DNA from: Streptomyces sp. NBC_01446
GTDB taxonomy: Bacteria; Actinomycetota; Actinomycetes; Streptomycetales; Streptomycetaceae
NCBI RefSeq assembly: GCF_026340095.1
Contig: NZ_JAPEPO010000001.1
Coordinates: 1,302,001-1,366,000, forward strand
DNA: 64,000 bases
Reading direction: 5' to 3'
Below the pieces are notes generated by a model. It saw nothing but the letters and a program-made list of their open reading frames with translations. It had not been told where the DNA came from and made no database searches. Position 1 is the first letter of the stretch. Each line of letters begins with the position of its first letter. This document shows, piece after piece, positions 1 through 64,000 of the stretch. The translations under genes were made by a program, and so were the position numbers.

Positions 1-273
1 GGCTGCGACGCCGTCCACCCCCGCCCGGTGCTGGAGGCGTTCTGGAACTTCGAGATGCCCCGCGACCTCATCGAGGAGTACGGGCTGCCGGAGCTGACCA
101 AGGAGATGAAGGCGAACATCCTCGGCCGCAACTTCCTGCGCATGCACGGCATCGACGAGCAGGACCTGCGCAAGCGCATCACTGGCGACGAGTTCGACAC
201 CACCGAGCTCAAGCAGCCGTGGGGCGGCCGCATCGAGCCTGCCCAGGACGACGCCCTGGCCGGTGCCCGATGA
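1..273 (+). CDS. Amidohydrolase family protein, C-terminal part (5' end outside window)
   Basis: The reading frame is open from the first base of the window and ends at TGA 271-273, so only the last 90 residues are present. The visible part has the typical end of amidohydrolase-2 (TIM-barrel metal-dependent hydrolase/decarboxylase) proteins, in which a helical tail follows an ILGRNFLRMHGID segment. The metal-binding residues lie upstream and cannot be seen. The gene overlaps the next one by ATGA, so it heads or continues an operon with the MIP18-type protein, the alpha/beta hydrolase and the DoxX protein. In aromatic catabolic loci such enzymes often act as hydrolases or decarboxylases on ring-derived acids, but the substrate here is unknown. 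Confidence 0.7.
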   Translation, partial: GCDAVHPRPVLEAFWNFEMPRDLIEEYGLPELTKEMKANILGRNFLRMHGIDEQDLRKRITGDEFDTTELKQPWGGRIEPAQDDALAGAR

Positions 274-671
274 CGACACTCACCGAATCCGACGTGCGCG
301 CCACGCTCAACGAGATCGTCGACCCGTGCAGCATCACCGCCGGAGTGCCCGCCGGCCTCGTCGACATGGGCCTCGTCGGTGACATCCGTATCGACGACGC
401 TCCGAACGGCTGCCATCGCATCGCGGTCACCGTCGGCGTCACCGAACCCAGCTGCGTCCTGATCGGCTCCTTCGCCAACGAGGCCCACGCCCGCCTCTCG
501 GCGCTGCCCGGCGTAACCGCGGTCGAGGTGGCCTTGAGCGAGGAGGTCGACTGGAGCGAGGACAAGATGGCACCGGAGTACCGGCAGCGGCTGACCGAGC
601 ACCGCGCCCAAGCCCGCCGCACCCTGCCCCTCCTCGCCGCCATCGCAACGGGACGTGCCGGTGAACAGTGA
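270..671 (+). CDS. MIP18/DUF59 family protein (metal-sulfur cluster assembly factor-like)
   Basis: This 133-residue protein starts at ATG 270, which overlaps the TGA of the amidohydrolase (ATGA) and indicates translational coupling. The N-terminal half shows the DUF59 pattern: a helix ending in EIVDPCSITAG followed by LVDMGLVGDI and an IAVTVGVTEPSC strand. PaaD/SufT-like members of this family help to mature Fe-S or other metal enzymes. Here it may serve the adjacent metal-dependent amidohydrolase, which is inference from position. A longer upstream start exists in frame but would lie inside the amidohydrolase gene. The C-terminal 40 residues are Arg/Ala-rich and carry no recognisable motif. 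Confidence 0.65.
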   Translation: MTTLTESDVRATLNEIVDPCSITAGVPAGLVDMGLVGDIRIDDAPNGCHRIAVTVGVTEPSCVLIGSFANEAHARLSALPGVTAVEVALSEEVDWSEDKMAPEYRQRLTEHRAQARRTLPLLAAIATGRAGEQ

Positions 672-1680
672 GACCTCGCCGCCGCAGACCTCCGGGCTCA
701 CCGAGGTGCTGGCGAACAACTCCGCCGTCATGGGCCGCTTCATGGAGGGACTCAGCAAGGCACCACTCCCTCCCGAGCGGATCGACCCGCCTGCCGTACG
801 GGTGGTGCGCGACATCGTGTTCAGCACGCCGACCGGCACGGGGGGCCCTACGGAACTGCGGATGGACCTGTATCTACCACGGTCGGCGCCGGCCCCCGCG
901 CCGGTGATCGTGTGGCTTCCGGGTGGTGGCTGGCGGGGGCAACGCCGGGGCTATGGGCCTCGGTTGCCCCGGCTCTTCGCCGAGCGGGGCTACGCCATGG
1001 TCGATGTTGACTACCGCTCGTCCGACGTCGACCGCTGGCCCGCGCAGATCGACGACGTCCTCGCCGCGCTCCACCACCTGCACGGCCTCGCCGATGTCTA
1101 CGACCTGGACACCGGGGCGCTCGGCCTGTGGGGCAGCTCCGCCGGCGCGCACCTGGCGCTGCTCGCCGCCTTCGCGACCGACGGCGCGGGAGCGCGCACC
1201 GTGCCCGGCGTACGCGCTGTGGTGGCGGGATACCCCCCGACGGATCTCTTGCGCCTGAACGAAGACGCACTGCCCGGCGGAGTACAGGGGGTGGACCTGT
1301 CCGATCCCGCCTGGGGGCTCCTGGGAGGAAACCCTTGGGCGCGGTCCGCAGAAGCCGTCCAGGCCAGCCCGGTCCGTCAGGTCCACCCGCAGGTACCTCC
1401 CGTGCTCCTGCTGCACGGCGACCGCGACCTGCTCATCGGGCCGGCGCAGAGCCGCCGCCTGCATGACGCGCTACTGACCGCGGGCGCCGAGTCCCACCTG
1501 CTCATGGTCCGCGGTGCCGACCACAGCTTCCTCAACTCGGCCGACTGGGAGCGCCGCCCCATGACAGCGACCGTTCACTCCTCCCACGCTCCGGGCCTCA
1601 AGCATTCCGTGCCGCTGACACCGGCCCTCATCGAGCGCTTCTTCGACCGGCACCTGCGAACGGACCCATGGAATGCCTGA
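661..1680 (+). CDS. Alpha/beta hydrolase (BD-FAE/esterase-lipase type)
   Basis: This is a protein of about 339 residues in the alpha/beta hydrolase fold. It shows an oxyanion-hole motif VIVWLPGGGW near residue 80, the nucleophile elbow GSSAG in LWGSSAGAH, a late HGDRD strand carrying the acid, and a final GADHSF that supplies the catalytic His. GTG codons at 655 and 661 are both possible starts, and both overlap the end of the preceding gene (stop 669-671). It is the third gene of a tightly packed operon, and its stop overlaps the ATG of the DoxX-like gene. The likely role is hydrolysis of an ester or lactone. The substrate cannot be told from sequence. Confidence 0.75.
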   Translation: MNSETSPPQTSGLTEVLANNSAVMGRFMEGLSKAPLPPERIDPPAVRVVRDIVFSTPTGTGGPTELRMDLYLPRSAPAPAPVIVWLPGGGWRGQRRGYGPRLPRLFAERGYAMVDVDYRSSDVDRWPAQIDDVLAALHHLHGLADVYDLDTGALGLWGSSAGAHLALLAAFATDGAGARTVPGVRAVVAGYPPTDLLRLNEDALPGGVQGVDLSDPAWGLLGGNPWARSAEAVQASPVRQVHPQVPPVLLLHGDRDLLIGPAQSRRLHDALLTAGAESHLLMVRGADHSFLNSADWERRPMTATVHSSHAPGLKHSVPLTPALIERFFDRHLRTDPWNA

Positions 1681-2107
1681 ACTCCCCCTGCGCCCCGAAG
1701 CCGCGGCGCTCACTGCGTCCCGGCTCGCCCTGGCCGCGGTGTTCGTCTCCGGCGGCCGCCAGGTATGGCAGCACCCGGACGGTCCTTCCCAGGCAGCCGG
1801 ACCGTTTCTCGAACGGTGCCGGCGCGTGGTGCCGCTCCTCGACCGGCTGACCGACGTCCAGTTGGTGCGCGCCAACGCGGCCGTCCACGTCGCAGCCGGC
1901 ATAGGCCTGGCGGCAGGCCGCGCACCCGCCATCTGTGCGACGGCTCTTGCCGGCTCGCTTCTGCCCACCACGTGGGCGGCGTTCCCGTACTGGAGTGAGC
2001 CTGAAGGGCCGCAACGTGGGCAGCTCAAGGGTCAGTTCCTCAAGAACCTTGGCCTGGTCGGCGGTCTGCTCGCCGTGGCGGTCGACGACGTGCGGCGGCG
2101 GAGTTGA
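1673..2107 (+). CDS. DoxX-like small membrane protein
   Basis: This protein has 144 residues, and its ATG overlaps the stop of the upstream hydrolase. Hydrophobic stretches around residues 15-27, 68-80, 85-100 and 122-135 suggest four membrane segments. The motif ALAAVFVSGG near the N-terminus and a KGQFLKNLGLVGGLLAV segment near the C-terminus are typical of DoxX-family proteins. These are linked to thiol redox balance or terminal oxidases, although most members have no assigned reaction. It is the last gene of its operon and is followed by a strong stem-loop at 2229-2258. Confidence 0.6.
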   Translation: MPELPLRPEAAALTASRLALAAVFVSGGRQVWQHPDGPSQAAGPFLERCRRVVPLLDRLTDVQLVRANAAVHVAAGIGLAAGRAPAICATALAGSLLPTTWAAFPYWSEPEGPQRGQLKGQFLKNLGLVGGLLAVAVDDVRRRS

Positions 2108-2228
2108 CCCAGCTCTGGACCCGCGCGATCACCGGACTCGTGCCTTCGCACGCAGCCCACAGCAACCGCTGCAGCCCGGGGCGGTGGTCTCTCGCGCGGG
2201 TTGTTCGCAGGGGCTCGCACCCGGTCGG

Positions 2229-2258
2229 CCTGACGACGCCCACACGGGCGTCGTCAGG
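2229..2258. terminator. Strong stem-loop between convergent operons
   Basis: A perfect 13-bp inverted repeat (left arm CCTGACGACGCCC) encloses the loop ACAC. It lies between the DoxX-like gene (ends 2107, + strand) and the CoA-transferase B gene (ends 2347, - strand), so it can act as a bidirectional terminator. No long U tract follows, as is usual in actinomycetes. The rest of the 2108-2346 gap shows no convincing gene. Confidence 0.75.
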
Positions 2259-2346
2259 TCCGGCGTCGCGACGTACCGAGAGGACGCAGGCATCACCAGG
2301 GCGGGACTGCTCATGAGCGTGCCAAGGCCATAGCGGTGCGTTTTCA

Positions 2347-2979
2347 TCATCGAGGGCGCAGGGGTGGCTCCGTCTTCGCGCGGACCTCGTCCGCAGTAAC
2401 GTCTGGCGCGAGTTCGACGAGCCGCAGGCCGTCGGGGTTGACGTCGAGAACGCACAGGTCGGTGATGATCCGCTGCACGACCCGGCGGCCGGTGTAGGGG
2501 AGCGAGCACTCATTGACGACCTTGTACGAGCCGTCACGAGCGACGTGCTCCATGAGCACGATGACCTTCTTCGCACCGTGGACGAGATCCATCGCACCGC
2601 CCATGCCCTTGACCATCTTGCCGGGGATCATCCAGTTGGCGATGTCTCCGGCGGCGGAGACCTGCATGGCGCCGAGGATCGCGGCGTCGATCTTCCCCGC
2701 GCGAATCATGCCGAAGCTGGCGGCGGAGTCGAAGAAGCTCGCCCCCTTCCGCACAGTCACCGTCTCCTTGCCCGCGTTGATCAGGTCGGGGTCGACGGCG
2801 TGCTCGGTCGGGTAGGCGCCGGTTCCGAGGATGCCGTTCTCGCTCTGCAATACCAGCTCGACATCGTCGGGCACGTAGTTGGGCACAAGGGTCGGCAGGC
2901 CGATGCCCAGGTTCACGTAGTCACCGTCGACCAACTCGGACGCGGCACGTGCGGCCATCTGCTCGTGTGTCCATGCCAT
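2347..2979 (-). CDS. 3-oxoacid CoA-transferase, subunit B
   Basis: This is a 210-residue class I CoA-transferase B subunit. The start at ATG 2979 gives the normal N-terminus [13 protein letters not shown] followed by [17 protein letters not shown]. The catalytic Glu lies in the SENGILG motif, and later motifs include [17 protein letters not shown]. The enzyme would transfer CoA from succinyl-CoA to a 3-oxoacid such as acetoacetate or 3-oxoadipate. It is the partner of the frameshifted A subunit immediately upstream and a paralogue of pcaJ at 5326-6009. Its function depends on a working A subunit, which the local copy does not appear to encode. Confidence 0.85.
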
Positions 2980-2980
2980 G

Positions 2981-3783
2981 TCAGCGGCCCTCCCCGCCTG
3001 CGGCGGAGGCACTGGCCGTCCGCACGGTTCTTTTCTCGATGCGCTTGTCGGCGGCCTGCTCGGACGTGAGCCGTACGACCCGGTGGACGTAGACACCGGG
3101 CAAGTGCACCTCGTTGGGGTCGATCAGCCCAGGTTCGACGAGCTCCTCCACCTCGGCGATGGTGACCTGGCTGGCCATCGCAGCGAGCGGGTTGAAGTTG
3201 CGAGCGGAGTCCTTGAAGACGAGGTTGCCGTGCCGGTCGCCTTTCCAGGCGCGGACCAGTCCGAAGTCGGACACGATCGCCTCTTCCAGTACGAACTCGC
3301 GTCGGCCATCCCGGGTGTCGAAGACCATCACCGGCTTCACGGGCGAGCGCTTCACGACGTTGCCCTCGGCGTCGTACCGCCACGGGAGGCCGCCGTCGGC
3401 AACTTGGGTCCCCACTCCCGTGCGGGTGTAGAACGCGGCGATCCCCGAGCCGCCGGCGCGCATCCGCTCTGCCAGCGTGCCCTGAGGCGTCAGTTCGACC
3501 TCCAGCTCACCGGAAAGGTACTGCCGGGCGGAACTCCTTGTTCTCACCGACATAGGACGCCACCACGCGCCGCAGGCGCCCCGCCGACAGCAGCAGGCCC
3601 AGGCCCCAGTCGTCGATGCCGGCATTATTCGAGACCACCTCCAGGTCGCGGGGCCCGGCGTCGAGGAGAGCCTGGATGAGCACAGAGGGGATGCCGCACA
3701 GGCCGAAAGCCACCGACCGTCAAGGTCGCGCCGTCCCGGATGTCGGCCAGCGCTTCAGCAGCCGACGGAATCAACTTGTCCAT
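2981..3783 (-). pseudogene. 3-oxoacid CoA-transferase, subunit A, interrupted by two frameshifts
   Basis: Three reading frames together rebuild a normal class I CoA-transferase A subunit. From ATG 3783 the frame reads MDKLIPSAAEALADIRDG and then TLTVGGF. One extra base near 3713 shifts it into a frame carrying [17 protein letters not shown] and [15 protein letters not shown] second extra base near 3530 (a C added after GAGTTC) shifts it again into [17 protein letters not shown] and on to the end. The gene ends one base before the B-subunit start, as in intact operons. It is either a genuine pseudogene or carries two sequencing errors. The divergent IclR gene at 3915 is the likely regulator. 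Confidence 0.8.
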
Positions 3784-3879
3784 GACGCGACAGTCAAAGA
3801 CCCGAGAGGCAAAACGGTCAATGAATGACCGTCGATTCGCTCTGAACTTCTCACGTGACGGGCATTGAGGCCCTCACGC

Positions 3880-3894
3880 GTTCATTCAGCGAAC
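3880..3894. promoter_or_regulatory. Putative IclR operator
   Basis: The 15-mer GTTCATTCAGCGAAC has GTTC/GAAC arms and lies between the divergent CoA-transferase genes and the IclR gene. It closely matches GTTCATTGAACGAAC at 30749-30763, beside another IclR gene, and resembles the 15-mer at 19457-19471. It probably controls both flanking transcripts. Confidence 0.5.
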
Positions 3895-3914
3895 ACTGGT
3901 CATATTCTGTCAGC

Positions 3915-4688
3915 ATGGACACCGGACCCACCGTCGCCAGCCGAATCGGGATCCTGCTGCGGGCCCTCGCCGCCCGCGAGCCGGACGGAGCCAGCACCAC
4001 CGACCTCGCAAGCGCGACGGCGTTGCCGCGACCAACGGCACACCGCCTGCTCTCCGCATTGCGGGAGGAGGGACTGGTGGAGCGCGACGAGATCAGCGGC
4101 TCCTGGCATCTCGGCCCCGAGTGCTTCCTGCTCGGCGCCGCGGCGACCAGCCGCCACGACATCACGCCGATCGCCCGCGAGACAGTGCTCCGTATCGCGC
4201 GCGAGACCGGCGAGAGCGCCTTCTTCTCAGTACGACGCGGCAGCGAGACGGTATGCGTCCTCCGCGAGGACGGCAGCTTCCCGATCCGGTCGCACGTCCT
4301 GCACGAGGGGATCCGCTTCCCACTCGGCGTCGCCTCGGCCGGGATAGTCATCCTCTCGTTCCTTCACGAGCGCGAGCGCGAGCCCTACCTGGCGGGCGTC
4401 CACCTGGAGGAGCGGTTCGGCGAGCAGCACCGCGCCGACCAGTTGCGCGAGCGGGTGAAGGCCACACGCGACCTCGGCTACGCCGTCAACCCCGGCCTCA
4501 TCGTGCCCGGCAGCTGGGGCCTCGGGGCCGCTGTCTTCGACGCTCACGAAGAGCCGCGCTGGGCTTTGAGTATCACCGGCATCGAGTCCCGCCTCTCACC
4601 GCCGCGCCAGCAGGAGCTCGGTCAGCTCCTCCTGCACGAGGCGCACGCGCTCGCGGGCCGAGTCACGGGTTCGAGCACAACGAAATGA
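3915..4688 (+). CDS. IclR family transcriptional regulator
   Basis: This 257-residue regulator has an N-terminal winged helix-turn-helix (residues about 8-70, including LASATALPRPTAHRLLSALREEGLVERD) and a C-terminal effector-binding domain with VLHEGIRFPLGVASAG and DLGYAVNPGLIVPGSWGLGAAVFD. ATG 3915 gives the usual short N-terminus; an in-frame start at 3855 would read through the putative operator at 3880-3894. It is divergent from the CoA-transferase pair, which fits control of 3-oxoacid or aromatic-acid catabolism as in PcaR/PobR-type members. The ligand is unknown. Confidence 0.85.
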   Translation: MDTGPTVASRIGILLRALAAREPDGASTTDLASATALPRPTAHRLLSALREEGLVERDEISGSWHLGPECFLLGAAATSRHDITPIARETVLRIARETGESAFFSVRRGSETVCVLREDGSFPIRSHVLHEGIRFPLGVASAGIVILSFLHEREREPYLAGVHLEERFGEQHRADQLRERVKATRDLGYAVNPGLIVPGSWGLGAAVFDAHEEPRWALSITGIESRLSPPRQQELGQLLLHEAHALAGRVTGSSTTK

Positions 4689-4749
4689 GCGACGGAGCCG
4701 CCCGCAGAGCGACGCCGCCGCTCTCACGCACTCGAGGGATCACTGACGC

Positions 4750-5172
4750 TGGTGCTGGAGTTCGATCATTACGAGCTCCAGGCGGGCGCCGGTCCGCCGC
4801 CCATGGTGACGGGCCGGCTTGGCCAACGTCATCGACGTGTTCAGGCGCCTGGACGAGGCACACCCCCTGTCCGACCGTTGATCGCAGCACGGCCCCCGTT
4901 GCGGAGACCACCCTTCACCACGTTCCGGAGCCGGTCGACGACGCGCTGCGGACGGTCGGGGAGACGGAAGGCGTTGATGCGTTCCTTGACGTTGCGTCGC
5001 AGCGTCGAGCGCAGCAGTTCCCTGCGGGAGCCGAAGTAGTGGGGTACCAGCCGCGGTTCACACCGGCGTGATCAGTCACCTCCAGCAGGTTCGACCCATT
5101 CAGCACGCCATCGAGTTCGAGCAGTTCACGAGCGGCGCGTTCCAGTGTCCGGGACGTGAGCTCATTGTCCAT
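4750..5172 (-). pseudogene. TetR family regulator, frameshifted remnant
   Basis: From ATG 5172 the frame reads MDNELTSRTLERAARELLELDGV and then LLEVTDHAGVNRG, a TetR-type DNA-binding helix set. The frame then changes at about 5045, and the next frame supplies the diagnostic HYFGSRRELLRSTLRR with the continuing helices NVKERINAFRLPDRP. Past about 4890 the sequence loses family character. The gene therefore carries at least one frameshift and a decayed ligand-binding domain. The rest of the gap between 4689 and 5325 shows no other gene. The intact original may have controlled the neighbouring pcaIJF genes, but this is speculation. Confidence 0.6.
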
Positions 5173-5325
5173 CGAGGGGCCCGGCGCCTTGTCCCTCTTG
5201 CCCACGACTCGGCCCCCGCGAGCCGACATCCCCTGACCGCTTCGTCGTAGATCCCCTCGGGACCGCCGAGAACACCGGGCGAGTCGCCTGTCGGGTGACG
5301 CCTGTCCGGGATGCGCAGGTCAGGC

Positions 5326-6009
5326 CTAGGCAGGCAGGAGTGGCAGGTCCAGACGGCCCGCGAGGTCGTCGATCGTGGCCCCGAAGGTCTCTCGAACCAC
5401 GACGCCTTGTGGGGTGAGGTCGAAGACGGCCAGGTCCGTGTAGACGCGGTCGACGCAGCCGGTTCCGGTCAGCGGGTAGGTGCATTGAGGAACGAGCTTG
5501 GGCGCGCCGGTCTTGGTGAACAGGGTCATCATGACGAAGACCTTCTTGGCTCCGATTGCCAGGTCCATGGCTCCGCCGACGGCGGGTATGGCGTCGGGCG
5601 CGCCTGTGTGCCAGTTGGCGAGGTCGCCGTCCGCGGAGACCTGGAAGGCACCCAGGACGCACACGTCCAGGTGACCGCCGCGCATCATGGCGAAGGAGTC
5701 TGCGTGGTGGAAGTACGCGGCTCCGGGCAGTTCGGTCACGGGGATCTTGCCGGCGTTGGTGAGATCGGGGTCGATCGCGTCGCCCTGGGCGGCCGGGCCC
5801 ATGTTGAGCATGCCGTTCTCGGTGTGGAGCACCACACCGGAGTCGGCCGACAGGTGGTCGGCCACCAGCGTCGGCTGGCCGATACCGAGGTTGACGAAGG
5901 CTCCGTGCGGGATGTCCCGCGCGATGCGTGCGGCGATGTCGTGCTTGTCCAGAGGACTCTTGCCCAGAGGACGGCGCTCGGCGTCCATGGTGGGGCGATC
6001 GGGGTTCAT
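5326..6009 (-). CDS. pcaJ: 3-oxoadipate CoA-transferase, subunit B
   Basis: This is a 227-residue class I CoA-transferase B subunit. The motif VNLGIGQPTLVADHL is followed by the catalytic Glu in HTENGMLNMG and by GGAMDLAIGAKKVFVMM. Its ATG overlaps the TGA of pcaI, and pcaI in turn overlaps pcaF, giving an F-I-J operon that points to the 3-oxoadipate enzyme rather than the acetoacetate one. With PcaI it transfers CoA from succinyl-CoA to 3-oxoadipate in the cytoplasm. It is the visible sink for 3-oxoadipate made by the two maleylacetate reductases in this window. Exact substrate preference is inferred from the operon. Confidence 0.85.
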   Translation of the reverse strand: MNPDRPTMDAERRPLGKSPLDKHDIAARIARDIPHGAFVNLGIGQPTLVADHLSADSGVVLHTENGMLNMGPAAQGDAIDPDLTNAGKIPVTELPGAAYFHHADSFAMMRGGHLDVCVLGAFQVSADGDLANWHTGAPDAIPAVGGAMDLAIGAKKVFVMMTLFTKTGAPKLVPQCTYPLTGTGCVDRVYTDLAVFDLTPQGVVVRETFGATIDDLAGRLDLPLLPA

Positions 6010-6674
6010 GCGGTTGCCTCCTGCACCACGCGGTCGACGTAGATGCTCGGCGTCACCACGGACTCCGGGTCGAGCACTCCAGTGTCGACGACTTCTCGCA
6101 CCTGCGCGATCACCGTGGTCGCAGCCGTGGCCATGACCGGACCGAAGTTGCGAGCGGTCTTGCGGTAGACGAGATTGCCCATGCGGTCGGCCCGGTGGGC
6201 GCCGATCAGCGCGACGTCGCCCCTGATCGGGTACTCCAGCACGTAGGTGCGACCGTCGATGACGCGGGTCTCCTTGCCCTCGGCCAGCAGTGTGCCCGCT
6301 CCGGTGGGGCAGAAGAAGGCTCCGATGCCGGCGCCGGCCGCCCGCATCCGCTCGGCGAGGCTGCCCTGCGGGACGACCTCCAGCTCGATCCTGCCGGCCC
6401 GGTACAGCCCGTCGAAGACATAGGAATCGCTCTGCCGGGGGAAAGAGCAGACCACCTTGCGGACCCGTCCCTTCGCCAGCAGCGCCGCCAGGCCGGTGTC
6501 GCCGTTGCCGGCGTTGTTGGACACCACGGTCAGATCCGTCGCGCCCTGGCGGATGAGCGCGTCGATCAATTCCACCGGCATCCCGGCCATCCCGAACCCA
6601 CCGACAAGCACCGTCGAACCGTCCTTGATGCCGGCAACGGCCTCATCGGCATGAGCACACAGCTTCACGGTCAT
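6006..6674 (-). CDS. pcaI: 3-oxoadipate CoA-transferase, subunit A
   Basis: This is a 222-residue class I CoA-transferase A subunit. It contains VLVGGFGMAGMPVELIDAL, the CoA-binding region VVSNNAGNGDTGLAALL and, later, VVPQGSLAERMRAAGAGIGAFF. Start and stop both overlap neighbouring genes by ATGA, with pcaF upstream and pcaJ downstream. It pairs with PcaJ. Unlike the paralogous A subunit at 2981-3783, this copy is intact and is likely the functional source of A subunits. Confidence 0.87.
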   Translation of the reverse strand: MTVKLCAHADEAVAGIKDGSTVLVGGFGMAGMPVELIDALIRQGATDLTVVSNNAGNGDTGLAALLAKGRVRKVVCSFPRQSDSYVFDGLYRAGRIELEVVPQGSLAERMRAAGAGIGAFFCPTGAGTLLAEGKETRVIDGRTYVLEYPIRGDVALIGAHRADRMGNLVYRKTARNFGPVMATAATTVIAQVREVVDTGVLDPESVVTPSIYVDRVVQEATA

Positions 6675-7882
6675 CGCCTCGTCCCCGTGACGTTCTCCAG
6701 CACCACGGCGAGCGCCTGGCCGACTCCGATGCAGATCGCGGCGAGACCCCAGCGCTCACCTGACTCCTTCAGCCGGTGGGCCAACGTGCCGAGGAGCCGG
6801 CCGCCGGAGGCGCCCAGCGGGTGGCCGAGCGCGATCGCGCCGCCCTGGGCGTTGACGATCGACGGGTCGATCTTCCAGGCGTCCACACAGGCCAGCGCCT
6901 GCACGGCGAACGCCTCATTGAGTTCGACCGCGGAGACGTCCGGCCAGTCGATACCCGCGCTCCTGAGCGCCCGGTTCGCCGCCTCCACCGGAGCGAAGCC
7001 GAACATCTGCGGATCCAGCGCGAACACCCCGCGGCCGGCCACGCGGGCCAGCGGATCCACCCCGATGCGAGCCGCGGCCGCCCCCGAACCCAGGAGTACC
7101 GCCGACGCGCCGTCGCTCAGCGGCGAGGCATTGCCCGCCGTGATCACACCGTCGGGGCGGAACGACGGCTTGAGAGCGGCGAGCTTGTCGACCGCGGACC
7201 CCGGCCTGATGCCCTCGTCCCGCGTCAGCGCATGCCCCTTGCCGTCCACCGCGACCGGCACGACGAGATCGTCGTAGAAGCCGTCCGTCCAGGCCGCGTC
7301 CGCCAAGGTGTGGGACCGGACGGCGAACACGTCCTGCCGCTCCCGCGAGACGGAGAACCGCTCGGCGAGCTGCTCATTGGCCTCGCCCAGGGAGACCGTC
7401 CACTCCTTCGGCATCCGCGAGTTCACCAACCGCCAGCCCAGAGTGGTGGAGACGGCGGTCATGTCCTTGGCGGGAAAGGCCCGGTCGGGCTTGGGCAGCA
7501 CCCACGGAGCCCGGCTCATCGACTCCACCCCGCCGGTCAGCACGATGTCCGCGTCGCCGGTCTCGATGGCCCGGGAGGCGATGATCGCTGCGTCGAGAGA
7601 AGAGCCGCACAACCGGTTCACGGTCGTGGCGGGCACGGACGTGGGCAGTCCGGCCAGGAGCACAGCCATCCGGCCCACGTTGCGATTGTCCTCACCCGCG
7701 CCGTTCGCGTTCCCCCACACCACGTCGTCGATCTCACCCGGATCGAGCGCCGGCACCTTATCCAGAACCCCGCGCACGGCGAGCGCCGCGAGGTCGTCAG
7801 GCCGGATGCCGGCAAGGGCACCGGAGAATCGTCCGAACGGCGTCCTTGCTGTCGCGTACACATAACTGTCGGTCACGGTCAC
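6671..7882 (-). CDS. pcaF: 3-oxoadipyl-CoA thiolase
   Basis: This 403-residue thiolase shows all hallmark motifs: the acylated Cys in NRLCGSSLDAAI (about residue 90), GGVESMSRAPWVLPKP, LNEAFAVQALAC, NAQGGAIALGHPLGASGGR with the catalytic His, and the C-terminal AICIGVGQALA with the second Cys. GTG 7882 is the start. It splits 3-oxoadipyl-CoA into succinyl-CoA and acetyl-CoA, the last step of the beta-ketoadipate route. It is the first gene of the pcaFIJ operon and is divergent from a LysR gene with a T-N11-A motif in between. Confidence 0.88.
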   Translation of the reverse strand: MTVTDSYVYATARTPFGRFSGALAGIRPDDLAALAVRGVLDKVPALDPGEIDDVVWGNANGAGEDNRNVGRMAVLLAGLPTSVPATTVNRLCGSSLDAAIIASRAIETGDADIVLTGGVESMSRAPWVLPKPDRAFPAKDMTAVSTTLGWRLVNSRMPKEWTVSLGEANEQLAERFSVSRERQDVFAVRSHTLADAAWTDGFYDDLVVPVAVDGKGHALTRDEGIRPGSAVDKLAALKPSFRPDGVITAGNASPLSDGASAVLLGSGAAAARIGVDPLARVAGRGVFALDPQMFGFAPVEAANRALRSAGIDWPDVSAVELNEAFAVQALACVDAWKIDPSIVNAQGGAIALGHPLGASGGRLLGTLAHRLKESGERWGLAAICIGVGQALAVVLENVTGTRR

Positions 7883-7934
7883 AACGGTAGGCCCGCGAAC
7901 TTCATCACGTCCAAGACTGAGTTCTTCCTCATTG

Positions 7935-7949
7935 ATAAGTGCTCTTTAT
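7935..7949. promoter_or_regulatory. Candidate LysR box in the pcaF-lysR intergenic region
   Basis: ATAAGTGCTCTTTAT has ATAA/TTAT arms and the T-N11-A spacing typical of LysR-type binding sites. It sits in a short, locally AT-rich gap between pcaF and the divergent LysR gene, immediately upstream of the latter, as expected for an autoregulated divergent promoter. Confidence 0.45.
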
Positions 7950-7960
7950 AGAATGGATCC

Positions 7961-8857
7961 ATGGAGCTCCGCCAGGTCCGCTACTTCCTCACGCTCGCGG
8001 AGGAGTGCCACTTCGGGCGCGCGGCAGCCCGCCTGCACGTCGCCCAGCCTGCCCTGTCCCAGCAGATCAAGCAGCTGGAGCGGGAGTTGGGCGTCCCGTT
8101 GTTCCACCGGTCCACCCGGCATGTCGAACTCACCGAGGCGGGCCGGCACCTCACCGGCCACGCCCGGTCCCTCCTGTCCGAAGCCGAACGCGCACAGGCC
8201 CACATGGCCGAACTCGCCACCGGTCACGCCGGACGCGTCTCCATCGGCTTCATCGGCACCGCTACGTACGACGTCTTGCCGCGCGTCGCCCGAACCGTGC
8301 GCGCCCGGCTGCCCCACATCACCTTGGACCTGCGCGGCGAACTGCTCACCCCACAACTCATGGACGGCCTGCTCGACGGCACCTACGACCTCGCAGTACT
8401 CCGCTCCGGCCCCCACGCCGAAGGGGTGAACGCCACGCTGCTGCGCACCGAACCCCTGGTCGCTGTGCTGCCGGCCCACCACCCACTGGCCTCCGACGAC
8501 CCGATCCCGCTCGGCTCTCTGGCGAGAGAACCCTTCGTCATCCATCCCGCCCAGGCGCGGTCCGCCATGCACGACCGCGTCCTTGCCGCGTGCCGCCGGG
8601 CCGGCTTCCAGCCCGCGTCCCTCGTCGAGGTCGGTGAGACAGCCACCCTCGTCGTCCTCGTGGCCGCCGGGCACGGGGTCGCCCTCGTGCCGGAGTCGGT
8701 TCAGAGCCTTCGGCTCGACGGCGTCACGTACGTGCCGCTCGCCGAGACGGAGACCACCGACCTCGTCCTGGGCCGCCGTTCCGTGGGCAACTCACCGGCT
8801 GTGGAACAGGTGGCCTTGATCATCGAAGCGTGCGTCAACGCCCAGGACGGGGTCTAA
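7961..8857 (+). CDS. LysR family transcriptional regulator, divergent from pcaFIJ
   Basis: This 298-residue regulator has the standard LysR N-terminal helix-turn-helix (MELRQVRYFLTLAEECHFGRAA, then LHVAQPALSQQIKQLE) and a periplasmic-binding-protein-like effector domain with RVSIGFIGTATYDVLPRV. The DNA-binding part most resembles the CatR/BenM-type group that governs aromatic catabolism. It is divergent from pcaFIJ and probably activates that operon in response to a pathway intermediate such as 3-oxoadipate or muconate (inference). Insertion-sequence territory begins 85 bases after its stop. Confidence 0.85.
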   Translation: MELRQVRYFLTLAEECHFGRAAARLHVAQPALSQQIKQLERELGVPLFHRSTRHVELTEAGRHLTGHARSLLSEAERAQAHMAELATGHAGRVSIGFIGTATYDVLPRVARTVRARLPHITLDLRGELLTPQLMDGLLDGTYDLAVLRSGPHAEGVNATLLRTEPLVAVLPAHHPLASDDPIPLGSLAREPFVIHPAQARSAMHDRVLAACRRAGFQPASLVEVGETATLVVLVAAGHGVALVPESVQSLRLDGVTYVPLAETETTDLVLGRRSVGNSPAVEQVALIIEACVNAQDGV

Positions 8858-8942
8858 CGAAAGAACTCGCCTGGACGGTAACTTCCTTCTGGGAAAACCT
8901 GGATAGGACCCGGCGGGGCGTAGCGGGGACATCATTTCTTGA

Positions 8943-10412
8943 CTAGTACTACAGCCGGTGGTTCACGTGACGTGACGATGGTTGGCTCGTTGCTCCGTTC
9001 GTGGGGTTGAAACTGTCGCTTGGTGTGGTGCGGACGGACGAGCTGGCCGAGGGCCAAGTGCGGGAGCTTGAGGGGGAGCTGGAGGCGTTGTGTGCCTCGG
9101 TAGACGATGTGTTTGCGCGTCCGGCCTCCCGGGAGAACCTGCGGGCGATGGTGCGTGGGCTGCTGAGCGAGGTGCCGCGCAAGAACCTGTGGCAGCTCGC
9201 GGAGGCGGCCGGCCACCCCAACCCGGACCGGCTGCAGGGCTTTTTGGCCAAGGCCGCGTGGGATGCGGACGAACTGCGCGACCGGGTCCGCGCCGTCGCG
9301 GTCGACGCCCTGGCCGACGACGACGCGGTGCTGATCGCGGACGAGACCGGCGACATCAAGAAGGGCACCAAGACCGCCGGTGTCCAGCGGCAGTACACCG
9401 GAACTGCGGGCAGGGTCGAGAATGCCCAGGTCAGCGTGCACCTGTCGTACGGATCCCGCCGGGGTCGCACTCTGATCGACGCCGAGCTCTACCTCGGCAG
9501 GAACTGGGCCGGCACCACCGTGGAGCACGAACGCCGCTGCGCCGAGCAGGGCATCCCGCCCGAACGCGCGAGCGCGGTGGTCACCAAACCGGAGCTGGCC
9601 CGGCGGATGCTGGAGCGCGCGCTGGCGGCCTCGGTGCCGTTCACCTACTTCCTGGCCGACGAGGCATACGGGCAGTGCCGGGCGCTGCGCGCCTGGCTGG
9701 AGGAACACCACGTCCGCTACGTGCTCGCCGTCCCGAAAGATGAGGTGCTGCCGCTGCCCGACGGGCGCACCCGGCAGGCCCGCGAGCTGTGGGCGCTGGT
9801 ACCCGAGGACGCCTTCGAGCGCCGGCCCTGCGCGGACGGCGCCAAGGGCCCGCGCGAGTACGACTGGGCCACCGTCCAACTCGCCACCACTGAAGGGGAC
9901 TTCGAGCGGCATCTGCTGATCCGCCGCTCGATCGTGCCCAACAAGAAGGACAAGAAGACCGGCGAACTCGTCCGGGAGATCGCCTACTTCCTGTGCCACA
10001 CCCACCTGGACACAACCCTGGCCGAGATGGTCGTCGCCGCCGGACAGCGCTGGATGGTGGAGGAGTCGTTCCAGGTCGCCAAGGGACAGGTGGGGCTGGA
10101 CGAGCACGAGGTACGCAAATGGTGCTCGTGGTACCGGCACACCACCGTGTGCATGCTCGCCATGGCCTTCCTCGTCACCGTCCGGAGCCGGCTCACACCC
10201 GCCCCACCGATGACTCCCGACCCCCGACCGTGAACGAGATCCGCCGCCTGTACGACCGGATCGTCCTCGCTCCCGCCCGCACCGCCCGGACCTGGCTGGC
10301 CATGCACTGGCACCGCTGGCGCACCCGCCACCAGACCCGAGCCCGAACCAGCCACTACCGCACCCGAACCGCCCGCGCTCACTCACCGTAAGACCACCGG
10401 CTGTAGTACTAG
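8943..10412 (+). mobile_element. IS701-family insertion sequence with CTAG target duplication
   Basis: Perfect 16-bp inverted repeats TACTACAGCCGGTGGT (8947-8962, complement at 10393-10408) bound the element. Each end is flanked by CTAG (8943-8946 and 10409-10412), matching the 4-bp target duplication known for IS701 elements. The element proper is 1462 bp and carries one transposase gene. The sequence on both sides (8858-8942 and 10413-10843) shows no convincing gene. Confidence 0.85.
9001..10233 (+). CDS. IS701-family transposase, probably frameshifted near the C-terminus
   Basis: This 410-residue DDE transposase has the first acidic residue in LIADETGDIKKGTKTAGVQRQY, the second in FLADEAYGQ, and the third in RWMVEESFQVAKGQVGLDEHEVRKW. 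GTG 9001 is the start. The family's usual C-terminal tail, NEIRRLYDRIV and a basic HWHRWRTRHQTRAR segment, is present but in another frame, running on to a stop at 10389-10391. This suggests a frameshift at about 10200. The truncated product keeps the whole catalytic core but loses the conserved tail, so activity is uncertain. Confidence 0.85.
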   Translation: MGLKLSLGVVRTDELAEGQVRELEGELEALCASVDDVFARPASRENLRAMVRGLLSEVPRKNLWQLAEAAGHPNPDRLQGFLAKAAWDADELRDRVRAVAVDALADDDAVLIADETGDIKKGTKTAGVQRQYTGTAGRVENAQVSVHLSYGSRRGRTLIDAELYLGRNWAGTTVEHERRCAEQGIPPERASAVVTKPELARRMLERALAASVPFTYFLADEAYGQCRALRAWLEEHHVRYVLAVPKDEVLPLPDGRTRQARELWALVPEDAFERRPCADGAKGPREYDWATVQLATTEGDFERHLLIRRSIVPNKKDKKTGELVREIAYFLCHTHLDTTLAEMVVAAGQRWMVEESFQVAKGQVGLDEHEVRKWCSWYRHTTVCMLAMAFLVTVRSRLTPAPPMTPDPRP

Positions 10413-10843
10413 GAACAGACGCACAGTGACGAGGCTTGTGCCTTCACAGTCCGACGGTCCGGAGCGACAGGTGGTCCCGCTCGAACCAGATGCACCGTTG
10501 TCCGATGCGGGTGACGGTGTTCTGGGTGCCGCGGAACCGAGGCGAACTCCGGTCGACCGGGTGCCGGGACAGCGGACAGATGGCGTGCTCTGCGGTGGTG
10601 TTCAGTGCCTGCGCAACCTGGGCTACGCAGAAGCCACCGTGGGGTACGGTCCGGCGGCCCAGGGCCACGGCGATGCTGTCCGATGCAGGTCCCGGCAGTT
10701 GCACGTGGCGCAGGACGGCTGCGTCGAGTCGTGGAGCCCCTCGAGGGGTTCGTCGACGCCGTCCTCGTCGAGAGCATCGTGTGTGCGGTGTGGGTAAGCA
10801 GTCCGAGGGTCTTCAACTGCCCGACGACGGCGAGGAGTTCTAA
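10413..10843. other. Gene-less stretch between insertion sequences
   Basis: This 430-base stretch lies between the IS701-type element and the ISAzo13-type element. Several short frames are open on both strands, but none has a ribosome binding site with recognisable domain content. It is most likely decayed host sequence into which the elements jumped. Confidence 0.5.
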
Positions 10844-12603
10844 GGGCGTGCAGATCTTTAACCCGTGGCTTTCCGCTCGGTATGTCGTTGGTCTGGTATG
10901 GGTGGGTTGGAAGAGCAACGGGCCATGCTGTCAGCCAAGTTAGGGGCGATTCTGCCGCATTTGGATGAGCGGCAGCGTCGTCTGTTGATAGGGGCGGAGG
11001 CCCGGTCGCTCGGCCACGGCGGGATCAGGGCAGTCGCTCGTGCCGTCGGTGTCCGTGAGGCCACTGTGTCGCTCGGTGTGCGGGAACTCGACTCCGGAGA
11101 GGCGCCGTTGGGGCGGGTCCGCCGGCCCGGCGGTGGACGCAAACGCGTCGTCGACCTGGACCCTGCACTGCGGGCTGCGTTGCTCGCCCTGGTTGATCCG
11201 GATGTCCGCGGGGACCCCATGTCGCCGCTGCGCTGGACCACCAAATCCACCCGCAAGCTCGCCGAGCAGCTGACCCGGCAGGGCCACAAAATCTCCGCGG
11301 ATTCGGTGGGCGACATCCTGCGCGAGGAGGGCTTCAGCCTGCAAAGCAACGCCAAGACCCTGGAGGGCAAGCAGCACCCTGACCGAGACGCGCAGTTCCA
11401 TTACCTCAACGAACGGGCTCGGGACCACCAGAACGACGGGGCTCCGGTGATCAGTGTGGACACGAAGAAGAAGGAACTGGTCGGCCCCTTCAAGAACAAC
11501 GGCCGCGAGTGGGAACCGAAGGGTGAACCGGTGCGGGTCGACACCCACGACTTCCCCGACCGCGAGCTGGGTAAGGCAGTGCCCTATGGCATCTACGACG
11601 TCACCGCGAACACCGGCTGGGTCAATGTGGGCACCGACCACGACACCGCCGCGTTCGCCGTCGAGTCCATCCGCCGCTGGTGGAACGGAGCCGGCCGGGC
11701 CGCCTATCCGACGGCCTGCCGCCTGCTGATCACCGCCGACGCGGGCGGCTCCAACGGCTACCGCACACGCACCTGGAAGACCCAGCTCGCCCAGTTCGCA
11801 TCCGAGACCGGACTGGCGATCACCGTCTGCCACCTGCCTCCCGGAACTTCAAAGTGGAACCGGATCGAGCACCGCCTGTTCTCCCACATCACCATGAACT
11901 GGCGCGGCAGGCCTCTGACCAGCCACGAAGTCATCGTCCAGAGCATCGCCGCGACCACCACCAAAACCGGCCTGACGGTGCACGCCGAACTCGACACCGA
12001 CCAGTACCCCACAGGCATCCAGGTCAGCGACGAAGAGATCGCCGCCCTGCCGATCACCCGGCACCGCTTCCACGGCGACTGGAACTACACCCTCCACCCC
12101 CACCCGCCGCTCGGCACGACGCTGATCAACGCAACGACGCGCCAGCCACCGGCGAACAACCCGCATCCACTGTCGATGCGTTCACTGCAGGACCCCGAAC
12201 TCACCGGCATGACCCGCCAACAGCTCAGTGAATTGATCGGCGCACTGACTCCCGAGCTGGCACTACAGCGCGAGCAGACACTCCATACAATTCGCGGTCA
12301 CGCGCGCCTGGTAGCTCCCGGTACAGGCGCCAAAGCCAAACTCACCCCAGCCGACCGGATCCTGGCCACTGTGCTCCACCTACGCAAACTCGCCACCATG
12401 AACCTCCTCGGCCAACTCTTCGGCGTCTCCGCCGTGACCATCAGCCGTGCAAGCCAAGAAGTCCGCCCACTCCTGGAAGCACACGGCCACCACATCGACG
12501 CCTCCACCGCCCGCTTCCGCACACCAACCGACCTCGCAACGTTTCTCGCTTCCGGCCCTGCCCAAATCAAGATCAAGAAGACAGGTTAAAGATCTGCACG
12601 CCC
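10844..12603 (+). mobile_element. ISAzo13-family insertion sequence flanked by TAA
   Basis: Inverted repeats GGGCGTGCAGATCTTTAA (10844-10861) and its perfect complement (12586-12603) delimit a 1760-bp element with one transposase gene. TAA occurs just outside both ends (10841-10843 and 12604-12606). The transposase stop codon TAA (12587-12589) lies inside the right inverted repeat. The right-hand TAA is shared with the adjacent IS5-type element. Confidence 0.8.
10898..12589 (+). CDS. ISAzo13-family transposase with long C-terminal extension
   Basis: This is a 563-residue DDE transposase. An N-terminal helix-turn-helix region (IRAVARAVGVREATVSLGV) precedes the catalytic domain with ISVDTKKKELVGPFKNNG, LLITADAGGSNGYR and SKWNRIEHRLFSHI, the typical signature of this family. 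The conserved core ends near residue 400 (DWNYTLHP). A further 160 residues follow and contain a second helix-turn-helix-like segment (LHLRKLATMNLLGQLFGVSA, then VTISRA), not required by the core family pattern. ATG 10898 is chosen as start; ATG 10922 is an alternative. Confidence 0.85.
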   Translation: MGGLEEQRAMLSAKLGAILPHLDERQRRLLIGAEARSLGHGGIRAVARAVGVREATVSLGVRELDSGEAPLGRVRRPGGGRKRVVDLDPALRAALLALVDPDVRGDPMSPLRWTTKSTRKLAEQLTRQGHKISADSVGDILREEGFSLQSNAKTLEGKQHPDRDAQFHYLNERARDHQNDGAPVISVDTKKKELVGPFKNNGREWEPKGEPVRVDTHDFPDRELGKAVPYGIYDVTANTGWVNVGTDHDTAAFAVESIRRWWNGAGRAAYPTACRLLITADAGGSNGYRTRTWKTQLAQFASETGLAITVCHLPPGTSKWNRIEHRLFSHITMNWRGRPLTSHEVIVQSIAATTTKTGLTVHAELDTDQYPTGIQVSDEEIAALPITRHRFHGDWNYTLHPHPPLGTTLINATTRQPPANNPHPLSMRSLQDPELTGMTRQQLSELIGALTPELALQREQTLHTIRGHARLVAPGTGAKAKLTPADRILATVLHLRKLATMNLLGQLFGVSAVTISRASQEVRPLLEAHGHHIDASTARFRTPTDLATFLASGPAQIKIKKTG

Positions 12604-12615
12604 TAACTGATAGTT

Positions 12616-13451
12616 TCAGAATGAGGTTCGGAGTCGTCTCAAATAGATGATGGTGCAGGCGAGTTGAAGCAGGCCGAGGTGGAGGTCGGCACGTATCTCG
12701 TAGCGGATGCGGAGTCGTTTGAACTGGTGGAGCCAGGCGAAGGTGCGCTCGACGACCCAGCGGGTCTTGCCCAGACCGGAACCGTGCGGGACTCCGCGGC
12801 GGGCGATCTTGGGTGTGATCCCACGGGCCCGGACGAGACGCCGGTACTTGTCGTAGTCGTAGCCGCGGTCGGCGAAGAGCCGCCGGGGCCGGTGACGGGG
12901 CCGGCCACGCAGGCCGCGAATGCGGGGTACGGCGTCCAGTAGCGGCATGAGCTGGGTGACATCGTGACGGTTTCCGCTGGTCAAAGAGACGGCGAGCGGG
13001 GTGCCATGCCGGTCGACGATCAGGTGGTGCTTGCTTCCGGGCCGGGCCCGGTCGACCGGCGAAGGTCCGGTGTGAGCCCCCCTTTGAGGGCACGCACGTG
13101 CGATCCGTCGATCGCCGCGTCGTCCATATCCAGCAACCCGGCAGCCCGTAACTCGGCCAGCAGCACCTCGTGCAGCCGGGGCCAGACACCCGCTTCCGTC
13201 CAGTCCCGCAGACGCCGCCAGGCCGTCACCCCGCTGCAGCCGACCTGCTCCGCGGGAACGTCCCGCCAGCTCACACCCTTGCACAGCACGTAAACGATGC
13301 CCCGCAACGCAGCCCGGTCTTCCACCGGCAACCGCCCGGGATACCGATGTCGCCGAGGCGCACGGGCCGGCAACAGCGGCGCGACACGTTCCCACAGATC
13401 ATCAGGCACAAGGTCAGCAGACCTACCAAATCCTGCCGACACAACACCCAA
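12616..13451 (-). CDS. IS5-family transposase encoded in two overlapping frames
   Basis: The first frame (13451 to about 13080) encodes the N-terminal domain with LVPDDLWERVAPLLP and the first catalytic Asp in AAIDGSHVRALKGG. The second frame supplies GPSPVDRARPGSKHHLIVD, the second Asp in LFADRGYDYDKYR, and the Glu in RWVVERTFAWLHQFKRLR. The frames meet at a run of three A and six G (complement of 13077-13085) within the ALKGG codons. This is a slippery site of the kind used for programmed frameshifting in IS427-group elements. The joined product is about 277 residues, the family's usual length. Confidence 0.82.
13077..13085 (-). promoter_or_regulatory. Candidate programmed frameshift site
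   Basis: On the coding strand the site reads AAAGGGGGG, at the exact point where the N-terminal transposase frame must give way to the C-terminal frame. Both frames code for conserved transposase residues up to this site, so recoding rather than decay is the simplest reading. Confidence 0.55.
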
Positions 13452-13494
13452 CCACCAAGCCCCACACCGAAATTCATTCTGAAACCATCAGTAA

Positions 13495-13941
13495 GGCGAC
13501 ACCGTCCGCTACCTCCAGGAACACGGCGAGCTGATCTGGTTCACGCAGGCGGCGTGTGCGCCGCTCCTGTGGATGCTCGACCCGGCACCGGAATCGCTGC
13601 GCCAGTCGGCCGATGGCGACTTGGCCGTGCAGGGCCACTGCGAGTGACCGAGCGGGACACCTTCTTCACGGCGAGCGGGGTCGCGCCCGGCCATTCCGTA
13701 TCTGCGCTCAGTTCCACCGTGTGGACCTCGACGTGCGGGCGCAACGCGGGCATGCGCTGCCTGATCCAGGAGGACGCCGACCACGCCTCCCCACCGGTTC
13801 CGCAGGGCCCGTCATCCGCAAGTGGGGCGTGCCGCCGGGGGAGATGCGTTCATGCGCGTCGCCCTCGGGCCGCTATTTCGTCTCAGCACCGTTGGGCAAT
13901 GAGCCTTCGTGACGGCACGCCTGGCACTGCACTTGGTGGAT
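13495..13941. other. Gene-less stretch downstream of the insertion sequences
   Basis: Short frames are open in this 447-base stretch, but none has a recognisable domain or start signal. Together with 10413-10843 it seems to be remnant host sequence split by the two adjacent insertion sequences. Confidence 0.45.
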
Positions 13942-14823
13942 TCAGAGAAGCTCGAAGGAGCGTTTGGCAAGACCAGCCATGTAACCGTCGATGACGGTCC
14001 GGGCAGGCTGCTCGGGGTTTTCCGCGGTGCCAAGGGTGACGAAGATGGGGAGGAAGTGTTCCGGGGTGGGGTGGGCGTAGGGCATCCCCGGTGCGCGGTT
14101 GGCGTAGGAGGTGAGTTCGTCGATGTCACCTCGCGCCAGGGCGTCGGTGGCCCATGCGTCGAAGTCGGAGGACCAGTTGGGCACGGCACCGTGGAACATC
14201 ATGTCGCGTGTCATGTGCGGTAGGCCGTGGACCATGAAGCCGGAACCGACTACGAGAATGCCTTCATCACGCAGAGGCGCCAGACGACGACCGAGTGCAA
14301 GGAGCCGCTGAGGGTCATGGGTGGGCATGGACATCTGCAGGACCGGGATGTCTGCGAGCGGGTACATGGCCATCAGCGGGACCCAGGCGCCGTGGTCCAG
14401 GCCGCGAGAGGGGTGGTGATGGATGGGTTCACTGTCGGGCATCATCGCGGCAAGACGGGCTGCCAGGCCGGACGCGTCGGGGGTGTCGTACCGCATTTGG
14501 TAGTAGCGCGGGTGGAAGCCGCCGAAGTCATAGACCAGGGGCGTGCCGGCCGCGGGCGCGGACAAACTGAGTGGGGCGTCCTCCCAGTGCGCGGAGACGA
14601 TCATGATGGCCTTGGGCTTGGGCATTGCTTGGGCCCAGTCGAACAGCCGCCGAATCCAGTCGGCGTCATCGAAGAGCGGCGGGGCGCCATGGCTGAGGTA
14701 GATCGCCGGCAGGGGCCCGCCGGTGGGACCCCACGACCGGTGCGAGGCGGCCCGGTCGAGGGCGTCGGGAAGGAAAGCGTCGTAGGCGCCGGCGGGCGTC
14801 TCGGGGTTCAACAGGTCGGGCAC
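13942..14823 (-). CDS. LigB-type extradiol dioxygenase (DODA/YgiD-like)
   Basis: This 293-residue protein belongs to the class III extradiol dioxygenase family, in the DODA (4,5-DOPA dioxygenase) group. Conserved His residues appear in AIYLSHGAPPLF, IVSAHWED, HHHPSRGLDHGAWVPL and GFMVHGLPHM, which supply metal ligands and the catalytic His. The start is GTG 14823, preceded by GGAGG at good spacing; the longer open frame upstream overlaps the MarR gene. Members open catecholic rings or act as quercetinase/pirin-like oxidants. The MarR gene directly upstream and the shared operators suggest induction by a phenolic or quinone compound. The substrate is unknown. Confidence 0.8.
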   Translation of the reverse strand: MPDLLNPETPAGAYDAFLPDALDRAASHRSWGPTGGPLPAIYLSHGAPPLFDDADWIRRLFDWAQAMPKPKAIMIVSAHWEDAPLSLSAPAAGTPLVYDFGGFHPRYYQMRYDTPDASGLAARLAAMMPDSEPIHHHPSRGLDHGAWVPLMAMYPLADIPVLQMSMPTHDPQRLLALGRRLAPLRDEGILVVGSGFMVHGLPHMTRDMMFHGAVPNWSSDFDAWATDALARGDIDELTSYANRAPGMPYAHPTPEHFLPIFVTLGTAENPEQPARTVIDGYMAGLAKRSFELL

Positions 14824-14908
14824 GATGGCCTCCAGTGCGGCTGCGGGCGGCTCAGCCCGCTGGGGTGGTTTTCGTTGGAGTTGGTGCGCCACACCGGAGC
14901 CGCTGTGG

Positions 14909-15400
14909 TCAGGCGGTGCGCACCGAGGGGTAGTCAGGGCGGGGCCCCATGGCGTCATTGACGCGACGGCTAATCTCCCGCAACTGCTTGGACTGCGCCT
15001 TTGTCAGGGAGTCGATGAGCAGGCGGCGCACCTCTGCAACGTGACCAGGAGCAGTAGCCGTGACTTTGTCCAGCCCTGCGTCGGTCAAGGTCGCGAGGGT
15101 GAACCGACCGTCCGTGGGGTCGGGCGTGCGGGTGATCCACCCTTTGCCCTCCAGGCGTTTGGCGGTATGGGAGAGGCGAGACAGAGACGCTTCGGCGAAG
15201 TCGGCCAAGTCGCTCATACGAAGGGTGCACTCGGGAGCCATGGAGAGCCCGGCGAGGACCTGGTACTCAAAGTGGGAGATGTTGGCATCGCGCTGCAACT
15301 GGGCGTCGAGAGCGGCGGGGAACCGGACCAGCATGCTGACCATGGCAAGCCAGGTCTGCTGCTCCTCGTCATCCAGCCAGCGGGGCTCGTCAGTGTTCAT
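14909..15400 (-). CDS. MarR family transcriptional regulator
   Basis: This 163-residue winged-helix protein contains the MarR core: ISHFEYQVLAGLSMAPECT, then LRMSDLADFAEASLSRLSH, RLEGKGWITRTPDPTDGRFT and a C-terminal dimerisation helix. ATG 15400 lies 13 bases from an operator-like palindrome at 15413-15428. Three more copies lie near the DoxX gene at 15637-16011. It therefore probably represses itself, the downstream dioxygenase and the DoxX gene. The ligand is not evident. Confidence 0.87.
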   Translation of the reverse strand: MNTDEPRWLDDEEQQTWLAMVSMLVRFPAALDAQLQRDANISHFEYQVLAGLSMAPECTLRMSDLADFAEASLSRLSHTAKRLEGKGWITRTPDPTDGRFTLATLTDAGLDKVTATAPGHVAEVRRLLIDSLTKAQSKQLREISRRVNDAMGPRPDYPSVRTA

Positions 15401-15412
15401 ACCCCCACGATA

Positions 15413-15428
15413 ACTTGACGCTTCAACT
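15413..15428. promoter_or_regulatory. MarR operator copy 1
   Basis: ACTTGACGCTTCAACT is a near-palindrome (TTGA-N4-TCAA core) just upstream of the marR start codon at 15400. It matches copies at 16032, 16067 and 16099. Confidence 0.65.
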
Positions 15429-15636
15429 CAGACCGCGACTCCCTGGCGGGCAGGAGGCGTTGCGGTGCTGCCGGCCGGGTCTGTCGGCGGCCAGCACAGC
15501 CGGCGGCGTCGACTACCAGGTCGATCGACCTGCCCCCGCTTCACGTCCCTAGCCTCCAAGGGTCGGGAACGTTCGAATGCACGCATGACGATCTCCAAAG
15601 GGTTCGCGACGTGGACCGAGGAGGACCTGGACGGGA

Positions 15637-16011
15637 TCAGAAGGCGTAGGGGCCAAACCTGCCCCAGGCCACGATGGCCGCTATGACCAACAGGACGACG
15701 TTCGCCCCGATCATCTGGTTCTCCTTGCGGCGGGCATGGACGATCGCTGCACCGAGCATCGTGAACGCCAGCCCGGTGGCCGCCAGCGGCGTCACAACCC
15801 GCGCGACATCCAGAGCCCCGGGCAGGATCAGCCCGAGCGCACCAAGCACCTCCAGAATTCCGATGACCTTCACGCTACTGGTCGAGAAGTCCCCGACCCA
15901 GGCCATGCCCGACGCGGCCAGCTTTTCCTTCACCTGGGCAATCTTCATCAACCCGGCCAGGAAGAACGCGACGGCCAGCAGGCTCGCGGCGATCCAGAGA
16001 GCGGCATTCAT
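15637..16011 (-). CDS. DoxX family membrane protein
   Basis: This is a 124-residue, strongly hydrophobic protein with four predicted membrane segments (about residues 4-24, 47-68, 72-92 and 101-119). It shows the DoxX pattern FFLAGLMKIAQVKEKLAASGMAWVGDFS, then KVIGILEVLGALGLILPG. Such proteins are tied to thiol or quinone stress, but no reaction is established for this subgroup. The start ATG 16011 lies 20 bases from operator copy 2, so the gene is very likely part of the regulon of the MarR gene at 14909-15400. Confidence 0.8.
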   Translation of the reverse strand: MNAALWIAASLLAVAFFLAGLMKIAQVKEKLAASGMAWVGDFSTSSVKVIGILEVLGALGLILPGALDVARVVTPLAATGLAFTMLGAAIVHARRKENQMIGANVVLLVIAAIVAWGRFGPYAF

Positions 16012-16031
16012 GGGATCGAACCTCCGTAGTG

Positions 16032-16047
16032 ACTTGACGTTTCAAGT
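16032..16047. promoter_or_regulatory. MarR operator copy 2
   Basis: ACTTGACGTTTCAAGT lies directly upstream of the doxX-like gene. The TTGA-N4-TCAA palindrome is shared with 15413, 16067 and 16099. Confidence 0.65.
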
Positions 16048-16066
16048 AACAGTAGAACTCCTCATC

Positions 16067-16114
16067 ACTTGAAGCGTCAAGTCAAAAATGAGGGTTTTAG
16101 TTGACGCATCAAGT
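16067..16114. promoter_or_regulatory. MarR operator copies 3 and 4
   Basis: ACTTGAAGCGTCAAGT (16067-16082) and AGTTGACGCATCAAGT (16099-16114) form a tandem pair 32 bases apart, i.e. three helical turns, upstream of copy 2. The three sites before doxX suggest cooperative repression. Confidence 0.6.
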
Positions 16115-16290
16115 CACCCTCTCACTCGATGTCACGGCCGGCTGCGTCACCGCTAACCTCGGATACCTCCTCGCGTGAAGGCACCGCGGCGCCCATGCCA
16201 GCCGCGGCCCGACCCGGCGACCGCGCCGGACGGCGACTGCACCAGCTGGATCCGCTGCTGCCGCGCATTCCCCTGAAGGGAAGATGTGCC

Positions 16291-16530
16291 TTAACCGGCG
16301 GAGGCGTTGAATCGGTACGAACCCGCCGTAACGCGGTACGCCGCACCGCCAAAGCGGTCGTCCCGTAAGTGCATGACCCCGGCGGACACGCTGACCGGCT
16401 TACCCTGGATGGGGCACCCAGGCCTCCGCCTCCGTGTTGTACGACACGGTCACCGACAGGTCGATCCTGCCGTCTTCCTGGCTGCGCCACTGAGAGGACA
16501 CCTCGCCGCGCACCGTCTCCATCGAGGCGG
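16291..16530 (-). pseudogene. Alpha-L-rhamnosidase (GH78) C-terminal remnant
   Basis: Two frames read in order give a GH78 C-terminal domain. The first has ETVRGEVSSQWRSQEDGR followed by IDLSVTVSYNTEAEAWVP and an early stop. After a one-base shift the second gives VSVSAGVMHLRDDRFGGAAY and RVTAGSYRFNASAG before TAA (complement of 16291-16293). The pattern (TVRG, W, alternating hydrophobic strand, AEV/WVP, final YRF) is that of bacterial rhamnosidase C-terminal beta-sandwiches. The rest of the gene is missing. The 16115-16290 stretch holds nothing else recognisable. Confidence 0.5.
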
Positions 16531-16545
16531 TGCGAGCCGAATCAA

Positions 16546-17247
16546 TCAACTTCCCTCACCCGACGGCTTGCGGCCGCCAAGGGCGTACGCGTCCTGGACC
16601 GTCCCGTCGCCATCGACGATCTCGGCGACCAGCCCGTAGGGCGCGACCCCCGGCCGCCCCGGCGTCGCGTCCTCCAGTCCTACGCTGCCGCTCACGGCGA
16701 CCTCGGCGCCGGTGGCGTCCAGGAAACGGACGCGGACCGCCGCGGTCGCGCTCGTCTCCACCTCGCACTCGACCGTGCCAGCGGTGCCATCGAGCCGGGT
16801 GCACCGCGGTGGTGTCCTCGATATAGACGGAGGGCAGGCTGTACAGCCATACCGAGCGGGCCAGACCCGCGTAGTTGTAGAAGTCGTGTAGGTACGTCTG
16901 ATTGTGGCGCCCGTCCTGGGTGACGGTGATGGAGCCGGGCAGGATGATGATGTTGGTGAGTTGGTTGTTGACGCCGATGGTGAGGCGGACCTCTCGCCCT
17001 GTGCCCACGGGTCCGGTGATGTCAGCCTCGAACGGGGTGTAGTCGCTGACGTGTTCGGTGACCAGGAAGTCGTCGACGTACACCGAACCCTGGTGGGTGG
17101 CGGCGTCGACGCGCAGGATGACCGCCTCGACTTGGCCCTCACGCTCTAGGCAACCTCTCGTTCCTCGCACTGGACGACGGCGGTCCGGCCCACCGATTCC
17201 GACACGATCCAGCCCGGACCATCGGGGCCCACCACCCCGTAGAACGG
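16546..17247 (-). pseudogene. Glycoside hydrolase family 2 (beta-glucuronidase-like) N-terminal remnant
   Basis: One frame carries a GH2 sugar-binding domain: HQGSVYVDDFLVTEHVSDYT, then PFEADITGPVGTG, LTIGVNNQLTN and HNQTYLHDFYNYAGLARSVW, the last a beta-glucuronidase signature. After a frameshift at about 16800 the next frame continues with the GH2 immunoglobulin-like domain (GTAGTVECEVETSATAAVRV, later GLVAEIVDGDGTVQDAYAL). Homology stops near 16590, before the catalytic barrel. Upstream of 17170 another short segment (PGWIVSESVGRTAVVQCEE) seems to be the start of the same domain in yet another frame. The gene is dead. It appears fused by deletion to the GH78 remnant. Confidence 0.6.
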
Positions 17248-17260
17248 TGAAAAGCTGCCC

Positions 17261-17896
17261 TCAGCTCACATTCGCTTCGTCCAACTCCCCCAAGGGCAAG
17301 GTGTGTTGCGTGTGGAGAACCTTGGCTCGGAGGTAGCGGACGTTGTCCGGGGTAGCGAATACGCCCGTCGGGACGCGGTCATGGACGGCGATGCCCAGGC
17401 TGCGCAACTGCTGAGCTTTATCTGGGTTGTTGGAGAGGAGATCGAGCATATCGACGCCCAAGGCCCGGAGCATCTGAGCTGCCGCCGTGTAGTCGCGGGC
17501 GTCCTCCGGCAGACCGAGGGCCGCGTTGGCGGCGTATGTGTCGAGGCCCTGGTCCTGGAGGGCGTACGCGTCGAGCTTGTTGTAGAGCCCGATGCCGCGG
17601 CCCTCCTGGCGCAGATAGAGCAGGATGCCGCCGCGTTCGGCGATGCGCTCGACCGCCTCACGCAGTTGCGGTCCGCAGTCGCATCGGGCGGAGCCGAAGA
17701 CGTCGCCGGTCAGGCACTCGGAGTGCAGGCGCACCAGCGGGACCGGGCCGGGGTCCCCCAGAACGACAGCCACATGCTCCTGGCCATCGGCCAAGCCATG
17801 GAACGTGACCAGCTCAGTGTCGACGCTGTAGCCGTCGTGGAAACTCAGCGGCACTCGGACACGCGAGCGTGGGGTGGCAGCAGGGAAGTCGGGCAT
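17261..17896 (-). CDS. ribA: GTP cyclohydrolase II
   Basis: This 211-residue protein has the RibA signature: VRLHSECLTGDVFGSARCDC supplies the zinc-binding Cys residues, LYLRQEGRGIGLYNKLDAYA the catalytic loop, and LLSNNPDKAQQLRSLGI the GTP-binding end. The enzyme opens GTP in the first committed step of riboflavin synthesis. ATG 17896 is preferred to a longer frame that would run through the palindromes upstream. It stands alone, without other rib genes or a fused RibB domain, behind two operators of a MarR-type regulator. It may supply FMN/FAD for the many flavoenzymes in this region. Confidence 0.85.
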   Translation of the reverse strand: MPDFPAATPRSRVRVPLSFHDGYSVDTELVTFHGLADGQEHVAVVLGDPGPVPLVRLHSECLTGDVFGSARCDCGPQLREAVERIAERGGILLYLRQEGRGIGLYNKLDAYALQDQGLDTYAANAALGLPEDARDYTAAAQMLRALGVDMLDLLSNNPDKAQQLRSLGIAVHDRVPTGVFATPDNVRYLRAKVLHTQHTLPLGELDEANVS

Positions 17897-17930
17897 GCGG
17901 GATCTCCGAGTTCGGACTCCATGGACGTTT

Positions 17931-17946
17931 GCTTCAAATTTGAAGC
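17931..17946. promoter_or_regulatory. MarR-type operator A (perfect palindrome)
   Basis: GCTTCAAATTTGAAGC is a perfect 16-bp palindrome upstream of ribA, in an AT-rich pocket. Closely related sites occur at 17976-17991 and 18550-18565. Confidence 0.7.
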
Positions 17947-17975
17947 AGTTCCTCACGATGCCGGACACTACCTTT

Positions 17976-17991
17976 GCTTTAAATTTGAAGC
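17976..17991. promoter_or_regulatory. MarR-type operator B
   Basis: GCTTTAAATTTGAAGC differs from the perfect palindrome at 17931 by one base. The spacing of 45 bases between the two is close to four helical turns. It lies between the end of the marR gene (18017) and ribA. Confidence 0.65.
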
Positions 17992-18016
17992 AACAGAGGC
18001 GAGCTTGTGACGTGGC

Positions 18017-18532
18017 TCATGAACACGAGGATGACGATCGCCGCCGCCACGGCACGTCACCCGGCACTGCGCGAGGGCCGTCTGCCTGGAGGGCCCCAGT
18101 GATCGCCCCGAAGATCTCCTCCATCTGTTCCACCTGGTGCGGATCGAGGTGGTCGAAGAGGTTCGCCCGCACCGTCGCGACATGGCCCGGCGCCACCTGC
18201 TCGAGGACCTCCATACCCTCGTCGGTCAGCACGGCGACGCTCCCACGCTTGTCCCCCTGGCACTCCTCGCGTCGCACGAGACCGTCCTTCTCGAGGCGCG
18301 CCGCCGCATATGTCAGCCGGCTTCGCGTGATCTTCAGCGCTTCGGCGAGATCGGTCATGCGCAGTCTGCGCCCTTCGACCTCCGAGAGGGTCGCGAGGAT
18401 GGAGTAGTAGAGGTGTGGCATGCCGGCGTCCTGCTGGAGCTGTCGATCGAGCGCGTCCTCCAGGAGGTGGGTCGCGGCGATGTAGGCGCGCCAGGCGCGC
18501 TGTTCCTCGGGGGTGAGCCAGCGGGTCGTCAT
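18017..18532 (-). CDS. MarR family transcriptional regulator, probable ribA controller
   Basis: This 171-residue winged-helix protein contains MPHLYYSILATLSEVEGRRL, then LRMTDLAEALKITRSRLTY, RLEKDGLVRREECQGDKRGS and a C-terminal helix pair. ATG 18532 is chosen; a longer frame would read through the operator at 18550-18565. Because ribA lies just downstream with two operator copies in front of it and the regulator has one in front of itself, it probably represses both. The protein is a paralogue of the MarR at 14909-15400 but sees a different operator (TTCAAATTTGAA core rather than TTGA-N4-TCAA). Confidence 0.87.
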   Translation of the reverse strand: MTTRWLTPEEQRAWRAYIAATHLLEDALDRQLQQDAGMPHLYYSILATLSEVEGRRLRMTDLAEALKITRSRLTYAAARLEKDGLVRREECQGDKRGSVAVLTDEGMEVLEQVAPGHVATVRANLFDHLDPHQVEQMEEIFGAITGALQADGPRAVPGDVPWRRRSSSSCS

Positions 18533-18549
18533 GCGGCAAGTGTAGGTTT

Positions 18550-18565
18550 GTTTAAAATTTGAACC
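18550..18565. promoter_or_regulatory. MarR-type operator C
   Basis: GTTTAAAATTTGAACC lies 18 bases upstream of the marR start codon at 18532 and shares the AAATTTGAA core with operators A and B, suggesting autoregulation. Confidence 0.6.
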
Positions 18566-18686
18566 AAGTGTGCTGTCCCTCCAAGAGAGCGACGGGAGAT
18601 CCATGAGTCACGGTTAGAGCCCCTCGAGGGAGGGCGAAGTCTGTCAGGCATCTTGACCCTGTCGGCAGGGAACCGATGATGGCCAG

Positions 18687-19439
18687 GTGAGAACGCAGAG
18701 TGGCGAGTCGGTGCTGGCCCGGGCCGTGCGGATCTTCGAGGCGTTCACGCCCGACGAGCCGGCCCTGACCGTTTCGGCGATCTCCCGGCGCACGGGGCTG
18801 CACGTGGCTACGGCGTCGCGTCTTGTCGCCGAGTTGGTGTCGCACGAGTTTCTCTCCCGCGACGCCGACCGGCGGGTCCGCATCGGCCTGCGCATGTGGG
18901 AGCTGGTGACCCGGGCCTCGCCCGCCCTGTCCCTGCGGGACGCCGCTATGCCGTTCATGGAGGGCGTGCACGAGGTGGTGGGCCACCATGTGCAACTGGG
19001 AGTGCTCGACGGTGATGAGGTGCTGTTCCTGGAGCGGCTGAGCGCGCCCGGCGCGGTTATCAACTACACCCGTATCGCGGGCCGCCTCCCGCTGCACGCC
19101 TCGTCCAGCGGTCTCGTTCTGCTCGCGCACGGGCCTGCGGATCTGAGGGAGCGGGTGCTCGCGCAGCCGCTGCATCGCTACACCGCGAACACTCCCTCCA
19201 CCGCCCCACGGCTGCGGGCCGTACTCGCCGACGTTCGGCAGCACGGGTTCGCGTGTTGTCCCGGATTCGTCCACCCGGACGCTCTGGGCATCGCGGCTCC
19301 GGTACGGGACGGTCGCGGCAGCGTCCTGGCCACGCTGTCGGTGATCGTGCCCAACGAGGACGGCGGCGCGTCGGTCGTGCCGGTAGTGCGGACGGCGGCA
19401 CGCGGCATCTCCCGTGCTCTGGAGCGGGCGGCCGTCTGA
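18687..19439 (+). CDS. IclR family transcriptional regulator of the P450 operon
   Basis: This 250-residue protein starts at GTG 18687. Its winged helix (ISRRTGLHVATASRLVAELV) is followed by the IclR effector domain (LPLHASSSGLVLLAHG, then PGFVHPDALGIAAPVRDGRG). It precedes, in the same direction, the reductase, P450, formaldehyde dehydrogenase and hydrolase genes, with a palindrome at 19457-19471 in the gap. It therefore probably controls that operon in response to an aromatic acid (inference). It is a paralogue of the IclR proteins at 3915 and 30821. Confidence 0.85.
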   Translation: MRTQSGESVLARAVRIFEAFTPDEPALTVSAISRRTGLHVATASRLVAELVSHEFLSRDADRRVRIGLRMWELVTRASPALSLRDAAMPFMEGVHEVVGHHVQLGVLDGDEVLFLERLSAPGAVINYTRIAGRLPLHASSSGLVLLAHGPADLRERVLAQPLHRYTANTPSTAPRLRAVLADVRQHGFACCPGFVHPDALGIAAPVRDGRGSVLATLSVIVPNEDGGASVVPVVRTAARGISRALERAAV

Positions 19440-19456
19440 CGCGTCACGAGTTCGTC

Positions 19457-19471
19457 TCTCATTGAGTGAGA
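19457..19471. promoter_or_regulatory. Putative IclR operator before the P450 operon
   Basis: TCTCATTGAGTGAGA has TCTCA/TGAGA arms and lies between the IclR gene and the reductase gene. It aligns base for base with the 15-mers at 3880 and 30749 (shared CATT-A--GA core). Confidence 0.55.
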
Positions 19472-19537
19472 ATCGCGTCGCCGCCCGCCTCCCCCACCAC
19501 GCATCCTTCCTGGAACCCAACGACGGAAGGCGACAAC

Positions 19538-20554
19538 GTGGTCGGAACCAACGTGGTTGCGGATGCCGATCCCGGCACCGGAGAGGGACGCCCGGGGCCT
19601 GAGAAAGCGGCGAACGCGGTGACTTTGACCGTCACCAACAAGCAACAACTGGCCGAGGGTGTCGTGTCGGTGACGCTCGCGCGCCCGGACGGGGGCCGGC
19701 TGCCTGACTGGACGCCGGGCTCGCACATCGACCTGGTCCTGCCGGACGGGACGGTCCGGCAGTACTCGCTGTGCGGGGACCGGTGGGACGCGCACACGTA
19801 CCGCATCGCGGTCCTGCGGGAACCGGCCGGCCGGGGAGGCTCGGCGTATGTGCACGACCGACTGCGGGCGGGTGACCGGGTCGGGGTCGGCGGGCCGCGC
19901 AACCATTTCCCGCTGGCGCCCTCGGAGTCGTACGTCTTCATCGCGGGCGGCATCGGCATCACGCCATTGCTGCCGATGGTGCGCCAGGCCGAATTGCTGG
20001 GCGCGGACTGGCAGTTGCTGTACGGGGGCCGGAGCCGCGCCTCCATGGCGTTCCGGGACGAGCTGGTCGCGGCGTACGGCGAGCGGGTCCACGTCGTTCC
20101 GCAGGACGAGCTGGGACTTCTCGACCTGAACGCCTGCCTGGGAACCCCGCGTGCGGACACCAAGGTGTACTGCTGCGGCCCTGCGCCGCTGCTCGCCGCG
20201 GTGGAGGACGCCTGCGCGTCCTGGGCTCCGTACGCCCTGCGCACCGAACGCTTCACCGCCGGAGACCAGGCCGCGCCGGTGCGAGACGGCGCTTTCGAGG
20301 TGGAGTTGCGGCGCAGCGGGCGCGCCGTCACCGTCACCCCCGGTATCTCCGTACTGGAGGCCGTGCGCGTGGCCGGAGTCGACGTGCTGTCCTCCTGCGA
20401 GCAAGGGACGTGCGGCACCTGCCTGACGCCGGTGCTCGACGGGCAGCCCGATCACCGCGACTCGATCCTGACGGATCATCAACGTGCCGCGAATGACTGC
20501 ATGTTCGTGTGCGTGTCGCGCTCGTGCGGGGACCGTCTCGTCCTCGATCTGTGA
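19538..20554 (+). CDS. Phthalate-dioxygenase-reductase-type ferredoxin reductase (FMN/NAD, C-terminal 2Fe-2S)
   Basis: This protein of 338 residues has a flavin-binding barrel with RQYSLCGDRWDAHTYRIAV, an NAD-binding domain with YVFIAGGIGITPLLPMV and VYCCGPAPLL, and a C-terminal plant-type [2Fe-2S] domain whose ligands lie in SSCEQGTCGTCLTPVLDG plus a later Cys. GTG 19538 follows GGAAGG; an in-frame ATG at 19466 lies inside the putative operator and is less likely. Such reductases usually serve Rieske oxygenases, but here the next gene is a P450. It would pass electrons from NADH directly to CYP199A-type haem without a separate ferredoxin. Confidence 0.87.
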   Translation: MVGTNVVADADPGTGEGRPGPEKAANAVTLTVTNKQQLAEGVVSVTLARPDGGRLPDWTPGSHIDLVLPDGTVRQYSLCGDRWDAHTYRIAVLREPAGRGGSAYVHDRLRAGDRVGVGGPRNHFPLAPSESYVFIAGGIGITPLLPMVRQAELLGADWQLLYGGRSRASMAFRDELVAAYGERVHVVPQDELGLLDLNACLGTPRADTKVYCCGPAPLLAAVEDACASWAPYALRTERFTAGDQAAPVRDGAFEVELRRSGRAVTVTPGISVLEAVRVAGVDVLSSCEQGTCGTCLTPVLDGQPDHRDSILTDHQRAANDCMFVCVSRSCGDRLVLDL

Positions 20555-20586
20555 GACCTGATCAACCATCCTGCCAAGGAGCCGCC

Positions 20587-21801
20587 ATGACCGAGGCACC
20601 GGTACGTGCCGCGACGCCGCCAGTCAGCGACGTCGACCCGTTCTCCGACGAGCACCTGCTGAACCCCGAACCGCTCCACCAGGCATTGCGCGAGGCGGGG
20701 CCCGTCGTGTATCTGTCCCACTACGACGTCCACGCGCTCGCCCGCTACGAGCAGGTGCACGCCGCCTTGGTGGACTGGCAGCACTTCGAGTCGGGCTCGG
20801 GTGTGGGCCTGGCCAACTTCCGCCACGAGGAGCCCTGGCGCCCGCCGAGCCTGCTCCTTGAGGCCGACCCGCCCCGGCACGACGCCCCGCGCCACGTGCT
20901 GCGGAATATCCTCGCCCCACCAGCGCTGCGTCGGCTGCAAGCCGCGTGGTCCGCCGTTGCGGAGGAGCTGGTCGATGAAGTCCTCGCTCAGGGACCGGAG
21001 TTCAATGCGTTCACGGCGCTGGCGGAGGCGTTCCCGTTGCGGGCGTTCCCCGATGCGGTGGGGATCGGTCCCGAGGGCCGGGAGAACCTGCTGCCGTACG
21101 GGAACATGGCCTTCAACGCCTTCGGCCCCCGCAACGACCTGGTCGCCGCAGACGCAGACCGAGCCGGGGACCTCTCGGCGTGGGTCAATGCCCAGTGCGC
21201 ACGCGAAGCCCTGACCGAGGACGGGTTCGGCGCCGACATCTGGGCGGCGGCCGACCGCGGTGACCTCACGTACGAGCAGGCCCCACTAGTGGTGCGTTCC
21301 CTCCTCACGGCCGGTGTCGACACCACCGTGCACGCCCTTTCGGCCTGTCTCTATGCGTTCGCGACACACCCGGAGAAGTGGCAACGGCTGCGAGAGCGGC
21401 CGGAGCTGGCGCGGGTCGCCTTCGAGGAGGCGATGCGCTGGCAGTCGCCGGTGCAGACGTTCTTCCGTACGGCGACGACCGATGTGAACGTCGCCGGATC
21501 CGTCGTGCCCGAGGGCTCGAAAATCCTGATGTTCCTCGGTGCCGCGAACCGCGACCCGGTCCGCTGGAGCGAGCCCGACCGCTTCGACCTCACCCGGGAC
21601 CCGTCCGGCCATGTCGGCTTCGGCATGGGCCTGCACCAGTGCGTCGGGCAGCACGTGGCCCGCCTGGAGGCGGAGGCGCTGCTCACCGCGCTGGCCCGAC
21701 GGGTCGAGTCGTTCGAGCTCACCGGCACACCCCGCCGCCACGCCAACAACACGCTCCGCGCGTGGGAGTCCTTGCCGGTACGGGTCCGCCCTTCCGCCTG
21801 A
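20587..21801 (+). CDS. Cytochrome P450, CYP199A-like (para-substituted benzoate O-demethylase candidate)
   Basis: This 404-residue P450 has the I-helix [11 protein letters not shown] with the acid-alcohol pair, an EExxR-type K-helix ([10 protein letters not shown]) and the haem loop [13 protein letters not shown]. Several stretches follow the CYP199A pattern of 4-methoxybenzoate/4-methylbenzoate oxidising enzymes: [43 protein letters not shown] and [12 protein letters not shown]. The predicted reaction is oxidative O-demethylation of a para-methoxy aromatic acid, giving 4-hydroxybenzoate and formaldehyde. A formaldehyde dehydrogenase gene follows directly, which strongly supports this. Start ATG 20587 follows AAGGAG. 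Confidence 0.85.
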
Positions 21802-21841
21802 ACCACACCCCACGCACGCACCACACGAGAGGAAACCCACA

Positions 21842-22927
21842 ATGTCCCAGCAAGTACGAGGTGTTGTCGCACGGGCGAAGGGGGATCCGGTCAGTATCGA
21901 GACCATCGTGATCCCCGACCCCGGGCCGGGCGAGGCGGTGGTGAAGGTCCAGGCGTGCGGGGTCTGTCATACCGACCTGCACTACCGCGAGGGCGGCATC
22001 AACGACGAGTTCCCGTTCCTGCTCGGCCACGAGGCCGCCGGTGTCGTCGAGTCCGTCGGGGACGGTGTCACCGAGGTCGCGCCGGGCGACTTCGTGATCC
22101 TCAACTGGCGTGCCGTGTGCGGCCAGTGCCGCGCCTGCGAGCGCGGGCGGCCGCAGTACTGCTTCAACGCACACAACGCCAAGCAGAAGATGACCCTGCT
22201 GGACGGCACGGCGCTCTCGCCCGCGCTGGGCATCGGCGCGTTCGCCGAGAAGACGCTCGTCGCCGCCGGGCAGTGCACGAAGGTCGACCCGGCCGCCTCG
22301 CCCGCCGCCGCGGGACTCCTCGGCTGCGGAGTCATGGCCGGCCTCGGCGCCGCCATCAACACCGGCAAGGTGGGCCGCGGCGACTCCGTCGCCGTCATCG
22401 GCTGCGGAGGTGTCGGCGCAGCGGCCGTGACCGGCGCCCACCTGGCCGGCGCGGCGAAGATCATCGCCATCGACATCGACGACAAGAAGCTGTCCACCGC
22501 GAAGAGGCTCGGCGCCACGCACACCGTCAACTCCCGTACTGCGGACCCGGTCGAGGCCGTCCGCGAGCTGACCGGAGGGTTCGGCGCGGACATCGTCATC
22601 GAGGCGGTGGGCCGCCCGGAGACGTACAAGCAGGCCTTCTACGCCCGCGATCTGGCCGGCACCGTCGTCCTCGTCGGCGTGCCGACGCCCGAGATGCAGC
22701 TCGAACTGCCCCTGCTCGACGTGTTCGGGCGCGGCGGCGCGCTCAAGTCGTCCTGGTACGGAGACTGCCTGCCCCCACGTGACTTCCCGATACTGATCGA
22801 CCTCTACCAGCAGGGCCGGCTCGACCTCGACACGTTCGTCACCGAGACCATCGCGCTCGACGACGTGGAGAAGGCGTTCGAGCGGATGCACCACGGCGAC
22901 GTCCTGCGGTCCGTGGTCGTCCTGTGA
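21842..22927 (+). CDS. S-(hydroxymethyl)mycothiol dehydrogenase (mycothiol-dependent formaldehyde dehydrogenase)
   Basis: This 361-residue zinc alcohol dehydrogenase shows catalytic-zinc residues in [15 protein letters not shown] and GHEAAG, the structural-zinc Cys cluster [15 protein letters not shown], and the NAD-binding [14 protein letters not shown]. The N-terminus [17 protein letters not shown] is characteristic of the mycothiol group (MscR/AdhE2). It oxidises the formaldehyde-mycothiol adduct to S-formylmycothiol. Its place after the CYP199A-like gene implies removal of formaldehyde freed by O-demethylation. The stop overlaps the GTG of the next gene. Confidence 0.88.
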
Positions 22928-23556
22928 GCGGCGTACGGATCGAACGTGTCGTCACGTCCGGCACGTTCAGCCTCGACGGTGGGACCTGGGACGTCGAGAA
23001 CAACGTATGGATCGTGGAAGATGACGACGAAGCCGTCGTCATCGACGCAGCGCACGACGCCGATGCCATCGTGGCGGCGGTGGGAGGACGACGCCTGACG
23101 GCCATCGTGTGCACGCATGGGCACGACGACCACATCGGCGCCGCGCCCGCACTCGCCGAGCGCACCGGCGCGCCCGTCCTGATCCATCTCGAGGACCGGC
23201 TCCTGTGGAAGCACACCCACCCGGAACGGGCTCCCGACGGCTACCTTTCCGACATGCGCCGGATCACGGTGGCCGGAACCGAGTTGACGGTGCTCAGCAC
23301 ACCAGGCCACACGCCCGGGGCGATCTCGCTGCACTCCCCGGACCTGGGCACGGTGTTCACGGGCGACACCTTGTTCGCCGGCGGTCCGGGGGCCACCGGC
23401 CGCTCCTTCTCGCACTTCCCGACCATCGTCCGCTCCATCCGAGACCGGCTGCTCGTGCTGCCGCCGCGGACGGTGGTGCACACCGGCCACGGCGCGTCGA
23501 CGACGATCGGCGCGGAGGCACCGCACCTGGAGGAGTGGATCGCCCGCGGCTACTGA
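22924..23556 (+). CDS. Metallo-beta-lactamase-fold hydrolase, S-formylmycothiol hydrolase candidate
   Basis: This 210-residue MBL-fold protein has the metal motif THGHDDH, a later [15 protein letters not shown] and a final GHG. GTG 22924 overlaps the TGA of the mycothiol-dependent dehydrogenase. Actinobacteria often place such a hydrolase after the formaldehyde dehydrogenase gene, and it is proposed to cleave S-formylmycothiol to formate and free mycothiol. This assignment is by context. The gene ends 7 bases into the convergent DUF3500 gene. Confidence 0.8.
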
Positions 23557-24809
23557 GAAGTCGCCGAGTGCCGTTCCTGCCAGGCCCGCACGTAGGCCCT
23601 GCCGTAGTCGTTGCCGTGGGGCGTGCGCAGCACAGTGTGGACGTGGAACGGCTTCGGGGTGTCGTAGTCGAGGAACACGCCGCAGTGGTGGTCGAGTTCG
23701 GCGATGAGGACCGGTGACTGGAGCCGGTAGTAGAACACGTCCCCTGGTTCGTGTCCGCCGATCCAGCCGAACCAGGTCTCGTCGAGGTGTTCGCGGATCT
23801 CCCGCATGCGGGCCGCACGGGGCCCTTCGGGTAGCAGGGACACGAACGAGGCGGCGATGTCCAGGGCGGCCCGGCGCGCCGCCGCGGGCATCTCGGCAAC
23901 TCTGACGCCTTCGGCCGGGATCACGCGGTTGTCCTGAAACGCGCCGCCGAGGTGCCGCTCATCGCCGGGGTGGACGCGGCCCGGCGGCATCGTGGGGTCG
24001 ACCATGTGCTGGTACACGGTGGCGGCGGTGCGGAGTTCAGGGGACAGAGCGGCCATCAGGTCGGTGCCGAGCCGGATCCGGTCGGTGAAGGCGGTCGTGC
24101 CGGCGTGCGGGCCCGCGTCGATCTCGTTGGGTTCGGCGCCGAGGAACACCGGGCTGACGACCATGCGCCCCTCCACGACGAGGCAGTTGACGGCGCAGTG
24201 GTGGCCGAAGATCTGCCAGCCCCACGGTGCTTCGGCGTCGGGCTCCCCGTAGAGCGCGACGTTGTAGCTGTACTCGTTGAGGATGGTGCGGATGTCCGCG
24301 ACCTCGCCGAGGAAGCCGTTGATCCGCATCATGTCGCGCACCAGGCGGAACCCTTCGGGGCTGAGGGACGCCTCGATCAGGGCGAGCGCCTTGCGTCGCA
24401 CCTCGGACGGCTGAAACTCCAGTCGGACCCCGGTGTCGAACTGCAGGAACTCCGGATTGGCCCAGGTCTGCCACTCGACCGCGTCCACCGGGTGACAGAG
24501 CTCGCCCCTGCTCTTCCCGTCGAGCGCGTGCATCAACTCCCTTGCTGCTGCGACCATTTCGCCCAAAGGTGCCCGTTCACCGGGCCGCGCGGGCTCCCAC
24601 GCATGCACGTCGGGCCGCAGAGTGCCGTTCTCGGTGATGCCGCGGAACTCGGAGAGCTGGAGAGGCTTCCACCCGCGGATCAACTCCCCCGTGAATGCGT
24701 CCTTCTTGGCCGCCTCCCGGTACGCATACGGCGCCATCCCCCGGATCGAGGCGAGACGCTGCGCGTCGCGCGGGTACAGGTACGCGCGGTATTCGGCATC
24801 CGGTGACAT
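23550..24809 (-). CDS. DUF3500 family protein
   Basis: This 419-residue protein shows the DUF3500 features: an N-terminal helical part (LKALIEASLSPEG-type segment near residue 150), then GEPDAEAPWGWQIFGHHCAV, then VVSPVFLGAEPNEI, and near the end ELDHHCGVFLDYDTP. The His- and Asp-containing motifs suggest a metal or cofactor site, but no reaction is established. It follows a GntR gene with only 12 bases between, so the two form one operon, divergent from an FAH-family gene across a perfect palindrome. A role in catabolism of the same compound is likely. Confidence 0.8.
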   Translation of the reverse strand: MSPDAEYRAYLYPRDAQRLASIRGMAPYAYREAAKKDAFTGELIRGWKPLQLSEFRGITENGTLRPDVHAWEPARPGERAPLGEMVAAARELMHALDGKSRGELCHPVDAVEWQTWANPEFLQFDTGVRLEFQPSEVRRKALALIEASLSPEGFRLVRDMMRINGFLGEVADIRTILNEYSYNVALYGEPDAEAPWGWQIFGHHCAVNCLVVEGRMVVSPVFLGAEPNEIDAGPHAGTTAFTDRIRLGTDLMAALSPELRTAATVYQHMVDPTMPPGRVHPGDERHLGGAFQDNRVIPAEGVRVAEMPAAARRAALDIAASFVSLLPEGPRAARMREIREHLDETWFGWIGGHEPGDVFYYRLQSPVLIAELDHHCGVFLDYDTPKPFHVHTVLRTPHGNDYGRAYVRAWQERHSATSQ

Positions 24810-24821
24810 GGCGGTGGTTCC

Positions 24822-25529
24822 TCACGGTCGGTCGACGTGGTTGTGGCGGGCGACGGCGGCGCGGACGGCCGCCTCGTCCCCTGCGGTGATCGCCGCCACC
24901 AGGTCCTGGTGGACTCCCAAACGGTCCTCGCGGTACGCGGTCGCGTCCGGGCCGGTGTCGGTGGTTCGCGCGGTGGACGCGGTCAGGTGCCCGAGCGTGC
25001 CGATGTACACGGCACGGGCCATCGCGTTCGGGCACAGTTGCGCGATGCGTTCATGCAGAGCCCAGTTGGCCCGCATGAAGCCGTCCCAGTCGGGCGCGTC
25101 CGCCATGTCGTCCAGGCAGGCACGCAGCGCAGGGGCGTCGTCGTCCTTGCAGGTGCGGGAGGCGCCGACGGCGATGAACTCCTCCAGGTGGTGGCGGAGT
25201 TCGATGGCGTCGGCGACCGCGTCGGGCTCTCCCTCGACACTGAGCAGGGTGTGGCGCAGGCGGACGACCGGGGTGGGCTCGGCAACGAAGAGTCCGCCGC
25301 CGCGGCCTGGCCGGATGACGAGGACGCCCCGGTCCCGCAGGAGCCGGATGGCCTCACTGACGGTGGGCCTCGCGAGACCCGACTCCTGCCGGATCTCCTC
25401 GATGGTGCCGACCGGCGCGCCGGCCCGGAGCCCGCGGATGCGGGACTCCAGTGCCGACGCCAGCTGCTCGGCCCGGGTGCCGCCGTGCACGGACAGACCG
25501 CTCAAGAGAGTTCGTCGCTCGGTGACCAT
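24822..25529 (-). CDS. GntR/FadR family transcriptional regulator
   Basis: This 235-residue regulator has an N-terminal winged helix (GTIEEIRQESGLARPTVSEA, then IRLLRDRGVLVIRPGRGGG) and a FadR-type (FCD) C-terminal helical domain with metal-site His residues around IELRHHLEEF and HERIAQLCPN. ATG 25529 lies 17 bases from the perfect palindrome at 25546-25561. It is co-transcribed with the DUF3500 gene and divergent from the FAH-family gene. It probably represses both until a hydroxy- or oxo-acid binds. Confidence 0.87.
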   Translation of the reverse strand: MVTERRTLLSGLSVHGGTRAEQLASALESRIRGLRAGAPVGTIEEIRQESGLARPTVSEAIRLLRDRGVLVIRPGRGGGLFVAEPTPVVRLRHTLLSVEGEPDAVADAIELRHHLEEFIAVGASRTCKDDDAPALRACLDDMADAPDWDGFMRANWALHERIAQLCPNAMARAVYIGTLGHLTASTARTTDTGPDATAYREDRLGVHQDLVAAITAGDEAAVRAAVARHNHVDRP

Positions 25530-25545
25530 GGCGTAATTCAAGCAC

Positions 25546-25561
25546 AAAGGTTATAACCTTT
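25546..25561. promoter_or_regulatory. GntR operator, perfect palindrome
   Basis: AAAGGTTATAACCTTT is a perfect 16-bp palindrome centred between the gntR start (25529) and the FAH-family start (25600), in otherwise GC-rich DNA. It contains the GT...AC outer bases common in GntR-family sites. Confidence 0.75.
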
Positions 25562-25599
25562 AGAAGCTTTTCGCGGAGATCGCCGATGAAGGGGTGCGG

Positions 25600-26442
25600 A
25601 TGCGCATCGTGGGAGTCATACGTGGCGGAGTGACGCACGCGGCAAGCCTGTCGCCTGATGGCAAGAACGTCACCGTGTTCGCCGAACTCCGGGAGTTCTG
25701 GGCCCGTCCCGATCCCGGTGGGTGGGCGACCGGCGAGACGCTCCGCTCGGACGAGGCTCACTTCGTGCCGCCGGTCCTGCCGGAGGCACGCGTGCTGTGC
25801 GTCGGGCTCAACTACCGCGATCATGCGGCCGAAGGCTCGTACCGGGACCGGGGTTTGCCCGAGTATCCGACGCTATTCGCGCGCTGGACGCGGTCGCTGA
25901 CCGTCGGCGGGGCCGCGATTCCCGTGCCCTCGTCCGAGGACGGTCTGGACTGGGAGGGCGAGATCGTGGCCTGGGTGGGCCGGACACTCGTGGACGCCGA
26001 CCCCGAAGAGGCGCTGGCCGCGGTCGTCGGCTACTCCGCCTTCAACGACGTCACCGCCCGCCGCGCGCAGAAGCTGACCTCGCAGTGGATCCTCGGCAAG
26101 AACGCCGACGCGTCGGGCCCGCTCGGCCCCATGGTTCCGGCCGTCGAGGTGGGTGACCTGCGGGACGGGCTGCGCGTGCGGACCCGGGTCAACGGCACAA
26201 CCGTGCAGGACGCGTCTACGAGCGACATGATCTACGGGGTGGGCGAGACGCTGGCCCACATCTCGCGCACGCTCACCCTGCGGCCCGGCGACCTGCTGGC
26301 CACAGGAACCCCGGCGGGCGTCGGCTATGCCCGTACGCCGCCCTGGCTGCTGGGCCCGGGCGACGTGGTCGAGGTCGAGGTGGACCGGCTCGGGATCCTG
26401 CGCAACACGATCGTCGGCGGCGAGCACCGGCCCCGCCCCTGA
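25600..26442 (+). CDS. Fumarylacetoacetate hydrolase family protein
   Basis: This protein of about 280 residues belongs to the FAH superfamily. It has VGLNYRDHAAEGSY, the metal ligands in DGLDWEGEIVAWVGR, the SQWILGKNADASGPLGPMV loop and DLLATGTPAGVGYAR. ATG 25600 is chosen with AAGGGG just upstream; GTG 25594 is an alternative. Family members hydrolyse or decarboxylate acylpyruvates and ring-fission products. Divergence from the GntR-DUF3500 operon over a palindrome indicates common control. The product could process an extradiol-type cleavage product, but the substrate is not known. Confidence 0.83.
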   Translation: MRIVGVIRGGVTHAASLSPDGKNVTVFAELREFWARPDPGGWATGETLRSDEAHFVPPVLPEARVLCVGLNYRDHAAEGSYRDRGLPEYPTLFARWTRSLTVGGAAIPVPSSEDGLDWEGEIVAWVGRTLVDADPEEALAAVVGYSAFNDVTARRAQKLTSQWILGKNADASGPLGPMVPAVEVGDLRDGLRVRTRVNGTTVQDASTSDMIYGVGETLAHISRTLTLRPGDLLATGTPAGVGYARTPPWLLGPGDVVEVEVDRLGILRNTIVGGEHRPRP

Positions 26443-26484
26443 CCAGCGCCCCACGCTGCGCCACGCTGACGTAAGGTCGTCGGC

Positions 26485-27171
26485 GTGACAGAGGAGGAGA
26501 CGGCAGCGGGCGAGCCGGGCGAGCCGACGGCGGGTTCCGGCAAGCGACGGCAGCGCAGGCAGCCCAGCGACCCGGGCCGGCAGCGCGACCCCGTGGGCAC
26601 ACGCCGGGCGATCCTGGCCGCGGCGGGCGCGGAATTCGGCACGCACGGCTTCGACGGAGCCCGGGTCGTACGGATCGCGGAGGCTGCCGGAGTCAGTCAC
26701 CAGCTGATCACCTACTACTTCGGCGGCAAACGGGGGCTCTACGAGGCGCTCAGCGAGCGGTGGCTGTCGACTGCCATGCCGGTCAGTCACGAGCTGCCCT
26801 TCGCCGAGGCGGTACGCCGATACATCCGCATGGCCCACGAGGACCCGGGCTGGGTGCACACGCTCACGCGCGAGCAGCCCGGGATGCGGCCGCCCGCCGA
26901 GGACGACCGCGCCACCGAGCTGCTCAAGAGCGTCGAGGACCTGCGCGCACGGCAGGCCCGCGGCGAGATCCGCGACGACATCGACGTGGGGGTTCTCTCC
27001 CTCGTGTTCTTCGCCGCATCGGTGGCGCCCGTGGCGCTGCCGTGGATCGCTCGCGAATTCACCCAACAGGACCCCGCGTCACAGGAGTTCGTCGACCATT
27101 ACGCAGAGCAGGTCGCCCAGATCATCGCGGCGCTCGGCGACGTGACGGTTGACGGCCGCTCCGAGGACTAG
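26485..27171 (+). CDS. TetR family transcriptional regulator
   Basis: This 228-residue regulator starts at GTG 26485. A basic, low-complexity N-terminus (residues 1-38) precedes the TetR DNA-binding domain AILAAAGAEFGTHGFDGARV, then RIAEAAGVSHQLITYYFGGK. The C-terminal helical domain (HELPFAEAVRRYIRMA onwards) would bind the ligand. It follows the FAH-family gene by 42 bases on the same strand and may be co-transcribed. Its target is not evident; a self-regulating role is likely. Confidence 0.83.
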   Translation: MTEEETAAGEPGEPTAGSGKRRQRRQPSDPGRQRDPVGTRRAILAAAGAEFGTHGFDGARVVRIAEAAGVSHQLITYYFGGKRGLYEALSERWLSTAMPVSHELPFAEAVRRYIRMAHEDPGWVHTLTREQPGMRPPAEDDRATELLKSVEDLRARQARGEIRDDIDVGVLSLVFFAASVAPVALPWIAREFTQQDPASQEFVDHYAEQVAQIIAALGDVTVDGRSED

Positions 27172-27290
27172 CCGGGCGGGAGACACCGGGCCATCTGCTG
27201 GTGGGCCAGTTTCCAGGCGCCGCGGTCGTCCGTCAGTCATACCCGGGTCATGGCGACCTGGATCACGAACGGCGTCAGCTCGGTGCTCAA
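27169..27290 (-). pseudogene. Remnant of a SnoaL/DUF4440-like small protein
   Basis: One minus-strand frame reads RITLSTELTPFVIQVAMTRV, stop, LTDDRGAWKLAHQQMARC. The order (strand with VxVxxTRV, then DRGxWKLAHQQ) is the typical C-terminal end of NTF2/SnoaL-like proteins, here broken by an in-frame stop and lacking its N-terminal half. The remaining bases to 27393 hold nothing recognisable. Confidence 0.4.
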
Positions 27291-27393
27291 GGTGATTCGC
27301 GTATGGCTCTCAACTCGCTTAGGCACAGGATGAGTTGTACGTCGAAGAGGGCGGGCGTGTTGCATCTGGTGCGTAGGCCCCCTTCTACGTGGT

Positions 27394-28458
27394 TCAGCTC
27401 GCGTCCGCCGGGCCCGTGCCCTCCCACGCGGCCCGCAGCAGGCGGCGCACGCCGTCGGCTGTCACCGCGCGCGGGTTGCTCGGCGGGGCCGCGTCGAGGA
27501 TCGCAGGTACGGCGTCGTCGATGCCGGACTCCGCGAGGCCGTGGTCGCGCAGTGCGGTCGGCGCGTCCACTGCGCTCCGTAGCCGCCCCAGCCCTTCCAG
27601 CGCGGAAGCCGTCCCGAAGGCCTCCGCAATCCTCCGCTCGGCCGACGGCGCGGCCGGGGCGTTGAAGGCGAGGACGTACGGCAGAACGACCGCGTGCGTC
27701 TCGGCGTGCGGCAACGCGTATCTGCCGCCCAGCACATGGCAGATCTTGTGGTGCAGCCCTGACCCGGCGGACGAGAACGCGACCGCCGACAGGTACGCCC
27801 CATAGAGCATCTGCTCGCGGCCTTCGCGACCGGACGGGTCGGCGACCACCGCCGGCAGTCCGGCGTCGAGGGCGCGGATCCCCTCCCCCGCGAGCGCCTG
27901 GTCCACCGGATCGGTGCGCGGCGCCCACATCGAATCGACGCAGTGGGCGAGGGCGTTGAGCCCTGAGGCAACGCTCATCGCGACGGGCAGCGACAGGGTC
28001 AGCTCCGCGTCGTACACGATCGTGCGGGGCAGGACGCGGGCGTCCACTCCGGTCGTCTTACGAGCGCCTTCGGTGAGCCCCCAGACGCTGGTCGCCTCGG
28101 ATCCCGCATACGTCGTGGGGACGGCTACGATCGGCACGCCGGTGGTCAGCGCGACCGCCTTTGCCAGCCCTGTCGTCGAGCCGCCGCCGACGCTGATCAC
28201 CAGGTCCACGTCGTGAGCGGTGGCCGCGGCGCGGGCCCGCTCGGCCGACGCGACCGGCACGTGCATCACCACCTCGTCGTGGTGCACCACCACCGGAACG
28301 TCGGAGGTGACGGTCTTGGCGAGTTCGGCCTCGTGCGCCGAAGCGATCACCATCACGCGCGAGCCGCCAAGGCGTTCCACCTCGGCCCGCACCGTCGCCC
28401 GTGCCTCGCCGGGCACGAAGCACACGCGCTGGGCGAGGGTCTCGTGTTCGAACCGCAT
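27394..28458 (-). CDS. Maleylacetate reductase (module 1)
   Basis: This 354-residue iron-type alcohol dehydrogenase family enzyme shows the NAD(P)-binding [17 protein letters not shown], the [14 protein letters not shown] loop, and metal-site residues in [32 protein letters not shown] and [18 protein letters not shown], all hallmarks of maleylacetate reductases. It reduces maleylacetate to 3-oxoadipate, the substrate of PcaIJ. It lies 12 bases after the hydroxyquinol dioxygenase gene in an operon transcribed from a flavin monooxygenase gene. A second copy lies at 53298-54353. Confidence 0.88.
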   Translation of the reverse strand: MRFEHETLAQRVCFVPGEARATVRAEVERLGGSRVMVIASAHEAELAKTVTSDVPVVVHHDEVVMHVPVASAERARAAATAHDVDLVISVGGGSTTGLAKAVALTTGVPIVAVPTTYAGSEATSVWGLTEGARKTTGVDARVLPRTIVYDAELTLSLPVAMSVASGLNALAHCVDSMWAPRTDPVDQALAGEGIRALDAGLPAVVADPSGREGREQMLYGAYLSAVAFSSAGSGLHHKICHVLGGRYALPHAETHAVVLPYVLAFNAPAAPSAERRIAEAFGTASALEGLGRLRSAVDAPTALRDHGLAESGIDDAVPAILDAAPPSNPRAVTADGVRRLLRAAWEGTGPADAS

Positions 28459-28470
28459 GTCCCGCTCCTC

Positions 28471-29367
28471 CTAAGCCTGCTGCAGCACGATGTCGAACCG
28501 GACGCGGGACCATGTGTGTTCGGGCCAGGCGCGACCGTCCGGGGTCGGAGTGCCGGCCTTGTGGCGTGTGAAGTTCTTGATGAGGGATTCCTTTACCCCG
28601 AACACCGCGTCTCGGGCGAGCAGTTCGTCGCCCTCGACGAAGATATGGGTGATGAGTGTCCGCAGGCCGGATGCCGTGGCCATGAAGTGCAGATGAGGCG
28701 CGCGCAGGGGGGAGCGCCCGGTCCGGTCGAGCAGCTTGCCCACCGGGCCGTCGTGGGGAATGGGGTACGGGGTGGGCGTCAGCCCCCAGAAGGCATACGC
28801 GCCCTGGTCGTCGGTGAAGAGGTGCGCCCGCCCGGCCACCCGTTCTTCGTCGTACTGCACGTCGTAGAAGCCGTCGTCGTCCGCTTCCCACACCTCAAGT
28901 CGCGCTCCCCGTACGGGATTTCCCTTGGTATCGGTGACCGTTCCCTCGACCCAGCAGGGCTCGCCCGGGGCGCCGGCCGCCAGGTCGCCGCCGAGGGGGA
29001 TCTCGGGTGAGCCGTCGACGAAGAACGGTCCGACGACGGTGGCCTCGGTGGCGCCCTCACCTGCCGCGTTGTTGACGTTGATGGTCTGCATCGAGGCGCC
29101 GAGCACGTCGGAAAGCAGCACGAACTCCTGACGCCGGTCGGTGGTGATGTGCCCTGCCGCGGTGAGGAAGTCGATCGCCTGCTGCCACTCCGTCTCGGTC
29201 AGGCGGACCTCGCGGATGAACGCGTGCAGGTGACGGACCAAGGACTGCATGAGTTCCTTGAGGCGGGGGTCATCAGCGTCATCGAACGACGCGAGCACGG
29301 TCCGTACGAGGTCGTCCTCCACCTGGCGTTGCCGGTCGGGGACGGCGTCGGGCGTGGCTGGGGACAT
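28471..29367 (-). CDS. Hydroxyquinol 1,2-dioxygenase (module 1)
   Basis: This intradiol dioxygenase of 298 residues has an N-terminal helical dimerisation domain ([23 protein letters not shown]), then the catalytic beta-sandwich with the Fe(III) ligand Tyr residues in DGFYDVQY and [14 protein letters not shown] and the two His in LRAPHLHFM. The [14 protein letters not shown] and [15 protein letters not shown] motifs mark the hydroxyquinol subgroup. ATG 29367 follows AGGAGG; longer frames overlap the upstream gene. It cleaves 1,2,4-trihydroxybenzene to maleylacetate for the reductase encoded downstream. Confidence 0.88.
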
Positions 29368-29428
29368 GGGGTTGATCCTCCTGTCGACGGCGGTGTCGAT
29401 AGTTGGCTGGTGTGTCAGGGGTGGATGG

Positions 29429-30634
29429 TCATGCGACGGGGAGCTGTTCGGCGTCGTGGCCGTAGATCCAGCCGTTGGCCACGAGGGGATCCGCCTCGGC
29501 CAGCGCCGCGTCGCGGGCCTGCTGCTCGGGTCCGTCCGGCAGATGATTGACGTCACTGCGGCCGTGACTGATCTCCTGGAGCCGGGTGGTGCGTGCGATG
29601 CGGACGGCCTCATATCCGGCCAGCGCGTTTTCGGGCTCGTCCGGTGCGGCGGCGAGGCAGTGGGCGAGAACGACGGCGTCCTCCAGTGACTGGGCCGCGC
29701 CCTGGGCGAAGAACGGGAACATGGGATGGGCCGCGTCGCCGAGCAGGGTGACCGTGCCCCGGCTCCAGTGCGGCAGCGGCGCGCGGTCGAGGAGTGCCCA
29801 CCGCCCGGGGACGTCGCCCGCCGCGATCAGGTCCGTGACCCGGGGGTCCCAGCCCTTGAACTCGGCCGCGAACTCCTCGACCGACGCCGTCGCGCTCCAC
29901 GACTCGTCGGTGTAGTCCCCGGCGGGGGTGAACGCGACCACGTTGACGGCCTGTCCGCCCACGATCGGATAGTGCACGAAGTGACGGCCGGGCCCGATCC
30001 ACAGCGTCTGGGCCCGGCGCAGCGCGAACTCGGGCGCGGCGCCCACGGGCACGACGGCGCGGAAGGCGCAGACGCCGGAGTACGCAGGCGGCTGGGGCTC
30101 CGCCACCAGACCGCGGACGACGGAGTGCACACCGTCGGCACCGATGACGACGTCGGCGTCTGCCGTGGCGCCGTCGGCGAACCGCAGCCGCAGGCCGGCC
30201 GCTTTCTCCTCGACCGCGGTGCACCGGGCTCCCAGACGGATTTGCTCGGCGGGCACTGCCGACTTGATGGCGTCGAGCAGATCGGCCCGGTGGATGGTGT
30301 AGGTGCGCTCGCCATAGAGCTCTTCACAGACACCGGTCAGCTGCTCCACGGAGAGCACGCGTCCGTCCTCCCAGCGCCGGAACTCCCAGCCCCAGTCGAG
30401 GGGTACGGCCCGGCGGAGGGCCGGTTCCAGGACGCCGAGGCGGCGCAACAGTCGTGCGGCGTTCGGGGCGAGGACGATTCCGGCTCCGACCTCGGTGAGG
30501 GCGGAAGCCTGCTCGTAAACGGTGGCGGTCAGGCCCGCGCGGCGCAGGAAGGCAGCAGCGGCCAGACCCCCGATCCCGCCGCCGACGATTGCGATGCGCG
30601 GACCGGACCTGGGAGCGCGCTCGGTGACGTACAT
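29429..30634 (-). CDS. FAD-dependent aromatic hydroxylase (salicylate/3-hydroxybenzoate hydroxylase type)
   Basis: This 401-residue class A flavin monooxygenase has the FAD motif [41 protein letters not shown], the DG motif [15 protein letters not shown], and the GD motif [20 protein letters not shown], as in salicylate and 3-hydroxybenzoate hydroxylases. ATG 30634 follows GAAGGAG. It is the first gene of the operon with hydroxyquinol dioxygenase and maleylacetate reductase, so it probably hydroxylates, perhaps with decarboxylation, an aromatic acid or phenol to hydroxyquinol. The exact substrate is open. Confidence 0.82.
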
Positions 30635-30746
30635 CGAAGACTCCTTCGTCTGGACGTGAGCATTGTGGACGTGAATGTCCTCGATGCGAACGTGCTGATG
30701 GCGATGGCTCGATCCTCGCCGCCTCCCCCGCGCACCGGAAACGGGT

Positions 30747-30765
30747 ATGTTCATTGAACGAACAT
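30747..30765. promoter_or_regulatory. Putative IclR operator before hydroxyquinol module 1
   Basis: ATGTTCATTGAACGAACAT has 6-bp arms ATGTTC/GAACAT and lies between the divergent monooxygenase and IclR genes. Its core 15-mer GTTCATTGAACGAAC is nearly the same as the 15-mer at 3880-3894. Confidence 0.6.
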
Positions 30766-30820
30766 CGCCGTGCATCGAGCGCGCCGCCGTCAGCGGTCCA
30801 TCGGCGATAAGTCACCAGTC

Positions 30821-31678
30821 ATGCGGAAGCGGAGCAGTGATGGCGTAATGCCCCACTCGAACCAGCCCGGTCGCAGCGTGGCTTCGCGATTGTTCGAGGT
30901 TCTCTTCGCCTTGCGCACCGGCCGCTCCCGGCTCACTCTCGCCGACCTCACCCGGGAGACCGGCCTGCCGCACGCCACCGTGCGCCGTCTCGCCCTGGAA
31001 CTCGTCGAGGCGGGCGCCCTGGATAGGTCACCCGACGGCGGCTTCACGGTCGGGATCCGCCTGTGGCAACTGGGCACGTTGGCACCGCTCAGCGTCCCGC
31101 TGCGCACCGTCGCCCTGCCGTTCATGGACGACCTGCACGCGGCGCTGCGCCAGCACGTACAACTCGCCATCTTGGAAGGCACGTCGGCGGTGCTCGTCGA
31201 GCGGCTGTCCTCGGGCCACGCCGTCGACGTCGCCTCACAGCCCGGCGGACAGCTTCCACTGCACAGTTCCGGCGTCGGCAAGGTCCTGCTCGCCCACGCC
31301 GCACCGGACCTCACGGACCAGATCATCGCGGCAGGCCTGACGCCTCACACCCAGCACACGACCACCGAACCCACTTGGCTCCGGGCCGAGTTGGCGGAGT
31401 GCCGGGAGACCGGCGTCGCCTACGTCCACGGCGAGACGTCCCTCGGCGTCGACTCGGTGGCCACACGGGTTCTCAACGCCGAGGGGGAGGTCGTCGCCGC
31501 CCTCTCGGTCGTCGTCAGCGCCGGGACGGTCGACCTGCGGACGGTCCGCCCGACCGTGATTGCCTGCGGCCTGGCGGTCTCCCGCAGCCTGGGGTGGCGT
31601 CCGTCCGCCGGTACGAGGCAGGCGGGACCTCTCGCGCGCGCCGCAGGCCCCTCGAGCCGCAGCCGGTCGTCCGACTGA
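30821..31678 (+). CDS. IclR family transcriptional regulator of hydroxyquinol module 1
   Basis: This IclR protein of about 285 residues has a winged helix around LADLTRETGLPHATVRRLAL and the effector domain (PLRTVALPFMDDLHAALRQH, then QLPLHSSGVGKVLLAHA, then VHGETSLGVDSVATRV). Starts at ATG 30821 or 30848 are both possible and neither has a clear ribosome binding site. It is divergent from the monooxygenase operon across the palindrome at 30747-30765, so it is the obvious local regulator. The C-terminal 25 residues are a basic, low-complexity tail. Confidence 0.85.
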   Translation: MRKRSSDGVMPHSNQPGRSVASRLFEVLFALRTGRSRLTLADLTRETGLPHATVRRLALELVEAGALDRSPDGGFTVGIRLWQLGTLAPLSVPLRTVALPFMDDLHAALRQHVQLAILEGTSAVLVERLSSGHAVDVASQPGGQLPLHSSGVGKVLLAHAAPDLTDQIIAAGLTPHTQHTTTEPTWLRAELAECRETGVAYVHGETSLGVDSVATRVLNAEGEVVAALSVVVSAGTVDLRTVRPTVIACGLAVSRSLGWRPSAGTRQAGPLARAAGPSSRSRSSD

Positions 31679-32244
31679 GAGCAGTTGCGATAGGCGCGAC
31701 CGGGTCGACACCAGGACCTCCACCAGCAGGACGACGCGGGAGAGGGCACGACAACGCCGCGCGTGAAAGTGATTCACTCGGCTTCCGGGGCTCCTCAATG
31801 GTGGGGCTGGTGTCGACCCCGCCGCGGCGCGAGAGTCGGGAGCGACTCCGGTATCGCGGGCGCACTGGCAGGGGCCTCACCGACTGGATGGCACCATCCG
31901 CTCAGGTCTCATCGATCAGAGCGAACCCCCTGAAGTGAGTACACAGAACGACCTCCTCGGGAACGGGGCAGCACGCGACCGCCTGGGCCAAGGGGCCGAT
32001 GCGGACGTTGACCCGGATCTCCCGTTCGTCGGCCTCATGGTCGTAGTGGTGGGCTTCGTCCGCTCGCATCTGTACGAGCTTGAACGATGCAATCGTGCCG
32101 CTGTTGGCGTCGTCCGATGAACACCGCCTCGGCCGCAGCCAGGGGTGCCGGAGGGCGTTTGACGGTCCACCGGCTCCCAGTGCCAACTGCGTATCCCGTC
32201 CGAGGCGCCGCGTTCAGCGACGACAGATCTACCTATCTTGACAT
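31679..32244. other. Intergenic stretch without a convincing gene
   Basis: About 570 bases lie between the IclR gene and the MarR promoter. A minus-strand frame at 31902-32186 (94 codons, ending EEVVLCTHFRGFALIDET) looks protein-like in its second half, but it has no ribosome binding site and no family I recognise. It may be the tail of a lost gene. Confidence 0.4.
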
Positions 32245-32266
32245 AGCTATACTTGCATATATAGCT
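32239..32266 (+). promoter_or_regulatory. Promoter and MarR operator upstream of the exporter locus
   Basis: TTGACA (32239-32244) is followed directly by an AT-rich inverted repeat with perfect 7-bp arms AGCTATA (32245-32251) and TATAGCT (32260-32266), ending 8 bases before the MarR ATG. A repressor bound here would cover the promoter, which fits autorepression by the MarR protein and joint control of the MFS gene. Confidence 0.6.
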
Positions 32267-32274
32267 TGGCTGAC

Positions 32275-32754
32275 ATGCCGGAAAGCAGCCGGGCTCTTCA
32301 GAGCCAGAGCATCGATCGCGTAGCCACAGGTCTCGCGGCGTCTCTGCCTGTGCTGAACCGATGCGTCGAACGACGCATCGGCGGCCAGCTGCCGTACCCC
32401 AAGCTCCCCGAGGCCCAGCTGGCTCTGCTCCAGTACGTCGCCGAGCACGACGGCGTCAGCGTTCGCCAGGTGGCCGACGCGTTGCTGATGAAGCCGAACA
32501 ACGTCAGCGCCCTCGTAACCCACCTCACCGAAGCAGGCCTCGTCGAGCGGCATCAGGACCACGTCGACAAGCGCGTCGTGCACCTGCGTGCCACTGCCCT
32601 GGCTCACCAGCGCATCGGTCAGGCCCGGGGTGTCGCGGCGCAGCAGATCGCGAGTGCCCTGTGCACCCTCACCGAAGGTGACCTCGCCGCCCTCGGCTCG
32701 GCGCTCCATGCCCTCGAGGCTCTCACTCGGCAGCTGCGCAACAACGCCGCCTGA
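32275..32754 (+). CDS. MarR family transcriptional regulator of the MFS exporter
   Basis: This 159-residue winged-helix protein contains LPEAQLALLQYVAEHDGVSV, then VRQVADALLMKPNNVSALVT, HLTEAGLVERHQDHVDKRVV and a C-terminal dimerisation helix. ATG 32275 is the start, just after the inverted repeat at 32245-32266. It precedes the MFS exporter gene by about 120 bases on the same strand, a common repressor-exporter pairing for phenolic compounds or drugs. Confidence 0.87.
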   Translation: MPESSRALQSQSIDRVATGLAASLPVLNRCVERRIGGQLPYPKLPEAQLALLQYVAEHDGVSVRQVADALLMKPNNVSALVTHLTEAGLVERHQDHVDKRVVHLRATALAHQRIGQARGVAAQQIASALCTLTEGDLAALGSALHALEALTRQLRNNAA

Positions 32755-32872
32755 CCGATCTCAACTTCCGTACGCTCCCCGCCCTTGCCGCTGCCGCGGC
32801 GAGGGCCGGGCGTGCTCCCCCATGTTCACGCGCCTTTAGCCGCGCGCCACACGTCTTGAGGATTCCTCACCC

Positions 32873-34477
32873 ATGTCTGTAACCGCTGCACACGCAGCGC
32901 CCACGTCGGCATCCGCGGCGCCCCGCGGAGTGCGCGCCAATCCCTGGCTGACGCTGATCGCCGTCTCCTTCGGCCTGTTCATGGTCGGCCTCGACGGCAC
33001 CGTCGTGTCGATCGCCAACTCCGCGATCGCCAGCGACCTGCATGCCTCCACCTCCGAACTGCAGTGGGTCACCAACTCCTACCTGCTCGCCCTCGCCGCC
33101 GCTCTCATCCTCGGCGGCAAGCTCGGCGACCGCTTCGGCCGCCGCACCCTCTACCTCGTCGGCGTCGTCGGATTCACTCTCGCGTCCGTCGCCATCGGTC
33201 TTGCCGGCTCGATCGAGGGTGTCATCGCCTTCCGTGCCGTTCAGGGCCTCTTCGGCGCGATGCTCATGCCCAACACCCTTGCGATGTTGCGCGCTGTCTT
33301 CCCGCCGAAGAAATTCGGTATGGCGGTCGGCATCTGGGCGATGATCTCGTCCGTCGCCACCGCGCTCGGCCCGATCGTCGGCGGGTTCCTGGTCGAGCAC
33401 GTCAGCTGGGAGTCGGTCTTCTACATCAACGCCCCCATCGGCGTCATCGCTTTCGTCTTCAGCATCCTGGTTCTTCCTCAGTCCAAGAACGAGGCAGCGG
33501 CGAGCGAGAAGTTCGATGTACCCGGCATCGCACTCCTCGCGCTTGGACTGCTCGCTGTCGTCTTCGGAGTCGTCAAGGGCGAGACGTGGGGCTGGACTTC
33601 GGCCGGCACGCTCGGCTCGATCATCGCCGGTCTCGTCGTCCTGGTCCTGTTCGGCTGGTACGAGACCTGGGTCAGGAACCCACTCCTGCCGATGCGCCTC
33701 TTCCGCAATCCGGCCCTGACCGTCGGCACGATCGTCACCGCGCTGAACTTCTTCATCATGCTCGGCGTGATCTTCTTCGTGATGCTGTACATGCAAAACG
33801 TGCGCGGCTACTCGCCCATCGAGTCCGGTGTGCGCACCCTGCCGCTCAGCCTCGCCTCCATGGTGGCCGCACCGCTCGGCGCCAAGCTCACCGACAAGTA
33901 CGGCCCGCGCCTGTCCATGCCGCTCGGCATGGTGCTGCAGGCAGGAGCTTCGTTCGCGATGCTCTCGTGGAGTGCCGACTCCTCGTACACCACCATGTGG
34001 CTGCCGTTCGTCGCGCTCGGCCTCGGCGTCGGCATGGTGATGTCCGCCTCCTCCGACGCGATCGTAGGCAACGCCCCTGTCAGGGACGGCGGCGTCGCCG
34101 GTGGACTGCAGGCCACCGCTCTGCAGGTCGGCGGTGCGCTCGGTACGTCGGTGCTCGTCTCCCTCATCAGCAGCCGCGTCGGCTCCACGCTCACCGGTGA
34201 ACTCACCGACGCGGGTGTGCCCGGACCGGTCGCCACTCGCCTCGAAGAGGCGAAGGACGCCGTGTCGATGGGTGTCGCCCCGGTCGCCGACGCGATGCCC
34301 GCGCAACTCAGGGCCGCCGTGACAGAGGGCAGCCAGGCAGCGTTCATGAACGGTGTCCACACTGCCGTCGTCGTTACGGGCATCCTCGCCGTCATCGGCG
34401 CCGTCCTCGCCGCACTCGGCATCCGCACAAAGGCCAACGGCCACACCAAATCGGAGCCGGTTGTCGCCAGGGCGTGA
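32873..34477 (+). CDS. MFS exporter (DHA2/EmrB-QacA type), 3' end severed by a composite transposon
   Basis: This 534-residue transporter has the 14-helix DHA2 layout. Helix 1 carries LFMVGLDGTVVSIANSAI, helix 2 is followed by GGKLGDRFGRRTLYLVG, and the helix-5 antiporter motif appears in ALGPIVGGFLVEHVSWESVF. It would export a drug or aromatic compound. The last two residues and the stop codon come from the insertion sequence that begins at 34468. The original frame continues beyond the transposon at 40021 into a three-repeat beta-domain tail. The membrane part is complete, so transport may persist without the tail. Confidence 0.88.
   Translation: MSVTAAHAAPTSASAAPRGVRANPWLTLIAVSFGLFMVGLDGTVVSIANSAIASDLHASTSELQWVTNSYLLALAAALILGGKLGDRFGRRTLYLVGVVGFTLASVAIGLAGSIEGVIAFRAVQGLFGAMLMPNTLAMLRAVFPPKKFGMAVGIWAMISSVATALGPIVGGFLVEHVSWESVFYINAPIGVIAFVFSILVLPQSKNEAAASEKFDVPGIALLALGLLAVVFGVVKGETWGWTSAGTLGSIIAGLVVLVLFGWYETWVRNPLLPMRLFRNPALTVGTIVTALNFFIMLGVIFFVMLYMQNVRGYSPIESGVRTLPLSLASMVAAPLGAKLTDKYGPRLSMPLGMVLQAGASFAMLSWSADSSYTTMWLPFVALGLGVGMVMSASSDAIVGNAPVRDGGVAGGLQATALQVGGALGTSVLVSLISSRVGSTLTGELTDAGVPGPVATRLEEAKDAVSMGVAPVADAMPAQLRAAVTEGSQAAFMNGVHTAVVVTGILAVIGAVLAALGIRTKANGHTKSEPVVARA
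34459..34467 (+). repeat. 9-bp target-site duplication, left copy
   Basis: GGTTGTCGC immediately left of the left ISAs1 element is repeated in the same orientation at 40020-40028, immediately right of the right element. Together they define one transposition event of the whole 5.55-kb unit. Confidence 0.85.
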
Positions 34478-35838
34478 TCAAGTTCCGGAATGGGTCGGGT
34501 TTCTGGTGATGCCCAGGATCGGGAGGGCTCGGGATGGGTTGTCGCGGATGGCGCGGGTGACCTTGGCGATGTTGGCCGCGCCGGCGGCTTTCAGGGTGCC
34601 GATCGCGAGGTTGCGGAGGGTGGCCATCGCCCGGGGTGCGGTGCCGGCGTGAACGGTGGAGGCGTCCTCGTCGAAGGTGACATCTCTGATGTGGTGGCTG
34701 GAATTTTCCACGGCCCAGTGTCCGCGCAGGTGAGAGGCCAGTTCGGCCGGAGTGGCCTGGTGGGCGTCGAGGCTGGTGACCGCATAGACGGTCTCGCGGG
34801 TCTCCTTCTTGCCGGTCTGCTTGCGGCGGCGATGGACGCGCAGGGCGAGTCGGGCGTGGGGGAAAGCGATCCCGCCGAGGTTGTCGTCGATCCCGACGGC
34901 CTTGATCGAGCGGGACTCGCGGCGGCCGTGCCCGGTGTTGGAAGCGGTGTGCTGGATGGGGACGGCCATCCAGTCCAGGCCGTCCAACTGGGCGAAGCAG
35001 GTGGACTGGTTGGTCTTGGTGACGGCGATGTAGTGCGCCTGCTTGACCTCGACGAGCCAGCTGACGTTGGCCTTCACTGAGTGCAGGGCATCGAAGGTGA
35101 TCACGTCGCCGTGCAGGTCGAGGGGTTCCAGAAGGGGCTTGAAGTGCGTGGTCTCGTTGGTCTTCGCACCGATCTCGGCCTGGGCGAGGGTGAGGGGTCG
35201 CTCGTGGGTGACGGCGGACAGCAGATGCCGGCGGGGCCGGTCGAGCCGGGCCGATCCGCGCAGTGACTTGCCGTCGACCGCGATCGCCCGCCGCTGCGGG
35301 CGGCCGTCCCCCTTCTCGTTCACCGGGGTCGTCTCGCGGTGGCGCCGGGCCAGCCAGGCGCTGACGGCCGCGTCCAGCGCATCTCCGTCGAGCCGTTCCA
35401 GGACCCGGCCGATCGCCGAGCGGGACGGAGCATGCCGCCACCGCAGCGGGTGACGGCGTACGCCCAACTGCTGCAGCACCCCGGCATCGGCCCGCGCGCC
35501 CCACTCGGCGAGTTCGTCGACGCTCCTGGCCCCCGAGACGGCCGCGGCCGCACAGACCAGCAGGATCGACACCAGCGAATACCAGCGGCCCCGCCGCGAG
35601 CGGGGATCGGGCACCGACTCCAGGAACGGACGCAGATCGGCGACGTCCCCGGGCCCGAGCGGACCCAGCTTCGTCAGCACGACAGGGATCAGGGAAGATG
35701 ACACAGCGGACACGGGAACCCTCATGATCATTTGGCTTCGACACCACAATGATCACGAACCCCGTGTCCGCACTGCCATCCACCCCAACCCGCCGCAACC
35801 CGACCACCTACGCGTCCCCGGAACTCGCGCAAGCCCTG
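34468..35838 (-). mobile_element. ISAs1-family element, left copy
   Basis: This 1371-bp element has imperfect inverted ends: CAGGGCGTGATCAAGTTCCGG at 34468 and, on the complement from 35838, CAGGGCTTGCGCGAGTTCCGG. CAGGG termini are typical of ISAs1. It carries a single transposase gene. Confidence 0.85.
34478..35731 (-). CDS. ISAs1-family transposase (left copy)
   Basis: This is a 417-residue DDE transposase. The N-terminal helper domain (FLESVPDPRSRRGRWYSLVS) precedes the catalytic core with AIAVDGKSLRGSARLDRPRR, VITFDALHSVKANVSWLVE and HLRGHWAVENSSHHIRDVTF, carrying D, D and E. ATG 35731 is taken as start; an upstream TTG at 35749 is possible. It is identical in protein sequence to the right copy at 38756-40009. 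The gene stops 10 bases inside the element. Confidence 0.88.
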   Translation of the reverse strand: MIMRVPVSAVSSSLIPVVLTKLGPLGPGDVADLRPFLESVPDPRSRRGRWYSLVSILLVCAAAAVSGARSVDELAEWGARADAGVLQQLGVRRHPLRWRHAPSRSAIGRVLERLDGDALDAAVSAWLARRHRETTPVNEKGDGRPQRRAIAVDGKSLRGSARLDRPRRHLLSAVTHERPLTLAQAEIGAKTNETTHFKPLLEPLDLHGDVITFDALHSVKANVSWLVEVKQAHYIAVTKTNQSTCFAQLDGLDWMAVPIQHTASNTGHGRRESRSIKAVGIDDNLGGIAFPHARLALRVHRRRKQTGKKETRETVYAVTSLDAHQATPAELASHLRGHWAVENSSHHIRDVTFDEDASTVHAGTAPRAMATLRNLAIGTLKAAGAANIAKVTRAIRDNPSRALPILGITRNPTHSGT

Positions 35839-35965
35839 GTGAACGCTTCGTTGGAGGCCGCGGCGATGCTGTTCTTCTCCTCGCGTTCGGTGAGAACCTG
35901 GAAGAGCATCTCGGCGCCCCGGCGGTCGAGTTCGAGGACCAGAGAGCCCTCCAGCCGCAACGGCC
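35839..35965 (-). pseudogene. IS21-family IstB helper ATPase remnant
   Basis: A minus-strand frame next to the left ISAs1 copy reads LVLELDRRGAEMLFQVLTER, then EEKNSIAAASNEAFT, the Walker-B-following region of IstB proteins. The rest is missing and the reading runs straight into the ISAs1 end, so the ISAs1 element cut or captured part of an older IS21-like element. Confidence 0.55.
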
Positions 35966-36004
35966 ATCTCGCCGACCTCCGCATCGGACGGTCAGCCAGC
36001 GAGC

Positions 36005-36598
36005 TCACGGCACGTTAGCCGACGTGCGCCCGCCGCTCAACGACGCCTGTGCCGCGTCGAACTTCGCCCGGGACTCGGCGACTTCGCCCGCGCTCCGGTC
36101 GATGCAGTCGAGCAGTGCCATGAACCCGTCCGACAATTCCCTGCCGAGCGGTGTCAGGGAGTACTCCACATGCCGGCGTCCGTCGTCGAAGACCTCGCGG
36201 GCGATGATGCCGTCCCGTTCGAGCAGCCGGAGGCTCAGCGTCAGCATCCGCTGCGAGATCGGATGTGAGGGGTCCAGCGCCGCGAGCAGTCGCTGGATCG
36301 TCGACGGGCGGTACGGTCCGGTACGGACGATCACCAGGAGCCAATTGCGCCAATAGTTGCCGATATGATCCACGACGGCCACGATCGGGTTGTCACTGCT
36401 CCGCTCGAAGCGCGCCAGTTGCCCGGCGACGTACTCGAAGAGCTCCTTCCGTGCGCCCTCGAGTCGCCCGCTCTCGGACAGATCGAGGACCGCCCGCACC
36501 CTGGCCATGGCCTGCGTGATGTCGTCACGTCCCGACGGCACGGCCGACCCAGAACCGGGGGCGTGGCCGGCGGCAGGTGCGGATCCTTTGCTGGACAT
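36005..36598 (-). CDS. HxlR family transcriptional regulator (transposon cargo)
   Basis: This 197-residue protein has a poorly conserved N-terminus of about 75 residues followed by an HxlR winged helix: WRNWLLVIVRTGPYRPSTIQ, then HPISQRMLTLSLRLLERDGI, then HVEYSLTPLGRELSDGFMAL. HxlR regulators often respond to electrophiles or quinones through Cys residues, but here the helix-turn-helix core has none. It lies upstream of the IstB remnant and near the OYE-type gene, which it may control. The 36599-36922 stretch between them holds no recognisable gene. Confidence 0.78.
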   Translation of the reverse strand: MSSKGSAPAAGHAPGSGSAVPSGRDDITQAMARVRAVLDLSESGRLEGARKELFEYVAGQLARFERSSDNPIVAVVDHIGNYWRNWLLVIVRTGPYRPSTIQRLLAALDPSHPISQRMLTLSLRLLERDGIIAREVFDDGRRHVEYSLTPLGRELSDGFMALLDCIDRSAGEVAESRAKFDAAQASLSGGRTSANVP

Positions 36599-36922
36599 GG
36601 TCGTCCTCTCTCACCCCTGCCATCGGCTCTGAGGACAGGACTACCGGGCTCGGTGCCCGCCAGAGACTACCGCCGAGACATGGGCGCGCACAGCGGACGG
36701 ATCACGGGACAGTTCTCGCGTGACGCAGTCGGCTCCGAGATGGGCGAATGTCCGGCCGCCCCTGACCCGCGGCTGGGGACAGGTAACCGTCACCGACGAC
36801 CGAGGCCACGCGACGCTAAGCTCGTCCCGACTGGTTTCTCTGCCGCCAGCCTCGATGAGTTCGCCGTGATCGTCGTCGGGCTCGGGACTGCCGGCCTCCA
36901 TCCAGTGAGCCGTCTTCGGCGG

Positions 36923-38113
36923 TCAGGCGGTCTTTCTGGACTGATCCACGAGCTGCCCCTCGTGGACATAGTTCTCGTATGCCTCGGCTAGATCCCGGTA
37001 CTTACGGAAATCGCGCAGGCCGACGAAGTCGCCGTCGCGCACGCGGTTGACGAGGTTGGTGTTCGCGATCTGCGCCCGGCCGACACCGATCAGGTCGAAG
37101 TCGCCCGCCTTGAGTCCACTGCGGACACGCACGATGTCCTCCTCCAATCGCAGCTCGGGATCTTCGTTGTCGAAGATGTCGCGGGCGAGGTCGGTGGTCA
37201 GCCCGACGCTCCCGACCGCGACGACGGGGCGGTCCGTCATCGTCTTCACCCATGAGGCGAGGCTCCGCCGCGAGTCCAGCTCGGGCCAGGCCGCCGCGTC
37301 GAAGCGGCGCGTCGAAACGTGGAACATGTCCACGCCGGCGTCTCGCATGCGCGCGAGGAACGGACCCAGGTCGTCGGGATGCTCCGCGATCCGCGCCCCG
37401 TAGTCCACTTCCTTCCACTGCGAGAAGCGGCAGGATATGACAAAGTCGGGTCCGGTCGCGGCCCGGATCGCGGACACGATCTCCGCCGGATATGCGGCGC
37501 GCTCGGCCAGCGTCGCTCCGCCGTACTCGTCGTCGCGCCTGTTGGTCTCGTGCCAGAGGAACAGGTCGAGCAGGTAGCCGTGGGCACAGTGCACCTCGAT
37601 ACCATGCGCGCCTACCTCCTGCGCGATCAGTGCACTCTGAACGTACGCCTCCTTGGTGTCTTCGAGATCCCGCCTCGTCATCGCCTCACCGTTCGGGCGG
37701 TCCTCCTGCACAAGTCCTGACGGGCTGAGCGCCGGATGACCAGGGTGCGGGTTGGGTACGCCGTCGAGCACCAGGCGCAGCGCGCCCGGATGCCACAGCT
37801 GCATGAGAAACACCGTGTCGCCCGTCCCGAGCACGGCGTGGGCGACGCGACGCCAGTCGTCCACCGTCTCTCGGCCGATAATGCCGAAGGCCGGTTGCCA
37901 GTAAGCCGCGGGGTGGTCAGGGGCGGCGCCCTCGGAAATGATGACGCCCGAACCGCCCTCGGCCGTCCTGCGCAAGGTGTCCGCCATTCCCGGCGTGGGC
38001 CGGTAGTCGCGGGTGCCGCGCTGCATCGCGGGCAGGACGAAGCGATTGCGAACGGTGGTCGCGTTCACCTGCACCGGTGCGAAAAGGGGGTTCGGTTCAC
38101 CATGTATTTGCAT
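36923..38113 (-). CDS. Old Yellow Enzyme family NADH:flavin oxidoreductase (transposon cargo)
   Basis: This 396-residue FMN TIM-barrel enzyme contains NRFVLPAMQRGTRDYRPTPG, LMQLWHPGALRLV, the active-site region IEVHCAHGYLLDLFLWHETN, then RRDDEYGG, and a phosphate-binding VVAVGSVG. It belongs to the 2,4-dienoyl-CoA reductase/trimethylamine dehydrogenase-like branch but lacks the C-terminal Fe-S and dinucleotide domains. ATG 38113 follows GGAGAGG. Such enzymes reduce activated double bonds in enones, quinones or nitro compounds. Being transposon cargo, it may give a mobile detoxification or degradation trait. Confidence 0.83.
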   Translation of the reverse strand: MQIHGEPNPLFAPVQVNATTVRNRFVLPAMQRGTRDYRPTPGMADTLRRTAEGGSGVIISEGAAPDHPAAYWQPAFGIIGRETVDDWRRVAHAVLGTGDTVFLMQLWHPGALRLVLDGVPNPHPGHPALSPSGLVQEDRPNGEAMTRRDLEDTKEAYVQSALIAQEVGAHGIEVHCAHGYLLDLFLWHETNRRDDEYGGATLAERAAYPAEIVSAIRAATGPDFVISCRFSQWKEVDYGARIAEHPDDLGPFLARMRDAGVDMFHVSTRRFDAAAWPELDSRRSLASWVKTMTDRPVVAVGSVGLTTDLARDIFDNEDPELRLEEDIVRVRSGLKAGDFDLIGVGRAQIANTNLVNRVRDGDFVGLRDFRKYRDLAEAYENYVHEGQLVDQSRKTA

Positions 38114-38648
38114 CTGCTGCACCTCTCCGTCGTGGCCTGACCGGAACATCGGCGACGTTACCGGCGGCCCATTCGGCGAACAATTAGGCACTTTCTTGTT
38201 CGTATTCGACTCGGTGCCGATTTCTGCGAGGGCCGTACATGAGCCGGCGCCCCTGTTGCCTTCTCGGCCGATCGTTCTCGCCCAGACTGCCGCACTCGAT
38301 CAGCCGCTCTTCCGGGTCAAGGAGAACCGTGCCGCTCTCTTCCCTCAGCTCAACGCCCTCGAGTGGGACGAGCAATCCAAGGCGCGCATCAGCGTGGCCC
38401 GCACCGAGGAGACCGACGGGCTCGGCGTCACCACGGCCTCCGGCGAGGTCGCCGACGCCACCACGCTCGCCCGCGACCTTCCGCAGCCTGGTCATCAGCC
38501 TCGCCCACCTCGCCGGATGGCGAAACAACGCCGCCGCCCACGACCACTATCGCAACCACCCAGCCGACGCCCTACGCAGACTCGGTCTCATCACATGAGC
38601 ACGCATCACGCCTGAGAGTCGAACCGAAAGCGCGGCTGCGCTCGACGA
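38114..38648. other. Degenerate stretch inside the composite transposon
   Basis: A plus-strand frame ends at 38598 with VISLAHLAGWRNNAAAHDHY, then RNHPADALRRLGLIT, preceded in a different frame by a plausible coding segment (RVKENRAALFPQLNALEWDE). It looks like the broken C-terminal half of a gene, possibly from another mobile element. I cannot assign the family. Confidence 0.35.
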
Positions 38649-40019
38649 CAGGGCTTGCGCGAGTTCCGGGGACGCGTAGGTGGTCGGGTTGCGGCGGGTT
38701 GGGGTGGATGGCAGTGCGGACACGGGGTTCGTGATCATTGTGGTGTCGAAGCCAAATGATCATGAGGGTTCCCGTGTCCGCTGTGTCATCTTCCCTGATC
38801 CCTGTCGTGCTGACGAAGCTGGGTCCGCTCGGGCCCGGGGACGTCGCCGATCTGCGTCCGTTCCTGGAGTCGGTGCCCGATCCCCGCTCGCGGCGGGGCC
38901 GCTGGTATTCGCTGGTGTCGATCCTGCTGGTCTGTGCGGCCGCGGCCGTCTCGGGGGCCAGGAGCGTCGACGAACTCGCCGAGTGGGGCGCGCGGGCCGA
39001 TGCCGGGGTGCTGCAGCAGTTGGGCGTACGCCGTCACCCGCTGCGGTGGCGGCATGCTCCGTCCCGCTCGGCGATCGGCCGGGTCCTGGAACGGCTCGAC
39101 GGAGATGCGCTGGACGCGGCCGTCAGCGCCTGGCTGGCCCGGCGCCACCGCGAGACGACCCCGGTGAACGAGAAGGGGGACGGCCGCCCGCAGCGGCGGG
39201 CGATCGCGGTCGACGGCAAGTCACTGCGCGGATCGGCCCGGCTCGACCGGCCCCGCCGGCATCTGCTGTCCGCCGTCACCCACGAGCGACCCCTCACCCT
39301 CGCCCAGGCCGAGATCGGTGCGAAGACCAACGAGACCACGCACTTCAAGCCCCTTCTGGAACCCCTCGACCTGCACGGCGACGTGATCACCTTCGATGCC
39401 CTGCACTCAGTGAAGGCCAACGTCAGCTGGCTCGTCGAGGTCAAGCAGGCGCACTACATCGCCGTCACCAAGACCAACCAGTCCACCTGCTTCGCCCAGT
39501 TGGACGGCCTGGACTGGATGGCCGTCCCCATCCAGCACACCGCTTCCAACACCGGGCACGGCCGCCGCGAGTCCCGCTCGATCAAGGCCGTCGGGATCGA
39601 CGACAACCTCGGCGGGATCGCTTTCCCCCACGCCCGACTCGCCCTGCGCGTCCATCGCCGCCGCAAGCAGACCGGCAAGAAGGAGACCCGCGAGACCGTC
39701 TATGCGGTCACCAGCCTCGACGCCCACCAGGCCACTCCGGCCGAACTGGCCTCTCACCTGCGCGGACACTGGGCCGTGGAAAATTCCAGCCACCACATCA
39801 GAGATGTCACCTTCGACGAGGACGCCTCCACCGTTCACGCCGGCACCGCACCCCGGGCGATGGCCACCCTCCGCAACCTCGCGATCGGCACCCTGAAAGC
39901 CGCCGGCGCGGCCAACATCGCCAAGGTCACCCGCGCCATCCGCGACAACCCATCCCGAGCCCTCCCGATCCTGGGCATCACCAGAAACCCGACCCATTCC
40001 GGAACTTGATCACGCCCTG
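38649..40019 (+). mobile_element. ISAs1-family element, right copy (inverted)
   Basis: This is a second 1371-bp copy, in opposite orientation to the left one and with the same terminal repeats. Its right end is followed directly by GGTTGTCGC, the right half of the target duplication. Confidence 0.85.
38756..40009 (+). CDS. ISAs1-family transposase (right copy)
   Basis: This 417-residue protein has the same sequence as that of the left copy (34478-35731), with the same catalytic motifs AIAVDGKSLRGSAR, VITFDALHSVKANV and GHWAVENSSHHIRD. A long frame seems to run from this element through 40650, but it is an out-of-frame accident across the junction with the MFS tail. Confidence 0.88.
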   Translation: MIMRVPVSAVSSSLIPVVLTKLGPLGPGDVADLRPFLESVPDPRSRRGRWYSLVSILLVCAAAAVSGARSVDELAEWGARADAGVLQQLGVRRHPLRWRHAPSRSAIGRVLERLDGDALDAAVSAWLARRHRETTPVNEKGDGRPQRRAIAVDGKSLRGSARLDRPRRHLLSAVTHERPLTLAQAEIGAKTNETTHFKPLLEPLDLHGDVITFDALHSVKANVSWLVEVKQAHYIAVTKTNQSTCFAQLDGLDWMAVPIQHTASNTGHGRRESRSIKAVGIDDNLGGIAFPHARLALRVHRRRKQTGKKETRETVYAVTSLDAHQATPAELASHLRGHWAVENSSHHIRDVTFDEDASTVHAGTAPRAMATLRNLAIGTLKAAGAANIAKVTRAIRDNPSRALPILGITRNPTHSGT

Positions 40020-40028
40020 GGTTGTCGC
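40020..40028 (+). repeat. 9-bp target-site duplication, right copy
   Basis: GGTTGTCGC follows the right ISAs1 end and repeats 34459-34467. Joining the two sides through one copy restores the frame of the MFS gene. Confidence 0.85.
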
Positions 40029-40852
40029 CCCCTCGGCACCGCCGCTCGCCACCGTCGCCCCGACCGTGCCCAAGGATGCCATGTCCGACGTTCCGTCCTC
40101 CGGCGGCATAACGGTCAGCGGCTACATCCGCGGCGCCGAATCCGCCCCCGTACAGGGGGCTGCCGTCACCCTCATCTCGCCGGCAATTGGGCCGTACAGT
40201 GACCCATTCGGACGGCTCCTACAGGGTGGCCGCGCCAGCCTCGGACAGTTACGTACTCATCGCCTCCGCCGACGGATACCAACCCCAGGTCTCCGCTGTC
40301 GTGGTGGGCGAGGAGCCGGTCTCGCACGACATCCTGCTCTCCGGCACCAGCGGCCTGATCGGCACGGTGAGGTCGGCCGAGGGCAAGGAGCCGGTCGGCA
40401 GCGCCATAGTGGTCGCGGCCGATGTGCGCGGCGACGTGCTCGCGGCCGGGCTCACCGACCCGGACGGCACCTTCGCCTTCACCGGGATGGTGCCCGGGCA
40501 GCTGACCCTCGCGGTGACCGCGACCGGGTACCGCCCACTGGCTCTGCCCGTCGAAGTTTCCGCCCAGGGCGTGACCAGGACCGAGATCGATCTGCTCTCC
40601 GGCTCACAGGTGACGGGTGTGGTGGAGGCGGCGGGTCGGCCGCTGGCTGACGCACGGGTGACGCTCGTCGACGTGGCCGGCAACGTGGTCGCCAGCACGG
40701 CCACCGGCGAGGACGGGGGGTATGCCTTCACCGACCTGGACAGTGGCGAGTACACGGTCATCGCCACCGGCTACCCGCCGAAGGCCACCGGCCTGTCCGT
40801 GCAGGGCAGCATCGACGGCCACGACATCGAACTCGCCCACCCCGGCGAGTAA
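40021..40852 (+). pseudogene. Severed C-terminal domain of the MFS exporter: three carboxypeptidase-regulatory-like repeats
   Basis: Read in the MFS frame, the sequence after the transposon continues PSAPPLATVAPTVPKDAMSD, then GGITVSGYIRGAESAPVQGA, AVTLISP. A small deletion near 40180 shifts the frame, after which 40187-40852 gives the rest of three tandem repeats of about 75-85 residues: SDGSYRVAAPASDSYVLIAS; GTVRSAEGKEPVGSAIVVAA with DPDGTFAFTG; and GVVEAAGRPLADARVTLVDV with GEDGGYAFTDLDSGEYTVIA. These are CnaB/carboxypeptidase-regulatory-like beta-sandwiches. The part is now without promoter or start and has begun to decay. Confidence 0.72.
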
Positions 40853-40864
40853 CAGGGCCCCGGA

Positions 40865-40890
40865 CCGGGCGTGTTTGAAAGCGCGCCCGG
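40865..40890 (+). terminator. Stem-loop after the MFS tail
   Basis: CCGGGCG (40865-40871) pairs with CGCCCGG (40884-40890) around a 12-base loop, 13 bases after the stop of the former MFS gene, and probably served as its terminator. Confidence 0.5.
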
Positions 40891-40998
40891 CCCGGTAGGA
40901 CTGAACCCCTGCCACGAGCTGATCAACCTGCCCACCCTCATGCAGGAACTGTGGCTCCTGCAACAGGACCCCGATGCGCCTGAAGGAGGACGCACACG

Positions 40999-41232
40999 GT
41001 CACGTCCTCGTGGGCCTACTGGCAGCCGCTGTGGTCAAACGGCCGCCGCTCCCGTCGGCTCGCTTCTGCCGAGACGGCCCTGCTGGCCGAGCACCTCGTC
41101 CCTGGCAACGATCACCCGACGCTCGACATCGGCAGCGGCGACGGTGCGCTCGCCCGTCACCTCCACCACCAGCTCGGCTTCCGCACCACCGGTCTCGATT
41201 GGTCCCGCGCCGTTGCCTTGGTCGAGCGGTGA
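40999..41232 (+). pseudogene. SAM-dependent methyltransferase, N-terminal fragment
   Basis: The frame reads SWAYWQPLWSNGRRSRRLAS, then HLVPGNDHPTLDIGSGDGAL and HLHHQLGFRTTGLDWSRAVA before TGA. LDIGSGDGAL is motif I of class I methyltransferases and the order fits the start of a methyltransferase-11/25 protein. The gene is cut after about 77 codons and no acceptable start codon precedes it: an in-frame TGA lies at 40981 and the expected start is GTC. It is dead. Confidence 0.55.
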
Positions 41233-41244
41233 CGCGGTGGGCGG

Positions 41245-42129
41245 TCAGCCGCCGAGGATCTCGCGCGCCAGCTTGGCCGTCTCGGTCGGCGTCTTGCCGA
41301 CCTTCACGCCGGCGGCCTCGAGGGCCTCCTTCTTGGCCTGTGCGGTGCCAGAAGAGCCGGACACGATCGCGCCCGCGTGACCCATCGTCTTGCCCTCAGG
41401 GGCGGTGAAGCCCGCGACGTAGCCGACGACCGGCTTGGTGACGTGCTTGGCGATGTAGTCCGCCGCACGCTCCTCGGCGTCGCCGCCGATCTCACCGATC
41501 ATGACGATCAGGTCGGTGTCGGGGTCCGCCTCGAACGCCTCGAGGGCGTCGATGTGCGTCGTACCGATGACCGGGTCGCCACCGATGCCGACGGCCGACG
41601 AGAAGCCGAGGTCACGGAGCTCGTACATCATCTGGTACGTCAGCGTGCCGGACTTCGAGACCAGACCGATGCGGCCCGGCTTCGTGATGTCGCCCGGGAT
41701 GATGCCGGCGTTCGACTGGCCCGGGGTGATGAGACCGGGGCAGTTCGGGCCGATGATGCGGGTCTTGTTGCCCTTCGACTTCGCGTACGCCCAGAAGGCG
41801 GCGGAGTCGTGGACGGCGATGCCCTCGGTGATGACGACGGCGAGGGGGATCTCGGCGTCGATCGCCTCGACGACGGCGGCCTTGGAGAAGGCCGGCGGCA
41901 CGAAGAGGACGGACACGTTGGCGCCCGTGGCCTCCATCGCTTCCTTGACCGTGCCGAAGACCGGGACCTCGGTGCCGTCGAAGTCGACCTTGGTGCCGGC
42001 CTTGCGCGGGTTCACGCCGCCGACGATGTTCGTGCCGTCACCGAGCATGAGCTTGGTGTGCTTCATGCCCGTGGCACCGGTCATGCCCTGGACGATGACC
42101 TTGCTGTCCTTGGTGAGGAAGATAGCCAT
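41245..42129 (-). CDS. sucD: Succinyl-CoA ligase, alpha subunit
   Basis: This 294-residue protein begins [21 protein letters not shown]. It has the CoA-binding [26 protein letters not shown], and the phosphorylated active-site His in [21 protein letters not shown]. With SucC it interconverts succinyl-CoA and succinate with formation of a nucleoside triphosphate in the TCA cycle. It follows sucC by 21 bases. Although housekeeping, its location links the succinyl-CoA made by PcaF to central metabolism. Confidence 0.95.
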
Positions 42130-42150
42130 GGTGGTCTGAGTCCCTCTTCC

Positions 42151-43332
42151 TTACTTCGCAGCCGCGGCGAGCTCGGCGGCCTTGTCGGCCGCGCCGTCCA
42201 TGGTGTCCACACGCTGAACGAGCGGGTGGTTGGCGTCGCTCAGGATCTTGCGACCGAGCTCCGCGTTGTTGCCGTCGAGGCGCACGACCAGCGGCTTGGT
42301 GACCGCTTCGCCCTTGTCGGCGAGAAGGGCCAGGGCCTGCACGATGCCGTTGGCGACCTCGTCGCAGGCGGTGATGCCACCGAAGACGTTGACGAAGACG
42401 GACTTGACGTCCGGGTCGCCGAGGATGATCTCCAGGCCGTTCGCCATCACCTGGGCGGACGCGCCGCCACCGATGTCCAGGAAGTTGGCCGGCTTCACGT
42501 TGCCGTGGTTCTCACCGGCGTACGCGACGACGTCCAGGGTCGACATGACCAGGCCGGCGCCGTTGCCGATGATGCCGACCTCGCCGTCCAGCTTGACGTA
42601 GTTGAGGTTCTTGGCCTTGGCGGCAGCCTCGAGCGGGTTGGCTGCGTCCTTGTCCTCGAGCGCCTCGTGGTCGGGCTGGCGGAAGTCCGCGTTCTCGTCG
42701 AGCGAGACCTTGCCGTCAAGGGCGATGACCTTGCCGGAGGCGACCTTGGCGAGCGGGTTCACCTCGACGAGGAGGGCGTCCTCCTTGATGAAGGTGTCCC
42801 ACAGCGTCACCAGGATGTCGGCGACCTGGTCGGCGACCTCGGCCGGGAACTTCGCCTGGGCGACGATCTCCTGGGCCTTCTCCTTGGAGACACCCTCGTT
42901 GGCGTCGACCGGCACCTTCGCGAGGGCGTCGGGGTTCTCCTCCGCGACGACCTCGATCTCCACGCCGCCCTGGACGGACGCCATGGCGAGGAAGGTGCGG
43001 TTGGTGCGGTCGAGGAGGTACGAGACGTAGTACTCCTCGAGGATCTCCGGAGCGGTCTCGGTAATCATCACCTTGTGGACCGTGTGGCCCTTGATGTCCA
43101 TGCCGAGGATGTCCGTCGCGCGGGCGACGGCCTCGTCCGGGGTGGCGGCGAGCTTGACGCCGCCGGCCTTGCCGCGGCCTCCGACCTTCACCTGCGCCTT
43201 GATGACGGACTTGCCGCCCAGTCGCTCGGTGGCCTCGCGGGCCGCCTCAGGCGTGTCGATGACTTCACCGGCCAGCACCGGTACACCGTGCTTGGCGAAG
43301 AGGTCCCTCGCCTGGTACTCGAACAGGTCCAC
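42151..43332 (-). CDS. sucC: Succinyl-CoA ligase, beta subunit
   Basis: This 393-residue ATP-grasp protein begins [20 protein letters not shown]. It contains [19 protein letters not shown], the metal-binding [11 protein letters not shown], the [20 protein letters not shown] loop and [19 protein letters not shown], all standard for SucC. It is the first gene of the sucCD operon. The 43333-43796 upstream stretch is AT-richer than its surroundings and holds the promoter but no convincing gene. Confidence 0.95.
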
Positions 43333-43796
43333 GCGCGTCCGTCCCTTTTCCGTGATCTCGCAGTTGATTTAATGCGTAGGCGTGCCGCGAGGGGAATTGT
43401 GACGGCATTTTTCACCAGGAAGGCGTACACCGTGACTGGCACGCGGCATGTCCATCCAGCAGGTTATCCCCGCGCTCGGCCGGACCATAAATCGCAGGCC
43501 ACATATGAGCGGTGATTACAGTCACAGATGCCGTTGAGGAAATACTTCGCTCCGCCGACCACGAGACGCTGGATCGTGGCCTCGCGCGCGGCGTCCTGAG
43601 TTTTCTGCGCCGAGCTCAGCACATGCTCGGCGAAGTTCTCCAGCACACAGAAATGCACGCGCGTTCGGGCACGGCCTACTACCCAATGTCAAGCCCTCAC
43701 AATAGCGGGAATGTGTGTACAGCGATGCTGAACGCGCATGAGAAAAATAGCCGGGGCCCGCCCCTGCACGTGCTTCTGCCGCTATTGTCGAATGTC

Positions 43797-43955
43797 ATGG
43801 AAAAGCAGCGACGGAAATACCTCGAGTGTCCCTGCGGCGAACTGCTCGAGGGCAGCAACAACGACGCCCTCGTAGCCGGGGTCCAGGCTCATCTGCGCGC
43901 GGCGCACCCCCACTTGGAGTACGACCGGGAGCAGATCCTGCTCATGGCCTACTGA
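43797..43955 (+). CDS. DUF1059-like small protein
   Basis: From ATG 43797 a 52-residue protein reads MEKQRRKYLECPCGELLEGS, then LVAGVQAHLRAAHPHLEYDR. The CPCG pair with a later HLRAAHP recalls DUF1059 proteins, which carry a small Cys/His metal-site pattern. A longer frame open from 43512 has no coding character upstream of 43797, so the short form is preferred. It ends 7 bases into the convergent lyase gene. The function is unknown. Confidence 0.5.
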   Translation: MEKQRRKYLECPCGELLEGSNNDALVAGVQAHLRAAHPHLEYDREQILLMAY

Positions 43956-44788
43956 CCGTCTCGTCCGGCCCTGTGCAGGATCGCCTCGGCCCGGGCCAGG
44001 ACCGGGGCGTCGACCATATGCCCGTCGACGCGAACCGCTTCGCCCTCGCCGACGGCGGCCAGCACGCTCCGCGCCCAGTCGAGCGACTCGGCGCTCGGCC
44101 GGAACGCCGCATGGGCCCCTGCCACCTGCCGCGGATGGATTAGAAGCTTGCCCGCGAGGCCGACTTCCTGCGCGCACCTCAGATCGTCGGCCAGGGCCTG
44201 TTCATCGTCCAATGCGGTGGTCACCCCGTCGATCGGCCCCGGGAGACCGGCCAGCCGTGAGGCATGCACCAATGTCGACCGGGCGTGCAGCATCGCCGAC
44301 CCGGTCGGCTCCGCCCCGATGTCGAGGGCGTAGTCGAGGTGTCCGAAGGCCAGCCGGACGACACCGGCGGTGGCCGCCAGTTCATACGCGTGCGCCACTC
44401 CCTCCGCCGACTCGATGAGGGGGATCACCGGGACGTCGGTGAGGCCCGCGACCGATGCCGCCGAGGAACGGGTGTCCGCCTTGGCGAGCATCACCGCGAG
44501 CAGGCCGGGCAGGTCGGTGAGGGCTTCCAGGTCGCGGTGGTGGTGCGGACTGGTGACCGGGTTGACCCGTACACAGGCACGGCCACGAGCCGCCAGATAC
44601 TCCGCGACTGCTTTGCGCGCGCTGTCCCTGCGCCCCTCGGCGACGGCGTCCTCCAAATCGATGACCACGACGTCCGCCCCAGCCGCGGCCGCCTTGGCGA
44701 ACCGCTCGGGGCGATCGCCGGGCACGAACAGGAAAGAGACGGCCGATCGCAGCACGTCGCTCGCCTCCGGTGCAGTCAGTCCGGTCAT
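43949..44788 (-). CDS. HpcH/HpaI (CitE-like) CoA-ester lyase
   Basis: This protein of about 279 residues belongs to the CitE/citramalyl-CoA lyase family. It has FLFVPGDRPERFAKAAAAGA, the VVIDLEDAV metal motif, ACVRVNPVTS, VMLAKADT, IPLIESAEGVAHAYELA, LAFGHLDYALDIGAEP and LLIHPRQV. ATG 44788 is preferred; a GTG at 44803 would overlap the stop of the CaiB gene. Such enzymes cleave 3-hydroxyacyl-CoA thioesters such as citramalyl- or malyl-CoA. It pairs with the CaiB-type CoA-transferase and probably releases acetyl-CoA plus an oxoacid. Confidence 0.85.
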   Translation of the reverse strand: MTGLTAPEASDVLRSAVSFLFVPGDRPERFAKAAAAGADVVVIDLEDAVAEGRRDSARKAVAEYLAARGRACVRVNPVTSPHHHRDLEALTDLPGLLAVMLAKADTRSSAASVAGLTDVPVIPLIESAEGVAHAYELAATAGVVRLAFGHLDYALDIGAEPTGSAMLHARSTLVHASRLAGLPGPIDGVTTALDDEQALADDLRCAQEVGLAGKLLIHPRQVAGAHAAFRPSAESLDWARSVLAAVGEGEAVRVDGHMVDAPVLARAEAILHRAGRDGQ

Positions 44789-44799
44789 CTCGCTGCCTC

Positions 44800-45963
44800 T
44801 CACGCCTGGACCGGCTCGACGGCGGCCGTGATCCCGAACTCGGACAGCACGGTGGCGGTGTGCTCACCGACGTCGGGAACGGGCCCCATGACCGGCTCGA
44901 GGCCGTCCATGGTGACTGGCGGCACCAGCGCCCGAAGGGTTCCCTTGGGCGACTCGTACGTCTTCCACCGGCCGCGGGCCTCCAGTTGCGGGTGGGCGGC
45001 GAGCCCGTGCATGTCCCGCAGCAGGGCGTTGGCTATGCCCGCCTCCTCCAGCTTCGCGGCGACGTCGGCCGCGGTGCTGCCGAGGAAGGCACGCTCGATC
45101 TCGCCGCGCAGATCATCCGCGTTCTCCACGCGCAGGGAGTTGCGGAGATACCGCGGGTCCTCGGCCAGTTCGGGCCGGCCGAGGATCTTCTCGCAGAACA
45201 CGCGCCACTCGCGTTCGTTCTGCAGGCCGAGGAAGACGAGGCTGCCGTCCCCGCAGCGGAAGGGGCCGTACGGGGAGATGGCGGCGTGGCGGGCCCCGGT
45301 GCGAGCCGGCGCCGTGCCGCCGTAGGAGGCGTAGTTGAGCGGGTAGGCCATCCACTCGGCGAGCGCCTCGAGCATGGAGATCTCGATGGTCGCGCCTTCC
45401 CCGGTCTGCCCGCGGCGGATGACCGCGGTCAGAATGCCCGTGTAGGCGTACATGCCTGACGCGACGTCCGCAATGGAGATGCCGACCTTCGAAGGCTCCT
45501 CCTCGGTGCCTGTGATGGAGACCAGTCCCGCCTCGCACTGCACGAGGAGGTCGTAGGCCTTCTTGCCGGAGTACGGCCCTCCTGCGCCGTATCCGGAGAC
45601 CGACACATGGATGAGTCCCGGGTTCTCGGCACGCAGTTCGGCGGCGCCCAGGCCGAGCCGTTCCGCTGCGCCGGGCGCGAGGTTCTGGATGAAGACGTCG
45701 GCATGGCGGACCAGTTCGCGGATGGCCGCCTGGCCGTCCTCGCTCTTGAGGTCGAGGCAGACCGATTCCTTGGAGCGGTTGAGCCAGACGAAGTGGCTGG
45801 CGAGACCGCGCACGGTCTCGTCGTAGCCGCGGGCGAAGTCACCGACTCCCGGCCGCTCGATCTTGATGACCCGGGCGCCCAGATCGGCGAGCTGCCGCGT
45901 GGCGAACGGGGCCGCCACCGCCTGTTCGAGCGCGACGACGGTCAGGCCTCGGAGGGGATGCAT
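44800..45963 (-). CDS. CaiB/BaiF (class III) CoA-transferase
   Basis: This 387-residue protein starts at ATG 45963 after AGGAG. It shows the class III pattern: LRGLTVVALEQAVAAPFATR, KIERPGVGDFARGYDETVRG, SVCLDLKSEDGQ, the conserved active-site Asp in SIADVASGMYAYTGIL, and PYGPFRCGDG. It would activate a dicarboxylic or aromatic acid as a CoA thioester, using succinyl-CoA or acetyl-CoA. The following gene encodes a CitE-type lyase and a MaoC-like hydratase lies nearby, so an itaconate/mesaconate-like C5 route is conceivable. The acceptor is unproven. Confidence 0.85.
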   Translation of the reverse strand: MHPLRGLTVVALEQAVAAPFATRQLADLGARVIKIERPGVGDFARGYDETVRGLASHFVWLNRSKESVCLDLKSEDGQAAIRELVRHADVFIQNLAPGAAERLGLGAAELRAENPGLIHVSVSGYGAGGPYSGKKAYDLLVQCEAGLVSITGTEEEPSKVGISIADVASGMYAYTGILTAVIRRGQTGEGATIEISMLEALAEWMAYPLNYASYGGTAPARTGARHAAISPYGPFRCGDGSLVFLGLQNEREWRVFCEKILGRPELAEDPRYLRNSLRVENADDLRGEIERAFLGSTAADVAAKLEEAGIANALLRDMHGLAAHPQLEARGRWKTYESPKGTLRALVPPVTMDGLEPVMGPVPDVGEHTATVLSEFGITAAVEPVQA

Positions 45964-45990
45964 GCGCGTACTCCTGAATAGAGGGCGGGC

Positions 45991-47196
45991 TCAGCGGGCG
46001 AGAAGGGAGGGGCTTTCCAGCGTTTTGGTGAAGTACAGGACCTCGGCGGCGAGTTCGGGCTCGCGGCCCATCCGGCGGAAGATCTCCAGGTCCTGGTCGA
46101 GCTTGGCGGAGTCGCCGGAGTGGAAGATCAGCTGCTTGTTGGAGGTGGCGCGCGGGCTCGCCTTGTCGACGAAGGCCGTGCGACGGGCATCGGCGTAGCG
46201 GGTGAGGACGCTGTCGTCGACGCCCTTCACGACGACCGCGCCGAGCGTCTCGATCAGCGCGTACGCGTCGAAGAGGCCCATGGTCAGGCCGAGCCCGCCA
46301 CAAGGATTGGTGGCGTGCGCCGCGTCGCCGGCCAGCAGCACCCGGCCGGCGCGGTAGGTCGACGCGCTGCGCTGGTGCATCCGGTAGGGGGAGATGGCAT
46401 CCAGCTCGATCCTCTCCATGACGTCCTCGCCGAAGACCTGCGCCAGGAACCCCGGCAGGCGCTCGGTCACCGTCTCGGCGGGGAGCGCTGCGTCCTCCAT
46501 GTAGGTGTAGCGCCACAGGCCGTGCTCACAGGACTCGTCGATCTTGGCGATGATGGCGCCGTACTTCTCGTCGACGTAGAACGTCGACTGGGCCCAGCCC
46601 TCCCGGTCGTCGGGGAAGCGGATGTTGGCGGCCACGAACCGTTCCGGCCAGGTCATGCCGTCGAACCCGAGTCCCAGCGCGCCACGGACTGCCGAGCGTG
46701 CGCCGTCCGCGCCCACCACCCAGGCCGCTCGGAGCGAGGTCTCGCCGGTGTCCGACCTCAGGCGCAGTTCGGCGCCCGACTCGTCCTGGGAGACGCCGAT
46801 CAACTCATGGCGCCACAGGACACGGGCGTTGGGGAACTTCTCCACCTCGTCGAGGATGATGCGGGCGAGTGCCCCCTGGCCGAGGTGGAGGTTGTACGGG
46901 TGCTTGACCCGGCCCGCGAGGGGTTGGAGTCCGTACTCGACGATCTCGCCGGTCCTGCGCACGCGGTAGGCGTAATCCTGCTTGAAGAAGCCTGCCGTCC
47001 TGGCCGCCTCGAAGAGGCCGAGCCGGTCGAGGCCGTCCAGGGTCGACCAGTGATAGACGATCGCCCGGGGCGCATCCTGAAGACCGGGGGCACGTTCGAC
47101 AACAGTGACCTCGATTCCCTGCTGGGCGAGGCCGAGTGCGGTCAGGAGCCCTGTCGGTCCAGCGCCGACCACCACGACCTGTTGCTCTTCGCTCAC
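45991..47196 (-). CDS. FAD-dependent aromatic monooxygenase (PHBH/MhpA-like)
   Basis: This 401-residue class A flavin hydroxylase has QVVVVGAGPTGLLTALGLAQ, ending in QGIEVTVVER, the DG motif WVVGADGARSAVRGALG, and the GD motif VLLAGDAAHATNPCGGLGLT, with the N-P-x-G-G-x-G-x-N/T form of phenol and 3-(3-hydroxyphenyl)propionate hydroxylases. GTG 47196 follows GGAGG. It heads the operon with the CaiB and CitE-type genes. It would hydroxylate a phenolic substrate with NAD(P)H and oxygen. It differs clearly from the salicylate-type enzyme at 29429-30634. Confidence 0.82.
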   Translation of the reverse strand: MSEEQQVVVVGAGPTGLLTALGLAQQGIEVTVVERAPGLQDAPRAIVYHWSTLDGLDRLGLFEAARTAGFFKQDYAYRVRRTGEIVEYGLQPLAGRVKHPYNLHLGQGALARIILDEVEKFPNARVLWRHELIGVSQDESGAELRLRSDTGETSLRAAWVVGADGARSAVRGALGLGFDGMTWPERFVAANIRFPDDREGWAQSTFYVDEKYGAIIAKIDESCEHGLWRYTYMEDAALPAETVTERLPGFLAQVFGEDVMERIELDAISPYRMHQRSASTYRAGRVLLAGDAAHATNPCGGLGLTMGLFDAYALIETLGAVVVKGVDDSVLTRYADARRTAFVDKASPRATSNKQLIFHSGDSAKLDQDLEIFRRMGREPELAAEVLYFTKTLESPSLLAR

Positions 47197-47227
47197 CGTC
47201 AGCCTCCACAAATTCCGTATTTTTTCT

Positions 47228-47249
47228 GGGATTTCAGCTTAGGAATCCC
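47228..47249. promoter_or_regulatory. Inverted repeat in the promoter region of the monooxygenase-CaiB-CitE operon
   Basis: GGGATT (47228-47233) and AATCCC (47244-47249) flank a 10-base centre just upstream of the monooxygenase start, in AT-richer sequence. It is a possible operator or promoter element. The other bases of 47197-47415 show no gene. Confidence 0.35.
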
Positions 47250-47415
47250 GCACTTCACCATGAACGAGAATTGGGTCGACCGCCAATGCCACCTATTCGC
47301 CCAGGCGATTCACTTCACGCATGCAATTCGGAGCGTCGACCTTTCCGCGCTGTTGCGGATGCCGGGAGAATTGCAGAGACCGTGAAACTCGCCGGACGCT
47401 CGAGGCCGATGCCGA

Positions 47416-47465
47416 GGACGCCTCCACCTTCACTCGGCGGCCAAGATCACGGGGCGGAGGCGTCC
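47416..47465 (-). terminator. Inverted repeat after the ferredoxin reductase gene
   Basis: GGACGCCTCC (47416-47425) and GGAGGCGTCC (47456-47465) pair perfectly over 10 bp with a 30-base loop, 14 bases beyond the stop of the ferredoxin reductase gene. It probably ends the long operon that runs from 55867 to 47479. Confidence 0.5.
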
Positions 47466-47478
47466 GGCTGAGGCCTCC

Positions 47479-48699
47479 TCAGCCGACCGGAGCCGGGCCG
47501 GAAGTGAGGACCGTCCGGGCCTGCTGCCACGGCAGTTCGTTGCGTAGCATGGCGCGGAGCTTCACGAACTGGGCCCGGCGTTCGAAGGCCAGCACACCCG
47601 TGACGAGATCGCCCATGCGGTAGACGACGAGAAGCCCGTCGGCGTTCCGGTCCTCGACGATCTCCTCCGTGCCGGTGCGGTAGCCGGCGAACTGGATGCG
47701 GACACCGTGCTGGTCCGACCAGAAATAGGGCACGCTGCCGCAGACGACAGGGTCCTCGCCAGCGAAGACGTTGACGGCGTTGATGCCGGCCACGCGCCCC
47801 TGCTCGGCCGCGTTGGTCCAGTGCTCGATCCGCATCGTGGCGCCCCACCGCGGATTGCGCCAGCGCACGGCGTCACCGGCGGCGAAGACCCGCTCGGCCG
47901 CCTTGAGCGTCGCGTCGCAGACGATGCCGTTGTCGAGCAGCACGCCGGACTCCTCCAGCCAGGCCGTCGACGGCCGTACGCCGACCCCGACCAGGATGAC
48001 GTCCGCCGGCACCCGCGAATCGTCGTCGAGCAGAAGGAACCGCCGCCCCCCGTCCTCGCCGAGTCCGGTAACGGCCGCGCCGAATCGTAGCTGAACACCG
48101 GCGGCCCGGTGCAAGGCCTGGTACTCCCGCGCGACAGCGTCGCCGAACCGGCCCAGCGGCCTGTCCGCCAGGTCGACCACGGTGACCCGGCGGCCGGCCT
48201 TGGCCAGGGTGGCCGCGAACTCCCCGCCGATGAATCCCGCGCCGATGACAGCGACGTGCGCACCCGGCCGCGACACCGCCGCGCGCAGCCCGACGGCGTC
48301 CTCATAGCGGCGCAGCGTGAACACGTCTGGCTGACCGGCGAACACCGGCGGAACGAACGGCTCGCAACCTGTGGCTGCCACCAGAGCGCCGTATTCCAGG
48401 GAACCGACCGTGGTCAGCAGCCGGCGGTTCGCCACGTCAAGGCCCTCGGCCCGGGTGTTGAGCGCGAAGGTAACGCCCTGCTCACGCAGGCTTGCCACCG
48501 CCGGGTAGGTCAGCGCCTCGCGGTCGAAGGGTTCCTCCAGCCCCACCTTGGACAAGGGCGGACGCTCGTGCGGCGGATGAACCTCGTCGCTGACCACCAT
48601 GAGGCTGAGATGCGGTGCCTGGCGGGAGACGGTCTCCGCGGCGCGAAGAGCGGCGACGGATCCGCCGACGACCACGATGTCGGATCTACGCACGGTCAT
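47479..48699 (-). CDS. NAD(P)H-ferredoxin reductase (BphA4/putidaredoxin reductase type)
   Basis: This 406-residue two-dinucleotide-fold flavoprotein has FAD motif VVVGGSVAALRAAETVSRQA, SDEVHPPHERPPLSK, the NAD motif VAVIGAGFIGGEFAATLAKA, VILVGVGVRPSTAW and AAGDAVRWRNPRWG, with the C-terminal dimer domain. It passes electrons from NAD(P)H to a ferredoxin. With the [3Fe-4S]-type ferredoxin (52126-52317) and P450 (50945-52120) of the same operon it makes a complete three-component P450 chain. Confidence 0.87.
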   Translation of the reverse strand: MTVRRSDIVVVGGSVAALRAAETVSRQAPHLSLMVVSDEVHPPHERPPLSKVGLEEPFDREALTYPAVASLREQGVTFALNTRAEGLDVANRRLLTTVGSLEYGALVAATGCEPFVPPVFAGQPDVFTLRRYEDAVGLRAAVSRPGAHVAVIGAGFIGGEFAATLAKAGRRVTVVDLADRPLGRFGDAVAREYQALHRAAGVQLRFGAAVTGLGEDGGRRFLLLDDDSRVPADVILVGVGVRPSTAWLEESGVLLDNGIVCDATLKAAERVFAAGDAVRWRNPRWGATMRIEHWTNAAEQGRVAGINAVNVFAGEDPVVCGSVPYFWSDQHGVRIQFAGYRTGTEEIVEDRNADGLLVVYRMGDLVTGVLAFERRAQFVKLRAMLRNELPWQQARTVLTSGPAPVG

Positions 48700-48704
48700 G
48701 GGTC

Positions 48705-49517
48705 TCACGCCTCCGTCAGGGTGCTCACGGCGCACACCGTCCCGGCGGCGCTGCGTGCCTCGGCGCCCTGAGCGAGGCCGTCCGGGCCCGGCACGACCGA
48801 GAAGGTCTGCGCCTTGGTCATCGGCGAGACCAGGCGGTAGCCGAAGGTCCTGCCGATCAGGTCGATGCCCTCGCGGCGCATGTGCTCGCCCATCATGAAG
48901 GCGAGGAGCGGGCCGTGGATCACCAGCCCGTCGTAGCCTTCATTGCGGCACCAGTCCAGGTCGTAGTGGATCCGGTGGGCGTTGTACGTCAGCGCCGAGA
49001 ACCGGAACAGCATTCGCTCGTCCGCGGAGAGCCGAAGCTGCGGGCCGGCCGGGGGCTCGGGCGGCGCCGGGGGTACCGGCAAGGCGCTCGAACCCGGGGC
49101 GCGGTAGACGATGTCCTGCTCCTCGCGGATCACCAACCGCCCGTCCTGAAAGATCTCCTGAGCGACCGTCGTGAGGGTCAGAAGACCGGTACGTCCCTGC
49201 TTGTCGACGGACCGGGCGACGAAGGTCACCTTGGTCGCCGGCTTGCCGATCTCGAGGAGCCCGTGCGTCGTGACCCGCCCGCCGCCGAACATGCGCCGGC
49301 GGCCCGGACCCGGGGGCGCCGGGATGCCCACAACGGGGTGCCCGTCCTCACCCAGTTCGCTCTCGCGGCTGCGCTCGAGCAGGTAGCTCCAGTGCCACAA
49401 GGGCAGCACGCGGTCCCCGGCCTTGTGGGGGATGTCGAGATCGAGCATCGCTGCCAGCGCTTCGGCCGGCTCGGCGGCGATCACCTCGGTGCGCTCGACC
49501 GTTTCCTGATTCGTCAT
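48705..49517 (-). CDS. MaoC-like/FAS1-type dehydratase (mesaconyl- or itaconyl-CoA hydratase family)
   Basis: This is a double hot-dog protein of about 270 residues. The N-terminal half has PLWHWSYLLERSRESELGED, then RRRMFGGGRVTTHGLLEIG; the C-terminal half has LFRFSALTYNAHRIHYDLDW, then EGYDGLVIHGPLLAF with the hydratase His. This architecture is that of HTD2/mesaconyl-C4-CoA and itaconyl-CoA hydratases. ATG 49517 is chosen among several close starts up to 49541. It adds or removes water on an enoyl-CoA, and fits between the CaiB CoA-transferase and CitE-type lyase of the neighbouring operon. Confidence 0.8.
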   Translation of the reverse strand: MTNQETVERTEVIAAEPAEALAAMLDLDIPHKAGDRVLPLWHWSYLLERSRESELGEDGHPVVGIPAPPGPGRRRMFGGGRVTTHGLLEIGKPATKVTFVARSVDKQGRTGLLTLTTVAQEIFQDGRLVIREEQDIVYRAPGSSALPVPPAPPEPPAGPQLRLSADERMLFRFSALTYNAHRIHYDLDWCRNEGYDGLVIHGPLLAFMMGEHMRREGIDLIGRTFGYRLVSPMTKAQTFSVVPGPDGLAQGAEARSAAGTVCAVSTLTEA

Positions 49518-49551
49518 GTCATCCGTTCCATTCATTCCCATGCGCGTCTGT

Positions 49552-50931
49552 TCATGCCCGTGCACGCAGGGAGTGCAGGAGCTCCGAGAGATCGGGCGCG
49601 TCCTCCAGATGCTCCACCGCGTCGACGAGTTCGGCGGCGGCCCCAGCGCCGAGCGGCTCGACCAGGGCCCGCGCCTTGGCCACAACTTCCTCGTGGGACA
49701 TCGGGTTCTGCGCCGAGCCCTTCGCCGTGGTCGGGTTGCCCGCCTCCAGGGTGAGCACCTCGCCGTCGATGAGCTCGATATCGAAGCGGGGGCCGTCCTC
49801 GAGCTGGATGCCCGGGTCGGCGTGCATGGAAATCTTGCTCATCGTCTCCCTGACACGCGGCTCGTGAACGCGGGGCGGCTCGTACTCGTCCAGGCCGAGC
49901 CGACCACCGCACAGCGCCAGGGCGACCGAGTACGGGAGGCTGAACTGCGCGTCGAACAAGGTCTCCACGGGGTCGACGGACAGCATGTTGATCGCCGTCT
50001 CCCCTGCGGTGATGCGCAGGCTCCGTACGTCCTCCGCCTGGATCGGGCGCGAGGCCAGCAGGTCCATCACCGTGTCGATGGCCGAATGGCAGCCTCGGCA
50101 GCACGCGTACGGCTTGAGGTAGGAGCTCGCGACATTGAAGTCGGTGCCCAGGTCCTTCAGCGCCGCATCGGCAGACCCCTCCCCACCGTTGTAGGTGGCG
50201 AACAGTCCGCCCCACTTCGCCTCGAAGAGCCGACGCGGACCGGTGAGTCCCCCACGGGCGAGGACGGCCGCGTCCACGCCCGTCTCGCCGGCCTTCCCGG
50301 GGTGGAGTCGCTTGGTCATGGCTCCGTCGTCCTTGAAGGCCCACACGCCGCCCGTGAACGAGCCGGCGATGCCGAGCGCGTCGGCGAACCGCTCCGCGTC
50401 GAGGCCAAGGGACTTCGCGGCCGCGGCGGCCGCGGCGATGCTGCCCATCGTGCCGCTGGAGTGCCAGCCGCGGTCGGTGTGCGCGGCGAAGCCGCCCAGG
50501 GCCCCCAGGGCTCGGTAGCCGATGTCGTATCCGGCGACGGTGGCCGTGATGAGGTCACGCCCTGAGCCACCCGCCGCCTCGGCCGTGGCGATCACGGCCG
50601 GCAGCACGGTCGAACCGGCGTGCCCGGGGCCGCCTCCGTCGTCGAAGTCGCGGGCATGCGCCGACATGCCGTTGGCGAGGGCGGCCTGGGCAGGGGTGAG
50701 CCTGAGGCGCGTGCCCCACACGAGGCTGCCCGACGCGGTGTCCTGGATCCCCGCCAGCGCGTCGATCACGCTGGTCGCCTCGGCGGTGGTCGCGCCGAGC
50801 ATCGCGACGGCGAGCGTGTCAAGGATGTGGTCCTTGACTCCCGCGACCACGTCCTCGGGCAAGTCTTGGAAGGCGATGCCCGCCCAGTGAGCTGCGAGCG
50901 TCTCCGTCAACGAGGGTGTGCTACTGGTCAT
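49552..50931 (-). CDS. MmgE/PrpD family protein (2-methylcitrate dehydratase/cis-aconitate decarboxylase superfamily)
   Basis: This 459-residue protein shows the superfamily's conserved points: SAHARDFDDG, GHAGSTVLPAVIATAEA, DRGWHSSGTMGSIAAAAAAA, then KRLHPGKAGETGVDAAVLA, and YKPYACCR-like SYLKPYACCRGCHSAID. These supply the His, Lys and Tyr residues of the active site seen in PrpD and cis-aconitate decarboxylase. Catabolic operons often contain homologues of unknown role that dehydrate or decarboxylate carboxylic acids. Here it lies between the P450 and MaoC-like genes, with stop and start gaps under 40 bases. The substrate is uncertain. Confidence 0.83.
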   Translation of the reverse strand: MTSSTPSLTETLAAHWAGIAFQDLPEDVVAGVKDHILDTLAVAMLGATTAEATSVIDALAGIQDTASGSLVWGTRLRLTPAQAALANGMSAHARDFDDGGGPGHAGSTVLPAVIATAEAAGGSGRDLITATVAGYDIGYRALGALGGFAAHTDRGWHSSGTMGSIAAAAAAAKSLGLDAERFADALGIAGSFTGGVWAFKDDGAMTKRLHPGKAGETGVDAAVLARGGLTGPRRLFEAKWGGLFATYNGGEGSADAALKDLGTDFNVASSYLKPYACCRGCHSAIDTVMDLLASRPIQAEDVRSLRITAGETAINMLSVDPVETLFDAQFSLPYSVALALCGGRLGLDEYEPPRVHEPRVRETMSKISMHADPGIQLEDGPRFDIELIDGEVLTLEAGNPTTAKGSAQNPMSHEEVVAKARALVEPLGAGAAAELVDAVEHLEDAPDLSELLHSLRARA

Positions 50932-50944
50932 TTGCCTGGCCCCC

Positions 50945-52120
50945 TCACGGCTTCAGGTCGACGGTGAGTTTGCCGATAAGCCACCGGCCGCCCGCCTGGT
51001 CGATCCGTGTGGCGTCCTCGACGACCCGGGCGCCCGGGTAATGCTCGGCCAGGTGGCGCACCACCTCCTCGATCTCGGCCTTGGCCAGCCCCTGCCCCAG
51101 GCAGTTGTGGGAACCGGTGCTGAAGGTGAGCGGCTGGTTGCGCTCCCGATCGAGGTCGAACTCCTCGGAGTGCTCGAACTTCTCCGGGTCGCGGTTGGCC
51201 GACCAGACCGCCACGTGCACGTCGCTCCCCTTGGGGATGACGGTGCCCTCAAGCTCGACGTCCTCGACGGCGATCTTGCTCACCACGCCGGTGCGTGGGA
51301 AGAGCCGCAGGCTCTCGACGACCGCCGCGGGGATCAGCTCCGGATCGGCAACGATCCGCTGCCAGGCCTCCCGATCACGGAGCAGGGTCCAGACGACCAG
51401 GCCGGCCTGGTGCGCGGTGTTGACGGAGCTCGCCTCGAGCATCGAGGTCGCCTCGGCCAGGACCTCCTGCTCGGTCAGCTTGCCTTCGTCGCCGAGGGAG
51501 ATGAGGTACGACAGCATGTCATCGCCCAGCCCCTCGGCGCGCTTCCTGGCGATGAGGCCGGCGAGGTAGGCGAAGAGCTCGTCGTAGGCCTCCACGATCA
51601 CCGGGGTCAGACTGCGGTCCCTGGTGAGCAGTGACAGAGTGCGCTCGGACAGGCTTTGCACCTGGGGTGCGTCGCTCGCGGGCGCGCCCGCGAGGTGACA
51701 GTAGACCAGCGACGGGATGCGCTGGGCGACGCCCCGGTAGAAGTCGACGGGCGCCGAGTCGTCGAGATCGGCGTTGATCGACTCCACGATCCGGCGGAGC
51801 ACGTCGCGTGTGTTCTTCACCGTCACCGGGCTCATGAAGCGGGCGAGCGGCAGACGCAGGCGAAGGTGCCGGTCGCCCTCCAGCATGATGATGCTGCGGG
51901 CCCGGAAGTCGTGGACCGGGCCGGAGGTGATGCCGAACTCCTCCATCAGCCGCAGCGCGGAGTTCTGGAACCGCTTGTCGCGCAGCACCTTGGAGGCCAG
52001 GTCGTAGCCAAGGACGGCGGTGCCGTAGTCGCCCTGCACAAGGGCGTGTCCGTCGAGCGCACCGCCCTGGTGCGTGCCGGCGTCGGGCGAGAACGGATCA
52101 AAGGTCGCTATCTCGTTCAT
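50945..52120 (-). CDS. Cytochrome P450 with unusual I-helix
   Basis: This 391-residue bacterial P450 has the ExxR in VESLRLFPRTG, the NRDPEKFEHSEEFDLDRERN meander and the haem loop FSTGSHNCLGQGLAKAE. The I-helix reads EATSMLEASSVNTAHQ, where the expected A-G-x-(D/E)-T is replaced, so the normal acid-alcohol pair for oxygen activation seems missing. ATG 52120 lies 6 bases after the ferredoxin gene. With the ferredoxin and reductase of the operon it forms a class I system. Substrate is unknown, but the hydroxyquinol context suggests an aromatic compound or its side chain. Confidence 0.86.
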   Translation of the reverse strand: MNEIATFDPFSPDAGTHQGGALDGHALVQGDYGTAVLGYDLASKVLRDKRFQNSALRLMEEFGITSGPVHDFRARSIIMLEGDRHLRLRLPLARFMSPVTVKNTRDVLRRIVESINADLDDSAPVDFYRGVAQRIPSLVYCHLAGAPASDAPQVQSLSERTLSLLTRDRSLTPVIVEAYDELFAYLAGLIARKRAEGLGDDMLSYLISLGDEGKLTEQEVLAEATSMLEASSVNTAHQAGLVVWTLLRDREAWQRIVADPELIPAAVVESLRLFPRTGVVSKIAVEDVELEGTVIPKGSDVHVAVWSANRDPEKFEHSEEFDLDRERNQPLTFSTGSHNCLGQGLAKAEIEEVVRHLAEHYPGARVVEDATRIDQAGGRWLIGKLTVDLKP

Positions 52121-52125
52121 GGGGG

Positions 52126-52317
52126 TCACCCGCGGGCGATCGCGCCGACGGGGCAGCACACGATGACCTCTTCGAGCTCGGCCTCACGCCCGGGGTCCAC
52201 CTCGGTCCTGAGCTGCTCGAGCAGGCCATCGTCACCGATGCGGAATACGTCCGGCATCAGTGCGGCACACGTGCCGTTGGCGTCGCACCGGTCGAAATCG
52301 ACCTTCACTTTGATCAT
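52126..52317 (-). CDS. [3Fe-4S]-type ferredoxin
   Basis: This 63-residue ferredoxin has ligands in DRCDANGTCAALMPDVF and the C-terminal VIVCCPVGAIARG. The C-x5-C spacing and C-P ending, without a fourth central Cys, indicate a single [3Fe-4S] cluster as in P450-linked actinomycete ferredoxins. ATG 52317 follows AAGGAG; an upstream in-frame ATG at 52338 is less well placed. It lies directly before the P450 gene and would carry electrons from the reductase encoded at 47479-48699. Confidence 0.87.
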   Translation of the reverse strand: MIKVKVDFDRCDANGTCAALMPDVFRIGDDGLLEQLRTEVDPGREAELEEVIVCCPVGAIARG

Positions 52318-52380
52318 GGCAAGGGACTCCTTTGTCATTTCGTTCGTGCCCGGGGTGCCGGCCTCGGGCGGATCACTTGC

Positions 52381-53301
52381 TCAGGCCTCGGCCGACGCGA
52401 GCACGATGTCGAAGCGGACCTTCGACCAAGTGCCGTCGACGACCTGGCCGTCCGGCGTGAGTGTTCCGGCCGGCTGTTCCTCGAAGTCCTTGACCAGCGA
52501 CTCCTTCACGCCGAAGACGCTGTCCGTGTCGAGGAGTTCGTCACCGCGCACGAAGATGTGCGTGACCAGCTCACGGTGACCGGGTGCGCGAACGAGGAAG
52601 TGCAGGTGGGAAGCGCGCATCGGGGACCGGCCGACGGCCTGCAGCAGCCGTCCGACAGGGCCGTCGTGCGGGATCGGGTAGGGGGTCGGCGTGATGCCCC
52701 AGAAGCGGTAGGAACCCCGGACGTCGGTGCGGAAGTGGGCGCGTGCGGCGGTGCGGTCGTCCGTGTACTGCAAGTCGTACAGGCCGTCCTCGTCGGCCTC
52801 CCACACCTCGACCAGTGCCCCGGGAACCGGGTTGCCGTCGGTGTCGGTGACGGTGCCCTCGACCCAGCACGGCTGCCCGGCCGCGCCGAACGACATGTCG
52901 CCGCCAAGCGGGATCTCCGGCGAGCCTTCGACGAAGAACGGGCCCCACACGGTCGCCTCGGTGGCGTTCCCGTACACCTCGTTGTTGACGGTGATGGTCT
53001 GCATCGAGGCGCCGAGAACGTCGGAAAGCAGGATGAACTCCTGCCGTTTGTCATCGGTGATGTGGCCGGTGGCGGTGAGGAACTCGATCGCCTTGTTCCA
53101 TTCGGCCTCGGTCAAACGTGTCTCTTGGATGAAGGCGTGGACGTGCCTGACGAGCGTGGTAATGAGCTCCTTGAGCCGCGGATCCACGCAGTTGTCGAAG
53201 GAGCGCACCACCCGCTCGGTCAACTCCGCCTCCCGGCGGGCCTGTTCCGTGCCGGAAGCGCTTGATGTCTCGGTAACCGAGGCCTCGCGGTTGTCGTTCA
53301 T
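52381..53301 (-). CDS. Hydroxyquinol 1,2-dioxygenase (module 2)
   Basis: This 306-residue intradiol dioxygenase is a close paralogue of the one at 28471-29367. It has [60 protein letters not shown], iron-ligand Tyr in DGLYDLQY and [14 protein letters not shown], and His in RASHLHFLV. The ATG overlaps the TGA of the upstream maleylacetate reductase gene (ATGA). It converts hydroxyquinol to maleylacetate for that reductase. Confidence 0.88.
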
Positions 53302-54353
53302 ACCGGCCCCTGTCCGGACCATGCAGACTGCAACAGGGCGGTGATGCTCGCCGGAGTCACCGGCGCGGGGTTGTTGGCCGGAACGGCCTTCACAATGGGG
53401 CCGACGGCCTTGGCGATGCCGTCGGCGGGCATGCCGTGATCCTTCAACGCCCTTGGCGCGCCCAGGACTTCACGCAGGGCTGCCAGCCCATCGGACGCCG
53501 TTGCCGAGCCGAACGCCCGGGCGATCCGGGCCTCGGCCTCGGGTGCGTGGGGTGCGTTGAAGGCCAGCACGTACGGAAGCACGACCGCATGGGTCTGCGC
53601 GTGCGGCAGGTCGAACATGCCGCCGAGCACATGGCAAATCTTGTGGTGCATGCCCGAGCCGGCGGAGGCGAACGCGACCGCCGCCAGGTACGCGCCGTAC
53701 AGCGTCTTCTCGATTCCCTCGAGGGAGGCCGGGGCATCCGCCACCTGCTGCAGCCCTTCGGCCAGGCCGCGGATGCCCTCCTCGGCCAGCGCCCGGTCGA
53801 TCGGATCAGCGCGTGGACCCCACATCGAGTCCACGCAATGGGCCAGCGCGTTCAGACCGCTGGAAACGGCCATCTCGCCGGGCAACGTGGTCAGCAGGCA
53901 AGCGTCGTAGACGACCGAGCGCGGCAGCACCTTCGGATCGGCTCCGGTGCGCTTGGTCCCATCCTCGGTCAGGCCCCACACATCGGTCGCCTCGCTGCCG
54001 GCGTACGTCGTCGGCACGGCGACGACCGGCAGGCCGGTGGTCAGGGCGACCGCCTTGCCGAGTCCGGTGGTCGAGCCGCCTCCTACCGTGACGATCACAT
54101 CCGCGCCGCAGGAGGCGGCAGCCTCCCGGGCTCGGGCGGCCACCTCGACCGGCACATGCATCACGACCTCTTCGTGAAGCAGTGCGACCGGAACCGCCGC
54201 GGCGATCGGGGCGGCCAGAGCCGCCTCCCGCTCCGAGGCGATCAGCATCACCTTGGCGCCACCGAGCGCCTCGACCTCGGCCGCCACGGCCGACGGGGCC
54301 TCGCCGGAGGCGAAGACCACGCGCTGCGGCAGCGTCTCGTGGACAAACTTCAT
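53298..54353 (-). CDS. Maleylacetate reductase (module 2)
   Basis: This 351-residue paralogue of the protein at 27394-28458 has [77 protein letters not shown] and [17 protein letters not shown]. In this operon it precedes the dioxygenase, whereas in module 1 the order is reversed, so the modules are not a simple recent duplication. It yields 3-oxoadipate from maleylacetate. Confidence 0.88.
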
Positions 54354-54357
54354 CGGT

Positions 54358-55053
54358 TCACGCTTCCTTGGTCCGCGGCAGCCATCCGAGCAGAGCTGAG
54401 GCGACCCCGTCGGGATCCTCGAGGGCGGAGAAGTGCCCTACGTCCTCCAGCGTCACCAGCCGCGCGCCGGAGATCCCTGAGGCGAGCGCGTGGCCCAGGC
54501 TCGGCGGCGTGATCGCGTCGTTGTCGCCCACCAGGACCATCGTCGACACGGAGATCGCCGACAGTTCCTGGCGTCGGTCGTACCGCTCGGCGACCGCCCG
54601 CTGCTGGTCCTTGAAGACCTCCACACCCAGGGCGCGGACCATCTTTCCCGCGAGCGCGGTGATGTCGGGCCGGGCCAGCGCCACGGCGCCCGCGATGATG
54701 TCGGCGGCCTTCTCGAAATCACCGGACTCCGCCAGACCGATGGCCCTGAGCGAGTTGTCCCGGCGTTGCGGCTCCGCGGCAATCGCGGAGGTGTTGAGCA
54801 AGGCGAGGCCCTGGACCCGGCCAGTGCCTCGCAGCACGACGTCGAGCGAGACGTACCCGCCCATCGAGATGCCGGCGAGGTTGAACTTCTCCGGCGCCTT
54901 CTCCAGGACCGAGTCGGCCATCGCCTTGATCGAGGCACCCTCGCCCCGGATCACCCGGCACTCGACATGTGCGGACAGCCGCTCGACTACGGGCTGCCAC
55001 AGGCGCTCGTCCGCACCCAGCGCGGGGATCAGTACCAGTGGATGGTTCAGCAT
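54358..55053 (-). CDS. Alpha/beta hydrolase
   Basis: This 231-residue hydrolase has HPLVLIPALGADERLWQPVV, the nucleophile elbow LAGISMGGYVSLDVVL, the acid in MVLVGDNDAITPP and the His in LEDVGHFSALEDPDGV. ATG 55053 is best spaced from GGAGG (7 bases); ATG 55059 is too close. It resembles enol-lactonase/ester hydrolases of aromatic pathways. In the operon it lies between the SDR and maleylacetate reductase genes and could hydrolyse an ester or lactone formed upstream of hydroxyquinol. Confidence 0.8.
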   Translation of the reverse strand: MLNHPLVLIPALGADERLWQPVVERLSAHVECRVIRGEGASIKAMADSVLEKAPEKFNLAGISMGGYVSLDVVLRGTGRVQGLALLNTSAIAAEPQRRDNSLRAIGLAESGDFEKAADIIAGAVALARPDITALAGKMVRALGVEVFKDQQRAVAERYDRRQELSAISVSTMVLVGDNDAITPPSLGHALASGISGARLVTLEDVGHFSALEDPDGVASALLGWLPRTKEA

Positions 55054-55069
55054 CTTCATTCCTCCTGGC

Positions 55070-55867
55070 TTACGCGGCACCATCGACATTGAGGACACAA
55101 CCGGAGGTGAACCCCGCCTCATCGGAGACGAGGTAGGCGACGGCGGCGGCGATCTCTGCACCGGTGCCCGTACGCCCCGCCGGGATCGCCGCACGGGTGG
55201 CCACCTGCGCCTCCTCGGGCAGCGCCTCGAACACCCGCCGCACCCGGCCCTGCTCCGGCAGGATCAGTCCGGGCGAGACGACGTTGACCGTGATGCCGAC
55301 GCTGCCCAGGTCCTTCGCGAGCTGCTTGGTGAGCCCGATGACCGCAGCCTTCGACGCGGCGTACGGCAGTCGCGCACCCACGGTGCCGGACGGTCCGGAG
55401 AGCCCGTTGGCCACCGCCGAGGAGAAGTTGACGATGCGCCCGAAGCCGTTCCGGCGCATCAACGGCACCGCCATCCGGCTGCACAGGAACGCGCTGGTCA
55501 CATTGGCGTTCAGGACCCGCGACCACATCTCGGGAGCGATGTCCTCGATGTCGTGGGCGGGCTCCGTTCCGCTGCCGCCCGCGGTGTTCACAAGCGCGTC
55601 GACCCGGCCGAAGTGGCTCTCGATCTCGGCGAAGGCGTCCGAGACGAGCGTGGCGTCCGCCAGGTCCGCCTTGACGGTGAGCACCCGGACCGCGGGGAAC
55701 GCGGCGCGGATCGCGGCGGCCGTGGACTCCAGGCCCTCGCCGTTGAGGTCGAGAAGTGCCAACTCGAATTCCTCGCCAGCTAGTTGGTGCGCGATCTCCG
55801 CGCCCAGGCCCTCAGCGCCGCCGGTCACCACGGCCACCTTCTTTTCCGTCTCCTGCGCTGACAGCAC
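55070..55867 (-). CDS. Short-chain dehydrogenase/reductase
   Basis: This 265-residue classical SDR has the cofactor motif VAVVTGGAEGLGAEIAHQLA, NTAGGSG (NNAG position), the catalytic Ser in VNFSSAVANG, the YAASK active-site pair and a PGLILPEQG loop. GTG 55867 follows GGAGGAG with good spacing. It is the first gene of the nine-gene operon down to 47479. It would oxidise an alcohol or reduce a ketone of the pathway substrate's side chain. Acidic residues after beta-2 (LLDLNGEG) favour NAD. Confidence 0.83.
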   Translation of the reverse strand: MLSAQETEKKVAVVTGGAEGLGAEIAHQLAGEEFELALLDLNGEGLESTAAAIRAAFPAVRVLTVKADLADATLVSDAFAEIESHFGRVDALVNTAGGSGTEPAHDIEDIAPEMWSRVLNANVTSAFLCSRMAVPLMRRNGFGRIVNFSSAVANGLSGPSGTVGARLPYAASKAAVIGLTKQLAKDLGSVGITVNVVSPGLILPEQGRVRRVFEALPEEAQVATRAAIPAGRTGTGAEIAAAVAYLVSDEAGFTSGCVLNVDGAA

Positions 55868-56173
55868 CGGACTCCTCCAGGACGTTCCGCCGGCTGCGAG
55901 CCATGAGCAGCCGCACAGGTCCGTACGACCCGCGGCCCCCAGCGTGTCCTACAGCGATCACGCACATCAATGACGAAAAAATTCGCCCAGCAATGCATTT
56001 TCCGTATGACATCCATGGCCGCCGGATTTGCGGCCGTCGGAAACACTCATGCGCGTATCGCATGGCCATCATGAACTTCCTGTGCCTATTCCCGCTCGCC
56101 GTGACTCCGCATGCTGCTGGGGGTGACCGGTGTTACCCGGACATCTGCATTTCCGCACCCTGTGGAGGAAGCC
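55868..56173. promoter_or_regulatory. Divergent promoter region between the SDR operon and the two-component monooxygenase
   Basis: This 306-base gap is AT-richer than its surroundings and must hold the promoters of both divergent operons. It includes a short inverted repeat, GGCCGC (56017-56022) with GCGGCC (56030-56035). No open frame here is convincing. The LysR gene at 58196 or another local regulator may act on it. Confidence 0.5.
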
Positions 56174-57379
56174 GTGACACAGTCAATTCCCGGATCGTTC
56201 CTGGCCGTTGAGCCGAATCCGGAGATCGTCTCCCGCGCGACGGCGCTGGTCCCGATGATCCGCGAGTACGCGAACCAGGGCGCCGAGGGCCGCCGGGTTG
56301 CGCCCGAGGTAATCAAGGAGCTGGACAGGGCCGACCTCTTCCGGCTCTTCCTGCCGGCGCGTTTGGGCGGTCTTGAGGCTTCGGCAGCGACAATCTTCGA
56401 GACGCTCGCGGAGGTGTCGCGCGGAGACGGCTCCACCGGCTGGGTGACCACACTGCTCTCGTCGGCCGCCGGCTATGTGTCCACCTTCCCCGACCAGGCC
56501 CAGCACGACATCTTCGGTGCGAACCCGCGTGCCCGCGTCTCGGGCACGTTCGCCCCCACCACGCAGGTCGAGCGTGTTGTGGAGGGCGGCTACCTGGTGA
56601 GCGGCCGCTGGCCGTATTCCTCAGGTTCCTTCGCCGCGGACTGGCTCACCCTGGGTCTCCTCATCCCGCGCGAGAATCCCGACGAGAACCCGGTCTCCAT
56701 GGCGCTCTTCCCCCGTGACGCCTGCCGGATCGAGCCCTCCTGGTTCGTCACCGGCCTCACGGGAACGGGCAGCGACACCGTGGTCGTCGACAACCAGTTC
56801 GTCCCGGACCACCGAATCCAGCCCATGCACAACATGCTCGACGGAGAATGGCTGACCTCGCACAAGGAGGACCGGGTCGCCGGCTGGCCGTTCAGCTCGC
56901 TCGTGTCTGTCATCCTCGCCGCTCCCCAGCTCGGGTTGGCCCGCCACGCGCTGGAGATCACCCGCGCCAAGCTGGGCGACAAGCGGGTGACGAACACGGC
57001 CTACCGCCAGGCCCGCCTGTCCCCCACCCACCAGCTCAACGTGGCCGATGCGGCGACCAAGCTCCACCTCGCTGAACTGGCCATGCGGCGTGTCGCGCAC
57101 GACATCGACACCGCGAGTGCCGAGCGCCGGCGGCCGGACGTGGAGACACGCGCCAGGATCCGCAACGACACGGGTGTCATCGCGGACCTGTGCAAGGAGT
57201 CGATCGGTCTCCTTCTGACGGCCAACGGCTCCGGTTCGTTCGCGGAGAGCAATGTCCTCAGCCGGATCTGGCGTGACTCGGAGATCGCGAACAGGCACGC
57301 GCACGTCACGTCGGGCATCGGCCGCGAGGCCTACGGCCGGATACTGCTGGGCAACCACGACCACCTGATCGAGCTGTGA
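56174..57379 (+). CDS. Flavin-dependent monooxygenase, oxygenase component (acyl-CoA dehydrogenase fold)
   Basis: This 401-residue protein has the acyl-CoA dehydrogenase-like fold of group D FMN monooxygenases such as HsaA and 4-hydroxyphenylacetate hydroxylase C2. It shows DLFRLFLPARLGGLEASAAT, then GDGSTGWVTTLLSSAAGY, a TGLTGTGSDTVVVDNQFVPD segment and C-terminal NVLSRIWRDSEIANRHAHVT. GTG 56174 follows GGAGG. The flavin reductase gene begins 2 bases after its stop, giving a two-component system. It probably hydroxylates a phenol, for example resorcinol to hydroxyquinol, since the divergent operon encodes hydroxyquinol cleavage. That substrate is inference. Confidence 0.83.
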   Translation: MTQSIPGSFLAVEPNPEIVSRATALVPMIREYANQGAEGRRVAPEVIKELDRADLFRLFLPARLGGLEASAATIFETLAEVSRGDGSTGWVTTLLSSAAGYVSTFPDQAQHDIFGANPRARVSGTFAPTTQVERVVEGGYLVSGRWPYSSGSFAADWLTLGLLIPRENPDENPVSMALFPRDACRIEPSWFVTGLTGTGSDTVVVDNQFVPDHRIQPMHNMLDGEWLTSHKEDRVAGWPFSSLVSVILAAPQLGLARHALEITRAKLGDKRVTNTAYRQARLSPTHQLNVADAATKLHLAELAMRRVAHDIDTASAERRRPDVETRARIRNDTGVIADLCKESIGLLLTANGSGSFAESNVLSRIWRDSEIANRHAHVTSGIGREAYGRILLGNHDHLIEL

Positions 57380-57380
57380 C

Positions 57381-57917
57381 ATGCCGACCATGACCGACAA
57401 CTCCCACATCGAAGGCGGCCGTGCGGCGATCCACGACGCGGCGGTCTACCGGCGTGTCCTCGGGCATGTCCCCACCAGCGTGGCCGTGGTGACCGCCACC
57501 GGCCGCTCGGGACGGCCGGTGGGCATGACCGTCGGATCGTTCACCTCCGTCTCCCTCGACCCACCACTGGTCGCCTTCTTCGTCGACCAGGCATCATCCA
57601 CCTGGCCTCACCTGTACGCGGCCGACCACTTCGGCGTGAGCATCCTGGGGCATGCCCAGAGCGAACTGTGCAGGGCGTTCTCCCGCCGCTCCGAGGACCG
57701 GTTCGTGGGCGTGGACTGGCACACGTCCGACCTGGGTGTCCCGCTCCTTTCGGAGGCCATCGTGACCCTGGAGTGCAGCCGGGCCAAGATCGACCTGATC
57801 GGCGACCACTACCAGGTGGTCGGCCGCGTCGAGTCGATGGAACTGCGTGCCTCGAACCCACCGCTGATCTTCCTGCAAGGCGGGTTCGTGGACATGGACG
57901 GCCCCTCCGCCTCCTGA
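57381..57917 (+). CDS. Flavin reductase (HpaC-like), partner of the upstream oxygenase
   Basis: This 178-residue flavin reductase-like split-barrel protein has FRRVLGHVPT-type YRRVLGHVPTSVAVVTATGR, then GMTVGSFTSVSLDPPLVAFF, HFGVSILGHAQSELCRAFS and IFLQGGFVDM. It reduces FMN or FAD with NADH and supplies it to the oxygenase encoded 2 bases upstream. A very strong palindrome follows the stop. Confidence 0.87.
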   Translation: MPTMTDNSHIEGGRAAIHDAAVYRRVLGHVPTSVAVVTATGRSGRPVGMTVGSFTSVSLDPPLVAFFVDQASSTWPHLYAADHFGVSILGHAQSELCRAFSRRSEDRFVGVDWHTSDLGVPLLSEAIVTLECSRAKIDLIGDHYQVVGRVESMELRASNPPLIFLQGGFVDMDGPSAS

Positions 57918-57926
57918 AAGGCGCTC

Positions 57927-57972
57927 CCCCTCGATGTGCCGCTGTCCGATCGGACAGCGGCACATCGAGGGG
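57927..57972. terminator. 46-bp perfect palindrome, terminator
   Basis: Two 23-base arms (left arm begins CCCCTCGATGTGCCGCTG, right arm ends CACATCGAGGGG) are exact reverse complements with no spacer. It starts 10 bases after the flavin reductase stop. Such stem-loops act as terminators in actinomycetes. It also separates this operon from the LysR gene downstream. The rest of 57918-58195 shows no gene. Confidence 0.75.
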
Positions 57973-58195
57973 TCTTCGCTTTGGAAGGCCCGACCGGAAG
58001 GAGAGGCTCAGGAATTTCGCTGCGGCTATGCATCAGACGCATAATGCAGCGCCTGGATTGCACCGGCATTTGGCAACCGACCCGGGCTCACCGCCGTTTC
58101 ACGGGAATTTTCGGAATCCAGCGTGACCGCGATTATTGAAGGAACTATGCGTTGACTGTATGGTCCCCGCCAGAGCCGCAAGACCCGGAGGAACC

Positions 58196-59131
58196 ATGGA
58201 ACTGCGCGAACTGGAGTGGTTCAACACCCTCGCCGAGACCGAGAATATGACGGCTGCCTCCGCACGGCTGAACATCAGCCAACCCACCCTGTCACGGGCC
58301 CTGGCGCGCCTCGAGCGCAAGCTGGGGGTGAAACTCTTCGACCGCCGCCAGAACCGACTGCAGCTCAACCGGTACGGTGCGATCTTTCAGGCACATGCGA
58401 TGCGGGCCATGAACGAACTCTCCAAAGCGGAGGAGCGGATCTCCACGCTCGTCGACCCGGACCAAGGCCAGGTTTCACTCGGCTTCCTGAATTCCTTTGG
58501 GGAGTGGCTGATCCCGGACCTGGTGAACCGCTACCGCGATCTGGCTCCCCGCACGTCCTTCGAGTTGCGCGGTGCAGCCTCGGACACGGTGACGGACGAC
58601 GTACGCCAGGGCCGTATCGACATCGGCTTCGTGGCCCCGGAGCCGACCGCTGAGGACCTCGACTGGACCCCGCTCGGCCTCCAAAGACTGAGCGTCGGGG
58701 TTCCGGCGGGCCACCGGTTCGCGGACCGCGGCCATGTCACGATCGCCGACCTGGAGGACGAGCCGATGGTGGCGCTCAGGGTCGGATACGGCCTGCGGCA
58801 CATCACTGAACGCCTGTGCCGGCAAGCCGGGTTCTCTCCGCAGATCGTCATCGAGGCCACCGACCTGTACACCCTGCCCCCGTTCGTCCTGGCAGGCTGG
58901 GGTGTCGCCATTGTCCCCGAACCGCAGCCGGGACAGCAGACCCTGACCCCCGTCATTCCCATCGACGACCCTTCCGCGTTCCGGCCCTACGGAATGCTGA
59001 CGCGCCGGGGAGGACCGGGCGGGCAGGCCGCGCGGCGCTTCATGGCGTTCGTGACGGCACGGCCGAAGGCCATGGGAGCGCCGCAGGAAGCCGCCCCGCA
59101 GGCTGCCGGCGTGGCGACCAAGGCCGTCTGA
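58196..59131 (+). CDS. LysR family transcriptional regulator
   Basis: This 311-residue protein has a LysR helix-turn-helix (MELRELEWFNTLAETENMTA, then LNISQPTLSRALARLERKLG) and an effector domain with VSLGFLNSFGEWLIPDLVNR and IDIGFVAPEP. ATG 58196 follows CCGGAGG. The C-terminal 25 residues are Ala/Pro-rich and dispensable-looking. It stands downstream of the two-component monooxygenase genes on the same strand and is a candidate regulator of the divergent promoter at 55868-56173. The 59132-59428 stretch that follows has no recognisable gene. Confidence 0.86.
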   Translation: MELRELEWFNTLAETENMTAASARLNISQPTLSRALARLERKLGVKLFDRRQNRLQLNRYGAIFQAHAMRAMNELSKAEERISTLVDPDQGQVSLGFLNSFGEWLIPDLVNRYRDLAPRTSFELRGAASDTVTDDVRQGRIDIGFVAPEPTAEDLDWTPLGLQRLSVGVPAGHRFADRGHVTIADLEDEPMVALRVGYGLRHITERLCRQAGFSPQIVIEATDLYTLPPFVLAGWGVAIVPEPQPGQQTLTPVIPIDDPSAFRPYGMLTRRGGPGGQAARRFMAFVTARPKAMGAPQEAAPQAAGVATKAV

Positions 59132-59428
59132 GGAACGCCAGGAAGTGACGGCCTCCCGTTACACGCTCTCCGGTGCCGTCCACCCGCCGGCGCGCACATC
59201 CAGAGGTAAGCGGCCCGGGGGCAACCCATACCGGGCGACGAAATGCCGTCTTCGGAAGGCGAGCCGGCTGAGTTCATACAAGTACGCGACCACGCACGTG
59301 TAGTCCCGGTCAGGCCGTGGGTGTGGGGGCCGAGGCCCCAAGGGCAGGGCCGATCACGTCGGCGTGGCAGGAGCGATCGGCGCAACCACGAGAGCGGTGA
59401 CGTCAGGAGGGGCGGACCGTGGGGACGG

Positions 59429-60031
59429 TCAGGAGGCGGTGGGAAGGCCAAGGGCGGGGAGGACCACGGCGTCGATGTACCAGGCGAGGGAGGCCTGGGT
59501 CGGCGGCTGGTCGTCGAGCAGCGCCGGGGTGACGTAGCCGCCGATCATCATGTGCAGCACGCCCTCCAGCGCGGGGCAGTCCGCACGGACCTCGCCGCGG
59601 TCGATGGCCCGCTGGATCACCTGATGGAAGCCGGACAACTCGGGCTCGACGAGCTGCGCCCGGAACTCCCCGCGCAGGTCGGCGATGTTGTGCATCGCCA
59701 TGGCGACGCCGCGCATGAGCGCCGAGTTCCGTTCGATGGTGCAGTCGTCCTCAAGCTGGACCAGCGCGTGCAGGTCGCCGCGGAGGGTGCCCGTGTCGAT
59801 GCCACTGAAGCGGTCCGGCTTGTTGTGCCTGACGGCCTTCACGACCAAGCCGGCCTTGCCGCCCCACTGGCGGTAGAGCGTGGCCTTGCTGGAACGAGTG
59901 CGGGCGGCGACGGCCTCCACGGTCAGGGCGTCGTAACCGACCTCGCGGAGCAGGTCAAGCACGGCCGCGAACAGCTCGGCTTCGCGCTCGGGCGTGATGC
60001 GACTGCGACGCTTCGTTGCCACCGCAGTCAT
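59429..60031 (-). CDS. TetR family transcriptional regulator
   Basis: This 200-residue regulator has a basic N-terminus (TKRRSRIT) and the TetR DNA-binding domain AVLDLLREVGYDALTVEAVA, then ARTRSSKATLYRQWGGKAGL, followed by a TetR C-terminal domain (FHQVIQRAIDRGEVRADCPA). ATG 60031 follows AGGTGAGGGG. Divergent neighbours are not evident, as 60032-60636 seems gene-less, and the target is unknown. Confidence 0.86.
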   Translation of the reverse strand: MTAVATKRRSRITPEREAELFAAVLDLLREVGYDALTVEAVAARTRSSKATLYRQWGGKAGLVVKAVRHNKPDRFSGIDTGTLRGDLHALVQLEDDCTIERNSALMRGVAMAMHNIADLRGEFRAQLVEPELSGFHQVIQRAIDRGEVRADCPALEGVLHMMIGGYVTPALLDDQPPTQASLAWYIDAVVLPALGLPTAS

Positions 60032-60636
60032 GCCCCTCACCTTCCAACTCCGGCACGGACTCATCACGTAGACCTCAAAGACACCCTACGACTACGCGGA
60101 GGCGAATAATGTCGTACGTGCCCCGGCTCACGTCCGTTGAGAACATATAAGTTGCCCTGGCCCTTGCGCCTCAAGGCATGGAAACTTGACCTGGTTGCGC
60201 CTGACGCACCTCAGCGGTGCCAGTTGTGCTTCGTGGCCGAGGACGACATCGCGGCTGACCCCGCTCGACGAACCCAGCCGCGCCTGGCGGATCACCGCCG
60301 ACCGCACCAAGGCCGGCCGCCCCCGCTTCTCGCCCGGCGGCAGCCAAGTCGCCCCCACGAGCTGCCTGCCGCCTCGTGGGGCCTACAAGGTGGCCCCCCC
60401 GGCCGCACCCTCCCCTGGGGCCAGGTCGCCGACCTCCAGACCGCCGACATCGAGGGCGAGTGCCGTACCTCCTGGTCCTCACCGGCAGCCCGCCGTAAGA
60501 GGCTCGCCTTCCTGCGCCTGGGCGCCTCGCTGCAGTCAGGATGAGTTGCCGCCGGCAGACGGACCAGCCGCGTCTCCCGCCGGCGGCCCACCCTCGGCTG
60601 CCACTGCCCACTCCTCCCTCGGAAATCCAGGGCCAC
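60032..60636. other. Gene-less stretch between tetR and folD
   Basis: About 600 bases with several open frames on both strands but no ribosome binding site or family motif that I can support. One plus-strand frame contains AWRITADRTKAGRP, loosely like a fragment of a phage-type integrase, which is too weak to annotate. Confidence 0.4.
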
Positions 60637-61494
60637 CTAGCGGGCCGACGCGGCCTCGGCCGCCCGCCGCTGGGCTCCGCGCAGGGTCTGCACGAGAAGC
60701 GTCGCGATCGTCATCGGACCCACTCCACCGGGGACCGGTGTGATGTAGGAAGCACGCCTCGCGGCCGTTTCGAATTCGACGTCGCCTCGGTTGTCGGCAT
60801 ACCCCGCATCGACCACGACCGCGCCCGGCTTGACCCACTCGCCCTTGACGATTCCCGGCACCCCAACCGCCGCCACGACGAGGTCGGCTCGCTCTACGTG
60901 CTCGCGCAGGTCCGCGGTCCGTGAATGGCAGTAGGTCACGGTCGCGTCGCGCCCTAGCAGGAGCATCCCCATGGGCTTGCCCAGGATGGCGCTGCGACCG
61001 ATCACCACTGCGTGGCGGCCGGCGAGCGGCACATCATAGGCGTCCAGTAGCGCCAGAATCCCGCCCGGGGTCGCGGACGCGAATCCCTCCTCGGTGAAGG
61101 CCATGGCCGCAAACGACGTCCGGGTCACCCCGTCCACGTCCTTGCCCGGGTCAATCGCCTCGAATGCAGCACGCTCGTCGATGTGGTGGGGCACCGGATG
61201 CTGCAACAGGATGCCGTCGACCTCGGGATCGGCCGACAGATCGCCGATGACGCGGCACAGTTCGGCCGTGTCGATCCCGACGTCGAGATCGAACCGGCGT
61301 GACTCGATCCCCACCTGGCCACAGCGGTTGACCTTCATCCGCACATAAGTGTGCGAAGCCGGGTCATCGCCCACGAGTACCGTCGCCAGCACCGGCCGCC
61401 GACCTTGCTCTCCAACGAACTGCTCGACTTCCGCCTTGAGTTCGACCAGGAGCGCCGACGAAACCGCGCGGCCGTCCAGGAGTTGTGACACCAC
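60637..61494 (-). CDS. folD: Bifunctional methylenetetrahydrofolate dehydrogenase/methenyltetrahydrofolate cyclohydrolase
   Basis: This protein of about 285 residues has the FolD motifs: TVLVGDDPASHTYVRMKVNR, DGILLQHPVPHHIDERAAFE, IDPGKDVDGV, VVIGRSAILGKPMGMLLLGR and PVPGGVGPMTIATLLVQT. The start is taken as GTG 61494, giving the usual length; a frame open further upstream is probably not translated. It converts 5,10-methylene-THF to 10-formyl-THF. It is the third gene of an operon with purU and a LigM-like demethylase, so it probably serves methyl-group disposal and may duplicate a housekeeping folD elsewhere. Confidence 0.88.
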   Translation of the reverse strand: MVSQLLDGRAVSSALLVELKAEVEQFVGEQGRRPVLATVLVGDDPASHTYVRMKVNRCGQVGIESRRFDLDVGIDTAELCRVIGDLSADPEVDGILLQHPVPHHIDERAAFEAIDPGKDVDGVTRTSFAAMAFTEEGFASATPGGILALLDAYDVPLAGRHAVVIGRSAILGKPMGMLLLGRDATVTYCHSRTADLREHVERADLVVAAVGVPGIVKGEWVKPGAVVVDAGYADNRGDVEFETAARRASYITPVPGGVGPMTIATLLVQTLRGAQRRAAEAASAR

Positions 61495-61543
61495 TTTCCA
61501 CACCCTTGTTTCTGTCGAGTTCGAAGGTTGCATCCGGCCCCGG

Positions 61544-62416
61544 TCAGAACACAACCGTCTGACTGCCGTTGAGGAGCACCCGGTCCTCGCAGTGCCACGC
61601 CACCGCCCGCGACAGGACCTGACGCTCGACATCGGCGCCTCGTCGCTGGAGGTCCGCCGTCGTGTCGTCATGAGACACCCGTACGACGTCCTGCTCGATG
61701 ATCGGCCCCTCGTCCAGGTCCTCGGTCACGTAGTGAGCGGTCGCTCCGACCAGCTTCACACCCCGGTCCTTGGCCTTCTGGTACGGCCCGGCGCCGATGA
61801 ACGCGGGCAGGAACGAGTGATGGATGTTGATGACGGGCGCACCCACCTCCTCGAGGAAGTCCTCCGAGAGAATCTGCATGTATCGGGCCAGCACCAGCAG
61901 GTCGATGTTCCCCTTGAGCAACTTCAGCTGCTCCTGCTCGGCAACCGCCCTGGCGCCCTTCTCGACGGGAATGTAGAAGAACGGGATACCGAAGCCCCGC
62001 ACATCCTCACCCAAGTCCGGGTGGTTGGAGACGACCATGGCCACATTCATGGGGATCTCGCCGCGGCGCTGACGCCACAGCAGGTCCAGCAGACAGTGAT
62101 CCGACTTGGAGGCCATGATCGCCACGCGCTTGGGCCTGTGCGCGTCCCCCAGCCGGTAGCTCAGTCCCAGCGCGCCCAGCGCTTCGTCCAGTTCCTCCTC
62201 GAGCGTAGTCAACCGACCTGCCAGGCCGTCCAGGTGGAACGTCGTGCGCTGGAAAAACTGGCCGCTGGCAGGGCCTGTCGAGTATTGATCGAGAGAGACG
62301 ATGTTCGCACCGAGCCGCGCAAGCAGGGACGACACCGAAGACACGATCCCCGGCCCGTCAGGACCCTGGACGATCAACCGTCCGAGGTCGGCGGCATCAT
62401 GAGTGGGCAGAGACAT
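61544..62416 (-). CDS. purU: Formyltetrahydrofolate deformylase
   Basis: This 290-residue protein has an N-terminal ACT domain (LIVQGPDGPGIVSSVSSLLA, then RLGANIVSLDQYS) and a formyltransferase-like hydrolase domain with NHPDLGEDVRGFGIPFFYIP, ILSEDFLEEVGAPVINIHHS, FLPAFIGAGPY and ATAHYVTEDLDEGPIIEQ. These include the Asn-His-Asp catalytic set. It hydrolyses 10-formyl-THF to formate and THF. Between the demethylase and folD genes it completes a route that regenerates THF for methyl transfer. Confidence 0.88.
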   Translation of the reverse strand: MSLPTHDAADLGRLIVQGPDGPGIVSSVSSLLARLGANIVSLDQYSTGPASGQFFQRTTFHLDGLAGRLTTLEEELDEALGALGLSYRLGDAHRPKRVAIMASKSDHCLLDLLWRQRRGEIPMNVAMVVSNHPDLGEDVRGFGIPFFYIPVEKGARAVAEQEQLKLLKGNIDLLVLARYMQILSEDFLEEVGAPVINIHHSFLPAFIGAGPYQKAKDRGVKLVGATAHYVTEDLDEGPIIEQDVVRVSHDDTTADLQRRGADVERQVLSRAVAWHCEDRVLLNGSQTVVF

Positions 62417-62544
62417 GAAAGCGGTTCCTTTCGGGATTTGCAGCAGATACCCGGCGTGCGAGGGATTCCGGCGGCCGTCAGGGGCCGCTTCGGTGAATCC
62501 GGGAGATGACCCGCGGAGCCCGGGACGGCGCCGCGGGTGGACGG

Positions 62545-63921
62545 CTACGCGGCCGCGACTCCGGAGGGGACGGCGGTGAAGTCGAAGTCCTTGTTGCTGG
62601 CCAGGTCCAGGTACGGGAAACGTTCCACCGTCGCCCGGATCGGCTTGATCCGTCCTCCGTGGTCCCCCCAGTGCACGATGACCTCGGTGCCGATCTCGGC
62701 CTGGTCCATGTCGATGGTCGAGTGGGAGAGCATCTCCCGGTAGTAGTAGGAGTACACCGCGACCGAGGAGACCCCTACCTGCTTGCCGTCTTTGGTGACG
62801 AGGTCGGCGTGCCCACCGGCGGGTGACTGCGGGGTGGTGGGGAACTCGAAGTGCTTGTATTCCTCACCAGGCTCGAACTGCGAGGCGAAGACGTCGAGTA
62901 CGTCCTCCTTGTTCCACCTCAGCACCACCGTCTTGCGGCGACGGTTCGCAGCCTCGGCCTCCAGCGCCTCACGGCCGATGAAGTCGTGGTCGAACTTCGC
63001 CATCCAGCCCCAGTTCACCTCGAACGGAGTCCGCAGCCGGGCACTCATGTCCCCCGGCTGGACGCTGCCCGGCAACTGCCCCCCCACCTGCGACGGCGGA
63101 AGCCCGGCCCCGAACACCGGGTGGGTGACGAACCCGGGGTCGGCGAACGCTGCCGGCAGGAACGTGCAACCCTGCTGCGGGAATCCACCCTCGGTGTGGT
63201 TGACCACGTAGGTACGCCATCCGAGTCGCTTGAGCCCGAATTCCTTCCCTGCCTGGAACACCGCGTCGAACACGGCCGGGCCGTGCTCCAACGGCCCGCG
63301 CAGCTCGTACGCCAGAGTGCCCGCCATGCCGATCCGGGACAGCTCGATCTCCGCCGACGCGTCGATCCCCGGGATGCTGACCTGCCTGATGCCCAGGAAC
63401 TTCAGATCGCGCAAGGGCTCGCCGATGAGCCGCTCCAGGACCTGCAGCGAGGTCGGACCCGCGACCTGGAACAGGAAGATGTCCCGAAGCCCGATCTCGA
63501 CGTCCAGCCCCAGCGACGGCGCCTTGTACATCGGCCACGGCATCGCGGCGAAATGGCGGAAGGAGTCCTCACTGTCACGCACCGCCAGACCGTGGCTGGC
63601 GATGTACCCGTGCTCGTCGAGCATCACCAGATGCTTCGAGGTACCCACCGGCCACTTGTAGACGTTGTTGATGCTCAGCCGCGACAGGAACTCCTGCGCG
63701 TGCGGGCCGCTGAACGTCACCTCGGGAAACCCGCTCAGGTTCGACGCCAGATAGGAGCCCGTCTTCCACGACATGGACTCCTGCTTCCAGCCATCACCCT
63801 CCCAGATGTGCAGGCTGCCAAGGATGTTCAGATAGGTCGGGACTTCTGGGTAGGCCGGAACATCGTGGATGGCCGCCACAGCGGCCTCGCCCGGACCGCC
63901 GGCACTGCCGTTACCGTTCAT
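62545..63921 (-). CDS. Tetrahydrofolate-dependent aromatic O-demethylase (LigM/DesA-like, GcvT family)
   Basis: This 458-residue aminomethyltransferase-fold protein resembles the LigM/DesA branch more than GcvT: an N-terminal SWKTGSYLASNLSGFPEVTF, then IFLFQVAGPTSLQVLERLIG, the KEFGLKRLGWRTYVVNHTEG region, KFDHDFIGREALEAE, VVLRWNKEDVLDVFASQFEP and STIDMDQAEIGTEVIVHWGD. LigM and DesA move the methyl group of vanillate or syringate to THF. The operon with purU and folD fits this, though no 5-methyl-THF-oxidising metF is visible. DMSP- or betaine-type substrates are an alternative. ATG 63921 is the start; the promoter lies in 63922-64000. Confidence 0.76.
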   Translation of the reverse strand: MNGNGSAGGPGEAAVAAIHDVPAYPEVPTYLNILGSLHIWEGDGWKQESMSWKTGSYLASNLSGFPEVTFSGPHAQEFLSRLSINNVYKWPVGTSKHLVMLDEHGYIASHGLAVRDSEDSFRHFAAMPWPMYKAPSLGLDVEIGLRDIFLFQVAGPTSLQVLERLIGEPLRDLKFLGIRQVSIPGIDASAEIELSRIGMAGTLAYELRGPLEHGPAVFDAVFQAGKEFGLKRLGWRTYVVNHTEGGFPQQGCTFLPAAFADPGFVTHPVFGAGLPPSQVGGQLPGSVQPGDMSARLRTPFEVNWGWMAKFDHDFIGREALEAEAANRRRKTVVLRWNKEDVLDVFASQFEPGEEYKHFEFPTTPQSPAGGHADLVTKDGKQVGVSSVAVYSYYYREMLSHSTIDMDQAEIGTEVIVHWGDHGGRIKPIRATVERFPYLDLASNKDFDFTAVPSGVAAA

Positions 63922-64000
63922 CGTTGAAGCACCTTTCTCAAGAACACGAAAACCTCTGGAACACGCAAGCCTGCCGACAGTCGACGACAGGACCAGTCGT

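Follow-up and report, generated by a model that had tools for sequence, protein, structure and literature searches.

A conserved actinobacterial gene unit joining hydroxyquinol cleavage to an itaconate-like CoA module through a predicted ipso-hydroxylase

Why should genes for the cleavage of hydroxyquinol stand beside a cytochrome P450 system and CoA genes resembling those for itaconate? This question is raised by a twelve-gene locus of Streptomyces sp. NBC_01446, located within the 64,000-nucleotide stretch of DNA analysed here (the window). With a probability of roughly 55%, these genes form the central part of a larger catabolic unit, which would use an ipso-cut to split a plant phenol with two rings, releasing one ring as hydroxyquinol and the linker as a branched dicarboxylic acid.

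Layout and extent of the locus

A preliminary description had placed the twelve genes in two same-strand runs, and this layout stands: each of the twelve reads as an open frame of the minus strand where it had been placed, their third-position GC is of the coding type, and Pfam backs ten of them, the exceptions being the MaoC-like protein, below the cut-off, and the ferredoxin, which lay outside the Pfam scan and takes its name from its translation. One run encodes a short-chain dehydrogenase (SDR; 55070-55867), a PcaD-like alpha/beta hydrolase (ABH; 54358-55059; Pfam, with NCBIfam below cut-off), a maleylacetate reductase of the Fe-ADH family (MAR; 53298-54353), a hydroxyquinol 1,2-dioxygenase (HQD; 52381-53322; Pfam intradiol dioxygenase) adjacent to it, a small ferredoxin (52126-52338; no NCBIfam match at 1e-20), a P450 (50945-52120, start chosen), an MmgE/PrpD protein (49552-50931), a MaoC-like hydratase (48705-49541) and a ferredoxin reductase (47479-48735, start possibly 48699; Pfam Pyr_redox_2 and Reductase_C), the ferredoxin and its reductase being predicted partners of the P450. 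The other run encodes an FAD monooxygenase (FAD3; 45991-47211, start possibly 47196), a CaiB-type CoA-transferase (44800-45963; Pfam CoA_transf_3) and a CitE-type CoA-ester lyase (43949-44803; Pfam HpcH_HpaI). Two starts were revised: for ABH a start near 55059 is likelier than 55194, and for the MaoC-like protein 49541 or 49535 is likelier than 49685, which gives a product of 276-278 aa and removes the overlap with the MmgE/PrpD gene. Between the runs lie about 270-280 bp, a gap that in G707, Rhodococcus koreensis and G1588, three of the relatives, holds a LysR gene on the opposite strand.

The twelve genes belong together, but the boundaries first drawn around them were too narrow, since the conserved set contains more genes. 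Inside the window these are, on the plus strand, a flavin-dependent phenol monooxygenase of the HsaA or 4-HPA hydroxylase type (56111-57379; PDB HsaA 164 bits, NCBIfam HsaA 235/450 bits), its partner flavin reductase (57381-57917; Pfam) and a LysR regulator (58136-59131; Pfam), and, on the minus strand, four accessory genes: FolD for one-carbon handling (60637-61671; Pfam), a PurU-like formyltetrahydrofolate hydrolase (61544-62416; Pfam), a LigM/DesA-type O-demethylase relative, predicted to depend on tetrahydrofolate (62545-63921; PDB LigM 160 bits), and an old-yellow-enzyme-like reductase (36923-38191; Pfam Oxidored_FMN), which has counterparts of 72-93% identity in G127, R. koreensis and G1588. 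Just beyond the window end lie NmrA, VOC, FAH, SnoaL and aldehyde dehydrogenase (ALDH) genes. The SucCD genes (41245-43332) were rejected as members, because they are absent from the stretches covered of the other nine loci and have a near-identical second copy in the genome (SucC 99% identical; DNA identity 96.7% over 2296 bp).

Recurrence of the unit in ten loci

The preliminary description had proposed a search for conservation among actinobacterial genomes, and the set does recur: ten loci hold the cluster, seven in Streptomyces, one on a Rhodococcus koreensis megaplasmid and two in the R. aetherivorans family, with 13 to 25 mapped genes in common per locus. All 18 core genes are present in five loci, and the remaining loci have 12 to 16 of them. 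The P450, MmgE/PrpD, MaoC-like, SDR and ABH genes occur in 10/10 loci; FAD3, CaiB (76-92% identical in eight other loci), CitE, MAR, ALDH, SnoaL, FAH, VOC, ferredoxin and ferredoxin reductase in 9/10; HQD in 8/10; the HsaA-like monooxygenase, flavin reductase and LysR gene in 7/10; and the old-yellow-enzyme-like, FolD, PurU-like and LigM-type genes in 4/10. The two-component flavin monooxygenase, the aldehyde dehydrogenase, the VOC ring-cleavage-type protein and the FAH-family protein are thus part of the conserved set. CaiB, itaconyl-CoA-hydratase-like and citramalyl-CoA-lyase-like genes stand together in eight of the ten loci; CaiB is missing from G827, and no CitE match was found within 54 kb around the G1725 cluster. 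HsaA is missing from the stretches covered in three loci, one of them (G707) a contig of only 22 kb, and the G827 match begins near a contig end; absences in these two loci therefore mean little. Since the set recurs in ten loci, the twelve genes do not stand together by chance, and the hydroxyquinol and itaconate-like genes form a single conserved unit.

Gene order points the same way. In R. koreensis (L116) and G1588, FAD3-CaiB-CitE-ALDH-SnoaL-FAH-VOC-SDR-ABH-MAR-HQD form a single same-strand run, and G1725 shows the order P450-PrpD-MaoC-FAD3-CaiB-SDR-ABH-MAR-HQD. Instead of LigM, a second ferredoxin/reductase/P450 set adjoins VOC in G827 and G032. The interleaving of P450, FAD3 and SDR, and the presence of both modules in most of the ten loci and in two lineages, speak against the idea that a general hydroxyquinol funnel merely neighbours an independent route for itaconate or methylsuccinate. 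In favour of this idea, either module is known by itself, HQD sits in a run apart from MAR in G127 and G032, and it was not found in the stretches covered of G769 and G827; yet the genome already has another CitE/MaoC/PrpD/CaiB set elsewhere, accompanied by genes for a GntR regulator and for a transporter, as well as a classical hydroxyquinol set with a resorcinol-type hydroxylase in the window (27394-30775), and two independent pathways are a very improbable explanation. The earlier proposal that both modules act on one substrate, yielding a trihydroxybenzene and a branched acid, remains the best reading.

HQD is a poor marker of the unit and PrpD a good one: HQD is 67-77% identical to the best 80 of 356 hydroxyquinol-type loci, 69 of which (of 80) also have MAR, and CitE plus CaiB adjoin it in only one of these best 80 (L027, Streptomyces sp. 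LUP47B). Among PrpD-clade clusters on contigs of at least 20 kb, 14 of 36 have a longest contig equal in length to one of the FAD3 clade, against 0 of 10 distant PrpD homologues, a control that is mild because these ten come largely from other groups. The count covered PrpD P0121-P0184, FAD3 P0241-P0295 and the first 33 LigM entries, leaving aside PrpD P0185 and P0186 (62 and 59% identity), P0187 (54%) and P0188-P0193 (five fragments and one entry at 48%), and FAD3 P0296-P0297 (fragments). G646, with a 42% PrpD, showed no other cluster gene in its map and is not counted among the ten loci. In the family of an Arthrobacter genome, 0 of 245 matched at E 1e-100; Paenarthrobacter proteins at 63% are among the protein matches. 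Separately, relatives of the MaoC-like protein occur on Prescottella (Rhodococcus) equi plasmids, at 62-65% in eleven matches listed; plasmids of this kind include virulence plasmids.

A predicted ipso-hydroxylase, the CoA module and the substrate

What could join the two modules chemically? The nearest solved relatives of FAD3 are HspB (296 bits) and PnpA (281 bits), the next scoring 91, and the similarity covers nearly its whole length. HspB is the 6-hydroxy-3-succinoylpyridine monooxygenase of nicotine degradation and PnpA the p-nitrophenol monooxygenase; both perform ipso-hydroxylation with loss of the substituent, removing a side chain or a nitro group from the ring. The gene previously called simply a flavin hydroxylase is thus probably the key enzyme of the unit, a predicted splitter of ring from side chain whose role had been missed. 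As an ipso-hydroxylase, it would account for the union of the modules: a single FAD3 cut likely gives hydroxyquinol and a branched dicarboxylate, the latter being finished by the itaconate-like genes.

These CoA genes resemble the itaconate route unevenly. Pfam finds in the MaoC-like protein a FAS1-like dehydratase only, just under the cut-off (21.9/22 bits), and its name as a hydratase rests on its only strong solved relatives, 8khg (itaconyl-CoA hydratase) and 8huc (a MaoC-domain protein), at 143 bits each with the next at 12. The CitE-type protein, a predicted catalyst of the retro-Claisen cut of a citramalyl-CoA-like ester, is closest in the PDB to the acyl-CoA lyase entries 8khl, which we take to be a protein of the itaconate/methylsuccinate cluster, and 9nzb (188 bits; next 135). 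The earlier assignment of the known itaconate route fits these two proteins, but the literal route is doubtful: the CitE-type protein scores 145 bits against a RipC cut-off of 375, which none of the genome's six matches passes, and the CaiB protein, the predicted activator of the branched dicarboxylate, scores better against the models for succinate-glutarate and formyl-CoA transferases than against that for mesaconate, all below cut-off, with no itaconate CoA-transferase model among its matches. CaiB shows no special kinship with CoA-transferases of the itaconate type.

The MmgE/PrpD protein, predicted to act as a dehydratase or isomerase on a 1,4-dicarboxylate, is far under its NCBIfam cut-off. 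Its suggested identity as a cis-aconitate decarboxylase does not hold up, as this enzyme (133 bits in the PDB) is not clearly closer than IDS epimerase (136 bits), and the homologue in itaconate clusters is a methylsuccinate isomerase according to the available text of PMC12290011. The catalytic set H92, D95, H104, H157, K207 and K273 is invariant in seven sequences, with spacings resembling those given in that text (PMC12290011). The isomerase carries its second-base tyrosine four or five positions ahead of the third histidine; there, as judged by residue numbering, all seven have Thr or Asp, and the tyrosine seems to be lacking.

This last feature is relevant to a scheme in which a methyl-substituted hydroxyquinol is the ring substrate, and intradiol cleavage and reduction yield a methylated 3-oxoadipate and then methylsuccinyl-CoA, to be finished by the itaconate-like genes. 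A single ring would then link both modules, in keeping with a methylsuccinate isomerase role for MmgE/PrpD. Against it stand the apparent absence of the tyrosine, the close identity of HQD to its best hydroxyquinol-type relatives, a MAR that is not of one kind throughout the loci (52-56% in six of them), and FAD3, VOC and FAH, which stay unexplained; additionally, no methylsuccinyl-CoA dehydrogenase gene was seen among the mapped core genes, where the sole protein of acyl-CoA-dehydrogenase fold is the HsaA-like one. The scheme is hardly probable.

Under the preferred reading of an ipso-cut two-ring phenol, a para-hydroxylated aryl ketone or acid would first be prepared by the P450 together with the HsaA-like monooxygenase and, in the loci that have it, the LigM-type demethylase. 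FAD3, acting like HspB, would then hydroxylate the acyl-bearing ring carbon, and the chain would leave as a fragment of the succinic-semialdehyde type. From the ring, the intradiol dioxygenase and the maleylacetate reductase would make 3-oxoadipate. On the chain, the aldehyde dehydrogenase may carry out an oxidation and MmgE/PrpD a dehydration or isomerisation; CaiB would then attach CoA, the MaoC-like enzyme would add water, and the CitE-type lyase would split the product, in itaconate-like fashion, into a 2-oxo acid plus a smaller CoA ester. VOC, FAH and ALDH likely open the second ring, a branch that the preliminary description had missed; VOC has weak similarity (26 bits) to solved extradiol dioxygenases.

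Which two-ring phenol could this be? As a first guess, the most likely class is that of the lignans, in which oxidation of the core would give a 2,3-disubstituted succinate. In its fullest form, which we consider rather unlikely, this would make the locus the first complete lignan-mineralising gene set in actinobacteria, with a new way of breaking the central bond: the HspB-like enzyme would eject a ring as (hydroxy)hydroquinone, MmgE/PrpD would dehydrate the 2,3-disubstituted succinate to a substituted itaconate, CaiB, MaoC and CitE would cut the beta-beta' C-C bond by retro-Claisen chemistry into pyruvate and arylpropionyl-CoA or hydroxypropionyl-CoA, and the second ring would go to VOC/FAH/ALDH. 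The LigM-like protein is under its NCBIfam cut-offs (DesA 209/800, LigM 192/580 bits), with PurU and FolD adjoining, and its presence in only four of ten loci implies that a methoxyl group is no fixed part of the substrate. In a search for kinship between the LigM-like protein and the sesamin enzyme SesA, no protein of that name was among the 120 listed of 610 homologues.

A less probable substrate still is an isoflavonoid, or a deoxy-flavonoid, whose A-ring is of the resorcinol type. Once its middle ring is opened, ipso attack on the 2,4-dihydroxyphenyl ketone should yield 1,2,4-trihydroxybenzene without demethylation, while hydroxylation of the B-ring would be followed by its opening through the VOC branch; HpaE/HpaG/HPA-hydroxylase-like genes fit an arylacetate B-ring, and accessory O-demethylases suit formononetin-type methyl ethers. 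LigM relatives, by contrast, act on o-methoxyphenols, and the set of MmgE/PrpD, CaiB, MaoC and CitE would be left unaccounted for. Bacterial oxidative isoflavone clusters are known (PMC11069340, available text), but neither a CoA step nor a lyase nor itaconate is mentioned in the text of the Variovorax ifc paper. Against the lignan reading, the available text on R. koreensis R85 (DSM 116493) stresses degradation of phytoalexins, benzoate and biphenyl, with no emphasis on lignans (PMC10986565); the biphenyl phytoalexins that it brought to mind were set aside, because the CoA genes would stay unexplained.

Comparison with known systems

No pathway with such a gene set was found in the open-licence literature searched. 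The hydroxyquinol (resorcinol-type) pathway of actinobacteria shares the intradiol dioxygenase and maleylacetate reductase, but classical loci pair these with a resorcinol-type hydroxylase, whereas at the present locus their companions are an HspB/PnpA-type enzyme and CoA genes. Itaconate/methylsuccinate clusters (ict-ich-ccl; rip; PA0878-PA0883) contain a CaiB CoA-transferase, a MaoC-like hydratase, a CitE-type lyase and an MmgE/PrpD protein (PMC12290011, PMC9875883, available text), and the same four gene types stand together at this locus. It differs from them in joining the CoA genes to ring-cleavage and P450 genes, in showing no such acyl-CoA dehydrogenase, in a CitE far under the RipC cut-off and in an MmgE/PrpD apparently devoid of the second-base tyrosine. 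If the proposed reading is true, the itaconate-type CoA module would serve beyond itaconate and methylsuccinate, as a means of taking apart the branched cores that remain once aromatic dimers lose a ring. From HspB and PnpA, which FAD3 resembles nearly end to end, the difference would lie in the substrate, for which the hydroxyquinol genes imply an aryl ring, not a pyridine.

A further parallel for the predicted cut comes from pinoresinol. In Pseudomonas SG-MS2 and Novosphingobium LY the rings pass through protocatechuate and methoxyhydroquinone, and the main text on Novosphingobium LY has neither CoA nor itaconate; in SG-MS2 a putative ipso-hydroxylase parts the two rings, much as is predicted for FAD3 (PMC12607616, PMC12997858, available text). 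This pseudomonad route is only partly characterised, and the available text of a review names the ipso-hydroxylase as putative (PMC12997858). Beside it, the present locus supplies a concrete candidate ipso-hydroxylase and a named strain, R. koreensis R85.

Gene content and recurrence of the unit

The twelve genes listed in the preliminary description were all found on the minus strand (43949-55867) of the window, which corresponds to positions 1302001-1366000 of contig C3 in a 10.9-Mb genome. The identities proposed for their products were matched by the expected Pfam families, with two exceptions: the ferredoxin lies outside the Pfam scan, and the MaoC-like hydratase scored just under the cut-off of a related family. 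Both the MaoC-like protein and the alpha/beta hydrolase probably start further inside than their longest frames. Genes for NmrA, VOC, FAH, SnoaL and ALDH proteins follow beyond the window end. Additionally, the P450 (50945-52120) carries ASSVNT at the position of the I-helix motif, usually an acid preceding threonine, and this departure may reflect unusual oxygen chemistry.

The MmgE/PrpD protein (PrpD) is the best marker of the unit. All counts given here include the source genome, and a genome that occurs repeatedly is counted each time. PrpD was found in 7/392 genomes of the genus (E 1e-80; one of the seven, G646, at just 42% identity), 3/147 of the order (E 1e-60), 2/394 of the class (E 1e-80) and 1/396 of the phylum (E 1e-120), the last being its own genome alone. 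It was also present in 2 of 301 genomes from the family of Rhodococcus aetherivorans (E 1e-100) and in 1 of 46 genomes reached via hydroxyquinol loci (E 1e-80; two of the starting loci share a genome), and in none of 245 genomes from the family of an Arthrobacter genome (E 1e-100). A single plasmid among 72,556 records, the 1.24-Mb plasmid of Rhodococcus koreensis R85, encodes PrpD at 60% identity or more.

Window genes and genes recurring beside them were mapped in ten loci (45% identity, 30% of the query). The P450, PrpD, MaoC-like hydratase, SDR and alpha/beta hydrolase occur in all ten; the ferredoxin, its reductase, the FAD monooxygenase FAD3, the CoA-transferase CaiB, the CoA-ester lyase CitE, maleylacetate reductase, ALDH, SnoaL, FAH and VOC in nine; the hydroxyquinol 1,2-dioxygenase in eight; an HsaA-like monooxygenase, a flavin reductase and NmrA in seven; and LigM/PurU/FolD, like an old-yellow-enzyme-like reductase (OYE), in four. 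The 18 core genes are complete in five loci, and the remaining loci have 12 to 16 of them, with 13 mapped genes on a 22-kb contig and 16 to 25 elsewhere. The runs keep their content but change their order from locus to locus. Such a pattern would be expected of one pathway rather than of a chance neighbourhood, and the unit is larger than the twelve genes.

Among the 120 PrpD clusters listed of 231 found, at least 64 share 58% identity or more with the window's protein (rows P0121-P0184). Thirty-six of these sit on contigs of 20 kb or longer; of the 36, 14 match the FAD3 clade (rows P0241-P0295) in longest-contig size, a proxy for location on the same contig, and seven match the first 33 LigM-like rows by the same proxy; none of ten more distant PrpD homologues, taken as a control, matches either.

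A candidate splitting enzyme and a possible second ring branch

The gene described as a flavin hydroxylase (FAD3, 45991-47211) encodes a FAD monooxygenase, whose probable part as the splitting enzyme had been missed. FAD3 aligns over nearly its full length with HspB, the 6-hydroxy-3-succinoylpyridine 3-monooxygenase (296 bits), and with PnpA (281 bits), the third-best solved protein scoring 91 bits. Both enzymes catalyse ipso-hydroxylation, in which HspB ejects succinic semialdehyde and PnpA ejects nitrite. By homology, FAD3 is predicted to be an ipso-splitting enzyme, which would cut an aryl ketone so that one molecule yields both a trihydroxybenzene and a fragment of the succinate type. Among mapped genes, FAD3 adjoins CaiB in all nine loci having both.

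The alignments of VOC are weak: its first half matches a late portion of BphC, and its second half the opening portion of a catechol 2,3-dioxygenase. This suggests that VOC is an extradiol-type protein whose domains have exchanged places. FAH is similar to HpaG, and ALDH to phenylacetaldehyde and HpaE dehydrogenases, with every score under the curated cut-off. Together with the HsaA/4-HPA-hydroxylase-type monooxygenase, these sequence similarities suggest a second, meta-type ring cleavage, and hence a two-ring substrate.

The window also contains a second, classical hydroxyquinol set on the minus strand (27394-30775), comprising a maleylacetate reductase, an intradiol dioxygenase 67% identical to the hydroxyquinol dioxygenase of the unit and a FAD hydroxylase, beside an IclR regulator on the plus strand (30770-31678). 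Further along, two inverted, 100% identical 1372-bp copies of a DDE transposase element (34467-35838 and 38649-40020) enclose the OYE gene together with an HxlR regulator in a composite-transposon-like layout. The corresponding cluster of G127 contains an OYE gene at 93% identity as well as a related regulator gene.

Substrate class

NmrA and LigM/PurU/FolD lie beside VOC in three loci (G000, G769 and G127), whereas G827 and G032 carry there an additional set of P450, ferredoxin and reductase (L102, 5364-8161; G032 contig C1, ~525.6-528.4 kb). The LigM-type demethylase set in four loci and the second P450 set in two others suggest that the substrate may, but need not, carry methoxyl groups. 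Lignans fit best as a substrate class, since each of their two rings may be of guaiacyl or syringyl type and oxidation would leave a 2,3-disubstituted succinate as the core. A real rival to them is an isoflavonoid whose A-ring is a resorcinol. Excerpts of the R. koreensis R85 genome paper give phytoalexin, benzoate and biphenyl degradation as topics and contain neither the word hydroxyquinol nor lignan (PMC10986565). For the lignan pinoresinol, two other routes are outlined in excerpted reports, one with a putative ipso-hydroxylase (PMC12607616; PMC12997858).

The itaconate-like branch and known systems

The MaoC-like protein has two close solved relatives (143 bits each, the next scoring 12), one of which is named itaconyl-CoA hydratase. 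CitE is nearest to a pair of solved entries named acyl-CoA lyase, at 188 bits against 135 for the protein that follows, and CaiB is a family III transferase whose matches give no clear substrate. Relatives of the MaoC-like protein at 62-65% identity occur on Prescottella equi plasmids, annotated as mesaconyl-C4 CoA hydratase in nine of 11 rows listed and as hypothetical in two, and are possibly linked to itaconate in macrophages.

Beside CitE, sucCD (41254-43529) duplicates a copy at C3:3.298 Mb (96.7% DNA identity, 2296 bp). A third SucC (63%) at C3:1.4176 Mb lies less than 20 kb from a second CitE/MaoC/PrpD/CaiB set (L090 8165-16089, C3 ~1.398-1.406 Mb), which is accompanied by a sugar-type transporter and a GntR regulator and is possibly an ordinary itaconate or methylsuccinate set. 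In the available text of one study, residual growth on itaconate was ascribed to moonlighting SucCD (PMC9875883).

The enzymes of the unit all belong to known families. The statement that no described pathway has this gene set agrees with the open-licence literature searched, in which no single paper contains both hydroxyquinol and itaconyl-CoA. By gene set, the two papers listed with four or more of the six terms were without MaoC or MmgE, and none of 14 papers listed for the lignan-to-itaconate theme bore a title about such a combined route.

As described in excerpts of PMC12290011, the MmgE/PrpD protein encoded in itaconate clusters acts as a methylsuccinate isomerase, substrates of the family share a 1,4-dicarboxylate substructure, and the active site of the isomerase could fit larger substrates. 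In seven PrpD sequences of the present type, the histidines, acidic residue and two lysines of the catalytic set are invariant, but Thr/Asp occupies the position of the isomerase's tyrosine, as placed by spacing only. At a guess, a reaction that needs one base, for instance dehydrating a hydroxymethyl-succinate, would suit these residues. The VOC protein of the unit (401 aa, two domains) differs from the small VOC protein (127 aa) of an itaconate cluster, which the excerpted report identifies as a 2-hydroxyparaconate lactonase (PMC9875883).
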